A DNA stretch of 64,000 nt from Acidobacteriaceae bacterium. Lineage in GTDB: Bacteria > Acidobacteriota > Terriglobia > Terriglobales > Acidobacteriaceae. Location of the stretch: assembly GCA_025462735.1 (NCBI GenBank), contig JAOAPC010000008.1, forward strand, positions 248,001-312,000, written 5' to 3'. How positions within the stretch are numbered: position 1 is the stretch's first letter; each line of letters begins with the position of its first letter. A model generated the notes under the pieces. It ran no database searches, was not told the origin of the DNA, and saw only the letters and a program-made list of their open reading frames with translations. Position numbers and translations under genes: made by a program. Shown here one piece after another: positions 1-64,000 of this stretch.

Positions 1-466
1 TCAAGGTTGGCAAGTCGAAGGCCACCGAAAGTCCGCTGCCGCCATGTTCGAGCAAATATTTGTAGCGGCGATTGGTTTCCTCAGGAGATGCGAATCCCGA
101 AAACTGCCGCATGGTGAAAAGCTTGCCGCGATAGCCGGTGGCATGAATTCCGCGCGTGAAAGGCGGGTGGCCGGGATAGCCGAGATACTTGTCGTAATCC
201 CAATCTTCGGGCAGGTCCGCTTGCGTATAGAGACGCCGGACTGGAACGCCAGAAATGCTGGTGAAGCGGGCCCTTCCATGATCGTCCAGGTTTGTGCCAG
301 TGGGCGCGCCGATTGGCTTTTCGGGAGATTTCTCCAGCGCAGGAAGCAACGTTTTTTCTGCCCAGCTCTTTTCGGAATCCGAAGGGTGGCGGTCTTCACT
401 TACATCCGCTATGGGAGACTCTTTGACCGGAGTGTCAGGATTTTGTGATCGCTTCTTCTCCGCCAT
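1..466 (-). CDS. Acyl-CoA (methylmalonyl-CoA) mutase large subunit, N-terminal part, cut by window edge
   Basis: The reading frame runs from an ATG at 464-466 off the left edge and gives 155 residues. After a polar leader of about 45 residues come hallmark mutase stretches: a '[19 protein letters not shown]'-like substrate-entry segment, '[21 protein letters not shown]', '[13 protein letters not shown]' and '[11 protein letters not shown]'. These match the start of the TIM-barrel catalytic chain of adenosylcobalamin-dependent methylmalonyl-CoA mutases, which interconvert methylmalonyl-CoA and succinyl-CoA in the cytoplasm. A GAAAGG ribosome-binding sequence lies just upstream of the ATG. The B12-binding region is outside the window, so it is unknown whether it is fused or on a separate small subunit. 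Related isobutyryl- or ethylmalonyl-CoA mutases cannot be excluded from this fragment. Confidence 0.88.
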
Positions 467-556
467 TTTCGCCTTTCTCGGCCTCCATCGTGCTCCGCTC
501 CGATCATAGGAGAGGCCCAGCGCAGGAGCAAGCCGCGGAGGCGACCGCTTGGTCGG

Positions 557-1333
557 TCAGGAACGCCTGTCACGCGAGAGTTCCCACGCCTTGGCGTATT
601 TCCACGACACATAAACCGCGTGATAAAGGTGCAGCAGAAAGCCTTCGCGGCCATCAAGAAAACCGAGGCGGAAAATGTAGTTGTACATGAACGTGAGTTT
701 TGGGCGGACGATGATGTTCAGTAGATTGAAACCGCGATGGCCTCTCGCAACGGCGACTTCGGCGCCCGACGACGAATAGCTGTTCATGTGGTCGATGTAA
801 CCGCTCAACGTCGGATAAGCATTGTGAATTAGGGCGTGCTTGAGCGTTCCGGTGGGACCATTCACTTTGATCGTGGGATGCGCTCCATATTCTTCGAATT
901 TTCCCGCACAACGCCGGATCAGGCGCAGCTTAGGATCGGGATAAAATCCACCGTGCTTCATCCATCGACCAAGAAAGAAATTCTTGCGAGGAATCCAGTA
1001 ACCGACCAAGTCTCCGGCTCGTTCTAATACGCTCTCAATTTCTTCGGCGAGTTCTTTTTCCAGCGCCTCATCAGCGTCCAATTGCACCACCCAATCTCCG
1101 CTCGCTTTCTCCATCGCGGAATTTTTCTGCGCGGCAAAACCTTTCCATGGTTCGATGAAAATTTTTGCCCCATGCGAGCGCGCAATCTCTAGGGTGCGAT
1201 CGCTCGATCCCGAATCTACGACGATGATTTCGCCGTTACCGTCGCGCACCAGCTGCATCACGCTTTCGAGGGTGCGCGGGAGATTTACTTCTTCATTGAG
1301 GGTGATAAGGGCGATCGAAAGTTTCACGCCCAA
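557..1333 (-). CDS. Family 2 glycosyltransferase, WaaE/KdtX-like
   Basis: 258 residues with a single GT-A domain. The N-terminus 'LSIALITLNEEVNLPRTLESV' is the typical GT2 start. 'EIIVVDSGSSDRT' binds the nucleotide and 'VVQLDADEAL' contains the DxD-type metal-binding aspartates (about residue 87). The length, the 'HPTIKVNGPTGTLKHALIHNAYPTLSGYIDHMN' region (about 150-185) and the C-terminal amphipathic 'YIFRLGFLDGREGFLLHLYHAVY' segment are characteristic of WaaE-like transferases acting on the LPS inner core at the inner membrane. The sugar is unknown. The start is a TTG; no strong ribosome-binding site is visible, but the following residues fit the family start. It is transcribed toward the mutase gene, with about 90 bases between. 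Confidence 0.9.
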   Translation of the reverse strand: MGVKLSIALITLNEEVNLPRTLESVMQLVRDGNGEIIVVDSGSSDRTLEIARSHGAKIFIEPWKGFAAQKNSAMEKASGDWVVQLDADEALEKELAEEIESVLERAGDLVGYWIPRKNFFLGRWMKHGGFYPDPKLRLIRRCAGKFEEYGAHPTIKVNGPTGTLKHALIHNAYPTLSGYIDHMNSYSSSGAEVAVARGHRGFNLLNIIVRPKLTFMYNYIFRLGFLDGREGFLLHLYHAVYVSWKYAKAWELSRDRRS

Positions 1334-1419
1334 TGAATATACCGCGACTGAAACAAGTTCCCGTTACAAAAGAAAAAGCGCGGAGTGCAAGCCTCCGCGC
1401 TGATCACGTTTTCGGTGGC

Positions 1420-1872
1420 CTAGTGTTGTCCGCCCGACGCAGACGCAATGGTCGTGTTTGCCGGCCGCTCTTGGGTCAACCGGCTAACCTTGGTGGATTT
1501 CGGCATTGAATAAGTGAGGGTAACTCCGGAATCACCGAGACACAGTGCCCGCACCCAAACCCCAGCTTCCGATTTCGACAGTAGTAACTTTGTGCCTTGG
1601 TCCGGCTTGGCGTCAGAACTGCCTTCTGCCATAGCCATCCCGCTCCATCCTGATTCTTTGGAGCGAACCGTCACCATTTTCCCGAAAGCGTCACTGTCCA
1701 TGGTGAATTCGTACGCACCAGGAGCGAGCAGTAACTTGCCCCAGTGAGTTTCGGCCGTTAGGTTGAAGCTTCCACGCAATGTCTCCGCGCTTCCCAAAGT
1801 CGAAAGCAGGCTGACTGCGCACAGTGTGAGAAATACAGCTCGAACTACGAAATACTTTCCATTCGGTTTCAT
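1420..1872 (-). CDS. Small exported protein of unknown function
   Basis: 150 residues from the ATG at 1870-1872, which has an AGGAG seven bases upstream; an in-frame upstream ATG lacks such a site. An N-terminal signal peptide (basic start, hydrophobic 'AVFLTLCAVSLLSTLGSAE') predicts export, with cleavage after about residue 29. The mature part is beta-rich: 'RGSFNLTAETHWGKLLLAPGAYEFTMD' looks like the repeated small exported proteins of acidobacteria in which a conserved LxPGxYxF stretch follows the signal peptide. No catalytic motif is visible. Function is not assigned. Confidence 0.8.
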   Translation of the reverse strand: MKPNGKYFVVRAVFLTLCAVSLLSTLGSAETLRGSFNLTAETHWGKLLLAPGAYEFTMDSDAFGKMVTVRSKESGWSGMAMAEGSSDAKPDQGTKLLLSKSEAGVWVRALCLGDSGVTLTYSMPKSTKVSRLTQERPANTTIASASGGQH

Positions 1873-2199
1873 TGTGAGTCTCCTGTTGAGCTGGAAAGAC
1901 ACCACGGCGCAAAGCTACAAGCCGAGAGTCTTCAGTTGTCGGGATTGACTACGAGGTCCGGATGGTACTAGGTGCCCAACCCTGGGCTGCGGTCGAACTT
2001 CTGGGTCCGTCTTCCTACCACGCACTTTCAGAAGACATTTTTAGTTTGTCAGAGTGCGAAAGGAGAGTCCAATTCAAAAAATCTATGGGGCCGATGTGGC
2101 CAACTCGTTATTTATTGACGCCCTCGCGGAACAAGAAAGAAAGACGGGAGTGCAGCAGATCACCGCCCTCCCGAAAACATGGCTTTCGATCTTTTACCT
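1873..2199. other. Intergenic stretch without recognised gene
   Basis: About 330 bases between two minus-strand genes. It must hold the promoter of the exported protein at its left end. Near 2149-2177 a GGGAG...CTCCC pair precedes a T-rich run on the minus strand and could be a weak terminator for the monooxygenase-like gene. Short open frames here have no start signals or family likeness. Confidence 0.4.
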
Positions 2200-2520
2200 C
2201 TAAGCCGCTCTGCCAGCCGCCACCCGGTGGGCGGACGAATTCTCCACCGGCAGCGTTTTGACTGATGGCCCTTCAATCATCAGCGGAGCCAGGTTCGCCG
2301 CAATTTCCTGGAACAGGCCACTGTCGTAATTTTTTACGTCCGATTCACTCTTCCAAAGGGTTGTGCAGCAGAATTCTCCAGTCGTGCTGTCGAGCGATTC
2401 GATATTGTCCACGAACCCCGGTTGCGCCTGAATACGTGGCAGGAACTCCCCGTTAAGTGCGTCGCGAAATTCGTCGATCATCGCGGGGTCGATTTTGCAG
2501 GTGACCGTTCGTGAATACAT
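2200..2520 (-). CDS. Antibiotic-biosynthesis-monooxygenase (ABM)-like small protein
   Basis: 106 residues starting at the ATG at 2518-2520 (MYSRTVTCKID), chosen because CAGGAGAC lies just upstream. The layout, a beta strand, a helix 'MIDEFRDALNGEFLPRIQAQPGFVD', then strands with 'TTGEFCCTTLWKSESDVKNYDSG', follows the dimeric alpha-beta barrel (ABM/EthD) fold, in which the 'PGF' and 'LWxSxxD' positions are usual. Such proteins range from haem or quinol monooxygenases to non-catalytic stress proteins. No active-site residue can be pinned down. It ends with an alanine-rich tail. Confidence 0.7.
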   Translation of the reverse strand: MYSRTVTCKIDPAMIDEFRDALNGEFLPRIQAQPGFVDNIESLDSTTGEFCCTTLWKSESDVKNYDSGLFQEIAANLAPLMIEGPSVKTLPVENSSAHRVAAGRAA

Positions 2521-2631
2521 AGATTGTCTCCTGAACGAGCGATTTGCGATCTGAATGCCCAGATGGACCAACCAGGCAATCGGATTTGCGGCTAAAACGT
2601 TAGTCCCGAATCAGGCGAGAGTCAAGCAGTC

Positions 2632-2659
2632 AAAAAAAGAAAAGCCGCCAGCGGCGGCC
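2632..2659 (-). terminator. Rho-independent terminator after the LuxR-type regulator
   Basis: On the minus strand a GCCGCC-GCT-GGCGGC hairpin (2644-2658) is followed by TTTTCTTTTTT. It lies about 55 bases beyond the stop codon of the LuxR-type regulator gene, in the right orientation to end the PilZ-LuxR transcript. Confidence 0.75.
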
Positions 2660-2713
2660 ATAGCAAAACATGAAGGTCCTTGTGCCATTTACTGCAAATA
2701 CAGCTACACAGAT

Positions 2714-3394
2714 TTACGATGCTACTCCTGCGGGCCCGGGCTGCGGTTGCTGGTGAGCTGCGGCGGTGGCGGCGGCGGCTTCATTCAGGATTCGGTGATG
2801 AATCGTGAACAGGGCCAACTCCAGTCTGTCAGAGACGCCGATCTTATCGTAAACGTTACGCAGATAGTTTTTGATGACTTGCTCGGTGGTTCCAAGCTGT
2901 GTAGCAATCTCTTTGTTCTTGTATCCCTGAACGATCAAGGCCACAATGCGCAGCTCCTTTGCGGTGAGACGGTCACGCACCCGCAATCCAACCATATCGT
3001 TTTCAGTCAGCTCGCTGGGCACAGCAATGTCCTGGATCCAGGTCTCGCCGCGCGCCACTTTGCGCACGCAATCGACCAACGCCGAACTGGTCACGTTGCG
3101 ATACACAACTCCATGCGCGCCCGCGCCCATATATTTTTGAGCGCTCTCGCCAGTATCGCCGAGCACAACCACACGCGTTCGAACCTTGTTAGCCGCTTGC
3201 ACAACGGCATTGAAATCATTGTGAAAGCCACCCGCAACCACCAAAACTGCGGCACGGAACTTGTCCAGTGCCATGAACATCTGTTCGGCGGTCTGAGCTT
3301 GGGCCACAATGCGCATCTCATCTTCCACCGCCAGAACCTTGGCGATGCCTGCGCGAAAAATTGCCTGGTTGTCGGCGAGAATCAGTTTAAGCAT
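2714..3394 (-). CDS. LuxR/NarL-type regulator with a degenerate receiver domain
   Basis: 226 residues. Residues 1-120 have the receiver (REC) fold pattern, and 140-200 form a LuxR-type helix-turn-helix ('LTAKELRIVALIVQGYKNKEIATQLGTTEQVIKNYLRNVYDKIGV'), so it is a DNA-binding transcription regulator. The C-terminus is an Ala/Gln/Pro-rich tail. The receiver lacks the usual chemistry: the phospho-acceptor aspartate is replaced by Ala54 ('VLVVAGG'), the switch Thr by Gly79 and the conserved Lys by Arg99, although the acidic pocket keeps Asp8. It is therefore probably not controlled by normal phosphotransfer. It lies 19 bases after the PilZ gene, and the two probably form an operon. Confidence 0.88.
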   Translation of the reverse strand: MLKLILADNQAIFRAGIAKVLAVEDEMRIVAQAQTAEQMFMALDKFRAAVLVVAGGFHNDFNAVVQAANKVRTRVVVLGDTGESAQKYMGAGAHGVVYRNVTSSALVDCVRKVARGETWIQDIAVPSELTENDMVGLRVRDRLTAKELRIVALIVQGYKNKEIATQLGTTEQVIKNYLRNVYDKIGVSDRLELALFTIHHRILNEAAAATAAAHQQPQPGPAGVAS

Positions 3395-3413
3395 TGGTTA
3401 GCACCTCACACAG

Positions 3414-3782
3414 TTACGGCTGCCGAACAAAATCGTATGTGTCGATCACGCAGGCCACGCCTGGGGCTTCTCCGCCTTCGCCGGCGTCCTTTCTAACTAC
3501 GCGGCCCTTGCATTGCACGATCACTTTCTCGTTGGCTCCGGTTAATTCCGGCGGTAGTGCAATTTCGAATTCCACGTTCGACCCAATGTCGAGCGCAGGG
3601 TTGCCGCGAATGTAAACTCCCGCAGCACTCATATTTCCAGTAACACTTCCCTGGTCTTCCCCGTGAATCTTTATCGGCAGTTCCAGCGGAAATCTTTTTC
3701 CAGTCCGTGCTTCGGACACAAGCCCTCCTTTGTCGAAGCCTTCCGTTTCTGAGGCCTCATTGGCCCGAAAAGCCAATACCAT
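3414..3782 (-). CDS. PilZ domain protein (cyclic-di-GMP receptor candidate)
   Basis: 122 residues. The two PilZ signature elements are present: 'RTGKR' (RxxxR, about residues 26-30) and 'NMSAAGVYI' (D/NxSxxG, about 49-57), followed by beta strands typical of the barrel. This predicts binding of cyclic di-GMP in the cytoplasm. The ATG at 3780-3782 has AGGAG seven bases upstream. It is the first gene of a two-gene unit with the LuxR-type regulator, so a second-messenger signal could be coupled to transcription. The coupling is inference. Confidence 0.88.
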   Translation of the reverse strand: MVLAFRANEASETEGFDKGGLVSEARTGKRFPLELPIKIHGEDQGSVTGNMSAAGVYIRGNPALDIGSNVEFEIALPPELTGANEKVIVQCKGRVVRKDAGEGGEAPGVACVIDTYDFVRQP

Positions 3783-3920
3783 ATGCCATCTCCTGGGAGC
3801 TCGATGACCTTTACGGGGTTATACCACGGATTTTGCAGGGTATAAAGGGCATAGTTAACCTTTTGGGTAATGGCTGCCCAGTCCCAGCTACGAGGCATAC
3901 CGGGCCATTCTCTCCAAAAC

Positions 3921-3955
3921 AAAAAAGGGCCGGATGCCTTTCGCATCTCAGGCCC
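3921..3955 (-). terminator. Strong rho-independent terminator
   Basis: On the minus strand GGGCCtGAGATGC, a GAAAG loop and GCATCcGGCCC form a near-perfect stem followed by TTTTTTG. It lies about 50 bases beyond the stop of the 42-residue secreted peptide gene and separates it from the PilZ operon. Confidence 0.88.
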
Positions 3956-4003
3956 GCAAACCAAGGTCATCACGACCTCAGCATATTGCTTTAACAATTC
4001 GGC

Positions 4004-4132
4004 TTACTTACCTGGACAAGTCCAGCACGTTGGTATCGGCCCGTTGTTCAGCTTTACGCTGACCGGAGCTGCCGCTGCCAAAGTGCAAGTCACGGCTACC
4101 ACCAGGAGCAAACTCCTGACCGCACGTCTCAT
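4004..4132 (-). CDS. 42-residue secreted peptide with a C-terminal CWTC motif
   Basis: A short frame from ATG 4130-4132 to TAA 4004-4006. It starts MRRAVRSLLLVVAVTCTLAA, a clear signal peptide with probable cleavage around AAA-AP, leaving about 20 residues that end in 'NNGPIPTCWTCPGK'. An AGGAG lies six bases before the ATG and a strong terminator follows the stop, so it looks like a complete single-gene transcription unit despite its size. A TATAAT-like element lies at 4183-4188 on the minus strand. The CxxC pair could form a disulfide or bind metal. No family is recognised. Confidence 0.72.
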   Translation of the reverse strand: MRRAVRSLLLVVAVTCTLAAAAPVSVKLNNGPIPTCWTCPGK

Positions 4133-4300
4133 TTCTATCTCCTACATGCGGGTTCCCTGGGAGCGGAAACCCTAGTAGCTGGATTATAGTGGCGGTGTCA
4201 AGCCCCTATCGTATTAACATCTTGACGGGGATAAGTGGTCGGTAAACCGACGGGATAGAGGGGAAGGCCTACGCTCATGAGGCAGCGCGTCAGGTGAAAT

Positions 4301-5107
4301 TCAGGCGGGCTCGTGCGTTTTTGAGAACGCGCGATCCACCATATGCTCGAACATGGGAATCAAGGATTCAGGTTCGCCATGAGGGTGGAGATCCATCAAC
4401 GCGTTGTCCCAACGTTGCGGTACCAATAATGTGGCAGCAACTTCGCGTCGATTCAAAGTCGAATAGAAAAGCCATACTAAGACACCGACATTGTAAAAGC
4501 TCATCGTTGTAATGTTCAGGACGTCATTCGAAAGGTGCCCCCCGAAAAACAGCCCACAAGAGATCAGCTCGACCCCGGCTGAGAGGCCAAATCCGACGGC
4601 AATACCGAAACTTTGTCGGCGCCACGAGACGCCCAACGGTTTGCAGAAGGCAAGCAAAAACAAAACCATACCGCACTGGATTACTTCCATGCATCGTTGC
4701 AAGATCAAAACATTCCGTCCTACTGGGTCGGTCCAAACATTGCTGGTTGTGATGAAGACTCCCGAAACTAAAACCATAACCAGCGCTGCCCATTTGAACA
4801 ACGCTGTTCCGAGGTCCTTCAGGGCATGATAGGGACGAAAAATGTCGGCGAATACTTCATGGATAATCTTGAATTCGACCGCCAGGTTGAGCGCAGTAAT
4901 GGCCCAAAACGTACAGAAGTAAATCCGGGGCGGAGCCATTTCGTACACCGGAAACTCAATCGCGAAGGCGACTATCTGCAGCACCGCGAATCCGAAAAAT
5001 GCTGGAAAATCCTTGTGCAGTTTGCGTCGAAGCATGATGGTCGCCAAGACGCCCAACAGCACTGGCTGTACTACCCACAACGCGGTCTGGAGTTGAGGGC
5101 TGGACAT
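4301..5107 (-). CDS. Polytopic membrane protein of unknown function
   Basis: 268 residues with about seven hydrophobic segments, near residues 10-25, 36-50, 60-80, 105-125, 140-158, 170-190 and 205-220. The opening 'LQTALWVVQPVLLGVLATIMLRRKLHKDFPAFF' resembles a class of acidobacterial integral membrane proteins that I know only as uncharacterised. A cytoplasmic tail of about 45 residues follows the last segment. No transport or catalytic motif can be named. It stands alone, with 185 bases to its upstream neighbour. Confidence 0.75.
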   Translation of the reverse strand: MSSPQLQTALWVVQPVLLGVLATIMLRRKLHKDFPAFFGFAVLQIVAFAIEFPVYEMAPPRIYFCTFWAITALNLAVEFKIIHEVFADIFRPYHALKDLGTALFKWAALVMVLVSGVFITTSNVWTDPVGRNVLILQRCMEVIQCGMVLFLLAFCKPLGVSWRRQSFGIAVGFGLSAGVELISCGLFFGGHLSNDVLNITTMSFYNVGVLVWLFYSTLNRREVAATLLVPQRWDNALMDLHPHGEPESLIPMFEHMVDRAFSKTHEPA

Positions 5108-5293
5108 AGGCTGATTCAGTTGCGGCCTGAACCAACAGGCTATGGGTGGAACATTAGCAGTTTTCTAATGAGTTACCAACGAACGGAAGTAACCAAAGTA
5201 TTGGTTACTAGGTGAACGTTCGGGGCTCTGCCCTCGGATTAAACCCTTCACGAATAGGCTGCAACCCGCGAACTGACTTGGCCGCGCTGCCCC

Positions 5294-6700
5294 TTATTCG
5301 ATAAACACGAAGTAGGAACTCGCCCACGCACCAGGAGGAATGGTGCCACGTTTATGCACGGTGAAAACCACGCTGTAGTCGGTGGATGCTGATAGCGTTT
5401 CGAGGACCGAAGGTGCGCCCTTAGGTGTCGCAGTCGCAAGATAACGCAGGATCCCAAACGGGTCGCCGAAGGATTCATAATCCTGGGAAACGAACGAGAG
5501 CAGCACGCCTTCCTCGGCTAACTTCCAGACCAGAGATGCGGTGAGGGAAATCATTCGTTCATAAATCGGAGATTGGAGCTCCCCGGGATGAGGATTGTCA
5601 AAAACCACCCGCAACCGGCGCTCATCCTCCCGCGAAAACTCTCTGACTTTGAGTGAGCCCGATTTGGCCGTGGCCTTCCAGTCCACTTGGCGCGCCGCAT
5701 CTTCGGGAAGGTATTCGCGAATCCGGTATAGATCAGAACCTATGCCCCTTAAGTGAGCATCGAATTGGCCGGTCAGAACCGGAAGGAGCTCAATCGCCTC
5801 TTGCGAACTCGTCAACTCCGGATAAACCAGTACTTCGCGGGACAAAGCGGCACGGCGCGTCTTTACTAGAAAAGCAAACGGGAACCGCGTAGAAAGGCTA
5901 AAGCGCTCCTGGTAACACCCCCGCCGGCGGAAATTCAATTTCACCGAGGCCTCCAGCCCGGCCCCTGGCGGAACGATCGGAAAATAAGCAGACTCGTGAA
6001 ATACTCCGGAAGGCCCACCAACCTCTATTCGGCGAAGTTTGCGGTCCGGCAATTGCAGCCACTGCTGCCCCGGCGGTCGCCAGGGTGGAACGGGAAAGGT
6101 TGTTGCCACCCACTGCCAGCGCTTGCTTTTACTTTTCTTTTCGATCGGAACCGCTGATATAGACAGAGATGGAATCCATCGCCGCAGACTACGAACGCAT
6201 ACCGTCGCTGGCACTTCCGTTCCTGCAAAAATATGATCGGGAATCTTAACTTCCAACTCCAGGCTGCCAAGACAAAAGGCAGAAGCCGCCCCGGAAACCA
6301 CAATTGCCGCCAGCATCGTGGCGACGATGATGTAGAGCAGGTTATTGCCGGTATTAAGGGCCGCGATTCCGATAAGTAAAACTATAAATGCATAAAGCAC
6401 GCCAGCCTGGGTCACTTCGAAATCGAGTGCATCGCGCACTCGCTTCGCTCCCACTCGCCGCGCGAGATATGGCACTGTGCCTAAACCCACCGCAACTGCC
6501 ATCAGCAGCGCCAAGGATGCCAGAACCACCGTGGCTACCACATTCCCGGCATCGCGGGCGGCAGTCGAAAAGATAGCCGTCCCAAACGCGATGGTTAGCC
6601 CGACGGCCGCAATCAAAAATCGCATCCACGCGCCGGAATTCTCCGCGCGGAAGCTTTTCGCCAGCTTCCCAAATAGAGCTGATTGTGTAGTCGCCGCCAT
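5294..6700 (-). CDS. DUF58 domain membrane protein
   Basis: About 468 residues from the ATG at 6698-6700; an in-frame GTG at 6727 would add nine residues. Three N-terminal membrane segments (about 25-45, 50-75 and 95-135) precede a periplasmic beta-rich part. The DUF58 signature follows near residues 310-350: 'GSDLYRIREYLPEDAARQVD', then 'WKATAKSGSLKVREF'. DUF58 proteins usually sit with MoxR ATPases and transglutaminase-like proteins in a cell-envelope or chaperone cluster, but no MoxR gene is in view here. The upstream alpha/beta-hydrolase stops 24-51 bases before it, so the two are probably co-transcribed. The biochemical role of DUF58 is unknown. Confidence 0.85.
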   Translation of the reverse strand: MAATTQSALFGKLAKSFRAENSGAWMRFLIAAVGLTIAFGTAIFSTAARDAGNVVATVVLASLALLMAVAVGLGTVPYLARRVGAKRVRDALDFEVTQAGVLYAFIVLLIGIAALNTGNNLLYIIVATMLAAIVVSGAASAFCLGSLELEVKIPDHIFAGTEVPATVCVRSLRRWIPSLSISAVPIEKKSKSKRWQWVATTFPVPPWRPPGQQWLQLPDRKLRRIEVGGPSGVFHESAYFPIVPPGAGLEASVKLNFRRRGCYQERFSLSTRFPFAFLVKTRRAALSREVLVYPELTSSQEAIELLPVLTGQFDAHLRGIGSDLYRIREYLPEDAARQVDWKATAKSGSLKVREFSREDERRLRVVFDNPHPGELQSPIYERMISLTASLVWKLAEEGVLLSFVSQDYESFGDPFGILRYLATATPKGAPSVLETLSASTDYSVVFTVHKRGTIPPGAWASSYFVFIE

Positions 6701-6751
6701 TCGTCCCAACCGGTTCGAGCCTAGCACCTAAAATTACCGCTGTCAGGTTAC

Positions 6752-7657
6752 CTACCGCGCAGGCCTGGCGATATCCTCCGCAGAAACATCGCAAAGAAAG
6801 TCCTGAATAATGCGGCAAAATTCCTCTGGGCACTCTTCATACGGAAGATGCCCTGCGCCCTGCAGAACTGCAACTCGAGCTCCGGGTAAGCGTTTAGCCA
6901 TGAGTTCAGCCGACGTTGGGTCGACTACCCGGTCCTTGCTACCCCAGACCAACAAGGTTGGAATGTCTGCAATTCTCGGCAGCGCGGATTCAAGTTCCAT
7001 CATGTCAGCATGCCAGGTGCGCACAGTTTTGACCGCGTGTTCGAAGATCCCCGGTTGAAGCAAGGGGCGGACGTAGCCCTCCAGCGTTTCCGCGGTCACG
7101 AGTCGGGAATCACCCCACATTCGCCGAACGAAATACTTGTGCATGGGACGCACTGCTCGCGCCACTTTTGGGAATAGACGCGCTATTAGGGGATTTCGCA
7201 GCAGCGCCAGCCTCTTCCGCCCAATTCTCGACCAGGGATTTGCAGGTGAAACAAGCACCAGATTGCGAATTCGCGATGGAATCAATCCGGCCAGAATGAT
7301 CGCTGTCGCTCCGCCATACGAACTTCCGATCAGATCGCAGGAGCGAATTCCGGCGGCCTCAAGGAACCCAAGCAGCCGACGTGCAGCGCCTAGAAGCCTG
7401 CAATCCAAATTGGGACCGCACTGCGAGAACCCTGCTCCCGGCATATCGGGAGCAAAAACTTGGCGATCCTGCGCCAAACTCGTAATCACGCCACGCCAGC
7501 TAAATGAATAGCTGAGAAGGCCATGTACAAGCACGAGGGCTGGTCCCGAACCGGCCTGCCAGAATCGGACCTGCAAACCGTCCATTTGAAGGCACCTATC
7601 GGAAATTTCCGGCGTACTCAGACTTGGTTGCGTGCCTTCTCCAGCTCCTGTAGGCAT
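6752..7657 (-). CDS. Alpha/beta-fold hydrolase
   Basis: 301 residues. The oxyanion-hole stretch 'LVLVHGLLSYSFSWRGVI' (about 40-57), the nucleophile elbow 'GSSYGG' (Ser near 113), the acid in 'WGSKDRVVD' and the catalytic His in 'GAGHLPYEE' (about 271) make a complete Ser-Asp-His triad. The substrate is unknown; the family includes esterases, haloalkane dehalogenases and C-C hydrolases. No signal peptide is seen, so it is probably cytoplasmic. It is transcribed divergently from the histidine kinase gene and is followed closely by the DUF58 gene. Confidence 0.88.
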   Translation of the reverse strand: MPTGAGEGTQPSLSTPEISDRCLQMDGLQVRFWQAGSGPALVLVHGLLSYSFSWRGVITSLAQDRQVFAPDMPGAGFSQCGPNLDCRLLGAARRLLGFLEAAGIRSCDLIGSSYGGATAIILAGLIPSRIRNLVLVSPANPWSRIGRKRLALLRNPLIARLFPKVARAVRPMHKYFVRRMWGDSRLVTAETLEGYVRPLLQPGIFEHAVKTVRTWHADMMELESALPRIADIPTLLVWGSKDRVVDPTSAELMAKRLPGARVAVLQGAGHLPYEECPEEFCRIIQDFLCDVSAEDIARPAR

Positions 7658-7829
7658 AATTTTCCGCTCTTCCGCAAATTAGACTACAACCACCTTGGAG
7701 GTATGAACCCAGGGAGCCCCCGGCCTAAGTTTCGCACGAACAGGAACTTACCAAATATCGGATACTCGGTTCCAAAAAACATAACCTTCTTGTTCCGCCG
7801 ACTTTATAATTACGGAAGAGCTTACCTTC

Positions 7830-10754
7830 ATGGCACTTAGCTCGTCTATCCAAAGCCGGGCCTTGGCAGGGAACGTGCATCGCCCTTATCGGACGAGTCT
7901 GGCTGCCGCGCAACCGTCTGCATTGCCCATGAACCGGGATTTTCAAATTCGCTTCACGGCGGGCTTCTTGGCCCTCTTCACCGTGGCTGCGATCACGCTC
8001 GCCTGGATCAATTTTCAGAAAGAAAGCCAATTCGTGGCTCCCTACGATGGCATTTCCTGGGTCGAGCGCAACAACGGAGTATTCGCAGACCGGGTCGAAC
8101 CCGAGGGACCGGGAGCGCGGGCTGGAATTGAACCCGGAGATCGATTAAGTGCGGTAAACGGCATCCCGGTATCACACGTCAATACCCTGATTCGTCAGAT
8201 GTATGGCGCTGGGGCTTGGTCTAAGGTCAGGTATTCGCTGCAACGGGGCTCAGCTTCGATCGATGCTGCTCCCATTTTGGTCGCGCAGGAGCACACATTT
8301 AACGTTTGGCTTCGACTGATCGGCCTAATCTATTTGGGCATCGGTCTATACGTTTTATTCCGACGCTGGACGGCGCCTGGCTCAACCCACTTTTACGTTT
8401 TTTGCCTGGTTTCCTTCGTTTTCTGTTCTTTCCACTTCACCGGAAAGCTGAATGCTTTCGACCGCACAATCTATTGGGGAAACATCGTCGCCAACATGTT
8501 GCAGCCGGTACTGCTGCTGCACTTCGTGCTCACATTCCCCGAGAAGTATGGCGCACTTCGCAAGCACCGCTGGCTGGCTACTTCAATTTACGTTCCTGGC
8601 CTTCTGCTGCTTTGTTACCACGTGCTTGCGGTCGCATCCTCGCGTGCGAGCGAAAACCTTCTGTGGCGGCTGGACCGGTTATGGATGGCGTACTTAGCCG
8701 TCTACTTTGTGGGAGCTGCGACCGTACTGCTACACAGCTACAGCATGGCCAGAAGGCCGATTCTGCGCCAGCAATTAAAGTGGCTCACCCGAGGCACAGT
8801 TCTCGCCATTTCGCCCTTCACCGTCCTCTATGTGCTTCCGTACGTGTTTCCGGGCCTAGGCTTCGCGCCCATGAAGCTCTCCGTGATCACATTGGGCATT
8901 CTGCCGCTGACCTTCGGCTATGCAATCTTCCGCTACAAGCTCATGGATGTTGACCTGATCTTTAAGCGCGGAATGGCGTACACACTCGCGGCCATGGCAA
9001 TTGCGGGCGCATACTTCACCGCTATCGCGCTTGTCGGAGCATTAGTACACACTCGGGTTCCCAATGCCGGCACCACTGGCTTGGTGCTGGCCATCGTTAT
9101 CACTGCCTTGCTTGCCGACCCGTTGCGCAAATGGATTCAAGAGCGGATGGACCGGCTGTTCTACCGCACCCGCTATGATTACCGGCAAACGCTGGTCGAG
9201 TTCGGGCGTGAGCTGAGCGCGGAGCCTGACCTCGACAAGATGCTTACCGCGGTTGTGGACAGGTTGTCGCGAACCTTGCTCGTGGATCGCATGGCAATTT
9301 TCCTGTCGTCGGGGGAGCGCGCAGAGCAGTTTATTCTTGCCAAATCGTTTGGCATTCAGCAGACCGCCGGGCTTGATCTGACTTTCTTAAGTATCGATCG
9401 TCCTGAAGCGGCTGAAGGACACATTTTCTTTGAAAACACGCATCACGTTCCGCGCGAAAATTCGAGTGCCCGGGAAAGCATCGCGCGTCTCGAATTAAAC
9501 TACTACATCCCTTGCCGTGCTCAAAAGTCCACAGTCGCCGTACTTGGCTTGGGAAAAACCGTCACTGGAGATTTTCTTTCGAGCGAAGATGTGGAACTGC
9601 TCGAGACGGTTGCCGGCTATTTGGCCATTGCCATTCAGAACAGCCGCCTCTATGCATCTCTGGAGCAAAAGGTCACGCAATACGAGCGGCTGAAGGATTT
9701 CAACGAGAACATCGTCGAATCGATCAATGTGGGTGTTCTAGCGGTCGATCTCGCTGACCGCATCGAGTCATGGAATTCGCAGATGGAAGTCATGTACGCA
9801 CTGCCGCGGTGGCAGGCCCTAACGCGTTCCTTAAGCGACGTTTTTCCTCCCGAATTTATTGAGGAATTTTCGCGTGTCCGCCACAGCCCGGGCATTCATA
9901 ATTTGTATAAATTCCGTTTGCCTGTCCCCACAGGCGAAACCCGCACCGTGAACGTCGCCATTGCTCCCCTGGTCACGAAGAACTTCAATGTGGCCGGGCG
10001 CTTGATCATCATGGACGACATCACCGAGCGCGTGGAACTCGAACATCAGCTTTCCCAGTCGGATAAGCTTTCCTCGATCGGCCTGCTTGCAGCCGGAGTC
10101 GCACATGAAGTGAATACTCCTTTGGCTGTGATTTCGTCCTACGCGCAGATGCTTTCGAAGCAGGTACAAGGCGATCAGCAGAAGAGCACGCTGCTCGAGA
10201 AGATTACGCGTCAGACCTTCCGCGCGTCGGAGATTGTGAATAATCTGCTGAACTTCTCCCGTACCAGCGGGGCGGAATTCGCGGAAGTCGACGTCAATCG
10301 CGTGATTGTCGACACGTTGAGCTTGCTGGAACATCAGTTCAAAACCACCCGGATTCGCGTGCAGGATGAGCTTGCGCCGCACCTGCCTCCGATCCAAGGC
10401 AATGCTGGACGTTTGCAACAGGTTTTCTTGAATCTTTTTCTCAACGCGAAGGACGCCATGCCCGACGGAGGCACACTCAAGATCGCTACTTCAAATGGCG
10501 ATGGAGTCAGCGTGACGGTTTCCGACACCGGCTTAGGGATTGCTCAGGAGCATATTCATCGCATTTATGATCCGTTTTTCACGACCAAGAGCGTCGCACC
10601 GGACGGCCAGAAGCGCGGCACGGGCCTCGGTCTCTCGGTTACGTATGGAATTATTCAGGAGCATGCCGGCAAGATTCGTGTCGAGAGTTCTCCCGAGCAG
10701 GGCACCACGTTTTACATTGATTTCCCGATGCTGAGAAAGGCGGTCAATGTCTGA
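7830..10754 (+). CDS. Membrane histidine kinase with PDZ, GAF and PAS domains
   Basis: Up to 974 residues. A second possible ATG at 7929 starts right before the first membrane helix. Order (approximate): TM 40-60, an extracytoplasmic PDZ-like domain 70-135 ('GARAGIEPGDRLSAVNGIPV'), a run of about seven membrane helices 150-385, GAF 455-615, PAS 625-735, HisKA ('GVAHEVNTPLAVISSY', phosphorylated His) 745-810, and HATPase 855-970 with 'NLFLNAKDAMPDGGTL', 'DTGLGI' and 'GTGLGLSVTYGI'. It should autophosphorylate and pass the phosphate to the NtrC-class regulator whose start overlaps its stop by eight bases. The N-terminal PDZ suggests sensing of an envelope protein or peptide; this is inference. 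Confidence 0.92.
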   Translation: MALSSSIQSRALAGNVHRPYRTSLAAAQPSALPMNRDFQIRFTAGFLALFTVAAITLAWINFQKESQFVAPYDGISWVERNNGVFADRVEPEGPGARAGIEPGDRLSAVNGIPVSHVNTLIRQMYGAGAWSKVRYSLQRGSASIDAAPILVAQEHTFNVWLRLIGLIYLGIGLYVLFRRWTAPGSTHFYVFCLVSFVFCSFHFTGKLNAFDRTIYWGNIVANMLQPVLLLHFVLTFPEKYGALRKHRWLATSIYVPGLLLLCYHVLAVASSRASENLLWRLDRLWMAYLAVYFVGAATVLLHSYSMARRPILRQQLKWLTRGTVLAISPFTVLYVLPYVFPGLGFAPMKLSVITLGILPLTFGYAIFRYKLMDVDLIFKRGMAYTLAAMAIAGAYFTAIALVGALVHTRVPNAGTTGLVLAIVITALLADPLRKWIQERMDRLFYRTRYDYRQTLVEFGRELSAEPDLDKMLTAVVDRLSRTLLVDRMAIFLSSGERAEQFILAKSFGIQQTAGLDLTFLSIDRPEAAEGHIFFENTHHVPRENSSARESIARLELNYYIPCRAQKSTVAVLGLGKTVTGDFLSSEDVELLETVAGYLAIAIQNSRLYASLEQKVTQYERLKDFNENIVESINVGVLAVDLADRIESWNSQMEVMYALPRWQALTRSLSDVFPPEFIEEFSRVRHSPGIHNLYKFRLPVPTGETRTVNVAIAPLVTKNFNVAGRLIIMDDITERVELEHQLSQSDKLSSIGLLAAGVAHEVNTPLAVISSYAQMLSKQVQGDQQKSTLLEKITRQTFRASEIVNNLLNFSRTSGAEFAEVDVNRVIVDTLSLLEHQFKTTRIRVQDELAPHLPPIQGNAGRLQQVFLNLFLNAKDAMPDGGTLKIATSNGDGVSVTVSDTGLGIAQEHIHRIYDPFFTTKSVAPDGQKRGTGLGLSVTYGIIQEHAGKIRVESSPEQGTTFYIDFPMLRKAVNV

Positions 10755-12180
10755 GGCCGCCGTCATTTCCGGGCGCATGACGGACAGCCCGTCTCCGGCG
10801 CAGGGTTGTGTTCTCATCATTGACGACGAAGCGGAAATCCGTGAATCCCTGCAAACCCTTCTCGAATTTGAAGGCTACGAAGTAGCCGCCGCAGCCAACG
10901 GCGCTGAGGGCCTTTCAAAGCTCGGCGATCGTCCATTTGATTTAGTGCTGCTGGATCTGGCATTGCCTGATCGCAACGGGATCGAACTGCTCCCGGAAAT
11001 TCGCGCCATCGATCCGCAGATTTCAGTAATCATGATTACCGCTTATGGCACGGTGGAGGATGCCGTTCGCGCGATGCAATCCGGCGCTGCCAACTTTCTC
11101 CAAAAGCCCTGGGACAACGAAAAACTTTTGGCCGACGTCCGTTCTGTGGTGGCACGCCGCCGCGCCGAAGAAGAAAATATCCAACTGAAGCGCGCGCTGA
11201 AGCAGCGTTATAACTTCGAGAACATCGTGGGCAAGAGTGAGGTCATGCTCAAGATTTTCGACCTTGTTGCCCAGGTCGCCCCCAGCCGATCAACCGTGTT
11301 GCTACAAGGCGAGAGCGGTTCCGGCAAAGAACTTATCGCCAAGGCGCTGCATCTGAATTCGCCTCGCCGTGACCGGCCTTTCGTCCCTGTAAATACCGGC
11401 TCAATGCCGGCGGATTTGCTTGAATCAACTCTTTTCGGGCACGTGAAGGGAGCTTTCACCAGCGCCATTTCCTCGAAAAGAGGCCTCTTCGAAATAGCCG
11501 ACCGCGGCACGTTGTTCCTGGATGAGATCGGGGCAATGGGTGTCGACACTCAGGCGAAGATCCTGCGAGTTCTGCAGGATCGCAAATTCATGCATCTGGG
11601 TGGCGTGCATGAAATTCAAGTCGACGTGCGAATCGTCGCCGCAACTAACGTCGATCTGCGGCAGTTAGTACGCGAGGGTAAATTCCGCGAGGACCTTTTT
11701 TATCGCCTCAACGTCATCAGCATTGATCTTCCTCCGCTGCGCCAGCGCAAAGAAGATATTCCGCTACTGGTCGAGTTCTTCCTGCGCAGATACTCAGAAG
11801 AGAACCAGCGGTCTCCTCGTAGATTGAACACTGAGGCCCTGCGGTCACTACTGAACTACGCTTGGCCTGGAAACGTCCGCGAACTGGAAAACGTCGTCGA
11901 GCGTGCAGTGGTGCTTTCGTCCGGACCGGAGATCGGTCCAGATTTGCTTCCCGACCAGCTTGCCGGACGCGGAACTTCCCTTCCGCTACTTGAAGCCCAT
12001 CGGGACGCCTCACTTTTCGACGTCATGGAAGAATGCGAGCGACACATCATCACTGAAATGCTCGAGAAGTGCGGCTGGAACCAGACCGAGGCCGCCGACC
12101 GCTTCCACATTCCGCTTTCCACGCTCAATCAAAAAATCAAGCGGCTGAGCATCGAGATCAAAAAGAAGTCAAGAGAATAG
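10747..12180 (+). CDS. NtrC-class sigma-54-dependent response regulator
   Basis: 477 residues. The receiver domain (20-130) is canonical: acidic 'DDE', phospho-acceptor Asp70 in 'LVLLDLALP', Thr98 and Lys120. The AAA+ domain (155-385) has Walker A 'GESGSGKE' (188-195), Walker B 'LFLDE' (256-260) and arginine-finger region 'REDLFYRLNV'. The sigma-54-contacting loop reads GAFTSA (235-240) rather than GAFTGA. A Fis-type helix-turn-helix ends the protein ('CGWNQTEAADRFHIPLSTL'). It activates transcription from sigma-54 promoters when phosphorylated, most likely by the overlapping upstream histidine kinase. Confidence 0.95.
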   Translation: MSEAAVISGRMTDSPSPAQGCVLIIDDEAEIRESLQTLLEFEGYEVAAAANGAEGLSKLGDRPFDLVLLDLALPDRNGIELLPEIRAIDPQISVIMITAYGTVEDAVRAMQSGAANFLQKPWDNEKLLADVRSVVARRRAEEENIQLKRALKQRYNFENIVGKSEVMLKIFDLVAQVAPSRSTVLLQGESGSGKELIAKALHLNSPRRDRPFVPVNTGSMPADLLESTLFGHVKGAFTSAISSKRGLFEIADRGTLFLDEIGAMGVDTQAKILRVLQDRKFMHLGGVHEIQVDVRIVAATNVDLRQLVREGKFREDLFYRLNVISIDLPPLRQRKEDIPLLVEFFLRRYSEENQRSPRRLNTEALRSLLNYAWPGNVRELENVVERAVVLSSGPEIGPDLLPDQLAGRGTSLPLLEAHRDASLFDVMEECERHIITEMLEKCGWNQTEAADRFHIPLSTLNQKIKRLSIEIKKKSRE

Positions 12181-12189
12181 ATTTTTTCC

Positions 12190-12233
12190 TGGCACTCAAA
12201 TTGATGCTGGCTTCAGGAAGTACCTGGAGCCAG
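12190..12233 (+). promoter_or_regulatory. Possible sigma-54 promoter with adjoining hairpin
   Basis: TGGCAC-TCAAA-TTGAT at 12190-12205 resembles the -24/-12 consensus TGGCAC-N5-TTGCW, but the highly conserved GC of the -12 element is GA here. An imperfect hairpin (CTGGCT..CAGG / CCTG..AGCCAG, 12207-12233) follows. It lies between the NtrC-class gene and the MlaE-like gene, so the regulator could control the transporter next door. This is weak by sequence alone. Confidence 0.28.
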
Positions 12234-12283
12234 GAAGCTACCAGCAAAAAGCTGCTCCTCTGCTATAGTTCCCTTCAAGGCGC

Positions 12284-13066
12284 ATGGAACTGCTCTCGCC
12301 CACGGAATACGCTAAAGAGAAGGTAAAGTCGGTCCAGGATTACACTCTCCTGGCGGCCCGTTCTGTGGCCAATCTGTTCAAGCGGCCTCTCTACATTGCA
12401 GACATGATCCAGCAAGCGGACCTGATCGGCTTCGGTTCGCTGCCCATCGTGCTTGCAGCCTGTTTTTTCACCGGTGCAGCCCTGGCGCTGAATAGCGCTT
12501 CCACCTTGGACCGATTCGGCGCGATGACGGTGATCGGCCAGTTGGTCTCGGTCGGAATCGTCCGCGAGCTAGGCCCGGTACTTGCAGGTCTAGTAGTCGC
12601 CGGGCGGAACGCCTCGGGCATGGCTAGCGAACTGGGCTCCATGGTGGTGACTGAGCAGATCGACGCAATGCGCGCCCTGGGCACCGATCCTCTAAAGAAA
12701 TTGGTCACACCCCGAGTAGTTTCAACCGTCGTGATGCTCTTCTTCTTGACGATCCTCGGGGACCTTCTCGGCCTGATTGGGGGCGCCTTCGTGGTCAGTA
12801 CAGTGTTGCGCTTGGACACACACCAGTATTGGAACAGCGCTTGGCAGACGCTGGAATACTCCGATGTGTTTACCGGGCTGACTAAACCGGTGGTCTTCGG
12901 CTTCATCATAGCCACTATCGGCTGCTACTACGGGTTGGATACTAAGGGAGGCACTCAGGGCGTGGGCCGCGCCACTACAGAAGCAGTGGTCGCAGCCATG
13001 ATTCTCATCATCGCAGTGGATGTATTCATCACTCGAGTGTTGATGTTGACCCTCGGCACCTCATAA
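12284..13066 (+). CDS. MlaE/YrbE-family ABC lipid transporter permease
   Basis: 260 residues with five to six membrane helices and the conserved MlaE core: 'IGFGSLPIVLAACFFTGAALAL', 'VGIVRELGPVLAGLVVAGRNASGMASELGSMVVTEQIDAMRALGTDPLKKLVTPRV'. In proteobacteria this inner-membrane permease works with MlaF (ATPase), MlaD (MCE-domain binding protein) and MlaB to move phospholipids between the membranes. Here it is followed seven bases later by the ATPase, but no MCE-domain gene or STAS-domain MlaB follows. It belongs to the family by sequence; its substrate is not shown. Confidence 0.9.
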   Translation: MELLSPTEYAKEKVKSVQDYTLLAARSVANLFKRPLYIADMIQQADLIGFGSLPIVLAACFFTGAALALNSASTLDRFGAMTVIGQLVSVGIVRELGPVLAGLVVAGRNASGMASELGSMVVTEQIDAMRALGTDPLKKLVTPRVVSTVVMLFFLTILGDLLGLIGGAFVVSTVLRLDTHQYWNSAWQTLEYSDVFTGLTKPVVFGFIIATIGCYYGLDTKGGTQGVGRATTEAVVAAMILIIAVDVFITRVLMLTLGTS

Positions 13067-13072
13067 CAGCCA

Positions 13073-13921
13073 ATGTCCACGCCTACACTTCCGATTGAAA
13101 TCCGTTCCGCCGCGGATCGAAATCCAACTCCCGATGCGATTGTGTTCGAAGAGGTTGAGCTGGCGTTCGACAGCAAAACTGTGCTCAATGGCATCTCCTT
13201 TCGGCTAGCTCACGGCGAAACCAAAGCAATTTTCGGCGTGGCGGGATCCGGCAAAAGCACGATCCTAAAGCTGGCGCTCGGCTTACTGAAGCCCGATTCC
13301 GGCCGGATAACCGTGCTGGGTGAGGAAATCACCACAATGACTGAAGACCAGCTATTCGAATTGCGGCGCAGAGTGGGAATCGTATTTCAGGAGAGCGCGC
13401 TGTTCGATTCATTGACGGTGCGCGAGAATGTCGCCTACCGGCTGATCGAAGAGGGCAAACTTCCAGAAGAGGAAATTGAAAAGCGTGTGCGCGAAGCATT
13501 GAGCTTCGTAGAGCTCGAGCACACGATGGATCTGTATCCATCAGAACTGTCCGGTGGAATGAGGCGCCGTGTAGCCATCGCACGGACTATCATCACCGAG
13601 CCAGAAGTTCTCCTCTATGATTCGCCTACCGGAGGCTTGGATCCGGTTACGTCGAACACCATCATCGAGTTGATCGTGAAACAGCGCGACGTTTACAAAA
13701 CCAGTTCCCTGCTTGTTACCCATCGGCTGCAGGACGCATTTACGATGGGGACCCACTATTTCGATCGCGGCGAAAACAAGATGAAACCACTTCCACCGGA
13801 TGCCCGGTCAGCCGTCCCCATGGGCTTTCTGATTTTGCGCGACGGGCGCATCATTTTCGACGGCGACCTGAAAAGTCTGAGGGAAACTACAGACGAATAC
13901 ATCCGCGAATATATTTCATAG
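13073..13921 (+). CDS. MlaF-like ABC transporter ATPase with altered Walker B
   Basis: 282 residues. Walker A 'GVAGSGKST' (55-63), Q-loop Gln106, signature 'LSGGM' (159-163), D-loop 'GGLDP' and H-loop His217 are present. In Walker B ('VLLYDSPTGGLDP') the catalytic glutamate after Asp183 is Ser184, which in most ABC ATPases would greatly slow hydrolysis. About 60 residues after the H-loop form a C-terminal extension. It should couple ATP binding to the MlaE-like permease encoded immediately upstream. Whether another residue takes over catalysis cannot be told. Confidence 0.9.
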   Translation: MSTPTLPIEIRSAADRNPTPDAIVFEEVELAFDSKTVLNGISFRLAHGETKAIFGVAGSGKSTILKLALGLLKPDSGRITVLGEEITTMTEDQLFELRRRVGIVFQESALFDSLTVRENVAYRLIEEGKLPEEEIEKRVREALSFVELEHTMDLYPSELSGGMRRRVAIARTIITEPEVLLYDSPTGGLDPVTSNTIIELIVKQRDVYKTSSLLVTHRLQDAFTMGTHYFDRGENKMKPLPPDARSAVPMGFLILRDGRIIFDGDLKSLRETTDEYIREYIS

Positions 13922-13967
13922 CCAACAGGCTTAGGGCAGGTGCGTTGCGCCCTTTTCATCGAACAAA

Positions 13968-14417
13968 TTAGGACGCTTTGGCCGCTGCTGCGCGTCTCGC
14001 CTCTCCCCGCTTCAGCATCATTTTCAGGCGCTCGCGTCCATCTTTAGTGCTGGTCGCCACTTTTTCGACGCGCTGGAAGTAGTAAGGTGACTTCCCTTTT
14101 TCGCGGATCTCTTTGAGGAATGGGTGGACTTTCGCGAGGATGAACCACAACTCAGCCCCGCTATCGAAAAACAGCTCTTCATTGAGCGCCCCGCGCAACA
14201 CGAATGATGCGGCCATGTCCCAGTAGCCGCTCACCTGACGAAACCATGCGTTCTCTTGAGGCGTAGTTCCTGCGTTCATCATCTGCACAACGTCATCAGC
14301 TCCGCGTGGCCACCATCCCGCAAACCAGGCGCGGGCTTTTCGCATTTCAGTTTCGCGGCGGAGGTCGTACAGACGCATGATGATCTGAGCGTCTTCGGCG
14401 GTCGGCTTCTTTGACAT
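13968..14417 (-). CDS. Conserved protein of unknown function downstream of topA
   Basis: 149 residues with AAGGAG just before the ATG. It is mostly helical and soluble, with no signal peptide. Notable are the aromatic stretch 'ARAWFAGWWPRGADDVVQMM' and 'WFRQVSGYWDMAASFVLRGALNEELFFDSGAELWFILAKVHPFLKEIRE', and a basic Lys/Arg/Ala-rich C-terminus. I do not recognise a named family with certainty. It begins 45 bases after the stop of topA on the same strand, so co-transcription is likely. Confidence 0.75.
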   Translation of the reverse strand: MSKKPTAEDAQIIMRLYDLRRETEMRKARAWFAGWWPRGADDVVQMMNAGTTPQENAWFRQVSGYWDMAASFVLRGALNEELFFDSGAELWFILAKVHPFLKEIREKGKSPYYFQRVEKVATSTKDGRERLKMMLKRGEARRAAAAKAS

Positions 14418-14461
14418 GATTCTCCTTTGAGTGGAGGCCCGGGCGTCCTCGCCCGGGCAGC

Positions 14462-16942
14462 TCAGGATTGTGCCGTTGCAGGCTCTGGCGCAGCGTTTTC
14501 GTTGGGACGTTCGTACTCACATTCTTTGTTAGGACAAGCAATTACTGGCCCCGATTTCAAATACTTTTCCACCAGAAATTCGCTGCCGCAGCTCGGGCAC
14601 TTTTCCGCAATCGGTTTGTGAGCGGAGGTGAATTTGCACTTCGGATAATTGCTGCAGCCATAAAACGTGTTGCCCTTGCGCGCGCGTTTTTCAACCAGCT
14701 CGCCATCTTTGCACAACGGGCACTTCACACCGACAAAGTTTTGCTTCACATACTTGCATTCGGGATATCCGCTGCACGAAGTGAACTCACCGTAACGGCC
14801 GTGCCGGATCACCATGTTCCTCTGGCACTTGGGGCAAAGTTCCTCGAGCGTGATGTCTGGCACTCGCTTCCCCTGGTCCAGGCGACGCGTCGTCTTGCAA
14901 TCCGGATAACCCGTGCATGCCATGAACTGCCCGAACCGCCCGCGCTTGAGCACCATCACCCGGCCGCAATTCTCGCAGTACTCCTCTTGCGTGGTCTCCT
15001 GCACATCAGCGGTATCAAGATCGGGCAGGTTGATGGGATTTTCTTTGGTGAAGGTACAGCTGTTGGGGTCTTCTTTGTCATAAGAGCTGCACGCGTAGAA
15101 CGAACCGTGCTTGCCCCATTTGATCACCAGCGGAGAACCGCAGCGCTCGCATTTCTCGTCCGTAGGCTTCTCCATCCGCTTGATGTTTTCCATATGCTTA
15201 TGGGCATAGCGGAGGTCTTTTTCGAACTTCTTGTAAAAGCCGGCGAGCGCGTCGGTCCAACCCTCTTTACCTTCTTCGATTTCGTCCAGCTCTTCTTCCA
15301 GCCGCGCCGTGTACTGCACGTCGAAGATGTCGCGGAAGTTTTCGACCAGCAGATCGGTCACCACCAGGCCGATCTCCGTGGGAATAAATTTTCCACCCAG
15401 TTTCTGAACGTACTGCCGCTCCTGGATCGTGCTCAAGATTGCCGAATACGTGGACGGCCGGCCTATGCCGCGTTCTTCGAGCTCCTTCACCAATGACGCT
15501 TCGTTGTAGCGTGGAGGCGGCTCGGTGAAATGTTGTTCCGGATTCAAAGACTTGAGTGTCAGCTTCTGCCCTGCTTCAAGCGCAGGCAGCTTGTGCTTCA
15601 GTTCCTCATCTTCTTCGTCTTTGCCTTCTTTCGATTCTTCGTAAACCTTCAGGAATCCGTCGAACTTCAGGATCGATCCAGTTACCCGGAGCCAGAACGT
15701 GTCTGCCCCGGACTTGGCGTCAATATCGACCGTGGTCTGATCAAAAACTGCCGGCGTAATCTGCGACGCCACGAAGCGCTGCCAGATCAGCTTGTAGACC
15801 TTGAACTCATCTTCTTTTAAGTACTGCTTAATCTGGTCGGGATGGCGCATCGCCGAGGTGGGGCGAATGGCTTCGTGAGCGCCCTGCGAGTCCTTCTTTT
15901 CTTTGTAAGTATTCGGCGTCTGTGGCAGGTAATCCGGCCCGTAATTCGATCCGATGTACTCCCGCACTTCGGTGAGCGCTTCGGGCGCAACGCGCGTCGA
16001 GTCGGTTCGCATATATGTGATCAAACCGACGGAACCTTCGTCGCCTATGTCAACGCCCTCATAAAGGCGCTGTGCGATCATCATTGCGCGCTTAACACTG
16101 AAACGAAGCTTACGTGAAGCATCCTGCTGCAATTTGCTGGTTGTGAACGGCGGAGTAGCGTTGCGGCGTCGTTCCTTCTTCTCAGCGCTCCGGACAATCC
16201 ACTCTGCTGTCTCCAACCCGGCCCGAATCTTCTGCGCCTCTTCCTCGTTCGGAATCTCAATCTTCTCTTCGCCCTTACCAAGGAAGCGGGCGTCGAACGC
16301 CGGAGGCTTCGCAGCCGCGAGATGTGCATCGATGGTCCAGTATTCTTTCTTCTCGAACGCCTTGATCTCGCGTTCGCGCTCGACGATTAATCTGAGCGCA
16401 ACCGTTTGAACACGTCCTGCGGAGAGCCCGCGGCGCACTTTGTCCCACAGCAGCGGCGAAACCTGGTATCCCACTAGGCGATCGAGAACACGGCGTGCTT
16501 GCTGCGCATCAACCAAATGTTGATCGATATCGCGGGGATGCTCGAAAGCTTCACGCACCGCCCGCTGCGTGATTTCGTTAAACGTCACCCGCCGAAATCT
16601 TTCGTGCCCATTTTCGCCTTTTTTCTTTTTCTTCTTCTTGCCATCCCCCAGTTCCTCTGCCAGATGGGCAGCGATCGCTTCTCCTTCGCGATCCGGGTCA
16701 GGCGCCAGATATATGGTGTCCATGCCGACGGCCAGCTTCTTCAACCTCGCGATGACCTTTTCTTTACCGGGAATGACGACGTATTCGGTCTCGAAGTCGT
16801 TGTCAATGTCGACGCCCAGGGTGCTTTTGGGCAGATCCTTGACGTGCCCGAGCGAGGCTTCAACCGTATAGCCTTTGCCCAAATATTTTTCGATGGTCTT
16901 CGCCTTAGTTGGCGATTCGACGATGACTAAACCCTTTGCCAA
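14462..16942 (-). CDS. topA: DNA topoisomerase I (type IA)
   Basis: 826 residues. The TOPRIM domain (3-130) has 'IVESPTKAKTIEKYLG' and the metal-binding 'DPDREGEAIAAHL'. The catalytic tyrosine is Tyr310 in 'VGLITYMRTDSTRV'. The C-terminus carries five four-cysteine zinc ribbons (about 590-815), each of the 'CxxCG...CSGYPxC' type, that bind single-stranded DNA. The enzyme relaxes negative supercoils. A lysine-rich insert (KKKKKKK, about residues 102-108) in TOPRIM is unusual but sits where family members vary. Length matches the family. Confidence 0.97.
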   Translation of the reverse strand: MAKGLVIVESPTKAKTIEKYLGKGYTVEASLGHVKDLPKSTLGVDIDNDFETEYVVIPGKEKVIARLKKLAVGMDTIYLAPDPDREGEAIAAHLAEELGDGKKKKKKKGENGHERFRRVTFNEITQRAVREAFEHPRDIDQHLVDAQQARRVLDRLVGYQVSPLLWDKVRRGLSAGRVQTVALRLIVEREREIKAFEKKEYWTIDAHLAAAKPPAFDARFLGKGEEKIEIPNEEEAQKIRAGLETAEWIVRSAEKKERRRNATPPFTTSKLQQDASRKLRFSVKRAMMIAQRLYEGVDIGDEGSVGLITYMRTDSTRVAPEALTEVREYIGSNYGPDYLPQTPNTYKEKKDSQGAHEAIRPTSAMRHPDQIKQYLKEDEFKVYKLIWQRFVASQITPAVFDQTTVDIDAKSGADTFWLRVTGSILKFDGFLKVYEESKEGKDEEDEELKHKLPALEAGQKLTLKSLNPEQHFTEPPPRYNEASLVKELEERGIGRPSTYSAILSTIQERQYVQKLGGKFIPTEIGLVVTDLLVENFRDIFDVQYTARLEEELDEIEEGKEGWTDALAGFYKKFEKDLRYAHKHMENIKRMEKPTDEKCERCGSPLVIKWGKHGSFYACSSYDKEDPNSCTFTKENPINLPDLDTADVQETTQEEYCENCGRVMVLKRGRFGQFMACTGYPDCKTTRRLDQGKRVPDITLEELCPKCQRNMVIRHGRYGEFTSCSGYPECKYVKQNFVGVKCPLCKDGELVEKRARKGNTFYGCSNYPKCKFTSAHKPIAEKCPSCGSEFLVEKYLKSGPVIACPNKECEYERPNENAAPEPATAQS

Positions 16943-17017
16943 TTTGTCCTCAGTTTGCTGGTGATGGTTTTGAAGCTAGCACGAATGGGACGAAGCTGTC
17001 AGCTATCAGCCCCGACT

Positions 17018-17052
17018 CGGCTCTTAGCTTTTAGCCTTTAGCTCTTAGCTGG
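17018..17052. repeat. Left AGCTCTTAGCTTTTAGC-type repeat cluster
   Basis: A run of short units of the type CTCTTAGCTTTTAGCCTTTAG repeats several times here and extends into the last codons of the four-helix-bundle gene (its C-terminal 'QLRAKG' is encoded by the repeat). The inverted counterpart lies at 17447-17488 on the other side of the same gene. Confidence 0.75.
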
Positions 17053-17417
17053 ACAACCTCGCTCCTAGGCTTCAACTTCTGCGAAAGTGAAGACAACATG
17101 CGCATTACTTCGTTCAAGTCGGATCGCAAATGCTCGGATGATGCGTTAGACGGCAAATCCAAATCTCTTGCGAGTCGCAGATAATAAGAGAGTTCAGCGC
17201 CCGATCCCATGGCGATGTGGACGAATCGCGCCATTTCACCATCAGATCTGAGACCGCATCCCTCAGCCAGATTAGCTCCGATAGAAGCGCATGACCTACG
17301 AATCTGACTTGTCAGCCCAAATCTCTCTTCGTTCGGGAAACACCGCGTGGCCTTGTAAATCGCGAGCGTCAGAACGTGAGCCTTTTGCCAAACGTGCAAA
17401 TCTTCGTAGTTCCTCAT
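17031..17417 (-). CDS. Four-helix-bundle protein (23S rRNA intervening-sequence protein family)
   Basis: 128 residues with the family signature: 'MRNYEDLHVWQKAHVLTLAIYKATRCFPNEERFGLTSQIRRSCASIGANLAEG' and 'ARFVHIAMGSGAELSYYLRLARDL'. The fold is a small four-helix bundle that forms pentamers in known members. Relatives occur inside rRNA intervening sequences, beside diversity-generating retroelements (Avd), and as solitary genes of unknown function, as here. GGAGGAG precedes the ATG. It separates topA from dprA and is bracketed by inverted clusters of AGCTAAAAGC-type repeats, one of which encodes its C-terminus. This suggests it moves as a unit. Confidence 0.88.
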   Translation of the reverse strand: MRNYEDLHVWQKAHVLTLAIYKATRCFPNEERFGLTSQIRRSCASIGANLAEGCGLRSDGEMARFVHIAMGSGAELSYYLRLARDLDLPSNASSEHLRSDLNEVMRMLSSLSQKLKPRSEVVQLRAKG

Positions 17418-17446
17418 CTCTCCTCCGCTTACTACCGACCGGGTTT

Positions 17447-17488
17447 AGCTAAAAGCTAAGAGCTAGCAGCTAAAAGCTTTCTAAAAGC
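17447..17488. repeat. Right AGCTAAAAGCTAAGAGC-type repeat cluster
   Basis: Short units AGCTAAAAGCTAAGAGCTAG and AGCTAAAAGC repeat here. They are the inverted counterpart of the cluster at 17018-17052. The cluster runs into the dprA stop codon: the last dprA residues, 'SF' and TAG, are written in repeat sequence. Confidence 0.75.
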
Positions 17489-18662
17489 TCCTTACAAAAT
17501 TTTTGCCCGGCAGCTGCTTCACTTTGCCTGACAGCTCCAGCTCAAACAACGCCGCGAAGATTTCGGAGGAAGACAGCTCCGGTTCCAGCTTCTCGATGAT
17601 CTCGTCCAGGTGCTGCGCCTCATCGGCTTTCAGCACGCGGTAGATCTTTTTTTCATGCGGAGAGAGCGAGGGTTCCTCAAATAATGATGCAGTCTGGCCC
17701 GTCGGCGATTCACCGCCCTGATCCGGGGTCAGCGTAAGTCTCACATTCGCTGGGAGTTCCTCCCACACGTCCTCCCACGTCGCCACCAGCTTTGCGCCCT
17801 GCTTGATGAGAGTATTTGGTCCCCAGGAGTTCTTATTGGTCACATTCCCCGGTACCGCAAAAACCTCACGATTTTGCTCTAAGGCGCAGCGCGCGGTGAT
17901 GCGGGTGCCGCTGTACTCTGCGGCTTCTACTACGAGCACACCGAAAGAAATCCCGCTGATAATCCGATTCCGAATCGGGAAATTTTGCGGCGCCGCAAAT
18001 GTTCCCAGCGCAAACTCTGAGACTAACGCCCCGCCCAGACTGATAATTTGCTCGGCCAATCTCGAATTTTCCTTAGGGTACACGACGTCCACGCCGGTCC
18101 CCAAAACCGCCACTGTCTTACCTTTGCCGGAAATCGCTCCGCGGTGAGCAAATGTATCCACGCCACGTGCCAGCCCACTGAATATCACTAGGTTTCGCGC
18201 GGCTAGATCGCAAGCCAACCGCTCCGCCATACCCATGCCATACGGGGTAGGGTGCCGAGTCCCTACCATGGCGATCCCTGGACTCGAAAGCGCGGCTACG
18301 TTCCCGCGGACGTAGAGCACCGGCGGCGGATCATATATCTGTCGCAGTTCCGGCGGATATTCCGGGTCGTCGAGGGTTACAGTGCGAATTCCAGCCGCGG
18401 CCGCCTTTGCAAGCTCATCCTGGGCCAGTTCAATTGAGCGTCCGGTGGCAAGCGCTTGTGCCGCTGCCACCGGCAGGCCGGCTGCCTCAAGTTCCGTCAA
18501 TGTCGCCTTAAATACCTCCTCCACGCCGCCCAAAAATTCCACCAGCCGCCTCGACCGAGTGGGGCCCAGGCCGGGAGTCAGCGTCAGTGCCAGCCACAGG
18601 ATTTGGTTGAAGCCAGCTTTGGAAGTTCCGGGCTTCGTTTCTGACACAGCTGTGTTGGGCAA
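17481..18662 (-). CDS. dprA: DNA-processing protein DprA (Smf)
   Basis: 393 residues. An N-terminal SAM-like helical domain (20-95) precedes the Rossmann DprA domain: 'YPPELRQIYDPPPVLYVRG', 'IAMVGTRHPTPYGMGMAERLA', 'FSGLARGVDTFAHRGAI', 'VAVLGTGVDVVYPKEN', 'FPIRNRIISGIS', 'SGTRITARCALEQNREVFAVPG'. A C-terminal winged-helix-like domain ends the protein. DprA loads RecA on incoming single-stranded DNA during natural transformation. It is divergent from mqnA, with about 100 bases between. Its last codons fall in the AGCTAAAAGC repeat cluster. Confidence 0.96.
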   Translation of the reverse strand: MPNTAVSETKPGTSKAGFNQILWLALTLTPGLGPTRSRRLVEFLGGVEEVFKATLTELEAAGLPVAAAQALATGRSIELAQDELAKAAAAGIRTVTLDDPEYPPELRQIYDPPPVLYVRGNVAALSSPGIAMVGTRHPTPYGMGMAERLACDLAARNLVIFSGLARGVDTFAHRGAISGKGKTVAVLGTGVDVVYPKENSRLAEQIISLGGALVSEFALGTFAAPQNFPIRNRIISGISFGVLVVEAAEYSGTRITARCALEQNREVFAVPGNVTNKNSWGPNTLIKQGAKLVATWEDVWEELPANVRLTLTPDQGGESPTGQTASLFEEPSLSPHEKKIYRVLKADEAQHLDEIIEKLEPELSSSEIFAALFELELSGKVKQLPGKNFVRSF

Positions 18663-18763
18663 GAGTACCTCCTTAACAAATATTGCCGACTCTATGTATC
18701 CCGAAAAAATGACGCAAGGTCATACGTCACATGTTTGATAAAATTTTTTAGCAAGCTTCCTTT

Positions 18764-19582
18764 ATGCACATTTCCGCCATTTCTTATCTCAACACCGCCC
18801 CGCTGATGTGGGATTTCGAGCACGGCAGCGTGGGCGACGCGTTCGACATTTCCTACACCATCCCATCGCGGTGCGCCCGTGAGTTGCAAAACGGGAAAGC
18901 TGATATAGGGATCGTTCCGTCAGCGGCTTACGCGTTTATCCCTGGGCTATCGATCCTTCCCGGCGTGGCAATTGCCTCAAAGCAGGCTGTCCGTTCGATC
19001 CTGCTGGTCAGCGCCAAACCGCTTGCACAGATTCGCACCGTCGCTCTCGACAGTTCCTCCCTTACATCCGCCGCGCTGGCACGCGTTTTGTTCGAAAAGT
19101 ACTGGGGCGGAACGCGGGAGTTCAGTTCCCTTCCTCCGAACCTCGACAGCATGCTTTCTGGAAACGATGCGGCGCTGCTAATTGGCGATCCCGCACTCCA
19201 AGTGGACCGGTCCCGTTATTACACCTGGGACCTAGCTGAGGAATGGATTCGCCTGACCGGCAAGCCATTCGTGTTCGCTTTCTGGGCGGTTCGGGACGAG
19301 GCGGATCGGGACTCAACCCTCGATTTGCCGGCTGTTTTCCAGAAGTCGCGGGATCACGGTCTTCAATCGGACAATTTGCGCCGGATCACGAAAGAGTGGT
19401 CGGTGAAACTTGGCCTGCCTGTCGAAGATCTGCACGCATATTTGACCTCCAACATCTTTTATTATTTGGACGAATCCTGCCTCGAAGGCTTGCGCTTGTT
19501 CTATCGGTACGCTCATGAATGCAAAGCTCTTCCCTCTGCTCCCGAATTGAATTTCGCGAATACGAGCCCCGCCCTTATTTAG
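18764..19582 (+). CDS. mqnA: Chorismate dehydratase MqnA (futalosine pathway)
   Basis: 272 residues with the MqnA opening 'ISAISYLNTAPLMWDFEHG', followed by 'ADIGIVPSAAYAFIPGLSILPGVAIAS' and 'LLIGDPAL'. The fold is that of periplasmic-binding proteins, but there is no signal peptide. The enzyme dehydrates chorismate to 3-enolpyruvylbenzoate, the first committed step of the futalosine route to menaquinone. It starts the plus-strand unit that also holds a DedA-family gene and mqnC; mqnD is at 41403. Confidence 0.94.
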   Translation: MHISAISYLNTAPLMWDFEHGSVGDAFDISYTIPSRCARELQNGKADIGIVPSAAYAFIPGLSILPGVAIASKQAVRSILLVSAKPLAQIRTVALDSSSLTSAALARVLFEKYWGGTREFSSLPPNLDSMLSGNDAALLIGDPALQVDRSRYYTWDLAEEWIRLTGKPFVFAFWAVRDEADRDSTLDLPAVFQKSRDHGLQSDNLRRITKEWSVKLGLPVEDLHAYLTSNIFYYLDESCLEGLRLFYRYAHECKALPSAPELNFANTSPALI

Positions 19583-19637
19583 TTGCGGCTGATTGATGTA
19601 CCACTGCGTCCGCGTAAAATGCTTCTAAGCCAATCTG

Positions 19638-20285
19638 ATGCAGCCATTTGCCTTAGCTTACGTCCTCCTCGTATGGACATGGTTAGTTCGCCTGGGTGGG
19701 CCCGGATTGGTCCTGCTCGGCATTGCCGACAACTCCATCATTCCGCTCACCGGCAGCATGGACGTCCTTACTCTCTGGCTGGCCGCGGGTCACCGTAATC
19801 TTTGGCCCTATTACGCAGCTATGGCGACCGCTGGCGCAGTGCTTGGCGGCTACATTACTTATTCGCTAGGGCGTAAGGGAGGCAAAGAGGCCATCGAGAA
19901 GAAAATCAAGAAGTCGAGAGCAGACAAACTGTTCAAGCGTTTCAATCGTTGGGGATTTAGCACCGTTGCCGTGAGCGCCCTGCTCCCGCCGCCGTTTCCG
20001 CTGGTTCCAGTGTTGCTGACCGCCGGTGCCCTGCAATATCCACCCAAAAAGTTTCTGAGCGCGTTGGCCCTTGGGCGTGCTGTGCGTTATTCGCTGATCG
20101 CTGGCTTCGGCTCGTTGTATGCCAGGCAAATCAACGCCTTCTTCAACCGATATTACAAAACAGCGTTATTTATTCTGATTGGATTGGCCGTGCTGGGAGG
20201 CGTCTTCGCGTTGCGCGAATACTTGAATTCCAGACGTAACAACAACCCGCGCCAGCGCGCGGTCTCTCCCAGCCGGGTAGCGTAA
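19638..20285 (+). CDS. DedA/VTT-family membrane protein
   Basis: 215 residues, four to five hydrophobic segments. 'GPGLVLLGIADNSIIPLTGSMDVLTL', 'YITYSLGRKGGKEAIEKK', 'FNRWGFSTVAVSALLPPPFPLVPVLLTAGALQYPPKKFLSALALGRAVRY' correspond to the VTT (DedA) core with re-entrant loops. Members support envelope homeostasis, and some flip undecaprenyl phosphate or phospholipids. The substrate here is unknown. It lies 55 bases after mqnA and is probably co-transcribed with it. Confidence 0.85.
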   Translation: MQPFALAYVLLVWTWLVRLGGPGLVLLGIADNSIIPLTGSMDVLTLWLAAGHRNLWPYYAAMATAGAVLGGYITYSLGRKGGKEAIEKKIKKSRADKLFKRFNRWGFSTVAVSALLPPPFPLVPVLLTAGALQYPPKKFLSALALGRAVRYSLIAGFGSLYARQINAFFNRYYKTALFILIGLAVLGGVFALREYLNSRRNNNPRQRAVSPSRVA

Positions 20286-20295
20286 AGCCCTAGTT

Positions 20296-20398
20296 TTAAG
20301 GTTTCGAGGTTTCGAAGTTTCAAAGTTTCCGAATTCCCAAATGCTTCAAACCCTGAGTTACACACGAAACGTTTGAAACCTTGAAGCATTGAAACCTT
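20296..20398. repeat. GTTTCAAAGTTTC-type repeat cluster
   Basis: Between the DedA-family gene and mqnC, short GTTTCGAGGTTTCGAAGTTTC-like units are followed about 40 bases later by inverted GAAACGTTTGAAACC / GAAGCATTGAAACC units, making a long imperfect palindrome. The style is the same as, but the unit different from, the repeats around the four-helix-bundle gene at 17 kb. No gene lies inside. Confidence 0.6.
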
Positions 20399-20440
20399 CC
20401 TCCCCAGCTCCCTGTCGCCTCATATAAAATTACCTTGAAC

Positions 20441-21487
20441 ATGTCCCTTACCCATCAGCAAGCGCTCGATCTCTACCGCTCTGACGATTTGATCGGAATC
20501 GGCATGGAAGCCGATGCCGTGCGCCGCAAGCTGCATCCCGAAGGCGTCGCTACCTACATCATCGATCGCAACATTAATTACACGAATTTTTGTACAGAAT
20601 ATTGCACCTTTTGTGCGTTTTATCGTCCGCTGAAAGGGCCTCAGGCGAAAGAGGGCTACATCCTCGAGTTCGAGACGATCTACGAAAAAATTCGCGAGAC
20701 CGTCGAGCTCGGAGGCACCGGTGTGCTGATGCAAGGCGGCCTGCATCCTGATCTGAAGATTGACTGGCACGAGCGCATGCTGCGCGGAATCAAAGAGCGC
20801 TTCCCGAAAATTCACCTGCACTGCTATTCCGCGTCGGAAGTGATCGCCATCGCCGAGTACAGCGGCCTCAGCATTCGCGACACGATTTCTAAGCTACGCG
20901 ACGCCGGACTCGACTCCATCCCCGGGGGCGGCGCTGAAATTCTCGACGACGAGGTCCGCCATCGCATCGCCCGCCTGAAGTGCCTCACCGAAGACTGGCT
21001 CAATGTGCACCGCACTGCGCATCAGCTCGGCATGAGAACAACGGCCACGATGATGTTCGGCGTCGGCGAAAAACACGAGCACCGCATCAATCATCTGCAG
21101 GCCATCTACAACTTGCAGGAAGAAACGGGCGGATTTACTGCGTTCATCCCCTGGACATTCCAGCCGCAGAACACCGCCCTCGGCGGCCGTAAGTGGGACG
21201 AGGCCACCGCCGTCGAATACCTGAAGAACCTGGCCATCTCGCGCCTGTTCCTCACGAACTTTCTGAACGTGCAATCGAGCTGGGTCACGCAAGGACTGAA
21301 AGTCTGCCAACTCGGCCTGCGCTTCGGCGGCAACGACGTCGGCTCGGTGATGCTCGAAGAAAACGTCGTCCGCGCTGCCGGCGTGACCAACTGCACCACC
21401 GAAGAAGAGCTGCGCCGCATCATCCGTGATGCCGGATTCAAGCCAGTGCAAAGGGACACGCTGTATCGGACGTACTTCCTGAATTAG
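20441..21487 (+). CDS. mqnC: Cyclic dehypoxanthinyl futalosine synthase MqnC (radical SAM)
   Basis: 348 residues from the ATG at 20441; a TTG six bases earlier is also in frame. The radical-SAM cluster motif is 'CTEYCTFC' (CxxxCxxC, about residues 50-57). 'GVLMQGGLHPDLKIDWHE', 'DSIPGGGAEILDDEVR', 'TTATMMFGVGEKHEHRINHL' and 'GGNDVGSVMLEENVVRAAG' fix the MqnC assignment over the related MqnE. It cyclises dehypoxanthine futalosine on the way to menaquinone. Its last 26 codons (21410-21487) recur as remnants at 24308-24385 and, in part, 25336-25376. Confidence 0.95.
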   Translation: MSLTHQQALDLYRSDDLIGIGMEADAVRRKLHPEGVATYIIDRNINYTNFCTEYCTFCAFYRPLKGPQAKEGYILEFETIYEKIRETVELGGTGVLMQGGLHPDLKIDWHERMLRGIKERFPKIHLHCYSASEVIAIAEYSGLSIRDTISKLRDAGLDSIPGGGAEILDDEVRHRIARLKCLTEDWLNVHRTAHQLGMRTTATMMFGVGEKHEHRINHLQAIYNLQEETGGFTAFIPWTFQPQNTALGGRKWDEATAVEYLKNLAISRLFLTNFLNVQSSWVTQGLKVCQLGLRFGGNDVGSVMLEENVVRAAGVTNCTTEEELRRIIRDAGFKPVQRDTLYRTYFLN

Positions 21488-21563
21488 GCAGCACAGGCCG
21501 TGTGGGTGGGACATTCGTGTCCGACAAGTTCAGGGCAGTTCCGATCAGCAGAATTGAGCAAAC

Positions 21564-21588
21564 AAAAACGGCCTCATTTTGAGGCCGT
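21564..21588 (-). terminator. Rho-independent terminator after the exported protein gene
   Basis: ACGGCCTCA-AAA-TGAGGCCGT followed by TTTTTG on the minus strand. It lies 25 bases beyond the stop of the gene at 21613-22236. Confidence 0.85.
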
Positions 21589-21612
21589 CCTGGATTTCCG
21601 CGCTAATGCTTC

Positions 21613-22236
21613 CTAAAACAAGCTGGTCTCTGGCGTGTTAACGGTGATGCGTGTTGCGGCGATTACACCGGTGACGTGGGCGATCCTGGTATTCGACGCA
21701 TCATACGCATCCGTAACAAACGTACCGGCATAGTGGTTTCGATCTCGACTTAGGACGACATCCTCAACGACCTGAACTGGGCCAGTTGGGTTCCCGACGC
21801 CGCTCGGCGCATTCGCGGTATCGTTGGCTAGCCAAGCGAAGTGATTGAGCTTGTATCTGTTTTTCCCCGTCTTTTCCCAAACGCCCATACAGAAATTCCC
21901 ATCCTGAGGAGGCCGAGCGGAATTCATGATTTCGGTTTTATCGCTGTGCCATACGACCAGGGCGTTGTCTAAAGGGGTACCGTCGGGTGGACCTTCGGCA
22001 TTTCCTTGTGCGGTTAACGTCACGTGCCACATTCCTACGATCGAAGAATCTTCGTCGCGATCGGAGACCATGACCAGGGATCCGGACTGAAGGGCACCCG
22101 ATCCTTGCCACGACTGCCGATGAAAAGTTGCGCCGACTTTAATATCGCCGCACGCTGCGTTTGCCCTCGCAGTGATCATGGAGGCAATGAGGACGATGCC
22201 GAGAACTAATACCATTTTCTTGCATTGTGTTTGCAT
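21613..22236 (-). CDS. Exported protein of unknown function
   Basis: 207 residues with a signal peptide (MQTQCKKMVLVLGIVLIASM...ARANA, cleavage near residue 27). The mature part is beta-rich, with 'SIVGMWHVTLTA', 'GTPLDNALVVWHSDKTEIMNSARPPQDGNFCMGVWEKTGKNRYKLNHFAW' and 'HYAGTFVTDAYD', a pattern reminiscent of small lipocalin-like exported proteins of acidobacteria. Two cysteines remain after processing. GGAG lies before the ATG and a strong terminator follows. It is divergent from the winged-helix/TPR gene. No function is assigned. Confidence 0.8.
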   Translation of the reverse strand: MQTQCKKMVLVLGIVLIASMITARANAACGDIKVGATFHRQSWQGSGALQSGSLVMVSDRDEDSSIVGMWHVTLTAQGNAEGPPDGTPLDNALVVWHSDKTEIMNSARPPQDGNFCMGVWEKTGKNRYKLNHFAWLANDTANAPSGVGNPTGPVQVVEDVVLSRDRNHYAGTFVTDAYDASNTRIAHVTGVIAATRITVNTPETSLF

Positions 22237-22423
22237 GCCATTCTCCTTTGGAAGTTACCGATAACTTGGAGCGGCATCGTGCCTTGAAACACCAGTAATG
22301 GCAATGGATGTGGGGTGAAGCTTTGGTGTAGAAAGGTGAAGGTGTAAGTCATTGAGGCTGCACATTGTTCGACCTTACACGCCGGAATGATGCTATAGTT
22401 TCGTCCTGTTCGCGGGGGCTATC

Positions 22424-24304
22424 TTGCCTGTGCCTTCGTACAATTTCGGCCAGTTCGAGCTGGACGGCGCGCGATTTGAGTTGCGGCGCAATGGAAGAGT
22501 CCTGAAGGTTGAACGCATTCCACTCGAGCTGCTCATCCTACTCGCGGAACGAAATGGAAATATAGTTAGCCGGCAGGAAATCATCGAGCGGCTTTGGGGC
22601 AAAGACGTCTTCGTTGATACCGAGCATGGTATCAACACAGCAATTCGCAAGATTCGATCGGTTCTGTGTGATGACGCAGAGCGCCCGCGCTTTGTCCAGA
22701 CGATTCAGGGCAAAGGCTACCGCTTTCTTGCTGAACCTAACAACGGCCACACAAAACCAATGGAAGTATTCCTGGAACCAAAAACTCCGGCCCGCGCCGA
22801 AGCTTCGCCAGGGAAGCCCCGGCCTTGGTGGGTGCTGGGAGTTGCGGCAATTTCCTTAGGCCTTCTTTCCGGAACACTACTTGGCCTCAACGTGGGTGGA
22901 GTTCGCGATCGGATTTTTTCCGGCGGTCAGCGAGCGCAAATCAGGTCCATCGCTGTGCTTCCTCTAGCCAATCTCTCCGGCGATCCGGCCCAGGATTATT
23001 TCGCCGACGGGATGACTGACGAACTCATCACTGCGCTAGCCAAGAACCGTTCCTTGCGAGTGGTTTCGCGAACTTCAGCCATGCAGTACAAGGGAGTGCG
23101 CCGGCCGCTGCGCGACATTGCACGTGAACTGGGAGTAGACGGCATCCTGGAAGGCTCAGTGACGCGGTCTGGAAATCGGGTACACATGACTGTGCAACTG
23201 ATCTACGCCCCTAGCGACACTCATGTGTGGGCGGAGAGCTACGATCGTGACCCTAGTGAAGTTTTCTCCTTGCCTTCGGAACTGTCAAAAACGATTGCCA
23301 AAGAGGTAAAGATCGCCGTGTCCCCGACTGGCCCGCGTCGATACATCAATCCGGAAGCGCACGATGCTTATTTGCAGGGGCGCTACTTCTGGTTCGGGGA
23401 CAACTCCGAACGAAGTCGCGAGTACTTTGAGAAGGCGATCCAGCTTCAACCAGATTATGCGGCCGCCTGGAGTGGGCTTGCCGACTCTTATGCGGTGCGC
23501 GCGATGGACGGCGTATCTTCTCCGCAAGAAGTCATGGAGAAGGCGGAGGTGGCCGCGCGGAAAGGAATCGAACTCGATGATTCTCTTTCCGCTGCCCATA
23601 ACACCCGGGCCGCCTTGTACCTCTTTCACACCTGGAACTGGCAGAGCGCGGAGGCGGAGTCCCGGCGTGCGCTTGAACTGGATCCCAACAACGCTGAAGC
23701 CCACCATGTGTACTCGTATGTCTTGACCACAATGCAACGACCCGATGAAGCATTGCAGGAACAGAAGCGATCCAGTGAACTCGATCCCTTTGCCAGGCCC
23801 TGGGCGCTCGGAAACGCCTTCATCAAGAACCGGCGGCTTGACGCAGCGGTGAATGAATTTCGCCTCCGCGCCGAAGCGCAGCCGCGAGATAGCTTCACTC
23901 ATTTCATTCTCTCTGATGCCTATTGGTTCAAAGGAATGTGGAAAGAGTCAGTTCAGGAGGCGGAAACGGGATTTCAGATCGAGGGTGACAAGAAATCTGC
24001 TGAAGCCGTCAGGCGTGCTTTTGAATCTGGCGGCGCAAAGGGCTTTGCCGAGTGGTGGCTAAGCGATTGCAAGGCGAAGGCACGCAAAGGATACGTCTCG
24101 CCGTGGACTTTGGCGAGCGCGTATGCGCAGGCGGGACACAAAGAAGAAGCGCTGAGGTTCCTTGAAGACGCGTACCGCGAGCGCTCGCCCCGACTCGTTT
24201 TTATTCAGAACTCGCCGGTCTTCGACTTCTTGCATTCTGACGATCGCTATCAGGCCCTGGTGAAGAAGATGGGGCTGCCGCCGAGTGGCCCGCACATCGA
24301 TTGA
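22424..24304 (+). CDS. Winged-helix (CadC-like) / TolB-like / TPR regulator, copy 1
   Basis: 626 residues from a TTG; an in-frame GTG at 22430, with GGGGG upstream, is equally likely. An OmpR/CadC-type winged helix occupies 8-100 ('LLILLAERNGNIVSRQEIIERLWG', 'FVQTIQGKGYRFLAEP'), then a membrane helix about 132-152. A TolB/adenylate-cyclase-associated domain follows at 170-300 ('LANLSGDPAQDYFADGMTDELI', 'ELGVDGILEGSVTRSG'), then TPR repeats 315-600. It should sense in the periplasm and bind DNA from the membrane. It is paralogous to 31301-33202. Directly after its stop, in frame, comes a copy of the mqnC 3' end. Confidence 0.9.
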   Translation: MPVPSYNFGQFELDGARFELRRNGRVLKVERIPLELLILLAERNGNIVSRQEIIERLWGKDVFVDTEHGINTAIRKIRSVLCDDAERPRFVQTIQGKGYRFLAEPNNGHTKPMEVFLEPKTPARAEASPGKPRPWWVLGVAAISLGLLSGTLLGLNVGGVRDRIFSGGQRAQIRSIAVLPLANLSGDPAQDYFADGMTDELITALAKNRSLRVVSRTSAMQYKGVRRPLRDIARELGVDGILEGSVTRSGNRVHMTVQLIYAPSDTHVWAESYDRDPSEVFSLPSELSKTIAKEVKIAVSPTGPRRYINPEAHDAYLQGRYFWFGDNSERSREYFEKAIQLQPDYAAAWSGLADSYAVRAMDGVSSPQEVMEKAEVAARKGIELDDSLSAAHNTRAALYLFHTWNWQSAEAESRRALELDPNNAEAHHVYSYVLTTMQRPDEALQEQKRSSELDPFARPWALGNAFIKNRRLDAAVNEFRLRAEAQPRDSFTHFILSDAYWFKGMWKESVQEAETGFQIEGDKKSAEAVRRAFESGGAKGFAEWWLSDCKAKARKGYVSPWTLASAYAQAGHKEEALRFLEDAYRERSPRLVFIQNSPVFDFLHSDDRYQALVKKMGLPPSGPHID

Positions 24305-24307
24305 GGA

Positions 24308-24385
24308 TTGCGCCGCATTATCCGCAACACCGGGTTCAAGCTGATGCAGAGGGACACGCTGTACCGGACGCATTTTTTAAACTGA
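24308..24385 (+). pseudogene. mqnC 3'-end remnant A
   Basis: 26 codons reading LRRIIRNTGFKLMQRDTLYR and on to THFLN-stop. 20 of 25 residues equal the MqnC C-terminus encoded at 21410-21487; nucleotide identity is roughly 80% by eye. It begins three bases after the stop codon of the winged-helix/TPR gene, is in that gene's reading frame, and keeps the position of the mqnC stop (TGA instead of TAG). No start codon or upstream mqnC sequence is present, so it is a 3'-terminal fragment only. Confidence 0.85.
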
Positions 24386-24445
24386 GATAGGGATCGGGCG
24401 CGTGCTTCGCTAGCCACGATCTTCTGCCCCAGGGTGGTACAGGTT

Positions 24446-24937
24446 TTAGATTTCAGAGGTGTCCACAGCTGCAGGTGACCCCCCGCTGGCGGAAACCGGT
24501 TTCATGAGTTCCCAGGCTTCGCGATATTGCACTAAGCGGCACTTCTTCGATTCAGGGCGGACACAAACCGAATCGCGACCCTCAATGATTACAGCTGGGA
24601 AAACGTACCAAACATCCTTTGGAAATACGTATGCCACGAGGAAGTCAATCTCGTCGGCCGAATAGGTTGAATTGCAGCCGCGCGTGGTTTTAACCCGATA
24701 CGAATGCCGCGAAGGCTGGGTTGTGATTACAGATTTGACTTGCACACGCCAAAAGATCTTGTCGAAGCGGACGATTACATCGTAGCGGTCGCTGTCTCCC
24801 CAAGGTTTGGCGACGGCGAATCCCAGGCTTGCTGCCTTGCGCATGAAGGAAAGCTCGGCGAGTTCGCCAAGATTTTTCTTATTGAGTTTGGCCGTGTGCT
24901 GAAGTTCGGATTCGATGGTTTCTTTTGAGAATGCCAA
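24446..24937 (-). CDS. PD-(D/E)XK nuclease-like protein (intron-associated endonuclease family)
   Basis: 163 residues. The arrangement 'LGELAELSFMRKAASLGFAVAKPWGDSDRYDVIVRFDKIFWRVQVKSV' gives the family pattern: Glu in the first helix (about 24-27), Asp of 'RYDVIV' and the QxK of 'RVQVKS' in the central strands, which are the metal-binding and catalytic residues of PD-(D/E)XK nucleases. The relatives are small stand-alone proteins first described beside group I introns. No intron is evident here. It lies between two mqnC 3'-end remnants and is the only gene in that interval. Activity and target are unknown. Confidence 0.78.
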   Translation of the reverse strand: MAFSKETIESELQHTAKLNKKNLGELAELSFMRKAASLGFAVAKPWGDSDRYDVIVRFDKIFWRVQVKSVITTQPSRHSYRVKTTRGCNSTYSADEIDFLVAYVFPKDVWYVFPAVIIEGRDSVCVRPESKKCRLVQYREAWELMKPVSASGGSPAAVDTSEI

Positions 24938-25335
24938 GATTCGGCCCCTAAGAATTCGAGATAAGCGGGATCCCTGGATCTACCGCTGCGCGTCGCTCGG
25001 GATGGGGCACGGCCTTTGGCCGTGCCGTGAATCCTTTACATTGACGTACGGTGCGGCTAAAAGCCGCACCCTTTCAAAGCCCGAGGATTTTTTTCGCTAG
25101 GCTGTGAAAGCCGCGTCCACCCGGCCGGACGCTTGAAATTCGGCTTAAACAAAAAGAGCGCGGCTATAGCCGCGCTCTTGAGATTATCTGACTGCTATAT
25201 TCAGAGTAGCAGGTTGAAGGGGTAATTGTGCCACACTTTCAAAGTTTATTTTTGGGTTGGAATCAGCAGCTTATGAGGATTTGAGGTGAAGAGGGGGCTT
25301 GACAAAAGTTTCCACAGTTTGGAGGCCAGTCCGCC
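24938..25335. other. Gene-free stretch with three strong palindromes
   Basis: No convincing gene. It holds inverted repeats at 25006-25026 (GGCACGGCC-TTT-GGCCGTGCC), 25050-25070 (GGTGCGGCT-AAA-AGCCGCACC) and 25154-25179 (a perfect 26-base palindrome AAGAGCGCGGC-TATA-GCCGCGCTCTT). The last has a T run on the minus strand and would act as a minus-strand terminator, yet no minus-strand gene ends there. These look like dispersed REP-like or decayed terminator elements. Confidence 0.6.
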
Positions 25336-25376
25336 CGCATCATCCGCGATGCCGGATTCAGCCAGTGCAGAGGGAC
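25336..25376 (+). pseudogene. mqnC 3'-end remnant B
   Basis: 41 bases match mqnC 21416-21457 at 39 of 42 positions: two transitions and one deleted A, which breaks the frame after 'RIIRDAGF'. It is much closer to the intact mqnC than remnant A is, so it arose later or by a separate event. Homology stops abruptly about 30 bases before the mqnC stop codon. Confidence 0.82.
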
Positions 25377-25531
25377 CTGTTCTGATTTCGTAACAACATG
25401 ACATTGCTTATCGACACGGCGGCACCTAACACTAGAATTCAGGCGCGCATAGGACATTTACGCATATGCGCGTAGTTTGCTTCAGCAAGCCTCGTCAGGA
25501 ACCGTCGAATCACTTAATGAAGGAGATGGAC

Positions 25532-25888
25532 ATGAGACTTCGTTTGATTGTGTGTCTTACAGTTGTATTCAGTTGTGGCGGTGCGTGGTCTCAGACCCTT
25601 AACCGAGCCGCAGAGGAAATCGCGAAGAATAATCCCCTAGCAGCGATTGCTGCTGCGCCTCAGACTGCTTCAGACTTCGAGAACCCGGGCGATTTGCTGT
25701 CGTTTGAGGATCGGGCTTTCTTCTCAAAGCTTCGAATATCAACCGGCGACAGACGAATTCCGGGTTCTCTGTCTAACAGTTGTCCGAATGGTCAACTTCA
25801 ATGTGGGGACGCATGTTGCGGTAGCGATCAACAATGCTGCGTGAACAGTTCGACCGGCGGCCATTACTGCGCTCAAAGATGTAACTAG
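25532..25888 (+). CDS. Cysteine-rich exported protein
   Basis: 118 residues from the ATG at 25532, which has AAGGAG just upstream; an ATG 66 bases earlier has none. A signal peptide (MRLRLIVCLTVVFSCGGAWS) is followed by an Ala-rich helical part and, after 'SLSNS', a compact domain of about 35 residues with eight cysteines ('CPNGQLQCGDACCGSDQQCC...YCAQRC'). The CC pairs and even spacing suggest a disulfide-knotted module like those in toxins, bacteriocin-like peptides and carbohydrate-binding knottins. No enzyme motif is visible and no processing partner is adjacent. Confidence 0.75.
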   Translation: MRLRLIVCLTVVFSCGGAWSQTLNRAAEEIAKNNPLAAIAAAPQTASDFENPGDLLSFEDRAFFSKLRISTGDRRIPGSLSNSCPNGQLQCGDACCGSDQQCCVNSSTGGHYCAQRCN

Positions 25889-26158
25889 CGTTGCCTACTT
25901 CCTTCGGATAAAGGTGGCCCTGCCCGCTGGGTGGGGTCAATTTTCATTTGTGTCCTTCTGCCAGAGCTGGGCTCCCGCTTTGTTCCCAGGTCGACGAATC
26001 GTTCTCAGAGAAACTACATTCCGCAATCTGCCGCCGCGCCGCTGTTCCCCGACGACGTATCCTGCTCCTACGCGAAAGACACCTTGCCATGTAGGGGTAT
26101 CTGCATGCCTGGTATTGCATCCTTGCCGCGAGTGATAATTACTTTTAATGGAGAGTAC

Positions 26159-26779
26159 ATGGACGAAGAACTTAAGAAGAAGGTAATCGAAATTGGGGAG
26201 ACGGTAAAAGCGCTTCCGCCCAATGTCCAGGAAAAGGCTTTCGAAATGCTTCTCGCCCGTGAATTGGGGCTCGGCGGAACAGCTCACCGTGATACCGCAA
26301 CTGGCGGGCAGCAAGGGGCAGGGGAGGCGGCGCAGGCCGGAGCCGAGCAGGCAATACAGACCAAAGGTGGAGAGGATTTAGGCACGAATGACTTGCACCT
26401 AAAGGCTAGAAAATTCCTTGAGAAGCAGAGCCTTTCGTTGGACGATCTGAACGAACTTTTCTATAAACAGGGAGACGACATTGAGCCCCTGTTCGAGGAC
26501 CTTAAGACGACCAAGTCGTCCGAAAGCCAGATTAGGCTGGGCCTGCTGTCCGCGCTTCGTAACGCGATAAAGACTGGCGAATTCGAGTTTAGCGGCGAAG
26601 ACGTTCGCCAGCAGTGCCAACTGAGAAAGACTTACGACAGTACAAACTTCAAAGCGAATTTTCGTAATAACAGGAGACTGTTCGACAAATTTGATAGCTA
26701 CGAGAAGGAGAAGCCCACCATTAGGCTCAGCGAAGAAGGCCGCAGCGAGTTAGCAAAGCTCATCAAGGAGCTTCAGTAA
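26159..26779 (+). CDS. Partner protein of the HEPN-like gene, unknown function
   Basis: 206 residues from the ATG at 26159 (GGAG upstream); an upstream in-frame start would add 76 residues of unlikely sequence. Residues 1-40 are a charged helix, 41-75 an Ala/Gly/Gln-rich linker, and the rest is helical. The C-terminal 60 residues ('STNFKANFRNNRRLFDKFDSYEKEKPTIRLSEEGRSELAKLIKEL') look like a winged-helix module ending in an LSxxGxxELxxLI helix. The next gene starts four bases after its stop, so the two are translationally linked. No family is recognised. A regulatory or antitoxin role is only inference. Confidence 0.72.
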   Translation: MDEELKKKVIEIGETVKALPPNVQEKAFEMLLARELGLGGTAHRDTATGGQQGAGEAAQAGAEQAIQTKGGEDLGTNDLHLKARKFLEKQSLSLDDLNELFYKQGDDIEPLFEDLKTTKSSESQIRLGLLSALRNAIKTGEFEFSGEDVRQQCQLRKTYDSTNFKANFRNNRRLFDKFDSYEKEKPTIRLSEEGRSELAKLIKELQ

Positions 26780-26783
26780 ACGC

Positions 26784-27602
26784 ATGTCTGAGCCGTCGTT
26801 GGTCATTTCACTCAAAGACTTCGGATCCAAGCTGAAGGCGCTCAAGAAGGATGTAAAAGCCGAAACGGTTCAGCAGATTGCAAAGATGTCATTGAGATCG
26901 AGGGCCGAGAGCCTTGGAACCGAATGGTTCTCGTCAATAGAGCCAACTCTGAAGTCGTCAAATTTCGACCCCTCCCTGTTATTGACATACTCGGAGAACT
27001 TCCAGAAATTAATAAAGCTTTCGGGTCCGAGTAATCTCCGCACCCGATATCTAACAGTTTTGAATGACGTCAGCAATGAGTTCAGATCCGATTTCGTTCT
27101 TGCAGCTCAAACTAAGCCAGCTACGCCGACGTCCCAACTCGCGACGCTTCTAGCGGGAATAACGAACACCACGCAGAGCGAATATCTGAAGGAAGCAATC
27201 GAATGCTCCAAATACAAACTCTATCGGGCGGCAGCAATGTTGGGTTGGTCCGCAACTATTGATCAGATCCACCGTGCGATTGAGAAGATAGGGTTTGCTA
27301 AATTCAATATCGCCTCATCCGCCATGGCCAGCCAAACGAAAGGCAGATTCAAGAAGTTCAACCAAGTACAAAACGTTTCTTCGCTGAGTGACCTTAGGGA
27401 GGTATTTGACAACATAATCCTATGGATACTGGAGGGGATGCAGCTGATCGATAGCAATCAACACACTCGACTTCATAGCTGCTTCGAGCTCAGATGCCAA
27501 TGCTCCCATCCGGGCGAGGCACCCATAACGGAGTACAATCTGTTGTCTTTTTTCTCCGATATAAATGAAATTGTCTTCAAGAATCCAAAACTAACTCCGT
27601 AG
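26784..27602 (+). CDS. HEPN-like domain protein
   Basis: 272 residues, soluble and mostly helical. Residues 135-265 fit a HEPN bundle: a first helix 'YLKEAIECSKYKLYRAAAMLGWSATIDQIHRAI', a variable insert, then 'FELRCQCSHPGEAPITEYNLLSFFSDINEIVF' with the R-x4-H signature (Arg237, His242) of HEPN RNases, though the usual Asn after Arg is Cys. The N-terminal 120 residues are not recognised. HEPN proteins act as RNA-cleaving toxins or immunity effectors, often paired with an upstream regulator as here. The codon use looks more AT-rich than in neighbouring core genes, in keeping with transfer. Activity is unproven. Confidence 0.68.
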   Translation: MSEPSLVISLKDFGSKLKALKKDVKAETVQQIAKMSLRSRAESLGTEWFSSIEPTLKSSNFDPSLLLTYSENFQKLIKLSGPSNLRTRYLTVLNDVSNEFRSDFVLAAQTKPATPTSQLATLLAGITNTTQSEYLKEAIECSKYKLYRAAAMLGWSATIDQIHRAIEKIGFAKFNIASSAMASQTKGRFKKFNQVQNVSSLSDLREVFDNIILWILEGMQLIDSNQHTRLHSCFELRCQCSHPGEAPITEYNLLSFFSDINEIVFKNPKLTP

Positions 27603-27673
27603 CGTATTGTTCAGCTGGAAAGTTGGCTTGCATCCCGACAGAACTTAACCTTCGCAAGAGGGTTGTATAGGTC

Positions 27674-27805
27674 ATGTCGATCCTGAGGCTCGCGCTATTG
27701 TCGTTGCTTTTCCTTTGTGTCGCTGGCAGCCTGGCCTACCCTTGGGATTACCAGCCCGAGGCTGCCCCGGCCTTTGCGGTTTTCAGAGGGTGGGAGCCTG
27801 CCTGA
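27674..27805 (+). CDS. Possible 43-residue secreted peptide
   Basis: A short frame from ATG 27674 to TGA 27803-27805. It begins MSILRLALLSLLFLCVAGSL, a convincing signal peptide, and leaves about 22 residues, 'YPWDYQPEAAPAFAVFRGWEP'. The ribosome-binding site is weak (AGGTC right before the ATG), and no terminator is clear. It could equally be a chance frame between the HEPN operon and the alcohol dehydrogenase. Confidence 0.4.
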   Translation: MSILRLALLSLLFLCVAGSLAYPWDYQPEAAPAFAVFRGWEPA

Positions 27806-27969
27806 CGTTCACTCCAAGCCGTGTTTCGCAGGCACGGTTTTTATCTTGCAAAACTCACTATCAGCAGTACAATTCGGACGGTTCCGACCGCAGAAGATTC
27901 CTATCCACGTGTTCATCAGATCAGTTTTCCTGATTGGTCTGAAGAAGACGGCGCCACCAAGGAGGCCAC

Positions 27970-29076
27970 ATGAGCGCACTGCGAGCTGTACCAATTCCTG
28001 AAGAAGCACCGAAGCCCCAAACCTACACAGCCAAGGCGTATGCGGCGCAGAGTCCAACGTCGAGCATGGCGGCAATTACCATTCCGCGACGCACGCCGCA
28101 GCCGAAAGATGTTCAGATCGAGATTCTCTACTGCGGCGTCTGTCACACCGATCTGCATTTCGCCCACAACGATTTTGCCAATTCCATTCCAACCACTTAT
28201 CCCTGCGTGCCCGGCCACGAGATCGTAGGACGGGTGGTGAAAACTGGTAATGCGGTCACGAAATTTAGAAACGGCGACCTGGCTGCGGTGGGCTGCATGG
28301 TGGATTCGGACCGCACGTGCGAGAGCTGCCGCGAAGGTGAAGAGCAATATTGCGCGAGCATGCCTGTCCTCACCTACAACGGGCCGGACAAGCATCTCGG
28401 CGGAGTCACCTACGGCGGCTATTCACAAAGCGTGGTCGTGGACGAGGATTTCGTGCTGCACGTGCCGAAAAACCTGAACCTCGCGGCCGCAGCTCCGCTG
28501 CTCTGCGCCGGGATCACGACGTATGCTCCGCTCCGCCGCGCCAAAATTCGGGCGGGACAGAAGGTGGGCATCGTGGGCCTTGGCGGACTCGGCCATATAG
28601 GCGTTAAATTCGCGGCGGCGTTCGGGGCGAATGTCGTTGTTTTCACCACGAGTGCCAACAAAACCGCTGACGCGATCCGGCTCGGCGCGCACGAGGTTGT
28701 GAATTCAAAGAATGACGCCGAAATGCAGAAACATGCGGGCACGTTTCATTTCATCCTTGACACTGTACCCGTGCAGCACAACATCAATCCTTACATCAAC
28801 CTGCTGAAGCGAGACGGAACGCTCGGGCTGGTCGGCGCTCCGGCAGAGCCTTTGCCGCTCGAGGTGTTCGGCCTGCTGTTCGGGCGCAAGCACATCTCAG
28901 GCTCGATCATAGGCGGCATCCGCGAGACGCAAGAGATGCTGGATTTCTGTGGCGAGCACAACGTCACGGCGGACGTCGAAATGATCGGCATTCAGCAGAT
29001 CAATCAAGCCTATGATCGCCTGCTGAAGAACGACGTGAAATACCGCTTCGTGATTGATATGGCATCGCTGAAGTAG
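27970..29076 (+). CDS. Zinc-dependent alcohol/aldehyde dehydrogenase, CAD/YahK-like
   Basis: 368 residues with AAGGAGG before the ATG. A GroES-like catalytic domain has 'CGVCHTDLH' (catalytic Cys58) and 'PGHEIVGRVV' (His83, Glu84). A Rossmann domain follows with 'GIVGLGGLGHIGVKFAAAFG'. Family: NADP(H)-dependent cinnamyl-alcohol-type dehydrogenases with broad aldehyde range. In the structural zinc loop 'CMVDSDRTCESCREGEEQYC' the first of four ligands is Asp114 in place of Cys. The C-terminus 'KYRFVIDMASLK' recurs as a remnant after the winged-helix/TPR gene at 33.2 kb. Confidence 0.93.
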   Translation: MSALRAVPIPEEAPKPQTYTAKAYAAQSPTSSMAAITIPRRTPQPKDVQIEILYCGVCHTDLHFAHNDFANSIPTTYPCVPGHEIVGRVVKTGNAVTKFRNGDLAAVGCMVDSDRTCESCREGEEQYCASMPVLTYNGPDKHLGGVTYGGYSQSVVVDEDFVLHVPKNLNLAAAAPLLCAGITTYAPLRRAKIRAGQKVGIVGLGGLGHIGVKFAAAFGANVVVFTTSANKTADAIRLGAHEVVNSKNDAEMQKHAGTFHFILDTVPVQHNINPYINLLKRDGTLGLVGAPAEPLPLEVFGLLFGRKHISGSIIGGIRETQEMLDFCGEHNVTADVEMIGIQQINQAYDRLLKNDVKYRFVIDMASLK

Positions 29077-29118
29077 GCAGGTTCGTGGCACGAATCGTGT
29101 TGGTTACCATGTCAAAAC

Positions 29119-29155
29119 CCCCACCCTATCGCAAAGAACGCGATAAGGGTGGGGC
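29119..29155. repeat. REP-like hairpin CCCCACCCTATCGC / GCGATAAGGGTGGGG
   Basis: A stem of about 14 base pairs with one bulged base and a seven-base loop lies between the convergent alcohol dehydrogenase and DUF1810 genes. CCCCACCCT...AGGGTGGGG hairpins are frequent dispersed elements in acidobacterial genomes as far as I know. There is no T run, so it is not an ordinary terminator. Confidence 0.7.
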
Positions 29156-29186
29156 AACCTCAGATTTTTGCGAACCTCAGCTGGAT

Positions 29187-29648
29187 TCAAAGTCTCTGTT
29201 GCCCCAGGTATCCGAGAGTGAGCGGATCAAGTTCACCGGCGAAGTATTTCTCCAGTGCGTCGATGAAAATCTGATTCTCCGGCGCGGCATTGGCGGGCGT
29301 AGCTTTGGCGAAGAGTGTCATCGATGATCGGAATTTCATAGCGTCAATGGCCCCGAATATGTTCTCAGCGGAGTGTCCCTCGACAGCATTCACCAGTTGA
29401 GTGCATTCTTGAAGCCGCGGACCAAGAACCGGGTGTTGCAGGTAAGCAGCGGCCTCTTGTAATGACAAAATTCCAAAAAAGTTAGATTGCGCGGTGTGTC
29501 CCAGGCCTTTGAGTTGGGGAAAAATGAACCACATCCAGTGGCTGCGCTTGCGCCCTTGTGTAAGTTCAGCGGTCACGCTAGCGATAACGTGCTGCTGTGC
29601 GTCAACAAACCGTTCGAGGTTGTAGGGGTCGTCTAGTTTCACGTTCAT
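29187..29648 (-). CDS. DUF1810 family protein
   Basis: 153 residues from the ATG at 29646-29648. The family opening 'DPYNLERFVDAQQHVIASVTAELTQGRKRSHWMWFIFPQLKGLGHT' is followed by 'EAAAYLQHPVLGPRLQECTQLVN', 'ENIFGAIDAMKFRSSMTLFAKA' and 'FIDALEKYFAGELDPLTLGYL', all typical of DUF1810 (calpastatin-like annotation in some databases). It is small, helical and cytoplasmic. Its function is unknown. Confidence 0.9.
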   Translation of the reverse strand: MNVKLDDPYNLERFVDAQQHVIASVTAELTQGRKRSHWMWFIFPQLKGLGHTAQSNFFGILSLQEAAAYLQHPVLGPRLQECTQLVNAVEGHSAENIFGAIDAMKFRSSMTLFAKATPANAAPENQIFIDALEKYFAGELDPLTLGYLGQQRL

Positions 29649-29829
29649 TTCCGAAGGGGTACTCTCAATTCTTATGATGTCAAAACGGAGCCATCGTTTG
29701 ACAAGGGAAGCGCGATAGCCTACCGTGGTTGATGAGTTAGCACGTCCTCCCACTCTTTCAGGTTCTCTGAACTAAGTCAGCCCATCTGAAGTTTTCCCAC
29801 CTTAGTCACGCACTGAAAGGACCACATCC

Positions 29830-30294
29830 ATGAAAAGAATCATGCTTACGTTTTTTGCTTCGATCGTAGTATTGGCAGTCCTGAGCCCGGTCGCCGCGGC
29901 GAAGAAGGCCATAAGCGGTGACGCTGTTGCCGCGATTACGCAATTTGAGAACGATGCCGTGAAGGCTGATCTGGCGGGAGATTCATCGTTCTTCCAGAAG
30001 AATTATGCCGACAACTGGACCGGCGGCTTCAGTGGTGGAACCTGGACCACGAAGGAATCGATGTTGGCCGATATGAAAGATACCACCAACAACAAAATGA
30101 ACAGCGAAGAGATCAGCGATCTCAAGGTCCGCGTTTACGACAGCAACACCGCCATCGCTACGTACACCAGCACTTATGATGCGATGATCCGCGGCGAACA
30201 CCGCGCCAAGACGGTCTTGAGCACCGACACTTTTGTTCTGCAGAACGGTACTTGGAAAGAAGTTGCAGGCCACAGTTCGGTTGCCGCGAAGTAG
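29830..30294 (+). CDS. Exported SnoaL-like / DUF4440 protein
   Basis: 154 residues. A signal peptide (MKRIMLTFFASIVVLAVLSPVAAA) precedes an NTF2-like domain: 'AVAAITQFENDAVKADLAGDSSFFQKNYADNWTGGFSGGTWTTKESMLADMKD', 'SDLKVRVYDSNTAIATYTSTYDA', 'STDTFVLQNGTWKEVAGHSS'. The cone-shaped fold usually binds small hydrophobic ligands. No catalytic residue is obvious. 'GAAAGGA' precedes the start. A bidirectional terminator at 30400-30432 ends it. Confidence 0.88.
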   Translation: MKRIMLTFFASIVVLAVLSPVAAAKKAISGDAVAAITQFENDAVKADLAGDSSFFQKNYADNWTGGFSGGTWTTKESMLADMKDTTNNKMNSEEISDLKVRVYDSNTAIATYTSTYDAMIRGEHRAKTVLSTDTFVLQNGTWKEVAGHSSVAAK

Positions 30295-30399
30295 ATTAGC
30301 GTCTTGTTTGACCGGGAAAACCCCGCTTCTCGCACAAGGCAAGAAGTGGGGCACCCTGGTTTTCCGTGATCCAAATTCCTCGTGACTTCGCAAGGTAGC

Positions 30400-30432
30400 A
30401 AAAAGGGCTGGCGGTTAGCAGCCCTTTCTTTT
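30400..30432. terminator. Bidirectional rho-independent terminator
   Basis: AAGGGCTG-GCGGTTAG-CAGCCCTT has TTCTTTT after it on the plus strand and TTTTTG after it on the minus strand. It lies between the convergent SnoaL-like gene (plus) and cupredoxin gene (minus) and serves both. Confidence 0.82.
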
Positions 30433-30447
30433 ACTGCCTTGCCTGGG

Positions 30448-31029
30448 TCATTTGACCTCGACCGTGACCCGCATCCATGGATGGATACAGCACTCGAAAT
30501 GGTGCTCCCCTTTTGACAGGTTCGTGACCTCCATCTGGCTGCCTTGAATAAGTCGAGTCTTGGCGACGGCGACATTCGAAAAACCCCCGGAGCACTCGTG
30601 CACCGTCTGCTCGCCCGCATTGAGGCCATCGATAAACCCGCCACCAAACTTCTTGACCTCGGTAAAGGTGTGAGGCTCGCCGCCCTGATCGGTTACGACA
30701 AGAGTCGTTCCTTCTTTGATCGTCAGCGTGTCGGGTTCGAAGTCCCAACCTGGATCCGGAGCCTTGGCAGCCGCCTTTGTAAATAAGTCGGACAGAGTTG
30801 TGCTGAATCCCAGCGCCCCTAGCGCGACGTTCTTGCAGAAGTCAGGGCCAAGTGCGGCATTGAAGGTGATCGGATCGCATTCGTCCAGCGCTACAATTGG
30901 GGCGATCCGGGCTGATTTATCGTCATTGTCGCTTTTATTGTGGGTTTCATTCTGCGCAACCGCGCATGTGGCGGCGAGCAGTATCAAGCTGCCAACGACT
31001 AGTCCGAGCTTCGGCATGGTAATTCCCAT
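30448..31029 (-). CDS. Exported cupredoxin-like protein
   Basis: 193 residues with a signal peptide (cleavage after VAQ, about residue 26). The C-terminal 100 residues form a type-1 copper fold: 'PDTLTIKEGTTLVVTDQGGEPHTFTEV' provides the first His, and 'GEHHFECCIHPWMRVTVEV' gives the Cys, second His and Met ligands in the C-x2-H-x2-M spacing seen in plastocyanin-like proteins. It should bind copper in the periplasm. The sequence before the cupredoxin part (40-90), with two further cysteines, is not recognised. Its electron partner is unknown. Confidence 0.86.
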   Translation of the reverse strand: MGITMPKLGLVVGSLILLAATCAVAQNETHNKSDNDDKSARIAPIVALDECDPITFNAALGPDFCKNVALGALGFSTTLSDLFTKAAAKAPDPGWDFEPDTLTIKEGTTLVVTDQGGEPHTFTEVKKFGGGFIDGLNAGEQTVHECSGGFSNVAVAKTRLIQGSQMEVTNLSKGEHHFECCIHPWMRVTVEVK

Positions 31030-31300
31030 ATTCCTTCTCCTTATTAATATTGTCGGGTCATGGCTCGGAAGGGCGACTAGCCTGGGACCTCAATCCCTGG
31101 AAGTGCTGGTTCTCAAGCGCGATGAACAGCGGTGATTGTTGTCCACAGACCGGAAACCTTCAATGCCTGCAGCCTCCTTCTCTCCCCATAGTTTTCTCCA
31201 TTGCTAAACTATTGATGAACAAAGCTGTTCGCGGCCTACGCAAAGAGGTCTCCAAGCACAAAAAACTGTGATAGGCTCTGCAAAGTTCGTGGAACTCGCC

Positions 31301-33202
31301 ATGTCCGTCTCTGCCCCAGCCGCCCGTGTCCTGCGCTTCAACATTTTTGAATTGGATGTTCGCGCGGGCGAGCTGCGTAAACGCGGTTTGAAACTGCGAC
31401 TGCAAGGCCAACCGCTCGAAGTGCTGGCAATATTGCTGCAGCGCGCAGGCGACGTGGTGACTCGCGAAGAACTCCGGACGCAAATGTGGACGGCCGATAC
31501 CTTTGTCGATTTCGATCACAGCCTTCACAACGCAATTGCGAGACTTCGCGAAGCGCTGGGCGATTCAGCCGAGACCCCTCGTTACATCGAAACCCTGCCA
31601 CGACGCGGATACAGGTTTATTGCACCCGTGGAGGAGATTGGGGTCCAGAAATCCCAGCCGCCTTCACAAAGCACGCAGGCCCGCGAAGCACCGGTTCGGG
31701 AGAGGCGGAGCATCGGTCGGCTGGCTATAGCACTCACGCTTCTGGGTCTGCTTTTTACGGGATTGGGCCTGTGGGTTGTCTCGGCATTTTCGCGACACGC
31801 AATTGTGGCTCCGCCCATTCACTCCCTAGCCGTTCTGCCCCTGGCCAACTTTTCCGGCGATCCGTCCCAGGATTTTTTCGTTGATGGAATGACGGACGAG
31901 TTAATCACTGACCTCGCCAAAGTTAGCGCTCTCCGCGTGATCTCCCGAACTTCGGTGATGCGCTACAAAGGCACAAAAAAGGGTTTGCCGGAGATTGCGC
32001 GAGAATTGAACGTGGACGGGATAGTCGAGGGATCCGTCACGCGCTCCGGTCAACGAATCCGAATTACCGCCCAGTTGCTTCATGCACCCACAGATAAGCA
32101 CCTCTGGGCAGAAACCTATGAGCGTGATCTTGGCGACGTCCTCAGGTTACAAAGTGAGGTGGCGCAGGCGATAGCACAGCAAGTCCGTGCACAAGTAACT
32201 CCGCAGCAACAGGTCCAGCTCCGCTCGGCCCGCCCCGTGAACCCAGAGGCGTACGAAGCCTATCTGCGAGGGCGTTATTACCTGTCAAACCAGTTCACGA
32301 TGGCGCAGCCTTTGAATCAGGCGAAAAGCTACTTTGAAGAATCAATCAAGAAAGATCCTGGCTTTGCCCTGGCGTACTCGGGCTTGGCAGATTCTTATGT
32401 GTATTTGTCACTTTTCCATCAGATACCACCAGAGATTGCTTATCAGTCTGCGACAGAAGCCTTACACAGGGCTGCGGAACTCGACGACACCATCGGGGAA
32501 GTCCACGATACCCTTGCCCTGCTAGGTTGGCGCTTCAAGTGGGACTGGGCCGCTGCCGAACGGGAGTTGGATGAAGCGATTGCTCTGGCACCGAGTTACA
32601 GTTGCGCTCACGAGGACCACGCGGTGTATCTCGGATTTATGGGCCGGCGCGATGAGGCTCTGGCTGAACTCGCCAAAAGTAAAGAGATGGATCCGGGTCC
32701 CAGCTCCGCTATGTCCGAAGCGGGGACCTTTTATCAGCTACGGGATTGGCCGCGTTTGGTCGAAACTAGCCGCCGAGGAATTGCTTCGAATCCCAATGAA
32801 TGGGTCGAGCACTACAATCTCGCGGTCGGCTACGAAGGTACGAACAAATTACTGGAAGCCATTTCTGAATATCAGAAGGCAGTTGAGATTTCAAATGGCG
32901 ATCAGGATGCGATGGCCGCGCTCGCGCATGCTTATGCCGTGATCGGCAAAAGATATGAAGCGCAGAAGATTCTTCGTGACTTACAGCAGAAATCGAAAAC
33001 TGCCTATGTCTCGCCATACTTCTTCGCAACCATATACGCTGGACTGGGCGAGAAGGACAAAGCGTTCGAGTTCCTGGAAAAAGCTTACCGCGAGAAATCG
33101 TTGGAGATCGGCTGGCATCTCAAAGCCGACTTGCGGATTGACAATCTCCGCTCCGATCTGCGATTCCAGAAATTACTACAGCGAATTGGCTTTCCTGGCT
33201 AA
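31301..33202 (+). CDS. Winged-helix (CadC-like) / TolB-like / TPR regulator, copy 2
   Basis: 633 residues from the ATG at 31301; an upstream GTG at 31268 is also in frame. It has the same plan as the gene at 22424: winged helix 8-100 ('VLAILLQRAGDVVTREELRTQMW', 'YIETLPRRGYRFIAPV'), one membrane helix about 137-160, a TolB-like domain 170-300 ('LANFSGDPSQDFFVDGMTDELI', 'ELNVDGIVEGSVTRSG') and TPRs to the end. The two copies are clear paralogs. Its stop is followed in frame by a copy of a zinc alcohol dehydrogenase 3' end. The target genes are unknown; the divergent cupredoxin gene is a candidate by position. Confidence 0.9.
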   Translation: MSVSAPAARVLRFNIFELDVRAGELRKRGLKLRLQGQPLEVLAILLQRAGDVVTREELRTQMWTADTFVDFDHSLHNAIARLREALGDSAETPRYIETLPRRGYRFIAPVEEIGVQKSQPPSQSTQAREAPVRERRSIGRLAIALTLLGLLFTGLGLWVVSAFSRHAIVAPPIHSLAVLPLANFSGDPSQDFFVDGMTDELITDLAKVSALRVISRTSVMRYKGTKKGLPEIARELNVDGIVEGSVTRSGQRIRITAQLLHAPTDKHLWAETYERDLGDVLRLQSEVAQAIAQQVRAQVTPQQQVQLRSARPVNPEAYEAYLRGRYYLSNQFTMAQPLNQAKSYFEESIKKDPGFALAYSGLADSYVYLSLFHQIPPEIAYQSATEALHRAAELDDTIGEVHDTLALLGWRFKWDWAAAERELDEAIALAPSYSCAHEDHAVYLGFMGRRDEALAELAKSKEMDPGPSSAMSEAGTFYQLRDWPRLVETSRRGIASNPNEWVEHYNLAVGYEGTNKLLEAISEYQKAVEISNGDQDAMAALAHAYAVIGKRYEAQKILRDLQQKSKTAYVSPYFFATIYAGLGEKDKAFEFLEKAYREKSLEIGWHLKADLRIDNLRSDLRFQKLLQRIGFPG

Positions 33203-33247
33203 AACGCTGCCTCGAAATACCGCTTTGTCATCGATATGTCCGCTTAA
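33203..33247 (+). pseudogene. Alcohol dehydrogenase 3'-end remnant C
   Basis: Fourteen codons directly after the stop of the second winged-helix/TPR gene, in the same frame, read NAASKYRFVIDMSA and then TAA. KYRFVIDM equals the C-terminus of the dehydrogenase at 27970-29076, and 22 of 25 bases (33214-33238 versus 29037-29061) match. Only the tail is present. A different dehydrogenase paralog could be the true source, since this C-terminal motif is conserved in the family. Confidence 0.7.
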
Positions 33248-33310
33248 AGTAACCACCTTCAGGCTACGTTCTCGTTTTACTGAAAATAGGCATATCCGCA
33301 AATAAGGCAT

Positions 33311-33556
33311 ATGATTAAGGAGATGACTTATATCGCAGAACACCTCTCGAACCTTCGCCAAGAAATCACGGATTTGCGGAATATGAATGCTCGCTATTCC
33401 GCCAAGAGCGAGCACGGACCGCTTGACCAGTCGGCTTTAGAGACACGCACCAACCGCCTGTTGCAGATCAAACAGGAATTGTCGGATATGCGCGACCGTC
33501 CTACCGATCCCAAAGTCTGGTGGGAGAAACTTAGAAAGCCGATTCCTGTCGCTTAG
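33311..33556 (+). CDS. Small coiled protein of unknown function
   Basis: 81 residues, highly charged and helical ('MTYIAEHLSNLRQEITDLRNMNARYS', 'ETRTNRLLQIKQELSDMRDRP'), ending in 'DPKVWWEKLRKPIPVA'. The even polarity and heptad-like leucines suggest a short coiled coil. A start at the second Met (four residues later) has AAGGAG too close to it, so the first ATG is preferred. It is soluble, with no known motif. Confidence 0.65.
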   Translation: MIKEMTYIAEHLSNLRQEITDLRNMNARYSAKSEHGPLDQSALETRTNRLLQIKQELSDMRDRPTDPKVWWEKLRKPIPVA

Positions 33557-33752
33557 GCTGGCGCCCTGTTTTTCAACTGCGAGCCTGCTCCACACTTTCC
33601 GCAGGATCTTTTGAATTTCTCATCTGTGCGCATTTGTGCGCTTTACAGAGGGTCGGCGCTTCGCAAGACCGGCTAAGGCCTCCATTGTTAAGATAGAGCG
33701 CAGCGGCAGCTTGCTTCAGTCGCTCGGGCTTTTGACAGCTAGAGGCATTTCC

Positions 33753-34022
33753 ATGTGCAGAAACATTAAGACGCTTTTCAACTTCGATCCGCCGGTTACA
33801 GACGAAGAGGTTCGGGCGGCGTCGCTACAGTTTGTTAGAAAGATCAGCGGCTTCGGCAAACCTTCGAAGGCGAACGAGGCCGCGTTCCTAGCTGCAGTCG
33901 ATGAAGTGGCCGGCGCCTCGGCCCGGCTGCTTCGTGTGCTCGAAACTACCGCGCCGCCTAAGAGCCGCGAAGAAGAAGCGGCAAAAGCGAAAGCTCGCGG
34001 AGCCGAGCGTTTCGGCGACTGA
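33753..34022 (+). CDS. DUF2277 family protein
   Basis: 89 residues starting MCRNIKTLFNFDPPVTDEEV, the invariant start of DUF2277, followed by 'RAASLQFVRKISGFGKPSKANEAAFLAAVDEVA'. The ATG at 33753 is chosen on this basis, with AGAGG upstream. It is a small cytoplasmic helical protein of unknown role, frequent in actinobacteria and acidobacteria. It ends 12 bases before the convergent cytochrome gene. Confidence 0.9.
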   Translation: MCRNIKTLFNFDPPVTDEEVRAASLQFVRKISGFGKPSKANEAAFLAAVDEVAGASARLLRVLETTAPPKSREEEAAKAKARGAERFGD

Positions 34023-34034
34023 GCCTCCTAGACC

Positions 34035-35675
34035 CTATTGCAGGCGCCAAGGCGAGCGTTCCGGCCAATGGCGCATCGCGTCCGTTGCCCATGCCGTGGA
34101 TTTATCCGTGTGACATGAGGTGCATGGGTTGGGAATTCTGTACTGATCCGTCATCTGCGGTGTAATGAAGCGGAAGGTGTGCGCGTGAACAAATGTGTTG
34201 GGCGGGCCCTCGGTTTCGATCTGCGGCATGTGACAGGCTATGCACTGGCTTCCTGTAGACCCGCTCTTGTGATGCGTGTGCTCTTCGAGTGTCGCGGTGC
34301 GCGGCCCGTTCGGAGAAAGCGGCCCGTGGCAATCTAAGCAGAGCTTGTCGGCGGGCTTGACGAGTTGTGCGTAGTTGTTGGTGCCGTGCGCGTCGTGGCA
34401 ACTGAAGCAGGTGACCCCGCGACGATACATTACGCTGAGGACAAAGTCGTTCCCCTGCATTCGATTCTTGTGCGCGGTACCGTCGGGAAAATAGTAGAAG
34501 TCCGTCGTGCCCAGCGAGCGCTCTTCGAGCTTCCAATAATCTTGCAGCCTTCGCCCTGCTTCATAGCCAACCGGCCAGTCGTAATACTTGCCCTCAATAG
34601 GAATCGTGAGCGGGCGTCCTTGCGAGTGGCACTGGATGCAAGTGTCACTGGCCGCGACATAGTCCATGTGAGAAGGATTAAAGATATTGCCGCGAGTAGG
34701 ATGCGCTGTGTGTTCGCTGCCCGGCCCATGGCAGCGTTCGCAGCCCACGTTCCACTCGGCGACCTGCTTGGTATGAATGTCGTATCCGACCGAGTGGCAG
34801 CCATCGCACGTAGGTCCAGTCGGCCGTTGCATGTTGTCGGGAGGATAGTACCGCGCCCACCAATCCGTGCCTGGGCGGACGAAGTACTTGCTCCACACGT
34901 GATTCTTGACTTCCCACTGCGCCGGCAGAGGATAGTAGTCATCGCCGATTTTCGTGAAGTAACGCTGTTTCCAAAGGCTTCCGTAAACGAAGGCGATCTG
35001 CTCGCGGGAGAATTTCGCCACTGTGTTCGAGGCAAGATTGGGGAGGATTGCTTCCGGATGCTCGTGGGGATCGCGGACTATATTTGCCATTGGCGTCTTT
35101 TTCCAGCGATCGTAAATTTCTGCGTGGCATTTTTCGCACGCTGTCGAGCCAACATAATGAGCTGAGCTAACTGCTGCCTGCTCAGTTTGCTCTTGCTTTG
35201 TAAGTGGGCGCAGGCTGCGAATAAAAATAATCAGCCGCCAGATGTCCCCTGCATCCGGATACGCATTCCCCCAGGCGGGCATCCCCGTAAGCTGCACCCC
35301 ATTTTTAATGATGTAGTGGATCTCGCCATCGCTAAGCCTTTGGGTTTCCATCGAGCGAAGGTCAGGCACTCGGGGATAAAGACTTCGGCCCATGGGCGTG
35401 ACCCCGCTACCGTCAATGCCGTGACAATTAGCGCAGCGCGCCAGGAAGCTTTCGCGCCCGGTTTGGAGGTTCTCCGCCGAAGCCTTCAGGGGATTCTTGT
35501 CGCGTCGCGCATGTCGGGGGATTGCTAGATTTCGTACACTTCGCGCCACCACCTTCTCAAGCCGCGTAGGTTCTGTGGTCGCACGAAAGCCGCGCCCAAT
35601 CAGCAATGCGGCGCAAATGGCAACAGCAACTACAACCCCGAGAAGCACCATCAGCGTCCTTCTCCGCTTACTCAT
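34035..35675 (-). CDS. Membrane-anchored nine-haem cytochrome c
   Basis: 546 residues with an N-terminal membrane anchor (about 8-28) and nine CxxCH haem-attachment motifs: CANCH, CEKCH, CDGCH, CERCH, CIQCH, CFSCH, CLDCH, CIACH and CTSCH. The first motif sits in a mono-haem cytochrome c domain (70-155, with distal Met near 'TGMPAWG'). The other eight form a multihaem part with 'CSVGYD', 'GPGSEH' and 'CFSCHDAHG' stretches like those of cytochrome c554 / NapC-NrfB-type proteins. It should carry electrons in the periplasm. The electron acceptor is unknown. The fusion of a class I cytochrome domain to an eight-haem module is notable. Confidence 0.9.
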   Translation of the reverse strand: MSKRRRTLMVLLGVVVAVAICAALLIGRGFRATTEPTRLEKVVARSVRNLAIPRHARRDKNPLKASAENLQTGRESFLARCANCHGIDGSGVTPMGRSLYPRVPDLRSMETQRLSDGEIHYIIKNGVQLTGMPAWGNAYPDAGDIWRLIIFIRSLRPLTKQEQTEQAAVSSAHYVGSTACEKCHAEIYDRWKKTPMANIVRDPHEHPEAILPNLASNTVAKFSREQIAFVYGSLWKQRYFTKIGDDYYPLPAQWEVKNHVWSKYFVRPGTDWWARYYPPDNMQRPTGPTCDGCHSVGYDIHTKQVAEWNVGCERCHGPGSEHTAHPTRGNIFNPSHMDYVAASDTCIQCHSQGRPLTIPIEGKYYDWPVGYEAGRRLQDYWKLEERSLGTTDFYYFPDGTAHKNRMQGNDFVLSVMYRRGVTCFSCHDAHGTNNYAQLVKPADKLCLDCHGPLSPNGPRTATLEEHTHHKSGSTGSQCIACHMPQIETEGPPNTFVHAHTFRFITPQMTDQYRIPNPCTSCHTDKSTAWATDAMRHWPERSPWRLQ

Positions 35676-35833
35676 CCACGGCCCTCTGCTGAGATCAGCG
35701 ACATCGCGCCCGCATCTAGTAAGTTGCGAAAGCGCATTTTATCCGAGGCGGTTTGTCGAGTTGTCAATTTTTATGACGGCGCGTACGATCAGACCGCCCG
35801 CAATCCCCTCGCAAAACTGAAAGGACGCCCGCC

Positions 35834-36355
35834 ATGATTTTTGGTATGAGCCTGCAAACCTACACTCTCATCCATGTGCTCATCAGCCTGATCGGAATCG
35901 GTGCTGGGTTCGTCGTCATGTATGGCATGCTAACCGGCAAACGCCTCGATGGCTGGACAGCGGTGTTCCTGACAACTACGGTCCTGACCAGCGTGACCGG
36001 ATTCGGCTTTCCTTTTAAAGGAGTGACTCCGGCAATCAACTTTGGAGTCATTTCGCTCGTCGTGCTAGCAATCGCTATCGCTGCGCGCTACGCCCGGCAT
36101 CTCGCTGGCGCCTGGCGGAAAACTTACGTCGTTACAGCGGCCCTAGCGCTGTATTTGAATGTCTTCGTCCTGGTCGTGCAATCCTTCGAGAAGGTCCCCG
36201 CGTTGAAAGCCGCTGCTCCAACCCAAAAAGAGCCGCCATTTCTAGTTGCGCAACTTGCGGTGCTGGCGCTTTTTATCGTGCTGACGGTGTTTGCGGCCAA
36301 GCGCTTCCGAGGGGAACCGCCGGTAGCGGTGAAGCCTATGAGAGGCGCAGCTTAG
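35834..36355 (+). CDS. Small polytopic membrane protein of unknown function
   Basis: 173 residues with four to five hydrophobic segments (about 8-32, 40-60, 68-85, 95-118 and 137-155). The segment 'GWTAVFLTTTVLTSVTGFGFPF' includes the loop-helix pattern of small quinone- or haem-associated membrane proteins, but no His pair for haem is certain. GAAAGGA lies upstream. It is divergent from the nine-haem cytochrome gene. A link in respiration is possible by position only. Confidence 0.75.
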   Translation: MIFGMSLQTYTLIHVLISLIGIGAGFVVMYGMLTGKRLDGWTAVFLTTTVLTSVTGFGFPFKGVTPAINFGVISLVVLAIAIAARYARHLAGAWRKTYVVTAALALYLNVFVLVVQSFEKVPALKAAAPTQKEPPFLVAQLAVLALFIVLTVFAAKRFRGEPPVAVKPMRGAA

Positions 36356-36477
36356 AACTCAGGAGTGCAGAACGACAGGAGTTCAGACCCGAGTTCCACC
36401 AACGTGAGGCTCAACTTTTAGTACAATAGCTAACTCCAGGCTGTCAGGACATTCTCCCGGTAGATTATTTCTTCAAG

Positions 36478-38097
36478 ATGCCCGTACCCATATTTCTGGC
36501 CTTTATTTTCGCCCAGCAGGGGCTCTCGCAATACGTCCGCCAACACTTTCTTGATACTACATTCAGGGGTCTTTACCACGCCAATGCCTTCGACATGGCG
36601 CTGCTCATACCGTATTTCGTGGTGCTGATTTTGCTGGCGACGTACGGAATCCATCGTTACACGCTGGTGTATCTGTATTACAAGAACAAGAAAAATCAAA
36701 CCACTGAGCCCGAGGAGAAATTCTCCGAACTGCCTCGTGTTACCGTCCAGCTTCCCATTTTCAATGAGCAGTTTGTGATTGACCGTCTGCTGCAGGCGAT
36801 TTGCCGGCTGGATTATCCGCGCGAGAAGCTGGAGATTCAGGTCCTGGACGACTCCACAGATGAGACAGTCGATGTTGCGAGCGGGTTGGTCGAGTACTAC
36901 GCAGCGCAGGGATATCCGGTCACTTACCACCATCGCAGCAATCGCGCTGGATTCAAGGCGGGCGCTTTACATGAAGGATTGAGGTCGGCGAGCGGGGAAT
37001 TCGTTGCCATCTTCGACGCAGATTTCGTCCCGCCGCCTGATTTTCTTGAGCGCACAATTCATCACTTCACTGGTGAAAAGGTTGGCATGGTCCAAACGCG
37101 CTGGACCCACATCAACCGCCATTATTCTTTTCTGACCGAGGTTGAGGCCATCCTGCTCGATGGACACTTTGTGCTGGAACACTCCGGCCGCGCACGCAGC
37201 AACGTGTTTTTTAACTTCAATGGGACTGCGGGTGTATGGCGGCGCAAGGCCATCGACGACGCCGGCGGCTGGCAGCACGACACGCTCACCGAGGACACCG
37301 ACCTCTCTTACCGCGCTCAATTAAAGGGATGGAAGTTTATTTATCGGCAAGACGTCGAGTGCCCTGCCGAGCTGCCGGTAGAAATGACCGCATTTAAGAC
37401 GCAGCAAGCGCGATGGGCGAAAGGGCTGATCCAGACCGGAAAGAAGATTCTGCCGCGCGTGCTCAAGAGTGATCAACCGTTTCGGGTGAAGCTGGAATCC
37501 TGGTATCACTTGACCGCGAATCTGAGCTATCCCTTGATGGTCGTTCTCTCGGTGCTGTTGCTGCCGGCGATGGTTATTCGCTTTTACCAGGGCTGGTTTC
37601 AGATGCTCTACATCGACGTGCCCCTCTTCCTGGCTTCGACATTTTCGATTTCAAGCTTCTACCTGGTCTCGCAGCGCGAACTCTTTCCGAAGACATGGCC
37701 GCGGGCGCTGCTCTACTTGCCATTCTTAATGGCGTTAGGAATCGGACTGACCGTAACCAACACCTGTGCCGTCGTCGAAGCGCTTATCGGAAAACAAACA
37801 GCCTTCGCGCGCACGCCGAAGTATCGCGTGGAATCGAAAAAAGACAGAGTGCAGGGCGCAAAATACCGCAAGCGTCTCGGTTGGGTGCCGTGGATCGAGA
37901 TGCTGATCGGCGGTTATTTCGCGTTGACGGTTTATTATGCGGTGCAGAATGAGAATTATCTCACCGTGCCTTTTCTAATGCTCTTCGTAGTGGGCTATTG
38001 GTACACGGGGCTGATGTCGCTACTGCAAGGGCGCTTTGCGGGACTGGATCTCAGTCCGGCGGAGAGTCATTCCAAGCCTTTCCCGGTCGGAGTCTGA
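36478..38097 (+). CDS. Processive family 2 glycosyltransferase (cellulose-synthase-like)
   Basis: 539 residues. An N-terminal membrane helix (about 35-60) precedes the GT2 domain with 'VQLPIFNEQFVIDRLLQAIC', 'EIQVLDDSTDET', 'VAIFDADFVPP', 'TEDTDLSYR' and 'QQARWAKG' (QxxRW), the complete set of processive D,D,D,QxxRW residues. Four to five membrane helices follow (345-540). It builds a beta-linked polysaccharide or a glycolipid at the inner membrane. No cellulose or PNAG accessory gene lies nearby, so the product is open. Confidence 0.92.
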   Translation: MPVPIFLAFIFAQQGLSQYVRQHFLDTTFRGLYHANAFDMALLIPYFVVLILLATYGIHRYTLVYLYYKNKKNQTTEPEEKFSELPRVTVQLPIFNEQFVIDRLLQAICRLDYPREKLEIQVLDDSTDETVDVASGLVEYYAAQGYPVTYHHRSNRAGFKAGALHEGLRSASGEFVAIFDADFVPPPDFLERTIHHFTGEKVGMVQTRWTHINRHYSFLTEVEAILLDGHFVLEHSGRARSNVFFNFNGTAGVWRRKAIDDAGGWQHDTLTEDTDLSYRAQLKGWKFIYRQDVECPAELPVEMTAFKTQQARWAKGLIQTGKKILPRVLKSDQPFRVKLESWYHLTANLSYPLMVVLSVLLLPAMVIRFYQGWFQMLYIDVPLFLASTFSISSFYLVSQRELFPKTWPRALLYLPFLMALGIGLTVTNTCAVVEALIGKQTAFARTPKYRVESKKDRVQGAKYRKRLGWVPWIEMLIGGYFALTVYYAVQNENYLTVPFLMLFVVGYWYTGLMSLLQGRFAGLDLSPAESHSKPFPVGV

Positions 38098-38189
38098 CCA
38101 CCCGTTCTGCCGTGAGAAATCCTTCCATTTTTTAGTAGAGCAGAGTTAGAATGCGTTTCGCTTCCATTGTGCCTCGTAAGGAGGTGTGT

Positions 38190-39182
38190 ATGAAGTACCG
38201 CAGTCTGGCTCTTCCAGTATTGTTGCTGTCGTTACTGGTTTTTCTTCCGAGTTGCGGAACGGGACATAGCGGCGAAACTTATGTTCTGATTTCCGCGAAC
38301 ATCAAAGTGCCCTACTGGCAAAGCGCAGGCGCTGGCTTTAGCCAAGCGGCCGGCCAGTTGGGAGTAGGATACGCTTTCCAAGGACCGGACACCTACGATC
38401 CTGGCACCGAACGTGAGACATTAGAAAACGCGATCCAGAAGAAGCCGAGCGGGATTCTGGTTTCAGTGGCCGACCCCAACACGATCAAAGGTTCCATTGA
38501 TAAAGCCATCGCCTCCGGCATTCCGGTCATAACCATCGATTCCGACGCACCGGCAAGCAAACGCCTGTTTTTTATTGGAACGAATAACTATCAGGCGGGC
38601 TTAACCGGCGGCAAACGGCTTGTTCAGGAACTCAAAGGCAAAGGCACGGTTGCAGTTTTTACTATGCCATCGCAGTCGAACCTCAACGAGCGCCTGCGCG
38701 GATATATAGACGCGGTTGAAAGTTCTCCTCAGATCAAGATTACACACATTGTCGACATCAAGGGCGATCCCCGCATTGCATTCGACACCACCAACCAATT
38801 CCTGGCCAACGACAAGAAGGAACATATTGACGCATTCGTCTGTCTCGAAGCTTTGTCCGGGAAAGAAATCGCTGGCGTGCTGCAGAATTACAACGTCAAA
38901 GGACGGACGATCATTGCGATGGACGCAGATCCAGACACGCTGCAGTGGATTCAAAAAGGTGTGATCGCGGCAACCATTTCTCAGAAGCCTTACACAATGG
39001 CCTATATCGGGCTGCAGATGCTCGACAATCTACACCATCAACTTCCTAAATCACTCGACACAGACTGGGCACGCGACAGCTTCGCGCCTGTTCCTACTTT
39101 CGTTGATACAGGATCGGCGCTGGTGGATAAGACCAATATCGATGCTTTCATTGCCGCGAGTAAATCCATTTCAGGGAAATAG
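38190..39182 (+). CDS. Sugar-binding lipoprotein (ribose/galactose-type periplasmic binding protein)
   Basis: 330 residues from the ATG at 38190, which has AAGGAGGTG just upstream. A lipobox 'LPSCG' follows the hydrophobic leader, predicting a lipid-anchored protein. The fold is that of periplasmic-binding-protein family 4: 'PYWQSAGAGFSQAAGQLGV', 'AIQKKPSGILVSVADPNTI', 'GIPVITIDSDAP', 'FIGTNNYQAGLTGG', 'LNERLRGYIDAVES', 'AFVCLEALSGKEIAGVL', 'IIAMDADPDTLQWIQKGVIAATISQKPY'. No ABC permease or ATPase gene is adjacent. It may feed a distant transporter or act in sensing. Confidence 0.9.
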   Translation: MKYRSLALPVLLLSLLVFLPSCGTGHSGETYVLISANIKVPYWQSAGAGFSQAAGQLGVGYAFQGPDTYDPGTERETLENAIQKKPSGILVSVADPNTIKGSIDKAIASGIPVITIDSDAPASKRLFFIGTNNYQAGLTGGKRLVQELKGKGTVAVFTMPSQSNLNERLRGYIDAVESSPQIKITHIVDIKGDPRIAFDTTNQFLANDKKEHIDAFVCLEALSGKEIAGVLQNYNVKGRTIIAMDADPDTLQWIQKGVIAATISQKPYTMAYIGLQMLDNLHHQLPKSLDTDWARDSFAPVPTFVDTGSALVDKTNIDAFIAASKSISGK

Positions 39183-39190
39183 AACAACAA

Positions 39191-40534
39191 ATGATGAGAA
39201 AGATGTTGGCGGTTGCCGTCTTTTTTGGGGTCTCATGCTTAATCGGAAGAGCGTTGGAGCGCCAGCCCTCCTCTGACTATCACGCCCGGCGTGAAAAGCT
39301 GGCCACCAAACTTGACGGGGGTATAGCCATATTGTTTGCTCCATCGGAGGCCGAGGGGCCGAATGCTATCTACGGCTACCGCCCGGAGGACAACTTCTTT
39401 TACTTGACCGGCTGGCAGCAACCCGGCGCAGCGTTGCTGGTAGCGACTGCGCGAGAAGCCACAAACGACAATCCCGCGCGTCCCTATACAGAAATTCTTT
39501 TTCTCCCCAAACGAAATTATTCCCAAGAGAAATGGACCGGCGCGAAGCTAGGCCCCGATGATCCAAAAGCCCCGCAGATCACCGGATTTGAGAGGGTCGA
39601 GCCGCTTGATAATTTACGCGACGAACTCGTGAAGCTGGTGCCGGCGCGGACCAAAATCTACACCGACGTGCCCGCGGCTGAGGAAGAGTCCAATTCGAAA
39701 GAAGCCTTGCATTGGCTGCAAACCGCGAACGCCTTTCCAGTCGGCACATCGTATGAGGACATAAGGCCGCTGGTGGGCTCGTTGCGTACCGTAAAAGATG
39801 CCGGAGAAATGGACCTAATACGCAAAGCCGTCAACGCTTCCATCGCCGCACAGCTAGCCGCAATTCGCGCCATCAAGCCGGGCATGACTGAGCGCGAGAT
39901 TTCCTCCCTTCTTCAGTACGAGTGGGGGAAACGGGCTTGCGAGCGCCCAGCCTATGCACCGATCGTAGGTTCAGGTCTAAACTCCACTGTCCTGCATTAT
40001 TCGGATGATTCCGGCACCATTCAATCCGGCGACCTGGTTCTAATGGATGCAGCTGGAGAATACTCTCTGTATGCTTCCGATATAACCCGCACGGTGCCTG
40101 CGTCGGGGAAGTTTACTCCGCGCCAGCGCGAAATCTACGATATTGTTCTCGGCGCGCAAAAGGCCGCTATGGCGGCGTTTCAATCTGGGAAATCACATTT
40201 GCATCACAATCAGCCAGATTCGATCCACGATGTTGCCTTCAATTACATCAATACTCATGGAAAAGATCTGCACGGCGAACCGCTGGGCAAGTATTTCTTC
40301 CACGGGCTCGGGCATTACGTAGGCCTGAACGTCCACGACCCCGGCGACTACTCAGTACCGCTTGGTCCTGGCATGGTGTTTACGATTGAGCCGGGAATTT
40401 ACATTCCGGAAGAGAAGATCGGTGTCCGCATTGAAGACATGTTTTATGTCGATAGCAACGGCAAGCTGATTCATCTGACCGAGTCCCTGCCGCAATCGCC
40501 GGATGAAATTGAGAAGCTGATGTCCGGAAAATAA
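39191..40534 (+). CDS. pepP: Exported Xaa-Pro aminopeptidase (M24B)
   Basis: 447 residues with a signal peptide (about 1-22). A PepP-type N-terminal domain ('YHARREKLATKL', 'YGYRPEDNFFYLTGWQQPGAALL') precedes the pita-bread metal domain. The five metal ligands are all seen: 'DAAGEYSLYASDITRT' (two Asp), 'HGLGHYVGLNVHD' (His), 'TIEPGIYIPE' (Glu) and 'GVRIEDMF' (Glu). It removes N-terminal residues before proline using two divalent metal ions. Export is unusual for E. coli PepP but common among acidobacterial relatives. It lies eight bases after the lipoprotein gene. Confidence 0.92.
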   Translation: MMRKMLAVAVFFGVSCLIGRALERQPSSDYHARREKLATKLDGGIAILFAPSEAEGPNAIYGYRPEDNFFYLTGWQQPGAALLVATAREATNDNPARPYTEILFLPKRNYSQEKWTGAKLGPDDPKAPQITGFERVEPLDNLRDELVKLVPARTKIYTDVPAAEEESNSKEALHWLQTANAFPVGTSYEDIRPLVGSLRTVKDAGEMDLIRKAVNASIAAQLAAIRAIKPGMTEREISSLLQYEWGKRACERPAYAPIVGSGLNSTVLHYSDDSGTIQSGDLVLMDAAGEYSLYASDITRTVPASGKFTPRQREIYDIVLGAQKAAMAAFQSGKSHLHHNQPDSIHDVAFNYINTHGKDLHGEPLGKYFFHGLGHYVGLNVHDPGDYSVPLGPGMVFTIEPGIYIPEEKIGVRIEDMFYVDSNGKLIHLTESLPQSPDEIEKLMSGK

Positions 40535-40623
40535 TTGCGTCCCGACGCTGCCCTCGCATGCTTGCAATAGTCGTCTGCCTGTCCTCCCGCACTCGCGTTT
40601 TGGTATCCTAAAGCATCGTGCGG

Positions 40624-40767
40624 ATGATCTGGTGGTTTCTGATCGTCGCGTTAGCCGCCGGGGCCGTCATTTGGGCCGCCTTGTCCGCATATATTCGAGT
40701 GCAGGAACGTTTGAAGAAGGCTGAGAATCAACCGGAGCACCAAGCCGGAACCGGCCATCACCCTTAG
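40624..40767 (+). CDS. Small single-pass membrane protein
   Basis: 47 residues from ATG 40624 (or 49 from the GTG at 40618) to TAG 40765-40767. One membrane helix ('IWWFLIVALAAGAVIWAALSAYI') is followed by a charged cytoplasmic tail ('RVQERLKKAENQPEHQAGTGHHP'). The ribosome-binding site is weak. The frame has plausible composition and sits between pepP and bioY on the same strand. Confidence 0.5.
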   Translation: MIWWFLIVALAAGAVIWAALSAYIRVQERLKKAENQPEHQAGTGHHP

Positions 40768-40790
40768 CCTTAAGGAAGAGGTAAGACCAA

Positions 40791-41366
40791 ATGTCATCGT
40801 CGGCAACCCAGGTTGCAAGCGCGCGGAATCGTGCAGTTGAGATTGCGAGCCAGGTTGCGATCCTGGTTGCGGCCAGTGTTTTTGTTGCCGTCTGCGCGCG
40901 CATCTATATTCCCCTGCCAGGCACGCCGGTGCCGCTTACAGTGCAGAATCTTGGTGTGTTGTTGGTCGGCCTTGCTTTGGGAAGCCGCCGGGGTTTTGCC
41001 GCGCTGGCACTCTATCTGGCAGAGGGCGCCACTGGATTGCCGGTCTTCAGTCCGCATGGCCTGGGCGGAATTGCCCAGATTCTGGGCCCGACCGGTGGAT
41101 ATTTGATCGCCTACCCGTTCGTCGCGGCGCTCACTGGATATATTTTTGAGCGCGGCAAGGCGACGTTCGCGCGCGCGGCATTCGCATCTCTCGCGGGAGA
41201 AGTTCTGCTGTTCACCTTTGGCATCTCGTGGCTCTATGTGCTTACGCACTCTCTGGCTCGCGCCCTCAGCTTCGGTCTTTACTGGTTCATCTTTGCTGAA
41301 GTAATCAAGATCATGCTCGCCGCGGGAGCGGTCCGCAGTTGGCAAGCTCTCTTTGCGCGAGATTGA
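40791..41366 (+). CDS. bioY: Biotin transporter S-component BioY
   Basis: 191 residues with six hydrophobic segments. The BioY signature is plain: 'IYIPLPGTPVPLTVQNLGVLLVGLALGSRRGFAALALYLAEGATGLPVF' and 'GGIAQILGPTGGYLIAYPFVAALTGYI'. It captures biotin in the membrane as the substrate-binding unit of an ECF transporter. No ECF ATPase or T component is adjacent, so it may work alone or share a module elsewhere. AAGGAAGAGG precedes the ATG. Confidence 0.95.
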   Translation: MSSSATQVASARNRAVEIASQVAILVAASVFVAVCARIYIPLPGTPVPLTVQNLGVLLVGLALGSRRGFAALALYLAEGATGLPVFSPHGLGGIAQILGPTGGYLIAYPFVAALTGYIFERGKATFARAAFASLAGEVLLFTFGISWLYVLTHSLARALSFGLYWFIFAEVIKIMLAAGAVRSWQALFARD

Positions 41367-41402
41367 GCTACTCAGAGTTCATTCCTTTCTGGAGATAAAT
41401 AC

Positions 41403-42266
41403 GTGTCTAGCCTTACCGCTGTCAGCACGCGGGAAATTACCATTGCTCATAGTCCCGATTCCGATGATGCATTCATGTTTTATGCTTTGGCGACCAACAA
41501 AGTTCAGGTCCCCGGTCTGCGATTTACGCACACTCTGACCGACATTCAAACCTTGAATCAGAAAGCCGGCGAAGGCGACGGGGCCTACGATGTCACCGCA
41601 ATTTCTTTTCACGCCTACCCTTATTTGCAGAAGAAGTATGTGCTGATGAGTTGCGGCGGCAGCGTGGGCGAGGGCTATGGGCCGATGATCGTTGCTCCGC
41701 GCGCATTTTCAGAGAGCGATATCAAACAGAAGAAGATCGCTGTTCCTGGAAAGCTCACAACCGCTTATCTGGCATTGAAATTGTTTGCTCCGGAGATAGA
41801 AACCGAAGTCGTTCCGTTCGACCAGATCATTCCCAGCGTGCTGGAGGGAAAATATGAAGCTGGGTTGATTATCCACGAAGGCCAGCTCACTTATGACCGC
41901 TCCGGTCTGTACCGGATCATTGATTTAGGGAAATGGTGGCTGCAAACTACGGGACTGCCACTACCTTTGGGGGGAAATGCGATCCGTCGCAGCCTCGGTT
42001 CCGAGCTGATTTCGATAGTCTCTGGCGCGCTGCGCGACAGCATTCAATACGCGCTCGATCACCGCGAGCAAGCTCTTCAGTATGCCATGCAGTTTGCCCG
42101 CGACTTAGATCCGCGGCTGGCAGACCGCTTCGTGGGAATGTACGTGAACGAACGCACCCTGGATTACGGGCTGGACGGAAAAGAAGCGATTCGGCGTCTG
42201 CTCGATATGGGCTACCGTGAAGGAATCATTTCGGTTGAACCGCAGGTGGAGTTTGCCGAAATTTAG
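41403..42266 (+). CDS. mqnD: 1,4-dihydroxy-6-naphthoate synthase MqnD
   Basis: 287 residues from a GTG with GGAG upstream. 'ITIAHSPDSDDAFMFYALATNKV', 'YDVTAISFHAYPYLQKKYVLMSCGGSVGEGYGPMIVA', 'IPSVLEGKYEAGLIIHEGQLTYDRSGL' and 'LPLGGNAIRRSLG' are diagnostic of MqnD. The enzyme converts cyclic dehypoxanthinyl futalosine into 1,4-dihydroxy-6-naphthoate, the step after MqnC. It lies 20 kb from mqnC, so the pathway genes are split into two places. Confidence 0.95.
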   Translation: MSSLTAVSTREITIAHSPDSDDAFMFYALATNKVQVPGLRFTHTLTDIQTLNQKAGEGDGAYDVTAISFHAYPYLQKKYVLMSCGGSVGEGYGPMIVAPRAFSESDIKQKKIAVPGKLTTAYLALKLFAPEIETEVVPFDQIIPSVLEGKYEAGLIIHEGQLTYDRSGLYRIIDLGKWWLQTTGLPLPLGGNAIRRSLGSELISIVSGALRDSIQYALDHREQALQYAMQFARDLDPRLADRFVGMYVNERTLDYGLDGKEAIRRLLDMGYREGIISVEPQVEFAEI

Positions 42267-42310
42267 ATTGAAAGAGTTCGCGGCGCGAGTCGCCTCGAAT
42301 CTACGTTTTC

Positions 42311-43012
42311 ATGCGCGTGACCGATCCACAAACCCTCCTGATTGATGCCGACGACACGCTATGGGAAAACAATATTTATTTCGAACGTGCGATCGCGGAC
42401 TTCGTTTCATTTCTAAACCACCACGAGCGTTCGCCGTCTGAGATACGAGAAATTTTGAACGATGTCGAACGCGAGTGCATTGTCAGTCACGGCTATGGTT
42501 TGCAAAGCTTCACCCACTCGCTGGTAAGGACATTCGAGCGCTTGTCGGTCGAACCGATTACTCCCGCGCTGCATGAGACCAGTCACGGATTTGCCCGCAC
42601 CATCGCCGAACAGCCGGTGCAGACCCTTCCACAGGTTCCTGAAACCCTTGCCTACCTCGGCAAGCATCATCGCCTGATTCTGGTGACTAAAGGAAATTTC
42701 GCGGAGCAATCGGGAAAAGTTGAACGATCGGGATTGAAGGATTTTTTTAGCGCGGTCGAGATCGTGCCGGAAAAAGATGTCTCCGCGTACCAGACGATCG
42801 TGGGCCATTATCAGCTCGCCGACGATCAGACATGGATGGTCGGCAATAGCCCTAAGTCTGATATCAATCCCGCGCTCGGCGCCGGGCTTAACGCGGTGTT
42901 CGTGCCCCACGATGACACGTGGGTGCTGGAACACGAAGAACTAGCCGACCCTAAGCCGCCGAGCCGATTACTGGTCTTGAGCAGCTTTGCGGAGTTATCG
43001 AAGCACTTCTGA
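42311..43012 (+). CDS. HAD-family hydrolase
   Basis: 233 residues. Motif I 'LLIDADDTLWENNIYF' has the nucleophile Asp and the second Asp. Motif II is 'LVTKG', motif III is the Lys of 'VEIVPEKD', and motif IV 'WMVGNSPKSDINPALGAGLNAVFVPH' has the metal-binding acid in a divergent form. The helical cap between motifs I and II indicates a C1-cap HAD phosphatase. The substrate is unknown. It lies 44 bases after mqnD, convergent with hfq. Confidence 0.88.
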   Translation: MRVTDPQTLLIDADDTLWENNIYFERAIADFVSFLNHHERSPSEIREILNDVERECIVSHGYGLQSFTHSLVRTFERLSVEPITPALHETSHGFARTIAEQPVQTLPQVPETLAYLGKHHRLILVTKGNFAEQSGKVERSGLKDFFSAVEIVPEKDVSAYQTIVGHYQLADDQTWMVGNSPKSDINPALGAGLNAVFVPHDDTWVLEHEELADPKPPSRLLVLSSFAELSKHF

Positions 43013-43034
43013 ACCTCATTGGTCAGAACCAAAG

Positions 43035-43286
43035 CTAAGTGCTTTCTTCTGCGACATAGGCGATCTGGTGCTTGAAGATGAAGAGATTCGGCTTCCCCTC
43101 GCGGGTCAGACGCAGCATGTTGCGGTCGTAGTACTCAATCCAGCCGCTGACCACTTCCCCATCCACCAGCTTGATTGAGACCGGCCTTTTCTTCTCCACT
43201 AGCAATTTCAGATGAGCCACTTCCTCGTTCGTAGACTCCGGCGGCGGCGATTTTCCTTTTTGCGGAGATGAGTCGGCGAAAGGCAT
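43035..43286 (-). CDS. hfq: RNA chaperone Hfq
   Basis: 83 residues. The Sm core is clear: Sm1 'RPVSIKLVDGEVVSGWIEYYDRNMLRL' and Sm2 'NLFIFKHQIAYV', in which FKHQI corresponds to the YKHAI RNA-binding motif of E. coli Hfq. The N-terminal 20 residues are a polar extension, and the usual distal-face tail is absent. It should form a hexamer that pairs small RNAs with mRNAs. A strong terminator separates it from the upstream Oar gene. Confidence 0.85.
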   Translation of the reverse strand: MPFADSSPQKGKSPPPESTNEEVAHLKLLVEKKRPVSIKLVDGEVVSGWIEYYDRNMLRLTREGKPNLFIFKHQIAYVAEEST

Positions 43287-43313
43287 AGAGGGATTGTATA
43301 AGAAAATCCAGCT

Positions 43314-43352
43314 AAAAAAAGAAGGCCGTCACTCCAACCGGAGCGACGGCCT
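43314..43352 (-). terminator. Rho-independent terminator after the Oar-type receptor gene
   Basis: On the minus strand AGGCCGTC..CCGG..GACGGCCT forms a long stem followed by TCTTTTTTT. It lies about 20 bases beyond the receptor stop codon and before hfq. Confidence 0.88.
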
Positions 43353-43369
43353 CAGATTGTTCAACAGTT

Positions 43370-46300
43370 TCAGAAATTCAACTTCAGTTCAAACTCGATC
43401 TGACGAGGGGCACCCAGCGCGTTCACCCCCGAGCCGAGCCCGAGGCGCAAATTGTTCGGTTGCGGGTTGGTGGTACCGTTTGGTGATCCTGGGGTACCGT
43501 CCAAAATATTGCTGAATGGCGCGGCGGGACCATCGAAATTAGCAAAATTCAACACGTTGAAGAAAGTAACCCCAGGTCTCAGTTCGACCCTCTCCTTGAT
43601 TTTGTAGGCCCAGCTCAGACCAAAGTCGAAGCTTTTTAGCCAACCCTGGCCTACCGCGCCGGGAGGCGCCAATTGCAGTGGGCAAACAGTACTGCCGCAT
43701 CCAGTGACGTTGCCGCCAATGACGCCGCCCAATTGTTGAAGCTGGGTAACGGTCATTAAACCATTGTCGATCAGGACCTGCCCCGCTGGGGTGGGCTGAC
43801 CCACCATTGTGTTGTTGAAATTTGTGATCCTCTGATTGAGCCCACTAACGCTCAAAGTTCGCCCAAAAGCGCCTATATTTGTGCCAGGCAACAAATCTCC
43901 GGTACCACCATTTGAAACACCGCTTCCATCCCCGGTTCCGTCTCCAGTGATATCGGTCTGGAAAATACCTCCCCCTAGTCCGCTAACCGGCAGCGTCACG
44001 TTTGATGCAAGGGGGCTATCGAAATGGCCAATTAAGCTGACTCGAAGGTTAGCCAAAAGGTCGAACGTGCCGCCAAACGAAAGTTGATGAGTTCGATCTA
44101 AACCGTTCGGGCCGATGTATTTTGAAGGGTTGGCGTAGTCTGTGGCGAAATTAATGAAATCACTGTCCCGTGCTGAGGAGATGTAGCGGGAGAACGAATA
44201 GGAAACTTGCAAATTCAAAACCTTCGCTCCCCGAAATGGATTGTGGACATCCTCTCTCAATGACGTCTGCAGCCCGTTGTAAACCGATCGTCCGATCGGG
44301 AAGAGCATCTGGTTGGCACCGACGTTAGGATTGATTCCCGGAAAAGCAGCGCCATTATTAGGTGTCAAGCAGTTAGTGCCGGTCGTGACATTGCACGTGA
44401 AAGCAGCGGGAAATCCTAGCAATGAGGAATACCCTGAGTCCAATCCGCCGGTAATTGGATCTCCCGCACCGTTGAACCTCACTAGTGAATAATCTGCGAT
44501 TCTTGCTCCGTTGTTAATTGCGCAGTTTATATCAGCGCTACCAGTTCCGGGGCCGCATCCAAACGCCGCATCGGTCGCGGAGATAGCAGTCAAAGCCGCG
44601 CTCTTGTTAAAGTGTCCTGCGTTCCCCACTTGATTCGTGTCTATGGTAAGCAAGTTGTGCGTCGATATGTTTCGAAGGTAATCGACTGTCAGCACCATAC
44701 CTGGGCGAATCTGATGCTGGATCCCTATATTCATTTGCACCGAGCGCGGCGTCACATAGTTAGGAGCAAAGAGCTGAGTACCTGTACCATTCAGTGCGTC
44801 CGCTAGAGCGTTCCCAATGTAGGAGGGGTTGGTGGCCGCAGATGCGCTTGCTGCCTGATAAGCCTGCTGAGCAGCAACAATTTGTGAGGCTACGGTCCCA
44901 ATTGGCTGGCCGCAGAAGGAAAAACTGCCCGCTCCGCCTGAACAGGCGGCCTGCTCCGCAAGAAACAAACCGGTGGGCAATCGACCGGGGCGGTCGAAAA
45001 GGTTGTTGTTCCAAATAGAGTTCTCATAGAACAAGCCGATACCGCCGCGAATTACAGTTGTCCCCTTCTTGCTGCTGTCCCATGCGAATCCGACTTGCGG
45101 CGCAAAATTATGATTAGGCTGATTAACCCGGGCACCCAGGTTTTTGTAGAACTGATTATTGAATTGATTAAGAGCTGCAATCGGCCCGATGTCGCTATCT
45201 GTGCGACCGGTGTCACGCACATAGCGAATGCCGTATGTCAGGGTGAAGTAAGGTTTCACTTTCCAAGCATCGCCAAAATACAAAGCCAACCGATTATCTG
45301 GTCCCAGGCCGCCACCTGGAAAACCAAACGCGGGCATCTCTGAAGAGAAACCCTGTCCGTTTCCAAACGTGACGGTGTCAGCGGGATAGTTGAGAGGATT
45401 GCTCGCCCCACCGGAGAACGGACAATTGCTGGCTGCAACACATTTCGGCGGGGCATTTGGTGCACCGACAGCAGGCGCCGAGCCCAAAAACTTTGCAAAC
45501 CCGCCACCGTGAATGTGATTGAAGCCCATCCCAAACCGGAAGACGTGGCTGTTGTACGCTTTGCTAGCGTCGTACTTGATCTGATGATCGGACTGCATCG
45601 TTGCCTGCGGCGCGAGGAAGTTTGGCCCAGAACAAAATTGGTCAGCACCAGCAGTTAGGCAATTTGCATCACCTCCGATTGCCAGCTCAATTCCTGGCGC
45701 GGGGTCGAAAATCGTAGAACCCGTTACTGCGTCCTTGATGCCGTTCTCAAACTTGGTATAGCCGAAGCGGACGCTATGGGTAAAGCTACCAGTATTGAAA
45801 TCAACGCCGATCACATGGTCGCGAGCATGATTCACATTGGAAAACGGCTGGAATGAGTTGGGGATAAAAGGCAGTACGCTCTTATTTTGATCAAACGTGA
45901 ATCGATAGAAGATCTTAAACCGGCTCACCTGATAATCTAGGCGGCCATCGACCTCGGTCTCGCGAAATGGCGAGTCAAAACTTCCAGAGAGATTCGCGAA
46001 AGCGCCGCCGGGCAACACAGGATCCAGTAAATCCTGCTTGTTGCGCTCACCCGTTACAAAGAAGAAGAGCTTATCTTTGACAATAGGCCCCCCGAGGCTC
46101 CCGCCGAATTGGTTCCGCTGGAAAGGATTTTTTGAACCGCTGGGAAGAGCAGCGTTCAAGCTCTGGTCGCGGAAATAGTAGAATCCATCACCGTGCAACC
46201 GGTTTGTTCCACTCTTGGTATTCAGGCTCACTGAACCTGACGACGTCAGCTCCGTCGAGAGATCCAACGAGGACTGCTGCAGCGAGGCTTCCTCGATCGC

Positions 46301-46969
46301 ACCGAGGGGAACATTCATTGTTGTCGTGCCGACAGTCTCATCACTGATATCCAAACCATCGAGTTCAATCCGTGCCGTACGCCCGAATCGTCCTCCGAAC
46401 GAGACTGACGAGAACCCATTCTTGGTGGGATCAAAAGTTCCGCCGTCCTGAATTTGAACGCCGGGTTCGAGCTGCGCAAGGTCAAGGAAATTACGACCGT
46501 TAATAGGAAGATTCTCGATCTGCTGCGAAGTCAAAATGCCCTGAACCGTGGCCTGCTCAGTATTGACCTCGACGTCGGAGCCCTGGACCTCCACAACTTC
46601 TGTTTCCGGACCAACCGCCAGCTTGAAGTTTCCGGAAGAAGTGACGTTCACCTGAACCGTAACGGGAGCCTCCGTAGTCTTAAAACCCTTGGCCTCTACC
46701 CGAACCATATATTCGCCAGGGTTCAGCGCTCCAGACGCGTAGGCACCCGACGGTGTCGTCGTCACTGAAAACGTCTGGCCTGTTCCTTTATTGGTGATGG
46801 TAACCTTGGCGTCGCCGACCACGGCCCCGCTCTGGTCCGTGATGGTTCCCTGAATGCTGCCGGTTGAAATGGTTGTCTGAGCTAGACACATCGGCAAGAT
46901 CAAAGTCACGATGAATGCCGTCGCGAGACACTGACGAAATCCAAACACCATCCGTGCAAGCAGATTCAT
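43370..46969 (-). CDS. Oar-like TonB-dependent outer-membrane receptor
   Basis: 1199 residues. A signal peptide (cleavage after LAQ, about residue 31) is followed by a carboxypeptidase-regulatory-like beta sandwich (35-100, 'IQGTITDQSGAVVGDAKVTI', 'PSGAYASGALNPGEYMVRVEAKGF'). A plug domain follows at about 110-250 ('IENLPINGRNFLDLAQLEPGV', 'RIELDGLDISDE'), then a long 22-strand-type barrel ending 'QIEFELKLNF', with the terminal aromatic residue of outer-membrane proteins. Oar-type receptors are abundant in acidobacteria and are thought to take up large ligands such as oligosaccharides. No TonB box is obvious, and the ligand is unknown. It is a single-gene unit. Confidence 0.93.
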   Translation of the reverse strand: MNLLARMVFGFRQCLATAFIVTLILPMCLAQTTISTGSIQGTITDQSGAVVGDAKVTITNKGTGQTFSVTTTPSGAYASGALNPGEYMVRVEAKGFKTTEAPVTVQVNVTSSGNFKLAVGPETEVVEVQGSDVEVNTEQATVQGILTSQQIENLPINGRNFLDLAQLEPGVQIQDGGTFDPTKNGFSSVSFGGRFGRTARIELDGLDISDETVGTTTMNVPLGAIEEASLQQSSLDLSTELTSSGSVSLNTKSGTNRLHGDGFYYFRDQSLNAALPSGSKNPFQRNQFGGSLGGPIVKDKLFFFVTGERNKQDLLDPVLPGGAFANLSGSFDSPFRETEVDGRLDYQVSRFKIFYRFTFDQNKSVLPFIPNSFQPFSNVNHARDHVIGVDFNTGSFTHSVRFGYTKFENGIKDAVTGSTIFDPAPGIELAIGGDANCLTAGADQFCSGPNFLAPQATMQSDHQIKYDASKAYNSHVFRFGMGFNHIHGGGFAKFLGSAPAVGAPNAPPKCVAASNCPFSGGASNPLNYPADTVTFGNGQGFSSEMPAFGFPGGGLGPDNRLALYFGDAWKVKPYFTLTYGIRYVRDTGRTDSDIGPIAALNQFNNQFYKNLGARVNQPNHNFAPQVGFAWDSSKKGTTVIRGGIGLFYENSIWNNNLFDRPGRLPTGLFLAEQAACSGGAGSFSFCGQPIGTVASQIVAAQQAYQAASASAATNPSYIGNALADALNGTGTQLFAPNYVTPRSVQMNIGIQHQIRPGMVLTVDYLRNISTHNLLTIDTNQVGNAGHFNKSAALTAISATDAAFGCGPGTGSADINCAINNGARIADYSLVRFNGAGDPITGGLDSGYSSLLGFPAAFTCNVTTGTNCLTPNNGAAFPGINPNVGANQMLFPIGRSVYNGLQTSLREDVHNPFRGAKVLNLQVSYSFSRYISSARDSDFINFATDYANPSKYIGPNGLDRTHQLSFGGTFDLLANLRVSLIGHFDSPLASNVTLPVSGLGGGIFQTDITGDGTGDGSGVSNGGTGDLLPGTNIGAFGRTLSVSGLNQRITNFNNTMVGQPTPAGQVLIDNGLMTVTQLQQLGGVIGGNVTGCGSTVCPLQLAPPGAVGQGWLKSFDFGLSWAYKIKERVELRPGVTFFNVLNFANFDGPAAPFSNILDGTPGSPNGTTNPQPNNLRLGLGSGVNALGAPRQIEFELKLNF

Positions 46970-47281
46970 GTAGGGGATATTCCTTTCGAGGTTTGATGCA
47001 CGTCAGGCCATGAAAATTACTTGCCCCCGACGAAAGTTCGCGACTAGAAGTCGGGATGTAACCACCCCACCATAACGCAGTAAAATTCTTAGCTTCCCGG
47101 AATTGCAGAATATTGACAATCCGGCTCTGCGCTTCTGAAAGAGGGTGTAGAAAGAAAATCGCTCTCGTCGACCCGAACCTAGCCATCCAGTAATATAACT
47201 CGGAAGGCTATTCATATCTTCTCGGGGTCTGTTTGCTATCGTAACGTCCTCTCGAACCTGTTCCACCTTAAAGAATTGCCG
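46970..47281. other. Divergent promoter region between the receptor gene and tdh
   Basis: About 310 bases with no gene. It must hold the promoters of the minus-strand receptor gene and the plus-strand threonine dehydrogenase. No operator palindrome or riboswitch fold stands out. A GAAAGG-like sequence precedes the receptor start. Confidence 0.5.
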
Positions 47282-48343
47282 ATGAAAGCACTCGTTAAAG
47301 CGCAGAGCACCCGTGGTCTGTGGCTCGAAGATGTTGCCGAGCCGGAAGTCGGCATCAACGACGTCAAAGTCCGTGTGTTGCTCACGGGAATTTGCGGCAC
47401 CGATCTCCATATATATGAGTGGGACGCGTGGGCCAAGTCCACAATTCCGGTGCCCATGGTCATCGGACATGAATTCGTTGGGGAAATTGTGGCGGTTGGC
47501 GCAAACGTCTCCGACTTTCATCCCGGCGAACTGGTTAGCGGTGAAGGACACGTGACCTGTGGCCGCTGCCGGAACTGCCTCGCGGGCCGGCGCCATCTTT
47601 GCGCGCACACCCAGGGGGTGGGAGTAAATCGTCCGGGCGCCTTTGCCGAGTACATCGTGCTTCCCATGTCGAACATCTGGCGACACGACCCCAAGATCAA
47701 GCCCGAGGTCGCCGCCATCTTCGATCCGTTTGGCAATGCGGTTCACACCGCACTTTCATTTCCGGTACTCGGGGAAGACGTCTTGATCACGGGTGCGGGC
47801 CCGATCGGAATCATGGCGGCGGCGGTGGTGCGCCATGCGGGTGCACGCTACGTCGTGATCACTGACGTGAACGCTTATCGTCTGGCCCTCGCAGAAAGGA
47901 TTGGAGTCACGTTGGCGGTGAACCCGCAAGTCTCGCCACTCGCGGAGGTGCAAAAGAAATTGGGAATGCAGGAAGGATTCGATGTCGGCCTTGAAATGTC
48001 GGGGAATCCCGCGGCGTTTCGCGAGATGCTGAAGAACATGAGCCATGGCGCGAAAATTGCGATGCTTGGCATTCCGGTCGCAGAGATGGCCATCGACTGG
48101 CATCAAGTAATCTTCAGCATGTTGACGATCAAAGGAATTTACGGACGCGAGATGTACGAAACCTGGTACAAGATGACAATCATGCTCGAAACCGGCCTCG
48201 ACATTTCTCCGGTGATCACCCACCAGTTCTCATTTCGCGAGTACGAAAAAGGGTTCGAAGCCATGCGTTCGGGGAATTGCGGAAAAGTGCTGCTCGATTG
48301 GCGGGAGCTCGACCAAAGCTCTGGGCAGAAAACGGTGCGTTAA
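47282..48343 (+). CDS. tdh: L-threonine 3-dehydrogenase
   Basis: 353 residues from the ATG at 47282. It is a medium-chain zinc dehydrogenase with '[18 protein letters not shown]' (the WDxW-type Tdh signature), '[14 protein letters not shown]', a full structural zinc loop '[15 protein letters not shown]', '[27 protein letters not shown]' and '[20 protein letters not shown]'. It oxidises threonine to 2-amino-3-ketobutyrate with NAD+. The usual partner kbl (ketobutyrate CoA ligase) is not next to it. The next gene is a chloride antiporter 10 bases on. Confidence 0.95.
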
Positions 48344-48352
48344 CATCGTACC

Positions 48353-50149
48353 GTGCATTATTTGAGTCCTGAGCATAAGCTGGCTTCTATTAGAGGTGTG
48401 GCCACGGCAAACGCCGCGGAAATCTCCACAACTGTCAGCACAATCAGCTGGCGGCGGACACCTCTGCAATTCGCACGAAAGAAACTTCAGCAGCGCGAGG
48501 ACCAGGTATTTCTCGTGCTCGCATTGGTCATTGGCGCGCTCACCGGTCTATCGGTGGTCGCATTTATTCTGCTCACCGAGCGCATGGGGATGCGCCTCTA
48601 CCCGCCGGGTAGCGCAGCGTGGCGACGCGTTTCGTTTCCGATCGCTGGATCACTCATCATCGGATATCTTCTGTACCGCTATTTTCCTAACGCTCGCGGG
48701 AGCGGCGTACCGCAAACCAAGGCCGCCCTCTATGCGCGCGAAGGCCGCATTCTTCTACGCACGGTGCTCGGGAAATTCTTTTGCACCTCCGCAACTCTTG
48801 CCAGCGGAATCCCTCTGGGACGAGAAGGCCCCTCTGTCCAGGTCGGGGCGGGCATTGCATCTGTGCTGGGACGCTGGTTGGGCTTGCGTCCGGAAAAAGT
48901 AAAGGCGCTGATTCCAGTAGGCGCAGCGGCCGCCATTGCTGCGGCATTCAACACTCCCTTGGCGGCAGTACTTTTCGCGCTCGAGGAAATTGTGGGAGAC
49001 CTGCACGCGCCGGTGCTTGGCTCGGTTGTGCTCGCCTCTGCGACCTCATGGAGCGTACTGCGCCTGCTGTTGGGCAACAATCCGCTCTTCAAAGTTCCGC
49101 AATACCAGTTAGTACATCCGGCAGAATTCGCTATTTATGCAGTGCTCGGGGTAATCGGCGGCCTGGTATCAGTTGTTTTCACCAAGCTTCTCTTAGGAAT
49201 GCGGGCGTACTTTCTGCGAATGCCACAAAAGACTGTTTGGCTACAGCCTGCAGTTGGAGGTCTAGTGGTTGGGTTGCTGGGATGGGCGGTGCCTCAGGTC
49301 CTTGGGGTGGGTTACGGCTACGTAGGCGACGCCCTCAATGGAAAGATGGCGCTCGAGTTAATGGCCTTACTCGTCGTGCTGAAGCTTGTCGCGGTTACGA
49401 CCTGTTATGCATCGGGAAATGCCGGCGGCATCTTTGGCCCGGCTTTGTTTATCGGCGCCATGCTTGGCGGTTCGGTAGGAACTCTGGCGCACCGTTTGTT
49501 TCCGGTGTACACGGCAAACCCGGGGGCATATGCCTTGGTCGGAATGGGGGCGGCGTTCGCCGGAATTGTCCGTGCGCCGATGACCTCGGTGCTGATGATC
49601 TTCGAGATGACGCAGGACTATGCGGTCATCGTGCCGTTGATGATTTCGAATCTTGTGAGCTTGTTCATTTCTTCGCGTTTGCAGCGGACGCCAATTTATG
49701 AGGCACTGGCGATCCAGGATGGCGTTCATCTTCCTTCTGCGGAGTCACGACAGATAGACGGCCAGCGTCGAACTGGGCGAATTATGCGTCAACCGAGTGA
49801 GTCACTAGCGGCACGGCTTACTCTCGCTGAGGCCGTGGAACAAACTCATGCGAGTAAGTTTCACAGCTGGCTAGTGGTAGATGAAAGCGGCGTTGCGGGA
49901 GTCATTAACCGGCTCACGCTGGAGCAGGAGGTTGCGCAAAATCCCGGGAAGGAGCTGGGCAAGATCGTGGACGGACTGATGTTCCCTCATGTCCACTCCG
50001 ATCAAGGCATCAATGTCGCCCTTGAACGGATGGGGGCAAACCACCTCGATATTCTGCCCGTCGTGAATCGTGCGAATATTCATCAACTGGAAGGGACCGT
50101 AACTCTCCGGGACGTCCTAAATTCTTACGGCATTAATCCGGAGGCTTAG
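48353..50149 (+). CDS. CLC-family chloride/proton antiporter with CBS domains
   Basis: 598 residues from a GTG. CLC core motifs are present: 'GSGVPQT' (about 121), 'GREGPSVQVGAG' (about 157, with the gating glutamate of antiporters) and 'GIFGPALFIGAMLGG' (about 363). Twelve or more membrane segments span 55-445. A pair of CBS domains (about 475-595) at the C-terminus probably regulates gating by nucleotide binding. The cytosolic gating glutamate residue cannot be placed with certainty. It exchanges Cl- for H+ across the inner membrane. Confidence 0.92.
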   Translation: MHYLSPEHKLASIRGVATANAAEISTTVSTISWRRTPLQFARKKLQQREDQVFLVLALVIGALTGLSVVAFILLTERMGMRLYPPGSAAWRRVSFPIAGSLIIGYLLYRYFPNARGSGVPQTKAALYAREGRILLRTVLGKFFCTSATLASGIPLGREGPSVQVGAGIASVLGRWLGLRPEKVKALIPVGAAAAIAAAFNTPLAAVLFALEEIVGDLHAPVLGSVVLASATSWSVLRLLLGNNPLFKVPQYQLVHPAEFAIYAVLGVIGGLVSVVFTKLLLGMRAYFLRMPQKTVWLQPAVGGLVVGLLGWAVPQVLGVGYGYVGDALNGKMALELMALLVVLKLVAVTTCYASGNAGGIFGPALFIGAMLGGSVGTLAHRLFPVYTANPGAYALVGMGAAFAGIVRAPMTSVLMIFEMTQDYAVIVPLMISNLVSLFISSRLQRTPIYEALAIQDGVHLPSAESRQIDGQRRTGRIMRQPSESLAARLTLAEAVEQTHASKFHSWLVVDESGVAGVINRLTLEQEVAQNPGKELGKIVDGLMFPHVHSDQGINVALERMGANHLDILPVVNRANIHQLEGTVTLRDVLNSYGINPEA

Positions 50150-50245
50150 GACTACCGACTCGAAGCGATTTTCTTCTTTGTTGAGGTACCATTAAAGGTT
50201 GCGACGGGCCCTTCCGACGCCTGACTCTATTGAGGAATTCTTCAT

Positions 50246-52075
50246 ATGGCAACCATTTCCCAAACTAATCCCTCGATTCCGCTCACCAAGAATGAGCACT
50301 TGCTCCGCTGGGTCGAAAAAATGGCTGAACTCACCCGTCCGGCGCGCGTTCATTGGGTGGATGGTTCGCAGGAAGAATACGATCAACTTTGCGACGAGAT
50401 GGTGGCAGGTGGCACGTTCATACGGCTGAATCAGGACCTCTGGCCAGGATGCTTTCTCGCCCGCTCCGATAAAAGTGACGTCGCCCGTGTGGAAGAACGC
50501 ACTTTCATCTGCTCACTTTCGAAAGACAGCGCCGGCCCCACCAACAATTGGGAAAATCCCTACGAGATGCGGCGCAAACTGCGCGCGTTATTTCGCAACT
50601 CGATGAATGGCCGCACTATGTATGTGCTGCCGTTCAGCATGGGCCCGGTGGGCTCGCCCATGTCGCAGATCGGCGTGCAGCTGACAGATTCGCCGTATGT
50701 GGTCGTCAGCATGAGAATCATGGCGCGAATCGGTATACCGGTATTCAAGGAAATCGATAAAGATTACAAGCGCGTAGTTCCCTGCCTGCACAGCGTGGGC
50801 GCGCCGCTAAAACCGGGACAGAAAGATGTGCCTTGGCCTTGCAATGACGAGAAGTACATCGTGCACTTCCCCGAAGTACGCGAGATCTGGTCGTATGGTT
50901 CGGGATACGGCGGTAACGCGCTGCTCGGCAAGAAGTGTTTTGCCCTGCGAATCGCCTCCGCTATGGCGCGCGACGAGGGCTGGATGGCCGAACACATGCT
51001 GATCGTCGGAGTCGAAGATCCCAAGGGCCAAAAGACTTATGTTGCTGCGGCGTTCCCCAGCGCTTGCGGAAAAACAAATTTCGCCATGATGGTCCCCCCG
51101 GAGGAGTTCAAAGGCTGGAAAGTATGGACTGTGGGCGACGACATTGCCTGGATCACGCCCGATGCGGATGGGCGACTGCGCGCCATCAACCCAGAAGCCG
51201 GATTTTTCGGCGTCGCGCCGGGAACATCCGTCAAGACGAATCCCAACGCGATGGCGACTCTTGCGAAGAACTCAATTTTTACCAACGTCGCGCTAACCCC
51301 TGAAGGAGGAGTCTGGTGGGAGGGAATGACCGAAAAGCCGCCAGCGGAATGCGCAGACTGGCAAGGGAATTTGTGGACTCCAGAGATCGCTAAGAAAACC
51401 GGCGCGAAGGCAGCCCATCCGAACGCACGTTTCACCGCACCAGCGCGGCAGTGCCCGACCATCGACTCCGCATGGGAAGATCCGACCGGTGTTCCCATTA
51501 GCGCGATCATTTTTGGCGGACGCAGGGCGCACACCATTCCGCTCGTCTATCAGGCCTTCAACTGGAGTGCAGGGGTTTACGTCGGCGCCACCATGGGCTC
51601 GGAGATGACAGCCGCCGCCGCGGGGGAAGTTGGTAAAGTGCGTCGTGACCCAATGGCGATGATTCCATTCTGCGGCTACAACATGGGCGACTACTTTCGG
51701 CACTGGATCAAGATGCAACGCTCGCTCAGCGTGACCCCGCGGATTTTCCACGTGAACTGGTTCCGCAAAGATGCCAACGGAGAATATTACTGGCCTGGTT
51801 TCCGTCAGAATTTCCGCGTGCTCAAATGGATCATCGATCGCGTGCATGGACGAACCCGCACCAAGGAAACTCCCATCGGCTGGACGCCTTTCTACGAAGA
51901 CATTGATTGGAGCGGTCTGGAGTTCACGCGAGAAAAATTTGATGAATTACAAAAAGTGGACCGTCCCGCCTGGAAGCGCGAGGTCATTGACCACGAGGAG
52001 TTGTTCATCCTGCTTCACGCACATCTCCCGCCCGAAATGATTTACGAACGCGAGCTGTTAATCTGCCGGCTGTGA
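50246..52075 (+). CDS. pckG: Phosphoenolpyruvate carboxykinase (GTP)
   Basis: 609 residues, the normal length for the GTP-dependent family. '[45 protein letters not shown]', the kinase-1a loop '[13 protein letters not shown]' (about 270-283), '[10 protein letters not shown]', '[21 protein letters not shown]', '[29 protein letters not shown]' and '[24 protein letters not shown]' are all diagnostic. It converts oxaloacetate and GTP into PEP, CO2 and GDP for gluconeogenesis. It is a single gene, convergent with holB. Confidence 0.97.
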
Positions 52076-52148
52076 AGCATATTCGAAGTCGCCCGGAAGC
52101 GCGCAGAGATACGCTCGGCTTGCATGATCCAAACTCGCTTGGGACTAA

Positions 52149-53264
52149 TCACCCACGCATCCCGGCCGGATGTTTCTCCAGCGCTGCCTCAAATGCATCC
52201 AAAGAAAGTGAGCGCAGAAGATTACGCCGCAACCCGCGTTCCACGTCGCCCAATCGTTCGGCGGCGGACGAGAGCCATGCGAAATCGGCCGACTGCGACA
52301 ACTTCTGAAGTTCCGACATCACGTCAGTGTTTCTGACCAGCGGTGCGGAGTTTGACTCGATGAATAGTAGATCCTGCAGCAATGAATAGAGGCAACGCAA
52401 TAAAAGCTCGATCTTTTCCCTGCCCTCGGCTCCTGCTCGATAAGTCTCAGTGATCTTGAAAAGCTCGGTGTGATCGCTCCCACTCAGCGCGGTCTTCAGG
52501 ATCGTAAGCGCGTCTGCTCGGGCGGCCGAGTAACCTTCGAGGTCGAAGTTCCTTGCCCTACCCACTGCTCCTTCTGAAAGCCGTGCCACCAGTGCCCGTT
52601 GCTGCGGTTTCCATTCTGGACGATGCCGCGCCAAATAACTCTCGATTTCTTCCAGCGCAAGATTTCGCAACTGCAAAGTCATGGTGCGGGAGCGGATTGT
52701 TGGCAGCAGTTCTCCCGCGTTCTCGGTCAACAGAAATATCGTGGCGTAATCCGGCGGTTCCTCCAGGATTTTGAGCAGCGAGTTCGCCGCTTCTTTCATG
52801 AACGCCGAATCGGTGAAGATGAAAACGCGCTCCCGTCCTTCCGCTGGTCGGAAATAAATAGATTCGATCACTCGCCTAACCTGGTCCACTTTGATCATCA
52901 TCTGCGGAGGATCGGGCGGGATGACGAGAACGTCGGGGTGGGTCTGGATAAAGAGCCGCGTTTCTTTCTTTTCGCTTTCTTTCAAGGATTCGCGAGCTTC
53001 CATTGCCTCTGCGCAGCGGGACTCGAGGTCTTCAAGCTGGCCAATGCGAATGCAATTCGAGCACTTGCCACAGAAATCTGCGAAACCATCACCTGCCGGC
53101 GGATTGAGGCAGTTCATGGCTCGCGCGATCATGGCTGCTAGTGTGTATTTGCCAGAACCCGCTGGCCCGGCGAGAATCACGCCGTGAGGAAAGCGATGGC
53201 GCGTCAGCATCTCGCGGACGGTGTGAACGATTTCTGAGTTACCGTGAAAATCAGAGAAAGACAT
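52149..53264 (-). CDS. holB: DNA polymerase III delta-prime subunit
   Basis: 371 residues from the ATG at 53262-53264 (MSFSDFHGNSEIV). Walker-like 'GPAGSGKYTLAAMIARAMNC' (lysine kept, next residue Tyr), the zinc-binding set 'CGKCSNCIRIG' and 'IFTDSAFMKEAANSLLKILEEPPDYATIFLLTENAGELLPTIRSRTMTL' (the SRC-like motif reads SRT) identify the clamp-loader delta-prime subunit. It lies 22 bases after the GH94-like gene on the same strand. tmk, its common neighbour, is one gene further upstream. Confidence 0.92.
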   Translation of the reverse strand: MSFSDFHGNSEIVHTVREMLTRHRFPHGVILAGPAGSGKYTLAAMIARAMNCLNPPAGDGFADFCGKCSNCIRIGQLEDLESRCAEAMEARESLKESEKKETRLFIQTHPDVLVIPPDPPQMMIKVDQVRRVIESIYFRPAEGRERVFIFTDSAFMKEAANSLLKILEEPPDYATIFLLTENAGELLPTIRSRTMTLQLRNLALEEIESYLARHRPEWKPQQRALVARLSEGAVGRARNFDLEGYSAARADALTILKTALSGSDHTELFKITETYRAGAEGREKIELLLRCLYSLLQDLLFIESNSAPLVRNTDVMSELQKLSQSADFAWLSSAAERLGDVERGLRRNLLRSLSLDAFEAALEKHPAGMRG

Positions 53265-53286
53265 ATTCGATTGACTGTACCAAGAT

Positions 53287-56100
53287 CTAGCCTCGAGAAA
53301 TTGCCCAGCGCAACGGTGTTCCGGCCCCGCCCTCGCCCCGCAACTCGATTGTTCCCTGGTCAACTCTGGCGCGAATCCGCATTCCGTTGACCTCTACACG
53401 CTGCAAATGTTTCGCTTCTTCCGCTGAGAGTAATAGGTGAACACCCCAGGTGTTTCGTGCCGACGGGTTATACCACCCCTCGTAGCCGCGCGCGCTTTTC
53501 ACAAAACCCAACAATGCCGACTCAAAGCGAAACGATTCCAGCGGCAGCTTCGGTGCTAGCGCTATTCCGCGCTCGGTGAACTCCACTCCGAGCAGCTTGG
53601 TTACCGAATACAGCGGGCAAGCATGGGTATGCATATTCAGTACCGGAAAATCTGTCCAGCCAAATGGTTTGCCGCCGGTGGTCTCCCCCGGACGTTTGCT
53701 CAACGCGGAATTAAGAACGTCCGGGCCACTCCAGGTTCCGTACCAAATGTTCGGATACACCTCGGCATGACGCGCGAAGGAGTTCTTCTTCCATTCGTCC
53801 CAGGCCATCGCGCCGTCTACGCGAGCCAGCGCCCAGATCAGAGTCTGGTTCAGCGAAGGCCAAACTCCGCCCGCAATTGACGTTCCGGGCTCGGCCTGCC
53901 ATGCGCCGTGCGTGATTCGATCAGGACTGTCGCTGATCTGGATAGCGCCAATCGGAGAAGGACGCCGCAGTTCCTGATCGATGGTTTTGATAAGAGTCGC
54001 GGTTTGTTCTTCGCTGGCTGCTCCGCCAATCATTGCCCACGGCTGCGGCTCGATCCATAGGCCCTTCTCGCCTAACCATCCGAGTGTAGGCCCGAGCCAT
54101 GCGCGCCGGAACCATTTGCCCGCCCACTGTTGCTGCACCGCGTTGCGATGTTCCTCGGCTTTTCGGCGAATACCGGAAGCAACGTGACCATCATCACCCG
54201 CGTACGTAAGCATGAGCGCGTAGTAATCGAAGACATAGGCAGCCATCGCGGAATTGAGCACGCTTTCACTCTGCTCCTCGCATTCTTGCTGCGATGTTTG
54301 CGGAACCCACGCGTTCTCCAGAGCATCATTCCAGTCGTCCCGGAGCATACGCATCAGGCCGTGCTGGCCGGTTTTCACGACTTCGATCAGGTGCCGATAG
54401 CATCTGGCCAGCACACTGCAAACTGTTTCCGCTTCAGCTCGGACACCGTAAATTGTGACGATCTGCGAATCCAGAAATGAAACATCGCGCGTGGCCAGCA
54501 CGTACTCACTTGCTACCCAAAGCAGCCACATCGGCATATCGCTCGAGTCGTCGAACGTTGTCGGCATCGGCATGCCGCGTCCCACAATGCCATACGGAAT
54601 GGATCCGTCTTGCCGGACTTCCTTCAGCGTGTAGCGCAGGACATCTTTGACAATTTCCGGATCGCTGAACAAAAACGGAAGCGCGTGCTGAAGCGGGTCG
54701 CGGGCTGCGCCCTGAAATCCCATCACATACTGGTAGATGCTCGCTTGCGAAATGATGTGATGATGAAAGAAGTCGTCATAGGTCAGGCCGCTGCGAAGAT
54801 AGTAGTGGTTCCACGTGATTTCTCTTTCGACCCACGGTTCGCTCTCGGTGCTAAAACGCAGGCCCGCTTTCTTCCATTGCTTGCTGGATTCTGCGAGCGC
54901 AGTGTCGGATGTTTTGCGATATTTGCTGGCCAATGAATCCATGTCCGCTCCACTCGGCAGGTACCCGTAGAGGAATGTGAGTGTGCGGCTCTCGCCCGGC
55001 TTGAGGATGAACTTGCGTTCCAGCAACATGGCGCTCTGCGGACCGGAGGAGCTGAAATCGCCATCCAGCGGGCGGTTAAGGCCAACCGGATGTTCCGCGC
55101 CGCCCGCGCCAAAAAAGTCTTTGGCATTTGTGGTGAACCCATCCGCCGGCGCATCGAGCGAGAGCAGAAATGTGGGCGGCGGATTCAGATCGTCAAAACT
55201 CGCCAGTTTCGGAGCATTCTTGTCGGGTGCAATCAGAAACAAGTCTGGGCTTTTCTTTAGATCAGCTACAATCGCGGCGAATTTACGGTCCTCAGCCGGA
55301 TCGCGCCCGCTAAATTGCTTACGCTCGTGCAGTCCGGAACCATCGCTAAGGTTGCGAAAGCTATGCTCGAACCTGGCGCCAAATTCTCGACGCAATTCAT
55401 GAACACTTTTTCCAGAGAACGACTCCATGAAGGAGCGAAACGAGAATTGATAAAGTTGACAGCCCCAGTACTCAACCCAGCGTAACTGAGCTTCAACCGT
55501 CCCGTTGTTCGTGATCTTCACTTGCGAGATCAGAACCGGATCATCGCCAAACGGTGCGAAGACGACATGGTCAACGCTGTAGCTGCCGTCCGCAACCTTC
55601 TTCCGAAAATATCCGATTCCGAAAATGCGCTCGAAACTTTTCCCGCCTCCCGGGTACAACGTGCTCAGCGAGGATTTCCCGTCCGTTAAATAACCGAAAC
55701 CGCCCGCAAATGCCCCTCGGTCCGGAGCGTAATCGTTTAGAAATTTTGGCGCGCCCTCATCTTGACGCACACGAACATGCCCGTAGTTCGAAGCGATGGC
55801 GACTACGCGGTCGTTTCCGACTTGATGAATGTGCTCGGTGGGCGAAAGCATTCCCGGATTAACATCGGTCACGGCCTTCGGATCATGAATTTGATCGCAG
55901 GTGTAATGAAATGCGGGCAGGCCAAATTCATCTTCCATCCATGTTCCGAAATAACCCGATCCGTATGGTTTTTGTGCGGAATCGCCAACGTGGGATTGCG
56001 GCTTATTCTCTTGCGCAAGCGACAAGAAGTCCGGGAGCAACTTAACTCCCGCTGCGGTTTTCGCCGCATTGGCGAGAAACTGCCTGCGATCAACGGACAT
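53287..56100 (-). CDS. Tat-exported GH94/GH36-like glycoside hydrolase or phosphorylase
   Basis: 937 residues. The N-terminus 'MSVDRRQFLANAAKTAAG' is a twin-arginine signal. An N-terminal beta-sandwich (about 45-330) like that of carbohydrate phosphorylases precedes a helical (alpha/alpha)6 barrel (about 400-850). 'LRDDWNDALE' (about residue 590) matches the DxxDWNDG catalytic-acid region of GH94 phosphorylases. Phosphorylases are normally cytoplasmic since they need phosphate, so Tat export argues for a hydrolase or an unusual activity. The gene overlaps tmk by 11 bases and is followed closely by holB. Confidence 0.82.
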   Translation of the reverse strand: MSVDRRQFLANAAKTAAGVKLLPDFLSLAQENKPQSHVGDSAQKPYGSGYFGTWMEDEFGLPAFHYTCDQIHDPKAVTDVNPGMLSPTEHIHQVGNDRVVAIASNYGHVRVRQDEGAPKFLNDYAPDRGAFAGGFGYLTDGKSSLSTLYPGGGKSFERIFGIGYFRKKVADGSYSVDHVVFAPFGDDPVLISQVKITNNGTVEAQLRWVEYWGCQLYQFSFRSFMESFSGKSVHELRREFGARFEHSFRNLSDGSGLHERKQFSGRDPAEDRKFAAIVADLKKSPDLFLIAPDKNAPKLASFDDLNPPPTFLLSLDAPADGFTTNAKDFFGAGGAEHPVGLNRPLDGDFSSSGPQSAMLLERKFILKPGESRTLTFLYGYLPSGADMDSLASKYRKTSDTALAESSKQWKKAGLRFSTESEPWVEREITWNHYYLRSGLTYDDFFHHHIISQASIYQYVMGFQGAARDPLQHALPFLFSDPEIVKDVLRYTLKEVRQDGSIPYGIVGRGMPMPTTFDDSSDMPMWLLWVASEYVLATRDVSFLDSQIVTIYGVRAEAETVCSVLARCYRHLIEVVKTGQHGLMRMLRDDWNDALENAWVPQTSQQECEEQSESVLNSAMAAYVFDYYALMLTYAGDDGHVASGIRRKAEEHRNAVQQQWAGKWFRRAWLGPTLGWLGEKGLWIEPQPWAMIGGAASEEQTATLIKTIDQELRRPSPIGAIQISDSPDRITHGAWQAEPGTSIAGGVWPSLNQTLIWALARVDGAMAWDEWKKNSFARHAEVYPNIWYGTWSGPDVLNSALSKRPGETTGGKPFGWTDFPVLNMHTHACPLYSVTKLLGVEFTERGIALAPKLPLESFRFESALLGFVKSARGYEGWYNPSARNTWGVHLLLSAEEAKHLQRVEVNGMRIRARVDQGTIELRGEGGAGTPLRWAISRG

Positions 56101-56779
56101 TTTGCGCTTTCCTGGAAGAGTTCTCGAGACTGACCTTTCTCAAAACCGCTTCCAAAATCTTGGCGTGAGTTTTGTCCGGCGCGCCGCGAGCATCTATTAC
56201 CGCGACTCTCTCCGGCTCACGTTTGGCGATTTCGAGATATGCATCGCGCACGCGGGTAAAAAATGCCCGGTTCTCCTTTTCAAACCGGCCCTCATCGCTT
56301 TCAGAGGTGCTCCGCGCCAGGTTGCGCCGGCGCGCGCGCTCAACACTCGCATCCACGTCAGAATCCATCAGAATAGTGAGGTCCGGTTTCAAATCGCCAC
56401 CGAGCACTCGATGCAGCTCCAGCACCGGCTTGCTGCCTAGTTTCCGCCCGCCGCCTTGATAGGCTTCGCTTGAATCTGTGAACCGGTCGCAGAGCACAAT
56501 TTGCCCGGCGTTTAAACCCGGCAAAATAACTTCGTGAATATGCTGCGCGCGTGAGGCAAACATCAAGGCCAGTTCCGCCATGGGAGCAAGACCAGAGGTC
56601 CGCGTGTCTAAAAGCAATCTCCGGATCTTTTCGCCGGTGTCAGTTCCGCCAGGTTCTCGCGTGACTACAACGGCGAATCCTTGCTGGCTCAGTTTTTCTG
56701 CCAGCCGTGCCATTTGCGTGCTCTTACCGCACCCATCCAATCCTTCAAAGGTAATGAATTTACCGCGACGCGTACTCAC
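56090..56779 (-). CDS. tmk: Thymidylate kinase
   Basis: 229 residues. The P-loop is 'FEGLDGCGKSTQ', the DRx motif 'VLCDRFTDSSEAYQGGGR' and the 'TREPGGTDTGEKIRRLLL' stretch (about 38-56) are those of bacterial TMP kinases. It phosphorylates dTMP to dTDP in DNA precursor synthesis. It heads a minus-strand unit tmk - GH94-like - holB, overlapping its successor by 11 bases. The C-terminal 30 residues are a basic extension. Confidence 0.95.
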   Translation of the reverse strand: MSTRRGKFITFEGLDGCGKSTQMARLAEKLSQQGFAVVVTREPGGTDTGEKIRRLLLDTRTSGLAPMAELALMFASRAQHIHEVILPGLNAGQIVLCDRFTDSSEAYQGGGRKLGSKPVLELHRVLGGDLKPDLTILMDSDVDASVERARRRNLARSTSESDEGRFEKENRAFFTRVRDAYLEIAKREPERVAVIDARGAPDKTHAKILEAVLRKVSLENSSRKAQNVR

Positions 56780-56941
56780 GCACCGATGATACCAACGAAA
56801 TCTCTCCTTGAGACGCGATCGCCGGATGCGCTCCGGCGTTAGCCGTAATTAAAACGTTTCTCCCAGGCGGCTGATCGGATAACACTCAGCGAGTGATGTT
56901 ATAGTCATCAGTTTGTTACGAACCCGAAAAAGGAGAAACTG

Positions 56942-58831
56942 GTGAGGACTTCCCCCCTCGTAATCGTCCTAATTCTGCTAATTACATGCCCGTTGGCGTT
57001 GTGCGCAGCGGGTGCGGCCCCTCATATTGACCTTGTTCTTGATGCGTCTGACGCTCCGCGAAAAATCTTCCACGCCCAGCTCACGATCCCAGCAACCCCA
57101 GGGACTTTAACTCTTTATTATCCGAAGTGGATTCCTGGTGAGCACGCGCCTAGCGGTCCCGCCATCGACATGGCCGGACTCAAGTTCACCGCAAACTCGC
57201 AGACAGGACAGTTTCTGAAGTGGCGCCGCGATCTTGCGGATAACTGGACCATCCACGTCGAGGTCCCCGCTGGCGTGCAGGAGATCCACGCATCATTGGA
57301 TTATCTTTCGCCGGGCGAATCCGACCAGAGCCTGTTTTCAGCGGGCGCGTCGGCGACGCAAAAAATGACGGTGATCAGCTGGAACCAAGTCTTGTTGTAT
57401 CCCAAGGGCTGGACCGCCGACCAGCTTACCTACTCAGCCTCGCTCCGCCTGCCGCCGGGCTGGAAATTTGGAACGCCACTTCCGGTGGCCTCAAAATCAG
57501 GAGACGAAATTCACTTCCAGCCGGTTTCTCTCTACACCCTGGTCGATTCTCCCGTGATCAGCGGTGAATATCTCAAAGTTGTTCCGCTGAATAAGGGCGT
57601 CGAGCCTCCGGTGGAAATGGACGTTGCCGCCGACAGCGAAATCGCTCTCAATCCGCCTCAGGAAGTATGGGACAACTACACCAATCTAGTGAAGCAGGCG
57701 ATCACGTTATTTGGCGCGACTCATTATCGCGATTATCACTTTCTTTTCAGTTTGAGTGACCACGTAGCCCACTTTGGTTTAGAGCACCACGAATCGAATG
57801 ACAGCCGCTCTGAGGAAAGAACGTTCATCGATCCCGAAATCAGGGCCCTGCATGCCGGCCTGCTGCCACATGAGTACGTGCACTCTTGGAATGGTAAGTA
57901 CCGGAGGCCGGCTAACTTGACCACTTCTGATTACCAGCAGACGATGCAGGACGATCTGCTCTGGGTCTATGAAGGAGTGACGGAATATTTGGGTGACATG
58001 CTCACCGCGCGCAGCGGTTTGTGGACGCCGCAGCAATATCGCGAGGAGTTGGCGCGCACTGCGGCGATGCTGGACCATCGGCCGGGGAGGACGTGGCGAA
58101 ATTTGCAGGATACTTCAGATGCCGCTGCGCTGCTCTATTACACGCCCAAGGAGTGGGACTCCTGGCGGCGCGACGTTGACTACTACGACGAAGGCGAACT
58201 GGATTGGTTATGGGTGGACAGCATTATTCGTCAGCGGACCGGCGGGAAAAAATCCATGGATGATTTTTGCAAGCTGTTCCACGGCGCACCGAGCACGCCG
58301 CCCACGGTAAAGACCTACACTTTCGATGACGTGGTGAATACGCTGAATCAAATCGCCCCTTACGACTGGCGCGGCTTCTGGAACGACCGATTGAGCAGTC
58401 ATGGTCCCGGAGCTCCGATGGGCGGAATTGAAGGCACCGGCTGGAAGGTTGTTTACGACGAAAGCCGCTCGGAGATGATGCGCGCATGGGAAGACGATCA
58501 CCGTACACTCAATGCCGCATTTTCTGTGGGGCTACTCGTAAAAGAAAATGGCGAGATCGAAGACACGATTGAAGGTATGGACGCGGCGCACGCGGGCATC
58601 GGTCCGGGGATGAAGATCCTCGCGGTGAACGGGCGCCGCTTTACGCTTCAGGTATTTCGCGATGCTCTTAGCTTGGGAAAGAGCACGTCGCAGCCTTTGC
58701 AGCTGCTGGTCGAAAATACCGACTATTTCAGGACTTTTCTTCTTGATTATCACGGAGGAGAAAAGTATCCGCATCTAGTTCGCGACGAAACCAAGCCCGA
58801 TGCCCTAAGCGACATTATTCGGGCTCGCTGA
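56942..58831 (+). CDS. Exported M61 glycyl-aminopeptidase-family protein with PDZ domain
   Basis: 629 residues from a GTG with AAAAGGAG upstream. A signal peptide (about 1-25), a beta-rich N-terminal domain, and then the zinc motif 'HEYVHSWN' (His310-Glu311-x2-His314), with the third ligand in 'YEGVTEYLGDML', define M61 peptidases. A PDZ-like domain ('VKENGEIEDTIEGMDAAHAGIGPGMKILAVNGRRF') occupies about 525-600. It should cleave N-terminal glycine or alanine from peptides in the periplasm. It is a single-gene unit with a terminator right after it. Confidence 0.92.
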   Translation: MRTSPLVIVLILLITCPLALCAAGAAPHIDLVLDASDAPRKIFHAQLTIPATPGTLTLYYPKWIPGEHAPSGPAIDMAGLKFTANSQTGQFLKWRRDLADNWTIHVEVPAGVQEIHASLDYLSPGESDQSLFSAGASATQKMTVISWNQVLLYPKGWTADQLTYSASLRLPPGWKFGTPLPVASKSGDEIHFQPVSLYTLVDSPVISGEYLKVVPLNKGVEPPVEMDVAADSEIALNPPQEVWDNYTNLVKQAITLFGATHYRDYHFLFSLSDHVAHFGLEHHESNDSRSEERTFIDPEIRALHAGLLPHEYVHSWNGKYRRPANLTTSDYQQTMQDDLLWVYEGVTEYLGDMLTARSGLWTPQQYREELARTAAMLDHRPGRTWRNLQDTSDAAALLYYTPKEWDSWRRDVDYYDEGELDWLWVDSIIRQRTGGKKSMDDFCKLFHGAPSTPPTVKTYTFDDVVNTLNQIAPYDWRGFWNDRLSSHGPGAPMGGIEGTGWKVVYDESRSEMMRAWEDDHRTLNAAFSVGLLVKENGEIEDTIEGMDAAHAGIGPGMKILAVNGRRFTLQVFRDALSLGKSTSQPLQLLVENTDYFRTFLLDYHGGEKYPHLVRDETKPDALSDIIRAR

Positions 58832-58843
58832 AAAATTTGGTCA

Positions 58844-58900
58844 TTGTGTCCTCTGTGGTTCAATGCTTTTTGATTTGGGCCACAGAGTACACAATTTTTT
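58844..58900 (+). terminator. Long-stem terminator after the M61 peptidase gene
   Basis: TTGTGTCCTCTGTGG (58844-58858) pairs with CCACAGAGTACACAA (58880-58894) at 14 of 15 positions, and TTTTTT follows. It starts 13 bases after the stop codon. The 21-base loop is long for a terminator, and the same stem would also serve the convergent LmbE-like gene. Confidence 0.65.
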
Positions 58901-58922
58901 ACGTCTGTGTTTTATGGCGTGG

Positions 58923-59669
58923 CTAGATATTCTCTTCGACGCCAGCAAACAGATCGGTTTCTGCTTGCAACACTCTCCCTTTTGCCGAAGCCACCAGATG
59001 GTATAGCTCGCTGGGCCCGCGCCTGCGAGCGTTCTCTTCAAAAAGCGGCCAAAGTGGGGCTTGTGTCTTGTGTGCCTTGAATGCCGCAATTTTGGTTTCC
59101 AAGTAATTGCTAATATCGATGACCGTAGTCTGAGGCGGAAAGGTGATCGGCGGCCGGTTAGGCAAGGCGAAATCTGCTGTTCCGTAGTACAGCTTCTGCG
59201 CCCGGTGCGGAACTAATCCATCCTTCAGTTGGTCGGCGTAGCGGTTTGCGCGTCCCGCCCAATGAAACGCCAGTGTGGCGAAAATGCCTGCCATCGAATG
59301 GTCTGGATGCCCGGTAACTCCGCCTTCCGCGCCGAATGTAATTACCACCTGCGGTTGGAACTCGCGCACGCGCATGGTCAGGTCATAGACAACGCGGTTC
59401 AAGTCCTGCCGGTACAGCTGTCCGTCTGGATAATTGAGAATGATCGGCCTGGATACTTTCAGAATTGCGCAGGATGCGGCGAATTCCTGCCTGCGAAGCT
59501 CCGCAAGTTCCTGATCATTCCGTGCGCTGCCGCGATTAGTAGCAGCCTGACCCGGAGTTAGGCAAACGACGGAGGTCTCGGCGCCACGACCTGTGTAGGC
59601 AAGCAGGGTACCTCCGAAGCCCCCAGCTTCATCGTCCGGATGTGCGGTGATGCACATCAGTCGCAACAT
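58923..59669 (-). CDS. PIG-L/LmbE-family deacetylase
   Basis: 248 residues from the ATG at 59667-59669 (MLRLMCITAHPDDEAGGFGG). The zinc-binding motif 'AHPDDE' and the downstream 'HPDHS' (about 145) give the metal ligands of the GlcNAc-PI / LmbE / BshB deacetylase family. Substrates in relatives are N-acetylglucosamine-containing molecules such as bacillithiol or mycothiol precursors. It is cytoplasmic. The divergent neighbour is a GT4 glycosyltransferase, with which it could share a pathway (thiol or glycoconjugate synthesis), although the two are not co-transcribed. Confidence 0.9.
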   Translation of the reverse strand: MLRLMCITAHPDDEAGGFGGTLLAYTGRGAETSVVCLTPGQAATNRGSARNDQELAELRRQEFAASCAILKVSRPIILNYPDGQLYRQDLNRVVYDLTMRVREFQPQVVITFGAEGGVTGHPDHSMAGIFATLAFHWAGRANRYADQLKDGLVPHRAQKLYYGTADFALPNRPPITFPPQTTVIDISNYLETKIAAFKAHKTQAPLWPLFEENARRRGPSELYHLVASAKGRVLQAETDLFAGVEENI

Positions 59670-59776
59670 GGGCTGATTGTAGCGGATGTGCAGAGATTCG
59701 CAGAAACTGGGCAATTGTTTTCCTAATAAAAAGGTCGAGGAAAGAACTGCATCTAATAGAATGACGCGGGGCCCAT

Positions 59777-60898
59777 ATGCACGTCTTAATGACGTCCGAT
59801 ACCTTGAACGGCAGCATTTGGACGTATACTCGCGAGCTGATTTCGGGACTTATTGGCCGCGGATTTCGCGTGACACTGGTGAGCTTCGGCGAGATTCCGT
59901 TACCCGAGCAAACTGCCTGGATGGAGCGGCTGCGAGGCCTTGAATATCGTCCCACTGCTTTTCGCTTGGACTGGATGCAGGAAGGCCAGCAAGATTTTGT
60001 CGACGCGTCCGCTTACCTCTGCTCGGTCGCCGAAGAAGTCAAGCCTGACCTTTTTCATTCCAATCATCTGTGTTACGGCGCGCTGCCGATTCCGATGCCG
60101 CGAATTGTGGTAGCGCATGGTGACTTGATTACGTGGTGGAAATCCGTCCATGGTCACGGACCAAAAGAAAGTCCATGGCTGCGCTGGTATCGGCATACTA
60201 CTGCACAGGGTTTGTCCGGAGCTTCTGCTGTAGTTGCCGCCAGCGATTGGATGCTCGAAGCGGTACGCGGCAATTACCCCGCATCGATGAACGGGACCGT
60301 CATCAACAATGGTAGAAATCCCATCCATTTCAATCCGTACGTGACCAAGAACGATACCGTGCTGGCGATCGGGCGCATTCTTGATCCCGCAGCCCAGGTC
60401 CATCTGCTTGCCGAAAGATCTCATCCGGTGCCGGTTTGCGTGGTGGATGCTAAACAGCCGGAGCATTCCTCGGAAACCGTCTTTCGCGCCGACGTCGGAT
60501 TCAGTAATGGAACGGAAGGGGTGGTGTTGCGAGGCCCGCGCTCCGAATCGCAGTTGCGACTGCTCTACAGCCGCGCATCGATGTACGTCTCCGCGTCTCG
60601 CTACGAGCCGAACGGCATGACCATCCTTGAGGCCGCGCTCTCGCGTTGCGCGCTCATCTTGAATGACATTCCTGCTCTGCGCGAGATTTGGGGCCCTGCC
60701 GCCGTGTACTTCCGAACGAATGATGGTGACAGTCTTTGCGAGGCCGTGCGAATTCTAAACAGTGATGCCGAATTGCGCCGCAGTTTTGCAACTCGCGCCT
60801 TCAATCGCGCTCGCGAGTGTTACAACTCAAATCGCATGACTAGCAACTACATCCAGCTTTATCGCAGCATAATCAGCCAAAGCGCCAAGGCTGCCTGA
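59777..60898 (+). CDS. Family 4 glycosyltransferase
   Basis: 373 residues with a GT-B layout. The N-terminal domain holds 'TSDTLNGSIWTYTRELISGLIGRGFRVTLVSFG' and 'VVAHGDLITWWKSVHG'. The C-terminal donor-binding domain has 'VLAIGRILDPAAQVHLL' and the E-x7-E motif in 'SASRYEPNGMTILEAALSRCALI'. It transfers a nucleotide-sugar-linked residue, and its close relation to bacillithiol/mycothiol-type transferases is possible given the LmbE-like neighbour, but not shown. The following 1.2-kb mobile element begins ten bases after its stop. Confidence 0.9.
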   Translation: MHVLMTSDTLNGSIWTYTRELISGLIGRGFRVTLVSFGEIPLPEQTAWMERLRGLEYRPTAFRLDWMQEGQQDFVDASAYLCSVAEEVKPDLFHSNHLCYGALPIPMPRIVVAHGDLITWWKSVHGHGPKESPWLRWYRHTTAQGLSGASAVVAASDWMLEAVRGNYPASMNGTVINNGRNPIHFNPYVTKNDTVLAIGRILDPAAQVHLLAERSHPVPVCVVDAKQPEHSSETVFRADVGFSNGTEGVVLRGPRSESQLRLLYSRASMYVSASRYEPNGMTILEAALSRCALILNDIPALREIWGPAAVYFRTNDGDSLCEAVRILNSDAELRRSFATRAFNRARECYNSNRMTSNYIQLYRSIISQSAKAA

Positions 60899-60935
60899 AG
60901 TAAGTTCGGTAGTGGGTCAGTTTCGTTTTCCACAG

Positions 60936-61217
60936 GAAATCGGCCAATGGTGCGATGGCCGCAAATCACCTTTTTGCGAAGTGGGGCTCTGGAGCGGGTT
61001 TCAATATTTAGGCGATTCATATTGACTCTTATACCAAAGCCGCTTTAGCATGTCAGGAGGAAAGCACGGGAAAACCGGGTAAAATAGGTACACTAGAAAA
61101 ATATGCAAGGATGTTCACTCGTCACATACGGATGCAGCGTAAATCGTTGACAATGCATCTATGAGGCGTATAGATTTTAGGCGACGTAAGTACCCCTCCT
61201 CTCACGGTGCCCAGCGT
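60936..61217. other. Leader of the hicBA unit
   Basis: About 280 bases inside the left end of the element, upstream of hicB. It should hold the hicBA promoter. A TAAAATAGGTACACT stretch and ATG-rich sequence are seen near 61078-61105, but no clear gene or hairpin. Confidence 0.4.
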
Positions 61218-61556
61218 ATGAAGGTTTTGGTTCAAGCACAATTTCAACTCTTCGGCGTGGTCAAACACGAAGACGGGTGGTACATCGCTCACTGTCCGCC
61301 GCTGGACATTACGACCCAAGGAAGAACCGAGTCAGAGGCCAAAAAGAATCTTGAAGAGGCAGCAGAGCTGTTTGTCGTTAGTTGCTTCGAGAGAGGAACA
61401 TTTGAACAGGCTCTTCGCGAACTCGGCTGGCATGTGGTGCGGGGACGTGCTGTGCGGCACAACCAAGATTCGTCTTCAATCCCGGCTGGTGGCTTTAAGT
61501 TTCCCGTTCCGGTACCGTTCGGCTTAGATGAAGCCGCTTCAGGATGTCACGCCTAA
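61218..61556 (+). CDS. hicB: HicB-family antitoxin
   Basis: 112 residues from the ATG at 61218. The partial-RNase-H-like HicB fold is clear: 'FQLFGVVKHEDGWYIAHCPPLDITTQGRTESEAKKNLEEAAELFVVSCFERG'. The usual DNA-binding tail (ribbon-helix-helix or helix-turn-helix) is not obvious; the C-terminus 'VPFGLDEAASG' is short and acidic. It should neutralise the HicA toxin by direct binding. It comes first in the operon, the reverse of the common hicA-hicB order, and overlaps hicA by 13 bases. Confidence 0.85.
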   Translation: MKVLVQAQFQLFGVVKHEDGWYIAHCPPLDITTQGRTESEAKKNLEEAAELFVVSCFERGTFEQALRELGWHVVRGRAVRHNQDSSSIPAGGFKFPVPVPFGLDEAASGCHA

Positions 61557-61774
61557 ACCCGCTTCCCTGGCGAAAAATTGTTTGTGTATTCGAGCAAATC
61601 GGATACAAGCACGCCGGTCAGAAGGGCAGCCATATAAAAATGGAAAAGCCGGGAGCAGCTCGCCCATTAATTATTCCGAAATATGATGAGGTCGGGCGCG
61701 ACATCATCACAACGTTGATGAAAACCGCAGGGATTACCCGAGAGGCTTTCTTAGCACTACTGGAAAACTGCTAA
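61544..61774 (+). CDS. hicA: HicA-family mRNA interferase toxin
   Basis: 76 residues of the double-stranded-RNA-binding-like HicA fold: 'LPWRKIVCVFEQIGYKHAGQKGSHIKM' contains the catalytic GSH histidine (about residue 29), followed by 'RPLIIPKYDEVGRDIITTLMKTAGITREAFLALL'. The usual 'PxH' at the second histidine site reads 'PKY', a difference from the canonical family. It is an RNA-cleaving toxin held in check by HicB, and overlaps hicB by 13 bases for translational coupling. Confidence 0.88.
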   Translation: MSRLNPLPWRKIVCVFEQIGYKHAGQKGSHIKMEKPGAARPLIIPKYDEVGRDIITTLMKTAGITREAFLALLENC

Positions 61775-62070
61775 GGCTTACGCTTCTCTGGCGTATTTTT
61801 CCATCGCGCCTTAGCGGCCCGTGCAGCCACCTTCCGGCGCTGTTCCTTTGTCATGGTTTTAAGCCGTCGCTTGCCGCCGATCTGACCGCCTTTTCGTCCA
61901 ATGGACGCCATGTACTCAGAAAGATTTATGGGAGCCGCTTCAGCGGCTGGTTCCTGTAATTTATCTGGCTCCCCGTTTGTGCTTTGATCTACTATCCACT
62001 TTGCGAGCTGGTTCGGATCACGCGGACGTTTTCCTTTGCCGACCGTCATGGATACATCATGCCATGCCAA
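61771..62070 (-). CDS. Small basic KGG/KARW-type protein
   Basis: 99 residues, or 92 from the second Met (62047-62049), which starts the conserved 'MTVGKGKRPRDPNQLAKWIVD' part. The C-terminal half is strongly basic: 'ASIGRKGGQIGGKRRLKTMTKEQRRKVAARAAKARWKN', a repeat-like pattern of histone-H1-like bacterial proteins that bind nucleic acid. It is convergent with hicA (overlapping by four bases) and lies within the inverted repeats of the mobile element, so it travels with the toxin-antitoxin pair. Its role is unknown. Confidence 0.75.
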   Translation of the reverse strand: MAWHDVSMTVGKGKRPRDPNQLAKWIVDQSTNGEPDKLQEPAAEAAPINLSEYMASIGRKGGQIGGKRRLKTMTKEQRRKVAARAAKARWKNTPEKRKP

Positions 62071-62192
62071 ACGATGCTAAAGCGAGCCTGTGAAAACTGA
62101 AACTGACCCACTACCGTAAGCTCCCCTCTGCTGGCAGACACTCCTCAGAAGCTGGTATCTTTCTAAGTTGCTCTCATTCAATCGGAGGAATC

Positions 62193-62435
62193 ATGGCTGC
62201 GGTCAAAATTACTGTTAAGAAAAACGGACCTTATCGAGTCGAGGCTCCTGAAGGCTCGGTTGAGCTGGTCGATGCCGACGGAAATAAATTTGATCTGACC
62301 GGGAAGCCGGCATTTTCGCTCTGCCGTTGCGGAGGTTCAGTGAATAAACCATTCTGCGATGGAACCCACAGCAAACTCGGATTCCAGGCGGCGGAAAGCG
62401 CAGTCAAGAAAGCCGATCAAGGCCAGCAGCCTTAG
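62193..62435 (+). CDS. CDGSH iron-sulfur domain protein
   Basis: 80 residues with ATCGGAGGAATC upstream. The motif 'CRCGGSVNKPFCDGTHSKLGF' (about 44-64) is the CDGSH [2Fe-2S] site with the Cys3-His1 ligand set (C-x-C-x2-S-x3-P-x-C-D-G-T-H). The protein is a small cytoplasmic redox or cluster-transfer protein. The N-terminus carries a short beta region and the C-terminus a charged tail. The flavoenzyme gene follows 40 bases on, so the two may be co-transcribed. Confidence 0.92.
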   Translation: MAAVKITVKKNGPYRVEAPEGSVELVDADGNKFDLTGKPAFSLCRCGGSVNKPFCDGTHSKLGFQAAESAVKKADQGQQP

Positions 62436-62475
62436 GTGCACCGGGCGTTAAGTCTTTTCAGGATCAAGGGGACAC

Positions 62476-64000
62476 ATGAAAGACCCGAACGGTACGGACC
62501 CGAAGAATGACTCGACCGATAACGATCTAGGAATGCACCGCGGCATCACGCGGCGCGATTTTCTAAACGGAGTCGCAGTCACATCGGGACTTGCGGCCCT
62601 TCCGCCGCACCTGCTGGCGGCGCTGCAACATGATCTCGATGGGGAAAAGTCGCCGAACTATTATCCACCGGCGCTGACCGGACTGCGCGGCAGCCACGTC
62701 GGGTCTTTTGAAGTGGCCCATAGCCTGCGCGACAGCGACTTCTGGCAAAAAGCTGGAACGCCGACCGAAACTGGCGAGACATTCGACCTGATCGTTGTGG
62801 GCGGAGGAATCAGCGGCCTCTCCGCCGCTTACTTCTTTCGCAAGGCGAACCCGAATGCGCGCGTTCTGATTCTCGACAACCACGACGACTTCGGCGGACA
62901 CGCCAAGCGAAACGAATTCACGGTAAGCGACCGCAAGCTTCTCGGCTTCGGCGGCACTTTCTCGATTGAAAGTCCCGCTCCATACAGTTCGGTCGCCAAG
63001 GGCATTGTCGAAGACCTTGGAATCGACGTGGCGTCTTATCCGAAATACGTTTCGAAGGACCTTTACAGCTCGCTGGGGATGTGGCCAAGTATTTTTTTCG
63101 ACCAGCAAACGTTCGGAAGCGACAAACTGGTAGTTAATCCAGCGCCCATTGGCGGAGGCGAAGACAGCGATTCTCTGCGCGGATCGGCGGCAGCGTGGAA
63201 AGATTTTCTCGCCCAAGCGCCCATGTCGGAAACAGCGAGGCAGGACTTCCACGGACTGTTCACCGCGAGCAAAGATTATTTCCCAGGTCTTTCCTCAGAC
63301 CAGAAAAAAGACCGGCTTGCACGGATCAGCTATGCCAAGTTTCTCACTGATATCGCGCACGTCGATGAACAGGTCGTGAAGCTTTATCAGGCCGCGCCAC
63401 ACGGTCTGTTTGGCGTAGGGATCGACGCAGTCTCGGCGCAGGACGCGTGGGGTTTGGGTCTGCCGGGCTTCTCAGGAATGAAACTCGAACGGGGGCCCGG
63501 CAAGGGCATGAACCGCGATTGTATTCCGAACGCCGAAGCGGACAAATATTTTTTTCATTTCCCCGACGGCAATGCATCTATCGCACGCATGTTGGTGCGA
63601 AAGCTGATTCCGACGGCCATTCAGGGGGGTTCGGCAACAGACATCGTGACCCAAAAAGTAAACTATGCCAAGCTCGATGATGCATCCGCGCAGGTTCGAA
63701 TACGGCTGAACAGCACGGCCGTCCGCGTTAAACATGTAGGCAATCCCGCAACCGCAAAAGAAATTGAAATCACATATTCGCGGCAAGGAAAGCTTTACAG
63801 CGTGCGTGCGCCGTTCACGGTGCTCGCGTGCTGGAACATGGTTATTCCATATATGTGCGCCGATTTGCCGGAGCATCAGAAGCAAGCCTTGAATTCCGCG
63901 GCGAAGGTTCCGCTGCTGTACTCCAATGTTGCGATCCGCAACTGGACCTCGTTTCAGAAGCTGGGCGCCAGCTCGGTTTATGCTCCGCACTGTTATCACT
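62476..64000 (+). CDS. Tat-exported FAD-dependent amine-oxidase-like oxidoreductase, cut by window edge
   Basis: An open frame from the ATG at 62476 (AAGGGGA upstream) runs past the right edge: 508 complete codons. A twin-arginine signal 'TRRDFLNGVAVTSGLAALPP' begins near residue 25. The FAD-binding Rossmann motif 'FDLIVVGGGISGLSAAYFF' and 'VLILDNHDDFGGHAKRNEF' (about 100-150) follow, then 'LGFGGTFSIESPAPYSS'. The pattern is that of flavin amine oxidases such as spermidine dehydrogenase. Its substrate is not known. It would act in the periplasm after Tat export with bound FAD. Confidence 0.86.
   Translation, partial: MKDPNGTDPKNDSTDNDLGMHRGITRRDFLNGVAVTSGLAALPPHLLAALQHDLDGEKSPNYYPPALTGLRGSHVGSFEVAHSLRDSDFWQKAGTPTETGETFDLIVVGGGISGLSAAYFFRKANPNARVLILDNHDDFGGHAKRNEFTVSDRKLLGFGGTFSIESPAPYSSVAKGIVEDLGIDVASYPKYVSKDLYSSLGMWPSIFFDQQTFGSDKLVVNPAPIGGGEDSDSLRGSAAAWKDFLAQAPMSETARQDFHGLFTASKDYFPGLSSDQKKDRLARISYAKFLTDIAHVDEQVVKLYQAAPHGLFGVGIDAVSAQDAWGLGLPGFSGMKLERGPGKGMNRDCIPNAEADKYFFHFPDGNASIARMLVRKLIPTAIQGGSATDIVTQKVNYAKLDDASAQVRIRLNSTAVRVKHVGNPATAKEIEITYSRQGKLYSVRAPFTVLACWNMVIPYMCADLPEHQKQALNSAAKVPLLYSNVAIRNWTSFQKLGASSVYAPHCYH

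Follow-up and report, generated by a model that had tools for sequence, protein, structure and literature searches.

Repeated copies of the mqnC 3′ end downstream of mqnC in an acidobacterial genome and its relatives

Same-strand copies of the 3′ end of mqnC lie behind mqnC itself in seven of 158 loci, including that of the Acidobacteriaceae genome described here. The nine copies, each matching the mqnC of its own locus at E < 1e-6, are found 0.35 to 3.9 kb downstream of the gene and mostly behind other genes; their recurrence and strandedness are solid observations. The reading that we favor, as moderately probable, is that DNA bearing an mqnC tail together with a gene recombined into mqnC, which was kept whole while its old tail was left downstream.

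Two tail copies behind mqnC in the window

The window, by which we mean the whole 64,000-nucleotide stretch that was analyzed, contains an intact mqnC whose score with its NCBIfam model, 479.6 bits, exceeds the cut-off of 428.1 (Table 1). The preliminary description of this DNA had placed an in-frame copy of the mqnC 3′ end directly after the stop codon (TGA, positions 24302 to 24304) of a winged-helix/TPR gene, and this copy, here called copy 1, is real. It corresponds to the last 26 codons of mqnC, begins 2.8 kb past the mqnC stop on the mqnC strand, as described, and reads LRRIIRNTGFKLMQRDTLYRTHFLN against LRRIIRDAGFKPVQRDTLYRTYFLN in MqnC, with 20 of 25 residues shared and the stop at the same position. 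The E value of the match excludes chance. The base change had been put at about 20%; it is 26% over the whole copy, and identity to the mqnC tail reaches 81% in the best ungapped segment, of 67 nt. All 20 differences from the resident mqnC are transitions, distributed 6/2/12 over the codon positions. A gapped alignment adds a candidate extension of the copy back to mqnC position −94, over the last TPR codons.

Copy 2, which had not been reported, is partial, carries a 1-nt deletion, and sits beyond the PD-(D/E)XK endonuclease gene as seen from copy 1. Comparison of the window with itself gave three pairs at E < 1e-6, two of them formed by the copies and the third by TPR paralogues, and the six other mqnC-tail matches in the genome all had E values of 2 or more. 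Both copies are most likely without function.

Table 1. Features of the mqnC region in the window and tail copies behind mqnC in relatives (+ positions are nucleotides downstream of mqnC)
Feature	Position	Strand	Basis or match
mqnC, intact, cyclic dehypoxanthinyl futalosine synthase	20441..21487	+	NCBIfam TIGR03699; Pfam CofH_C and Radical_SAM
mqnC 3′ end, repeated downstream	21410..21487	+	Sequence comparison
Terminator-like hairpin behind mqnC, CGGCCTCATTTTGAGGCCG	21569..21587	+	Pattern scan, 81 loci
207-aa ORF, first cargo gene	21613..22236	-	ORF
Winged-helix/TPR gene, second cargo gene	22424..24304	+	Pfam Trans_reg_C and TPR
mqnC tail copy 1	24308..24385	+	58/78 bases, 20/25 residues, stop kept; E 7e-14
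PD-(D/E)XK endonuclease gene, I-Ssp6803I-like	24446..24937	-	Pfam, PDB, PADLOC
Conserved stretch upstream of endonuclease gene	25147..25317	-	82% to G001, 73% to G083
mqnC tail copy 2, partial	25335..25376	+	93% over 43 nt; E 1.3e-10
Conserved gene, directly after mqnC in many relatives	36478..38097	+	Comparison, 81 loci
G078 copies	+767; +384		186 nt; 66 nt
G439 copy	+648		98 nt
G406 copy	+1567		64 nt, 97%
G374 copy	+783 (start put at +779 to +783)		82 nt
G025 copy	+1513		54 nt
G131 copy	+350		51 nt

Hairpins like the one behind mqnC in the window are also found 3′ of mqnC, or of mqnC tail copies, in relatives. The first cargo gene, the 207-aa ORF, had no match in Pfam, PADLOC, or NCBIfam at E 0.001; a relative of it adjoins a TPR relative in other genomes. 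A second winged-helix/TPR gene is located at 31268 to 33202, its protein being 38.5% identical to that of the gene preceding copy 1. The endonuclease gene was identified by Pfam PF11645 (E 8e-20), PDB entry 2ost (E 1.6e-13), and the PADLOC model "homing endonuclease" (E 2.4e-15). Its family is patchy and multicopy, occurring in 25 of 120 relatives with up to 16 members per genome, some with internal stops. Over 111 nt, the conserved stretch upstream of it shares 86% identity with the region upstream of a paralogue in the same genome (L177:5824-5934), as against 55% for the two proteins, so conservation is stronger in the noncoding part than in the gene. In 46 of 81 loci, the gene that directly follows mqnC in many relatives occurs 34 to 14,991 nt past the mqnC stop in the same orientation, and the largest of these distances is that of the window. 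An Rfam scan of positions 20000 to 37000 for RNA elements returned a single match, far below its gathering score.

Copy 1 belongs to mqnC rather than to the TPR gene

Stop-codon readthrough would make the tail an extension of the TPR protein. The tail lies in the TPR frame (a one-in-three chance), three bases past the stop, and is open until the mqnC stop, and copy 1 has an excess of silent changes. TPR relatives argue the other way. Nine loci were checked, of which eight had a TPR match; two of these were pieces of others, leaving six other places. At none of the six did the 120 nt past the stop, read by eye, contain an mqnC-like tail, and the proteins end at other residues. The tail therefore belongs to mqnC, as had been proposed, and its description as part of the TPR gene is rejected; neither readthrough nor selection on it as a TPR extension is supported. 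Copies in other genomes follow unrelated genes, and some contain stops, while four changes private to copy 1 hit bases that are nearly constant among mqnC tails (see below). We regard readthrough as extremely improbable.

Tail copies recur behind mqnC in relatives

We compared 158 distinct mqnC loci from this family of Acidobacteriota, the window included, each with at least 200 nt and at most 5 kb downstream (712 kb in total); they remained from 160 after removal of a duplicate (L298, the same as L282) and of one locus with under 200 nt downstream. The copy-bearing loci are the window and G078, with two copies each, and G439, G406, G374, G025, and G131, with one each. They span five genera (g1, g64, g110, g19, and, three times, g9); the signature of an insertion leaving a duplicated target 3′ end, noted at first in the window, is thus present at mqnC in four further genera. 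By title, the 80 named relatives are metagenome assemblies; the copies are 75 to 97% identical to their own mqnC and hence are not assembly echoes. The G406 copy, at 97%, is on this measure the youngest. Seven of the nine end no more than 4 nt short of the stop or run past it, and copy 1 does so too when read in frame. Two weaker matches were kept outside these counts: G420 (41 nt, 76%, E 6e-5) and G028 (60 nt, 72%, E 2e-4).

The opposite strand of the 158 loci held no mqnC-tail copy at E < 0.01. The preceding 250 nt of mqnC gave no same-strand match in the same loci at E < 0.01 and five opposite-strand matches, the best with an E value of 5e-4.

The proportion 7/158 is no frequency, since the window is the finding itself and five other loci were chosen after earlier matches: G078 entered through the search with copy 1, and G131, G439, G374, and G025 through extra matches, G406 being unflagged. 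An unselected sample of 80 loci, taken by mqnC identity alone (79 usable, 68 shared with the other set), contained copies in two of 79 (G078 and G131). An earlier scan of 39 relative loci, a set to which the copy-bearing relatives did not belong, found copies in the window only.

As a control, 563 other ORFs of at least 200 aa in the long loci were compared with their own downstream DNA. Nine had a same-strand match to their own 3′ end at E < 1e-6: six were flagged as paralogues, one was a questionable ORF containing a dispersed repeat, and the remaining two, in L235 and L237, were 63 to 64% identical and did not reach the stop. Set against three of 563 control ORFs, the partly selected 7/158 gives P = 0.001, and the unselected 2/79 gives P = 0.12, which is not clearly above other genes. 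It is likely that mqnC is special among genes in carrying tail copies. Some draft genomes of the family appear to contain two mqnC genes, which may be real or may stem from mixed bins: G163 (C305 and C315), G284 (C171 and C194), G025 (C28 and C33), and G014 (C22 and C25).

Cargo between mqnC and the copies

The DNA separating the copy from the mqnC stop differs from genome to genome. In G374 it is a Gp49-like protein and an antidote-like protein by Pfam, by inference a toxin-antitoxin pair, and the second stop ends at +776, just before the start of the copy. G439 has a 199-aa protein to which no Pfam family matched (its stop lies at +627), and G078 an 89-aa ORF with no family match; in G406 the protein is 344 aa long and contains a chitobiase C-terminal domain. 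In G025 a cargo gene precedes the copy and its 43% paralogue follows it; in G131, 349 nt separate the mqnC stop from the copy.

Modules are shared behind mqnC across species, in differing order. The endonuclease unit is found there in the window genome, G001, and G083; G001 also has a Fic/Doc gene, with like DNA recognized by eye in G083, as well as part of the 89-aa ORF of G078. The G374 pair is likewise present in G389, in G009, and, in pieces, in G360.

A displaced mqnC end in its old surroundings

A terminator-like hairpin comes after mqnC in G021, G163, G067, and G086 (imperfect in G067, where it was recognized by eye), and a tRNA-like gene on the opposite strand comes next, 183 to 217 nt past the stop. 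In G078 the 89-aa ORF comes next after the intact mqnC, and it is the shorter tail copy that is followed by the terminator and then, 168 nt past the copy's stop, by the tRNA-like gene. This copy is thus an old mqnC end in its old surroundings, still backed by the DNA that follows mqnC in relatives, which supports the insertion reading of the preliminary description. Hairpins also lie away from mqnC in G003, G239, G381, and G131, with no tail before them beyond chance; not every insertion, then, leaves or keeps a tail.

ARAGORN placed a tRNA-like gene 3′ of mqnC in eight of 81 loci and found none in the window. The gene (L217:8367-8584, with homologues in L044, L240, L210, L208, L209, L235, and L239) scores 47 to 56 bits with the Rfam tRNA model in seven loci, and ARAGORN calls it Asp, with gtc or atc. 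It has a trailer complementary to its own anticodon arm. Across eight genomes, seven of 15 pairs between trailer and arm have changed on both sides, and 94% of cells pair, against 26 to 46% with the partner slid. A promoter-like TTGATT-17-GATAAT, recognized by eye before the trailer, could give rise to a small RNA.

Age and origin of the copies

Of the changes in copy 1, 14 of 20 are silent (P = 0.003 against neutral transitions). Four non-silent changes fall at sites where 55 to 58 of the 58 tails compared share one base; these tails include the resident one and one G078 copy. The silent excess and the private changes would fit divergence in the working mqnC of a separate lineage, followed by decay. 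The mqnC of G001 and of some other species is at least as close to copy 1 as the resident mqnC, and among 398 genomes, with two candidates scored per genome, no mqnC tail was nearer to it than about 83%. The resident mqnC itself gave no sign of mosaicism, its last 186 nt and the remainder having the same nearest relative. Homology between the window and G001 sets in within the final codons of copy 1 and continues into the endonuclease unit, a hint from the alignment that copy 1 may already have stood beside this unit before the species diverged. Copy 2 and the longer G078 copy have their own mqnC as nearest relative. A search for an empty site corresponding to the window genome found none.

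Alternative explanations

Gene-end repeats of this kind recall a site-specific integrase. With the mqnC 3′ end as attachment site, an incoming element would restore the gene and leave its old end as attR, the integrase having since been lost or acting from elsewhere. tRNA genes are usual integrase targets, and a tRNA-like gene is found behind mqnC in some loci, as noted above. The gene is whole, the orientation is the same, the module lies between tails, and the tail reaches the stop; such elements have been described at the ends of genes (PMC8409611). Among the first five copies, moreover, three have starts within 6 nt of one another, which would suit a fixed site, with P between 0.01 and 0.09 depending on the range in a test confined to those five copies, the later ones diluting the clustering. 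The left ends of all nine copies vary from −53 to −186, a difference of over 130 nt, and no integrase was recognized in the scanned cargo proteins (from the copy-bearing loci other than G025 and G131) or among the 25 listed of 79 Pfam families for 32 nearby ORFs. An IS200-like transposase gene in G078 lies about 3 kb behind mqnC, outside the tails. We judge an integrase decidedly unlikely, though integrative elements at gene ends stay the chief competing reading. Tandem duplication in place of the mqnC end and its downstream DNA, followed by loss and ordinary gene insertion, is likewise an unlikely account, although several copies lend themselves to it. Behind each of the two G078 copies lie a similar terminator and a sequence complementary to a tRNA-like gene, the G025 gene and its paralogue flank a copy, and copy 2 and the longer G078 copy are nearest to their own mqnC. 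The changes in copy 1 are compatible with it as well, the corresponding test (14 of 19 silent, P = 0.07) not firmly rejecting duplication in place. Against it, whole genes that differ by genome separate the stop from the copy, and copy 1 shows no special closeness to the resident mqnC when other species are compared.

The endonuclease gene between copies 1 and 2 raises a further alternative, that a homing-type enzyme cuts mqnC alleles near their end and that repair copies in the gene and its neighbors. Such a gene also lies behind mqnC in G001 and G083, but the cargo is different at six of the seven loci with copies. Among 30 loci of the endonuclease family, at least six of them cut by contig ends and one (L097) left uninspected, a gene-tail repeat was seen at the window's locus only; the repeats at five others were dispersed or tandem. 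The endonuclease is not supported as a general driver, and homing as the explanation is very unlikely.

Insertion at the mqnC end as the preferred explanation

The varied left ends, the lack of a recognized integrase, the small cargo, and the intact mqnC together favor a crossover combined with an illegitimate joint. Incoming DNA that bore one or a few genes together with an mqnC 3′ end would recombine with the resident mqnC; mqnC would keep a complete tail, the new genes would stand behind it, and a second tail would lie beyond the new genes. The likely reaction would combine a crossover in mqnC with illegitimate joining of the cargo's opposite end to a point within the mqnC tail; alternatively, a small circle so formed might integrate by a single crossover. 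The joints between cargo and tail are variable among the nine copies. Several results weigh against this reading: neither an empty site nor a donor tail was found, the resident mqnC shows no foreign 3′ end, four displaced terminators have no tail before them, and in the unselected sample mqnC does not clearly exceed the control ORFs. A single insertion had been proposed for the window; insertion with a tail copy is supported, but copy 2 implies at least one further event that was missed, and copies 1 and 2 would be scars that two or more events left at the mqnC 3′ end. The foreign origin of the DNA, the homologous recombination, and the order of events in the window are all inferred.

A broader idea, which we put forward tentatively and consider rather unlikely, is that the mqnC end serves as an integrase-free docking site in this family of Acidobacteriota, where tail-borne modules that travel between species land by recombination in the tail and stack. 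The same tentativeness applies to its corollary, that the modules are toxin-antitoxin pairs, selfish endonucleases, and regulators and that each scar can be ordered and roughly dated.

If insertion at the mqnC end is correct, gene-tail scars would record gene gain without mobile-element enzymes. They would give the order of events, the outermost being the oldest provided that new modules land beside mqnC, and their divergence would give a rough age. Integrase-free hotspots would become testable strain by strain, and the scars would caution against taking such tails for protein extensions.

Comparison with known systems

The individual parts of this phenomenon are already known; a narrow literature search found no core-gene tail described as a repeated integrase-free landing place for unrelated small modules with visible displaced tails. 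Single crossovers with circularized molecules in Escherichia coli left gene-end duplications of 109 to 950 bp (PMC3240628). The homology-facilitated illegitimate recombination described there would resemble the mqnC case, as read here, in that one side is anchored by homology, the other is joined elsewhere, and the gene end is partially duplicated; those were laboratory plasmid events in E. coli, whereas the mqnC events are natural and recurrent, small genes are stacked, and the copies measure 42 to 186 nt. Integrase-free hotspots beside recombining core genes have also been documented (PMC5635113), in which variable genes adjoin a core gene with no recognized mobility genes, as at mqnC. The model given there is a double crossover in both flanking core genes, with no tail copies, whereas at mqnC there are displaced ends. 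Elements that integrate at the 3′ or 5′ limits of protein genes, among them trmE, yicC, and dusA, keep their target whole by incoming sequence and have a repeat on the far side (PMC8409611). Like such elements, the mqnC loci have a complete target gene with its old end on the far side. In contrast to them, the mqnC cases have no recognized integrase and apparently no constant core and carry one to three small genes.
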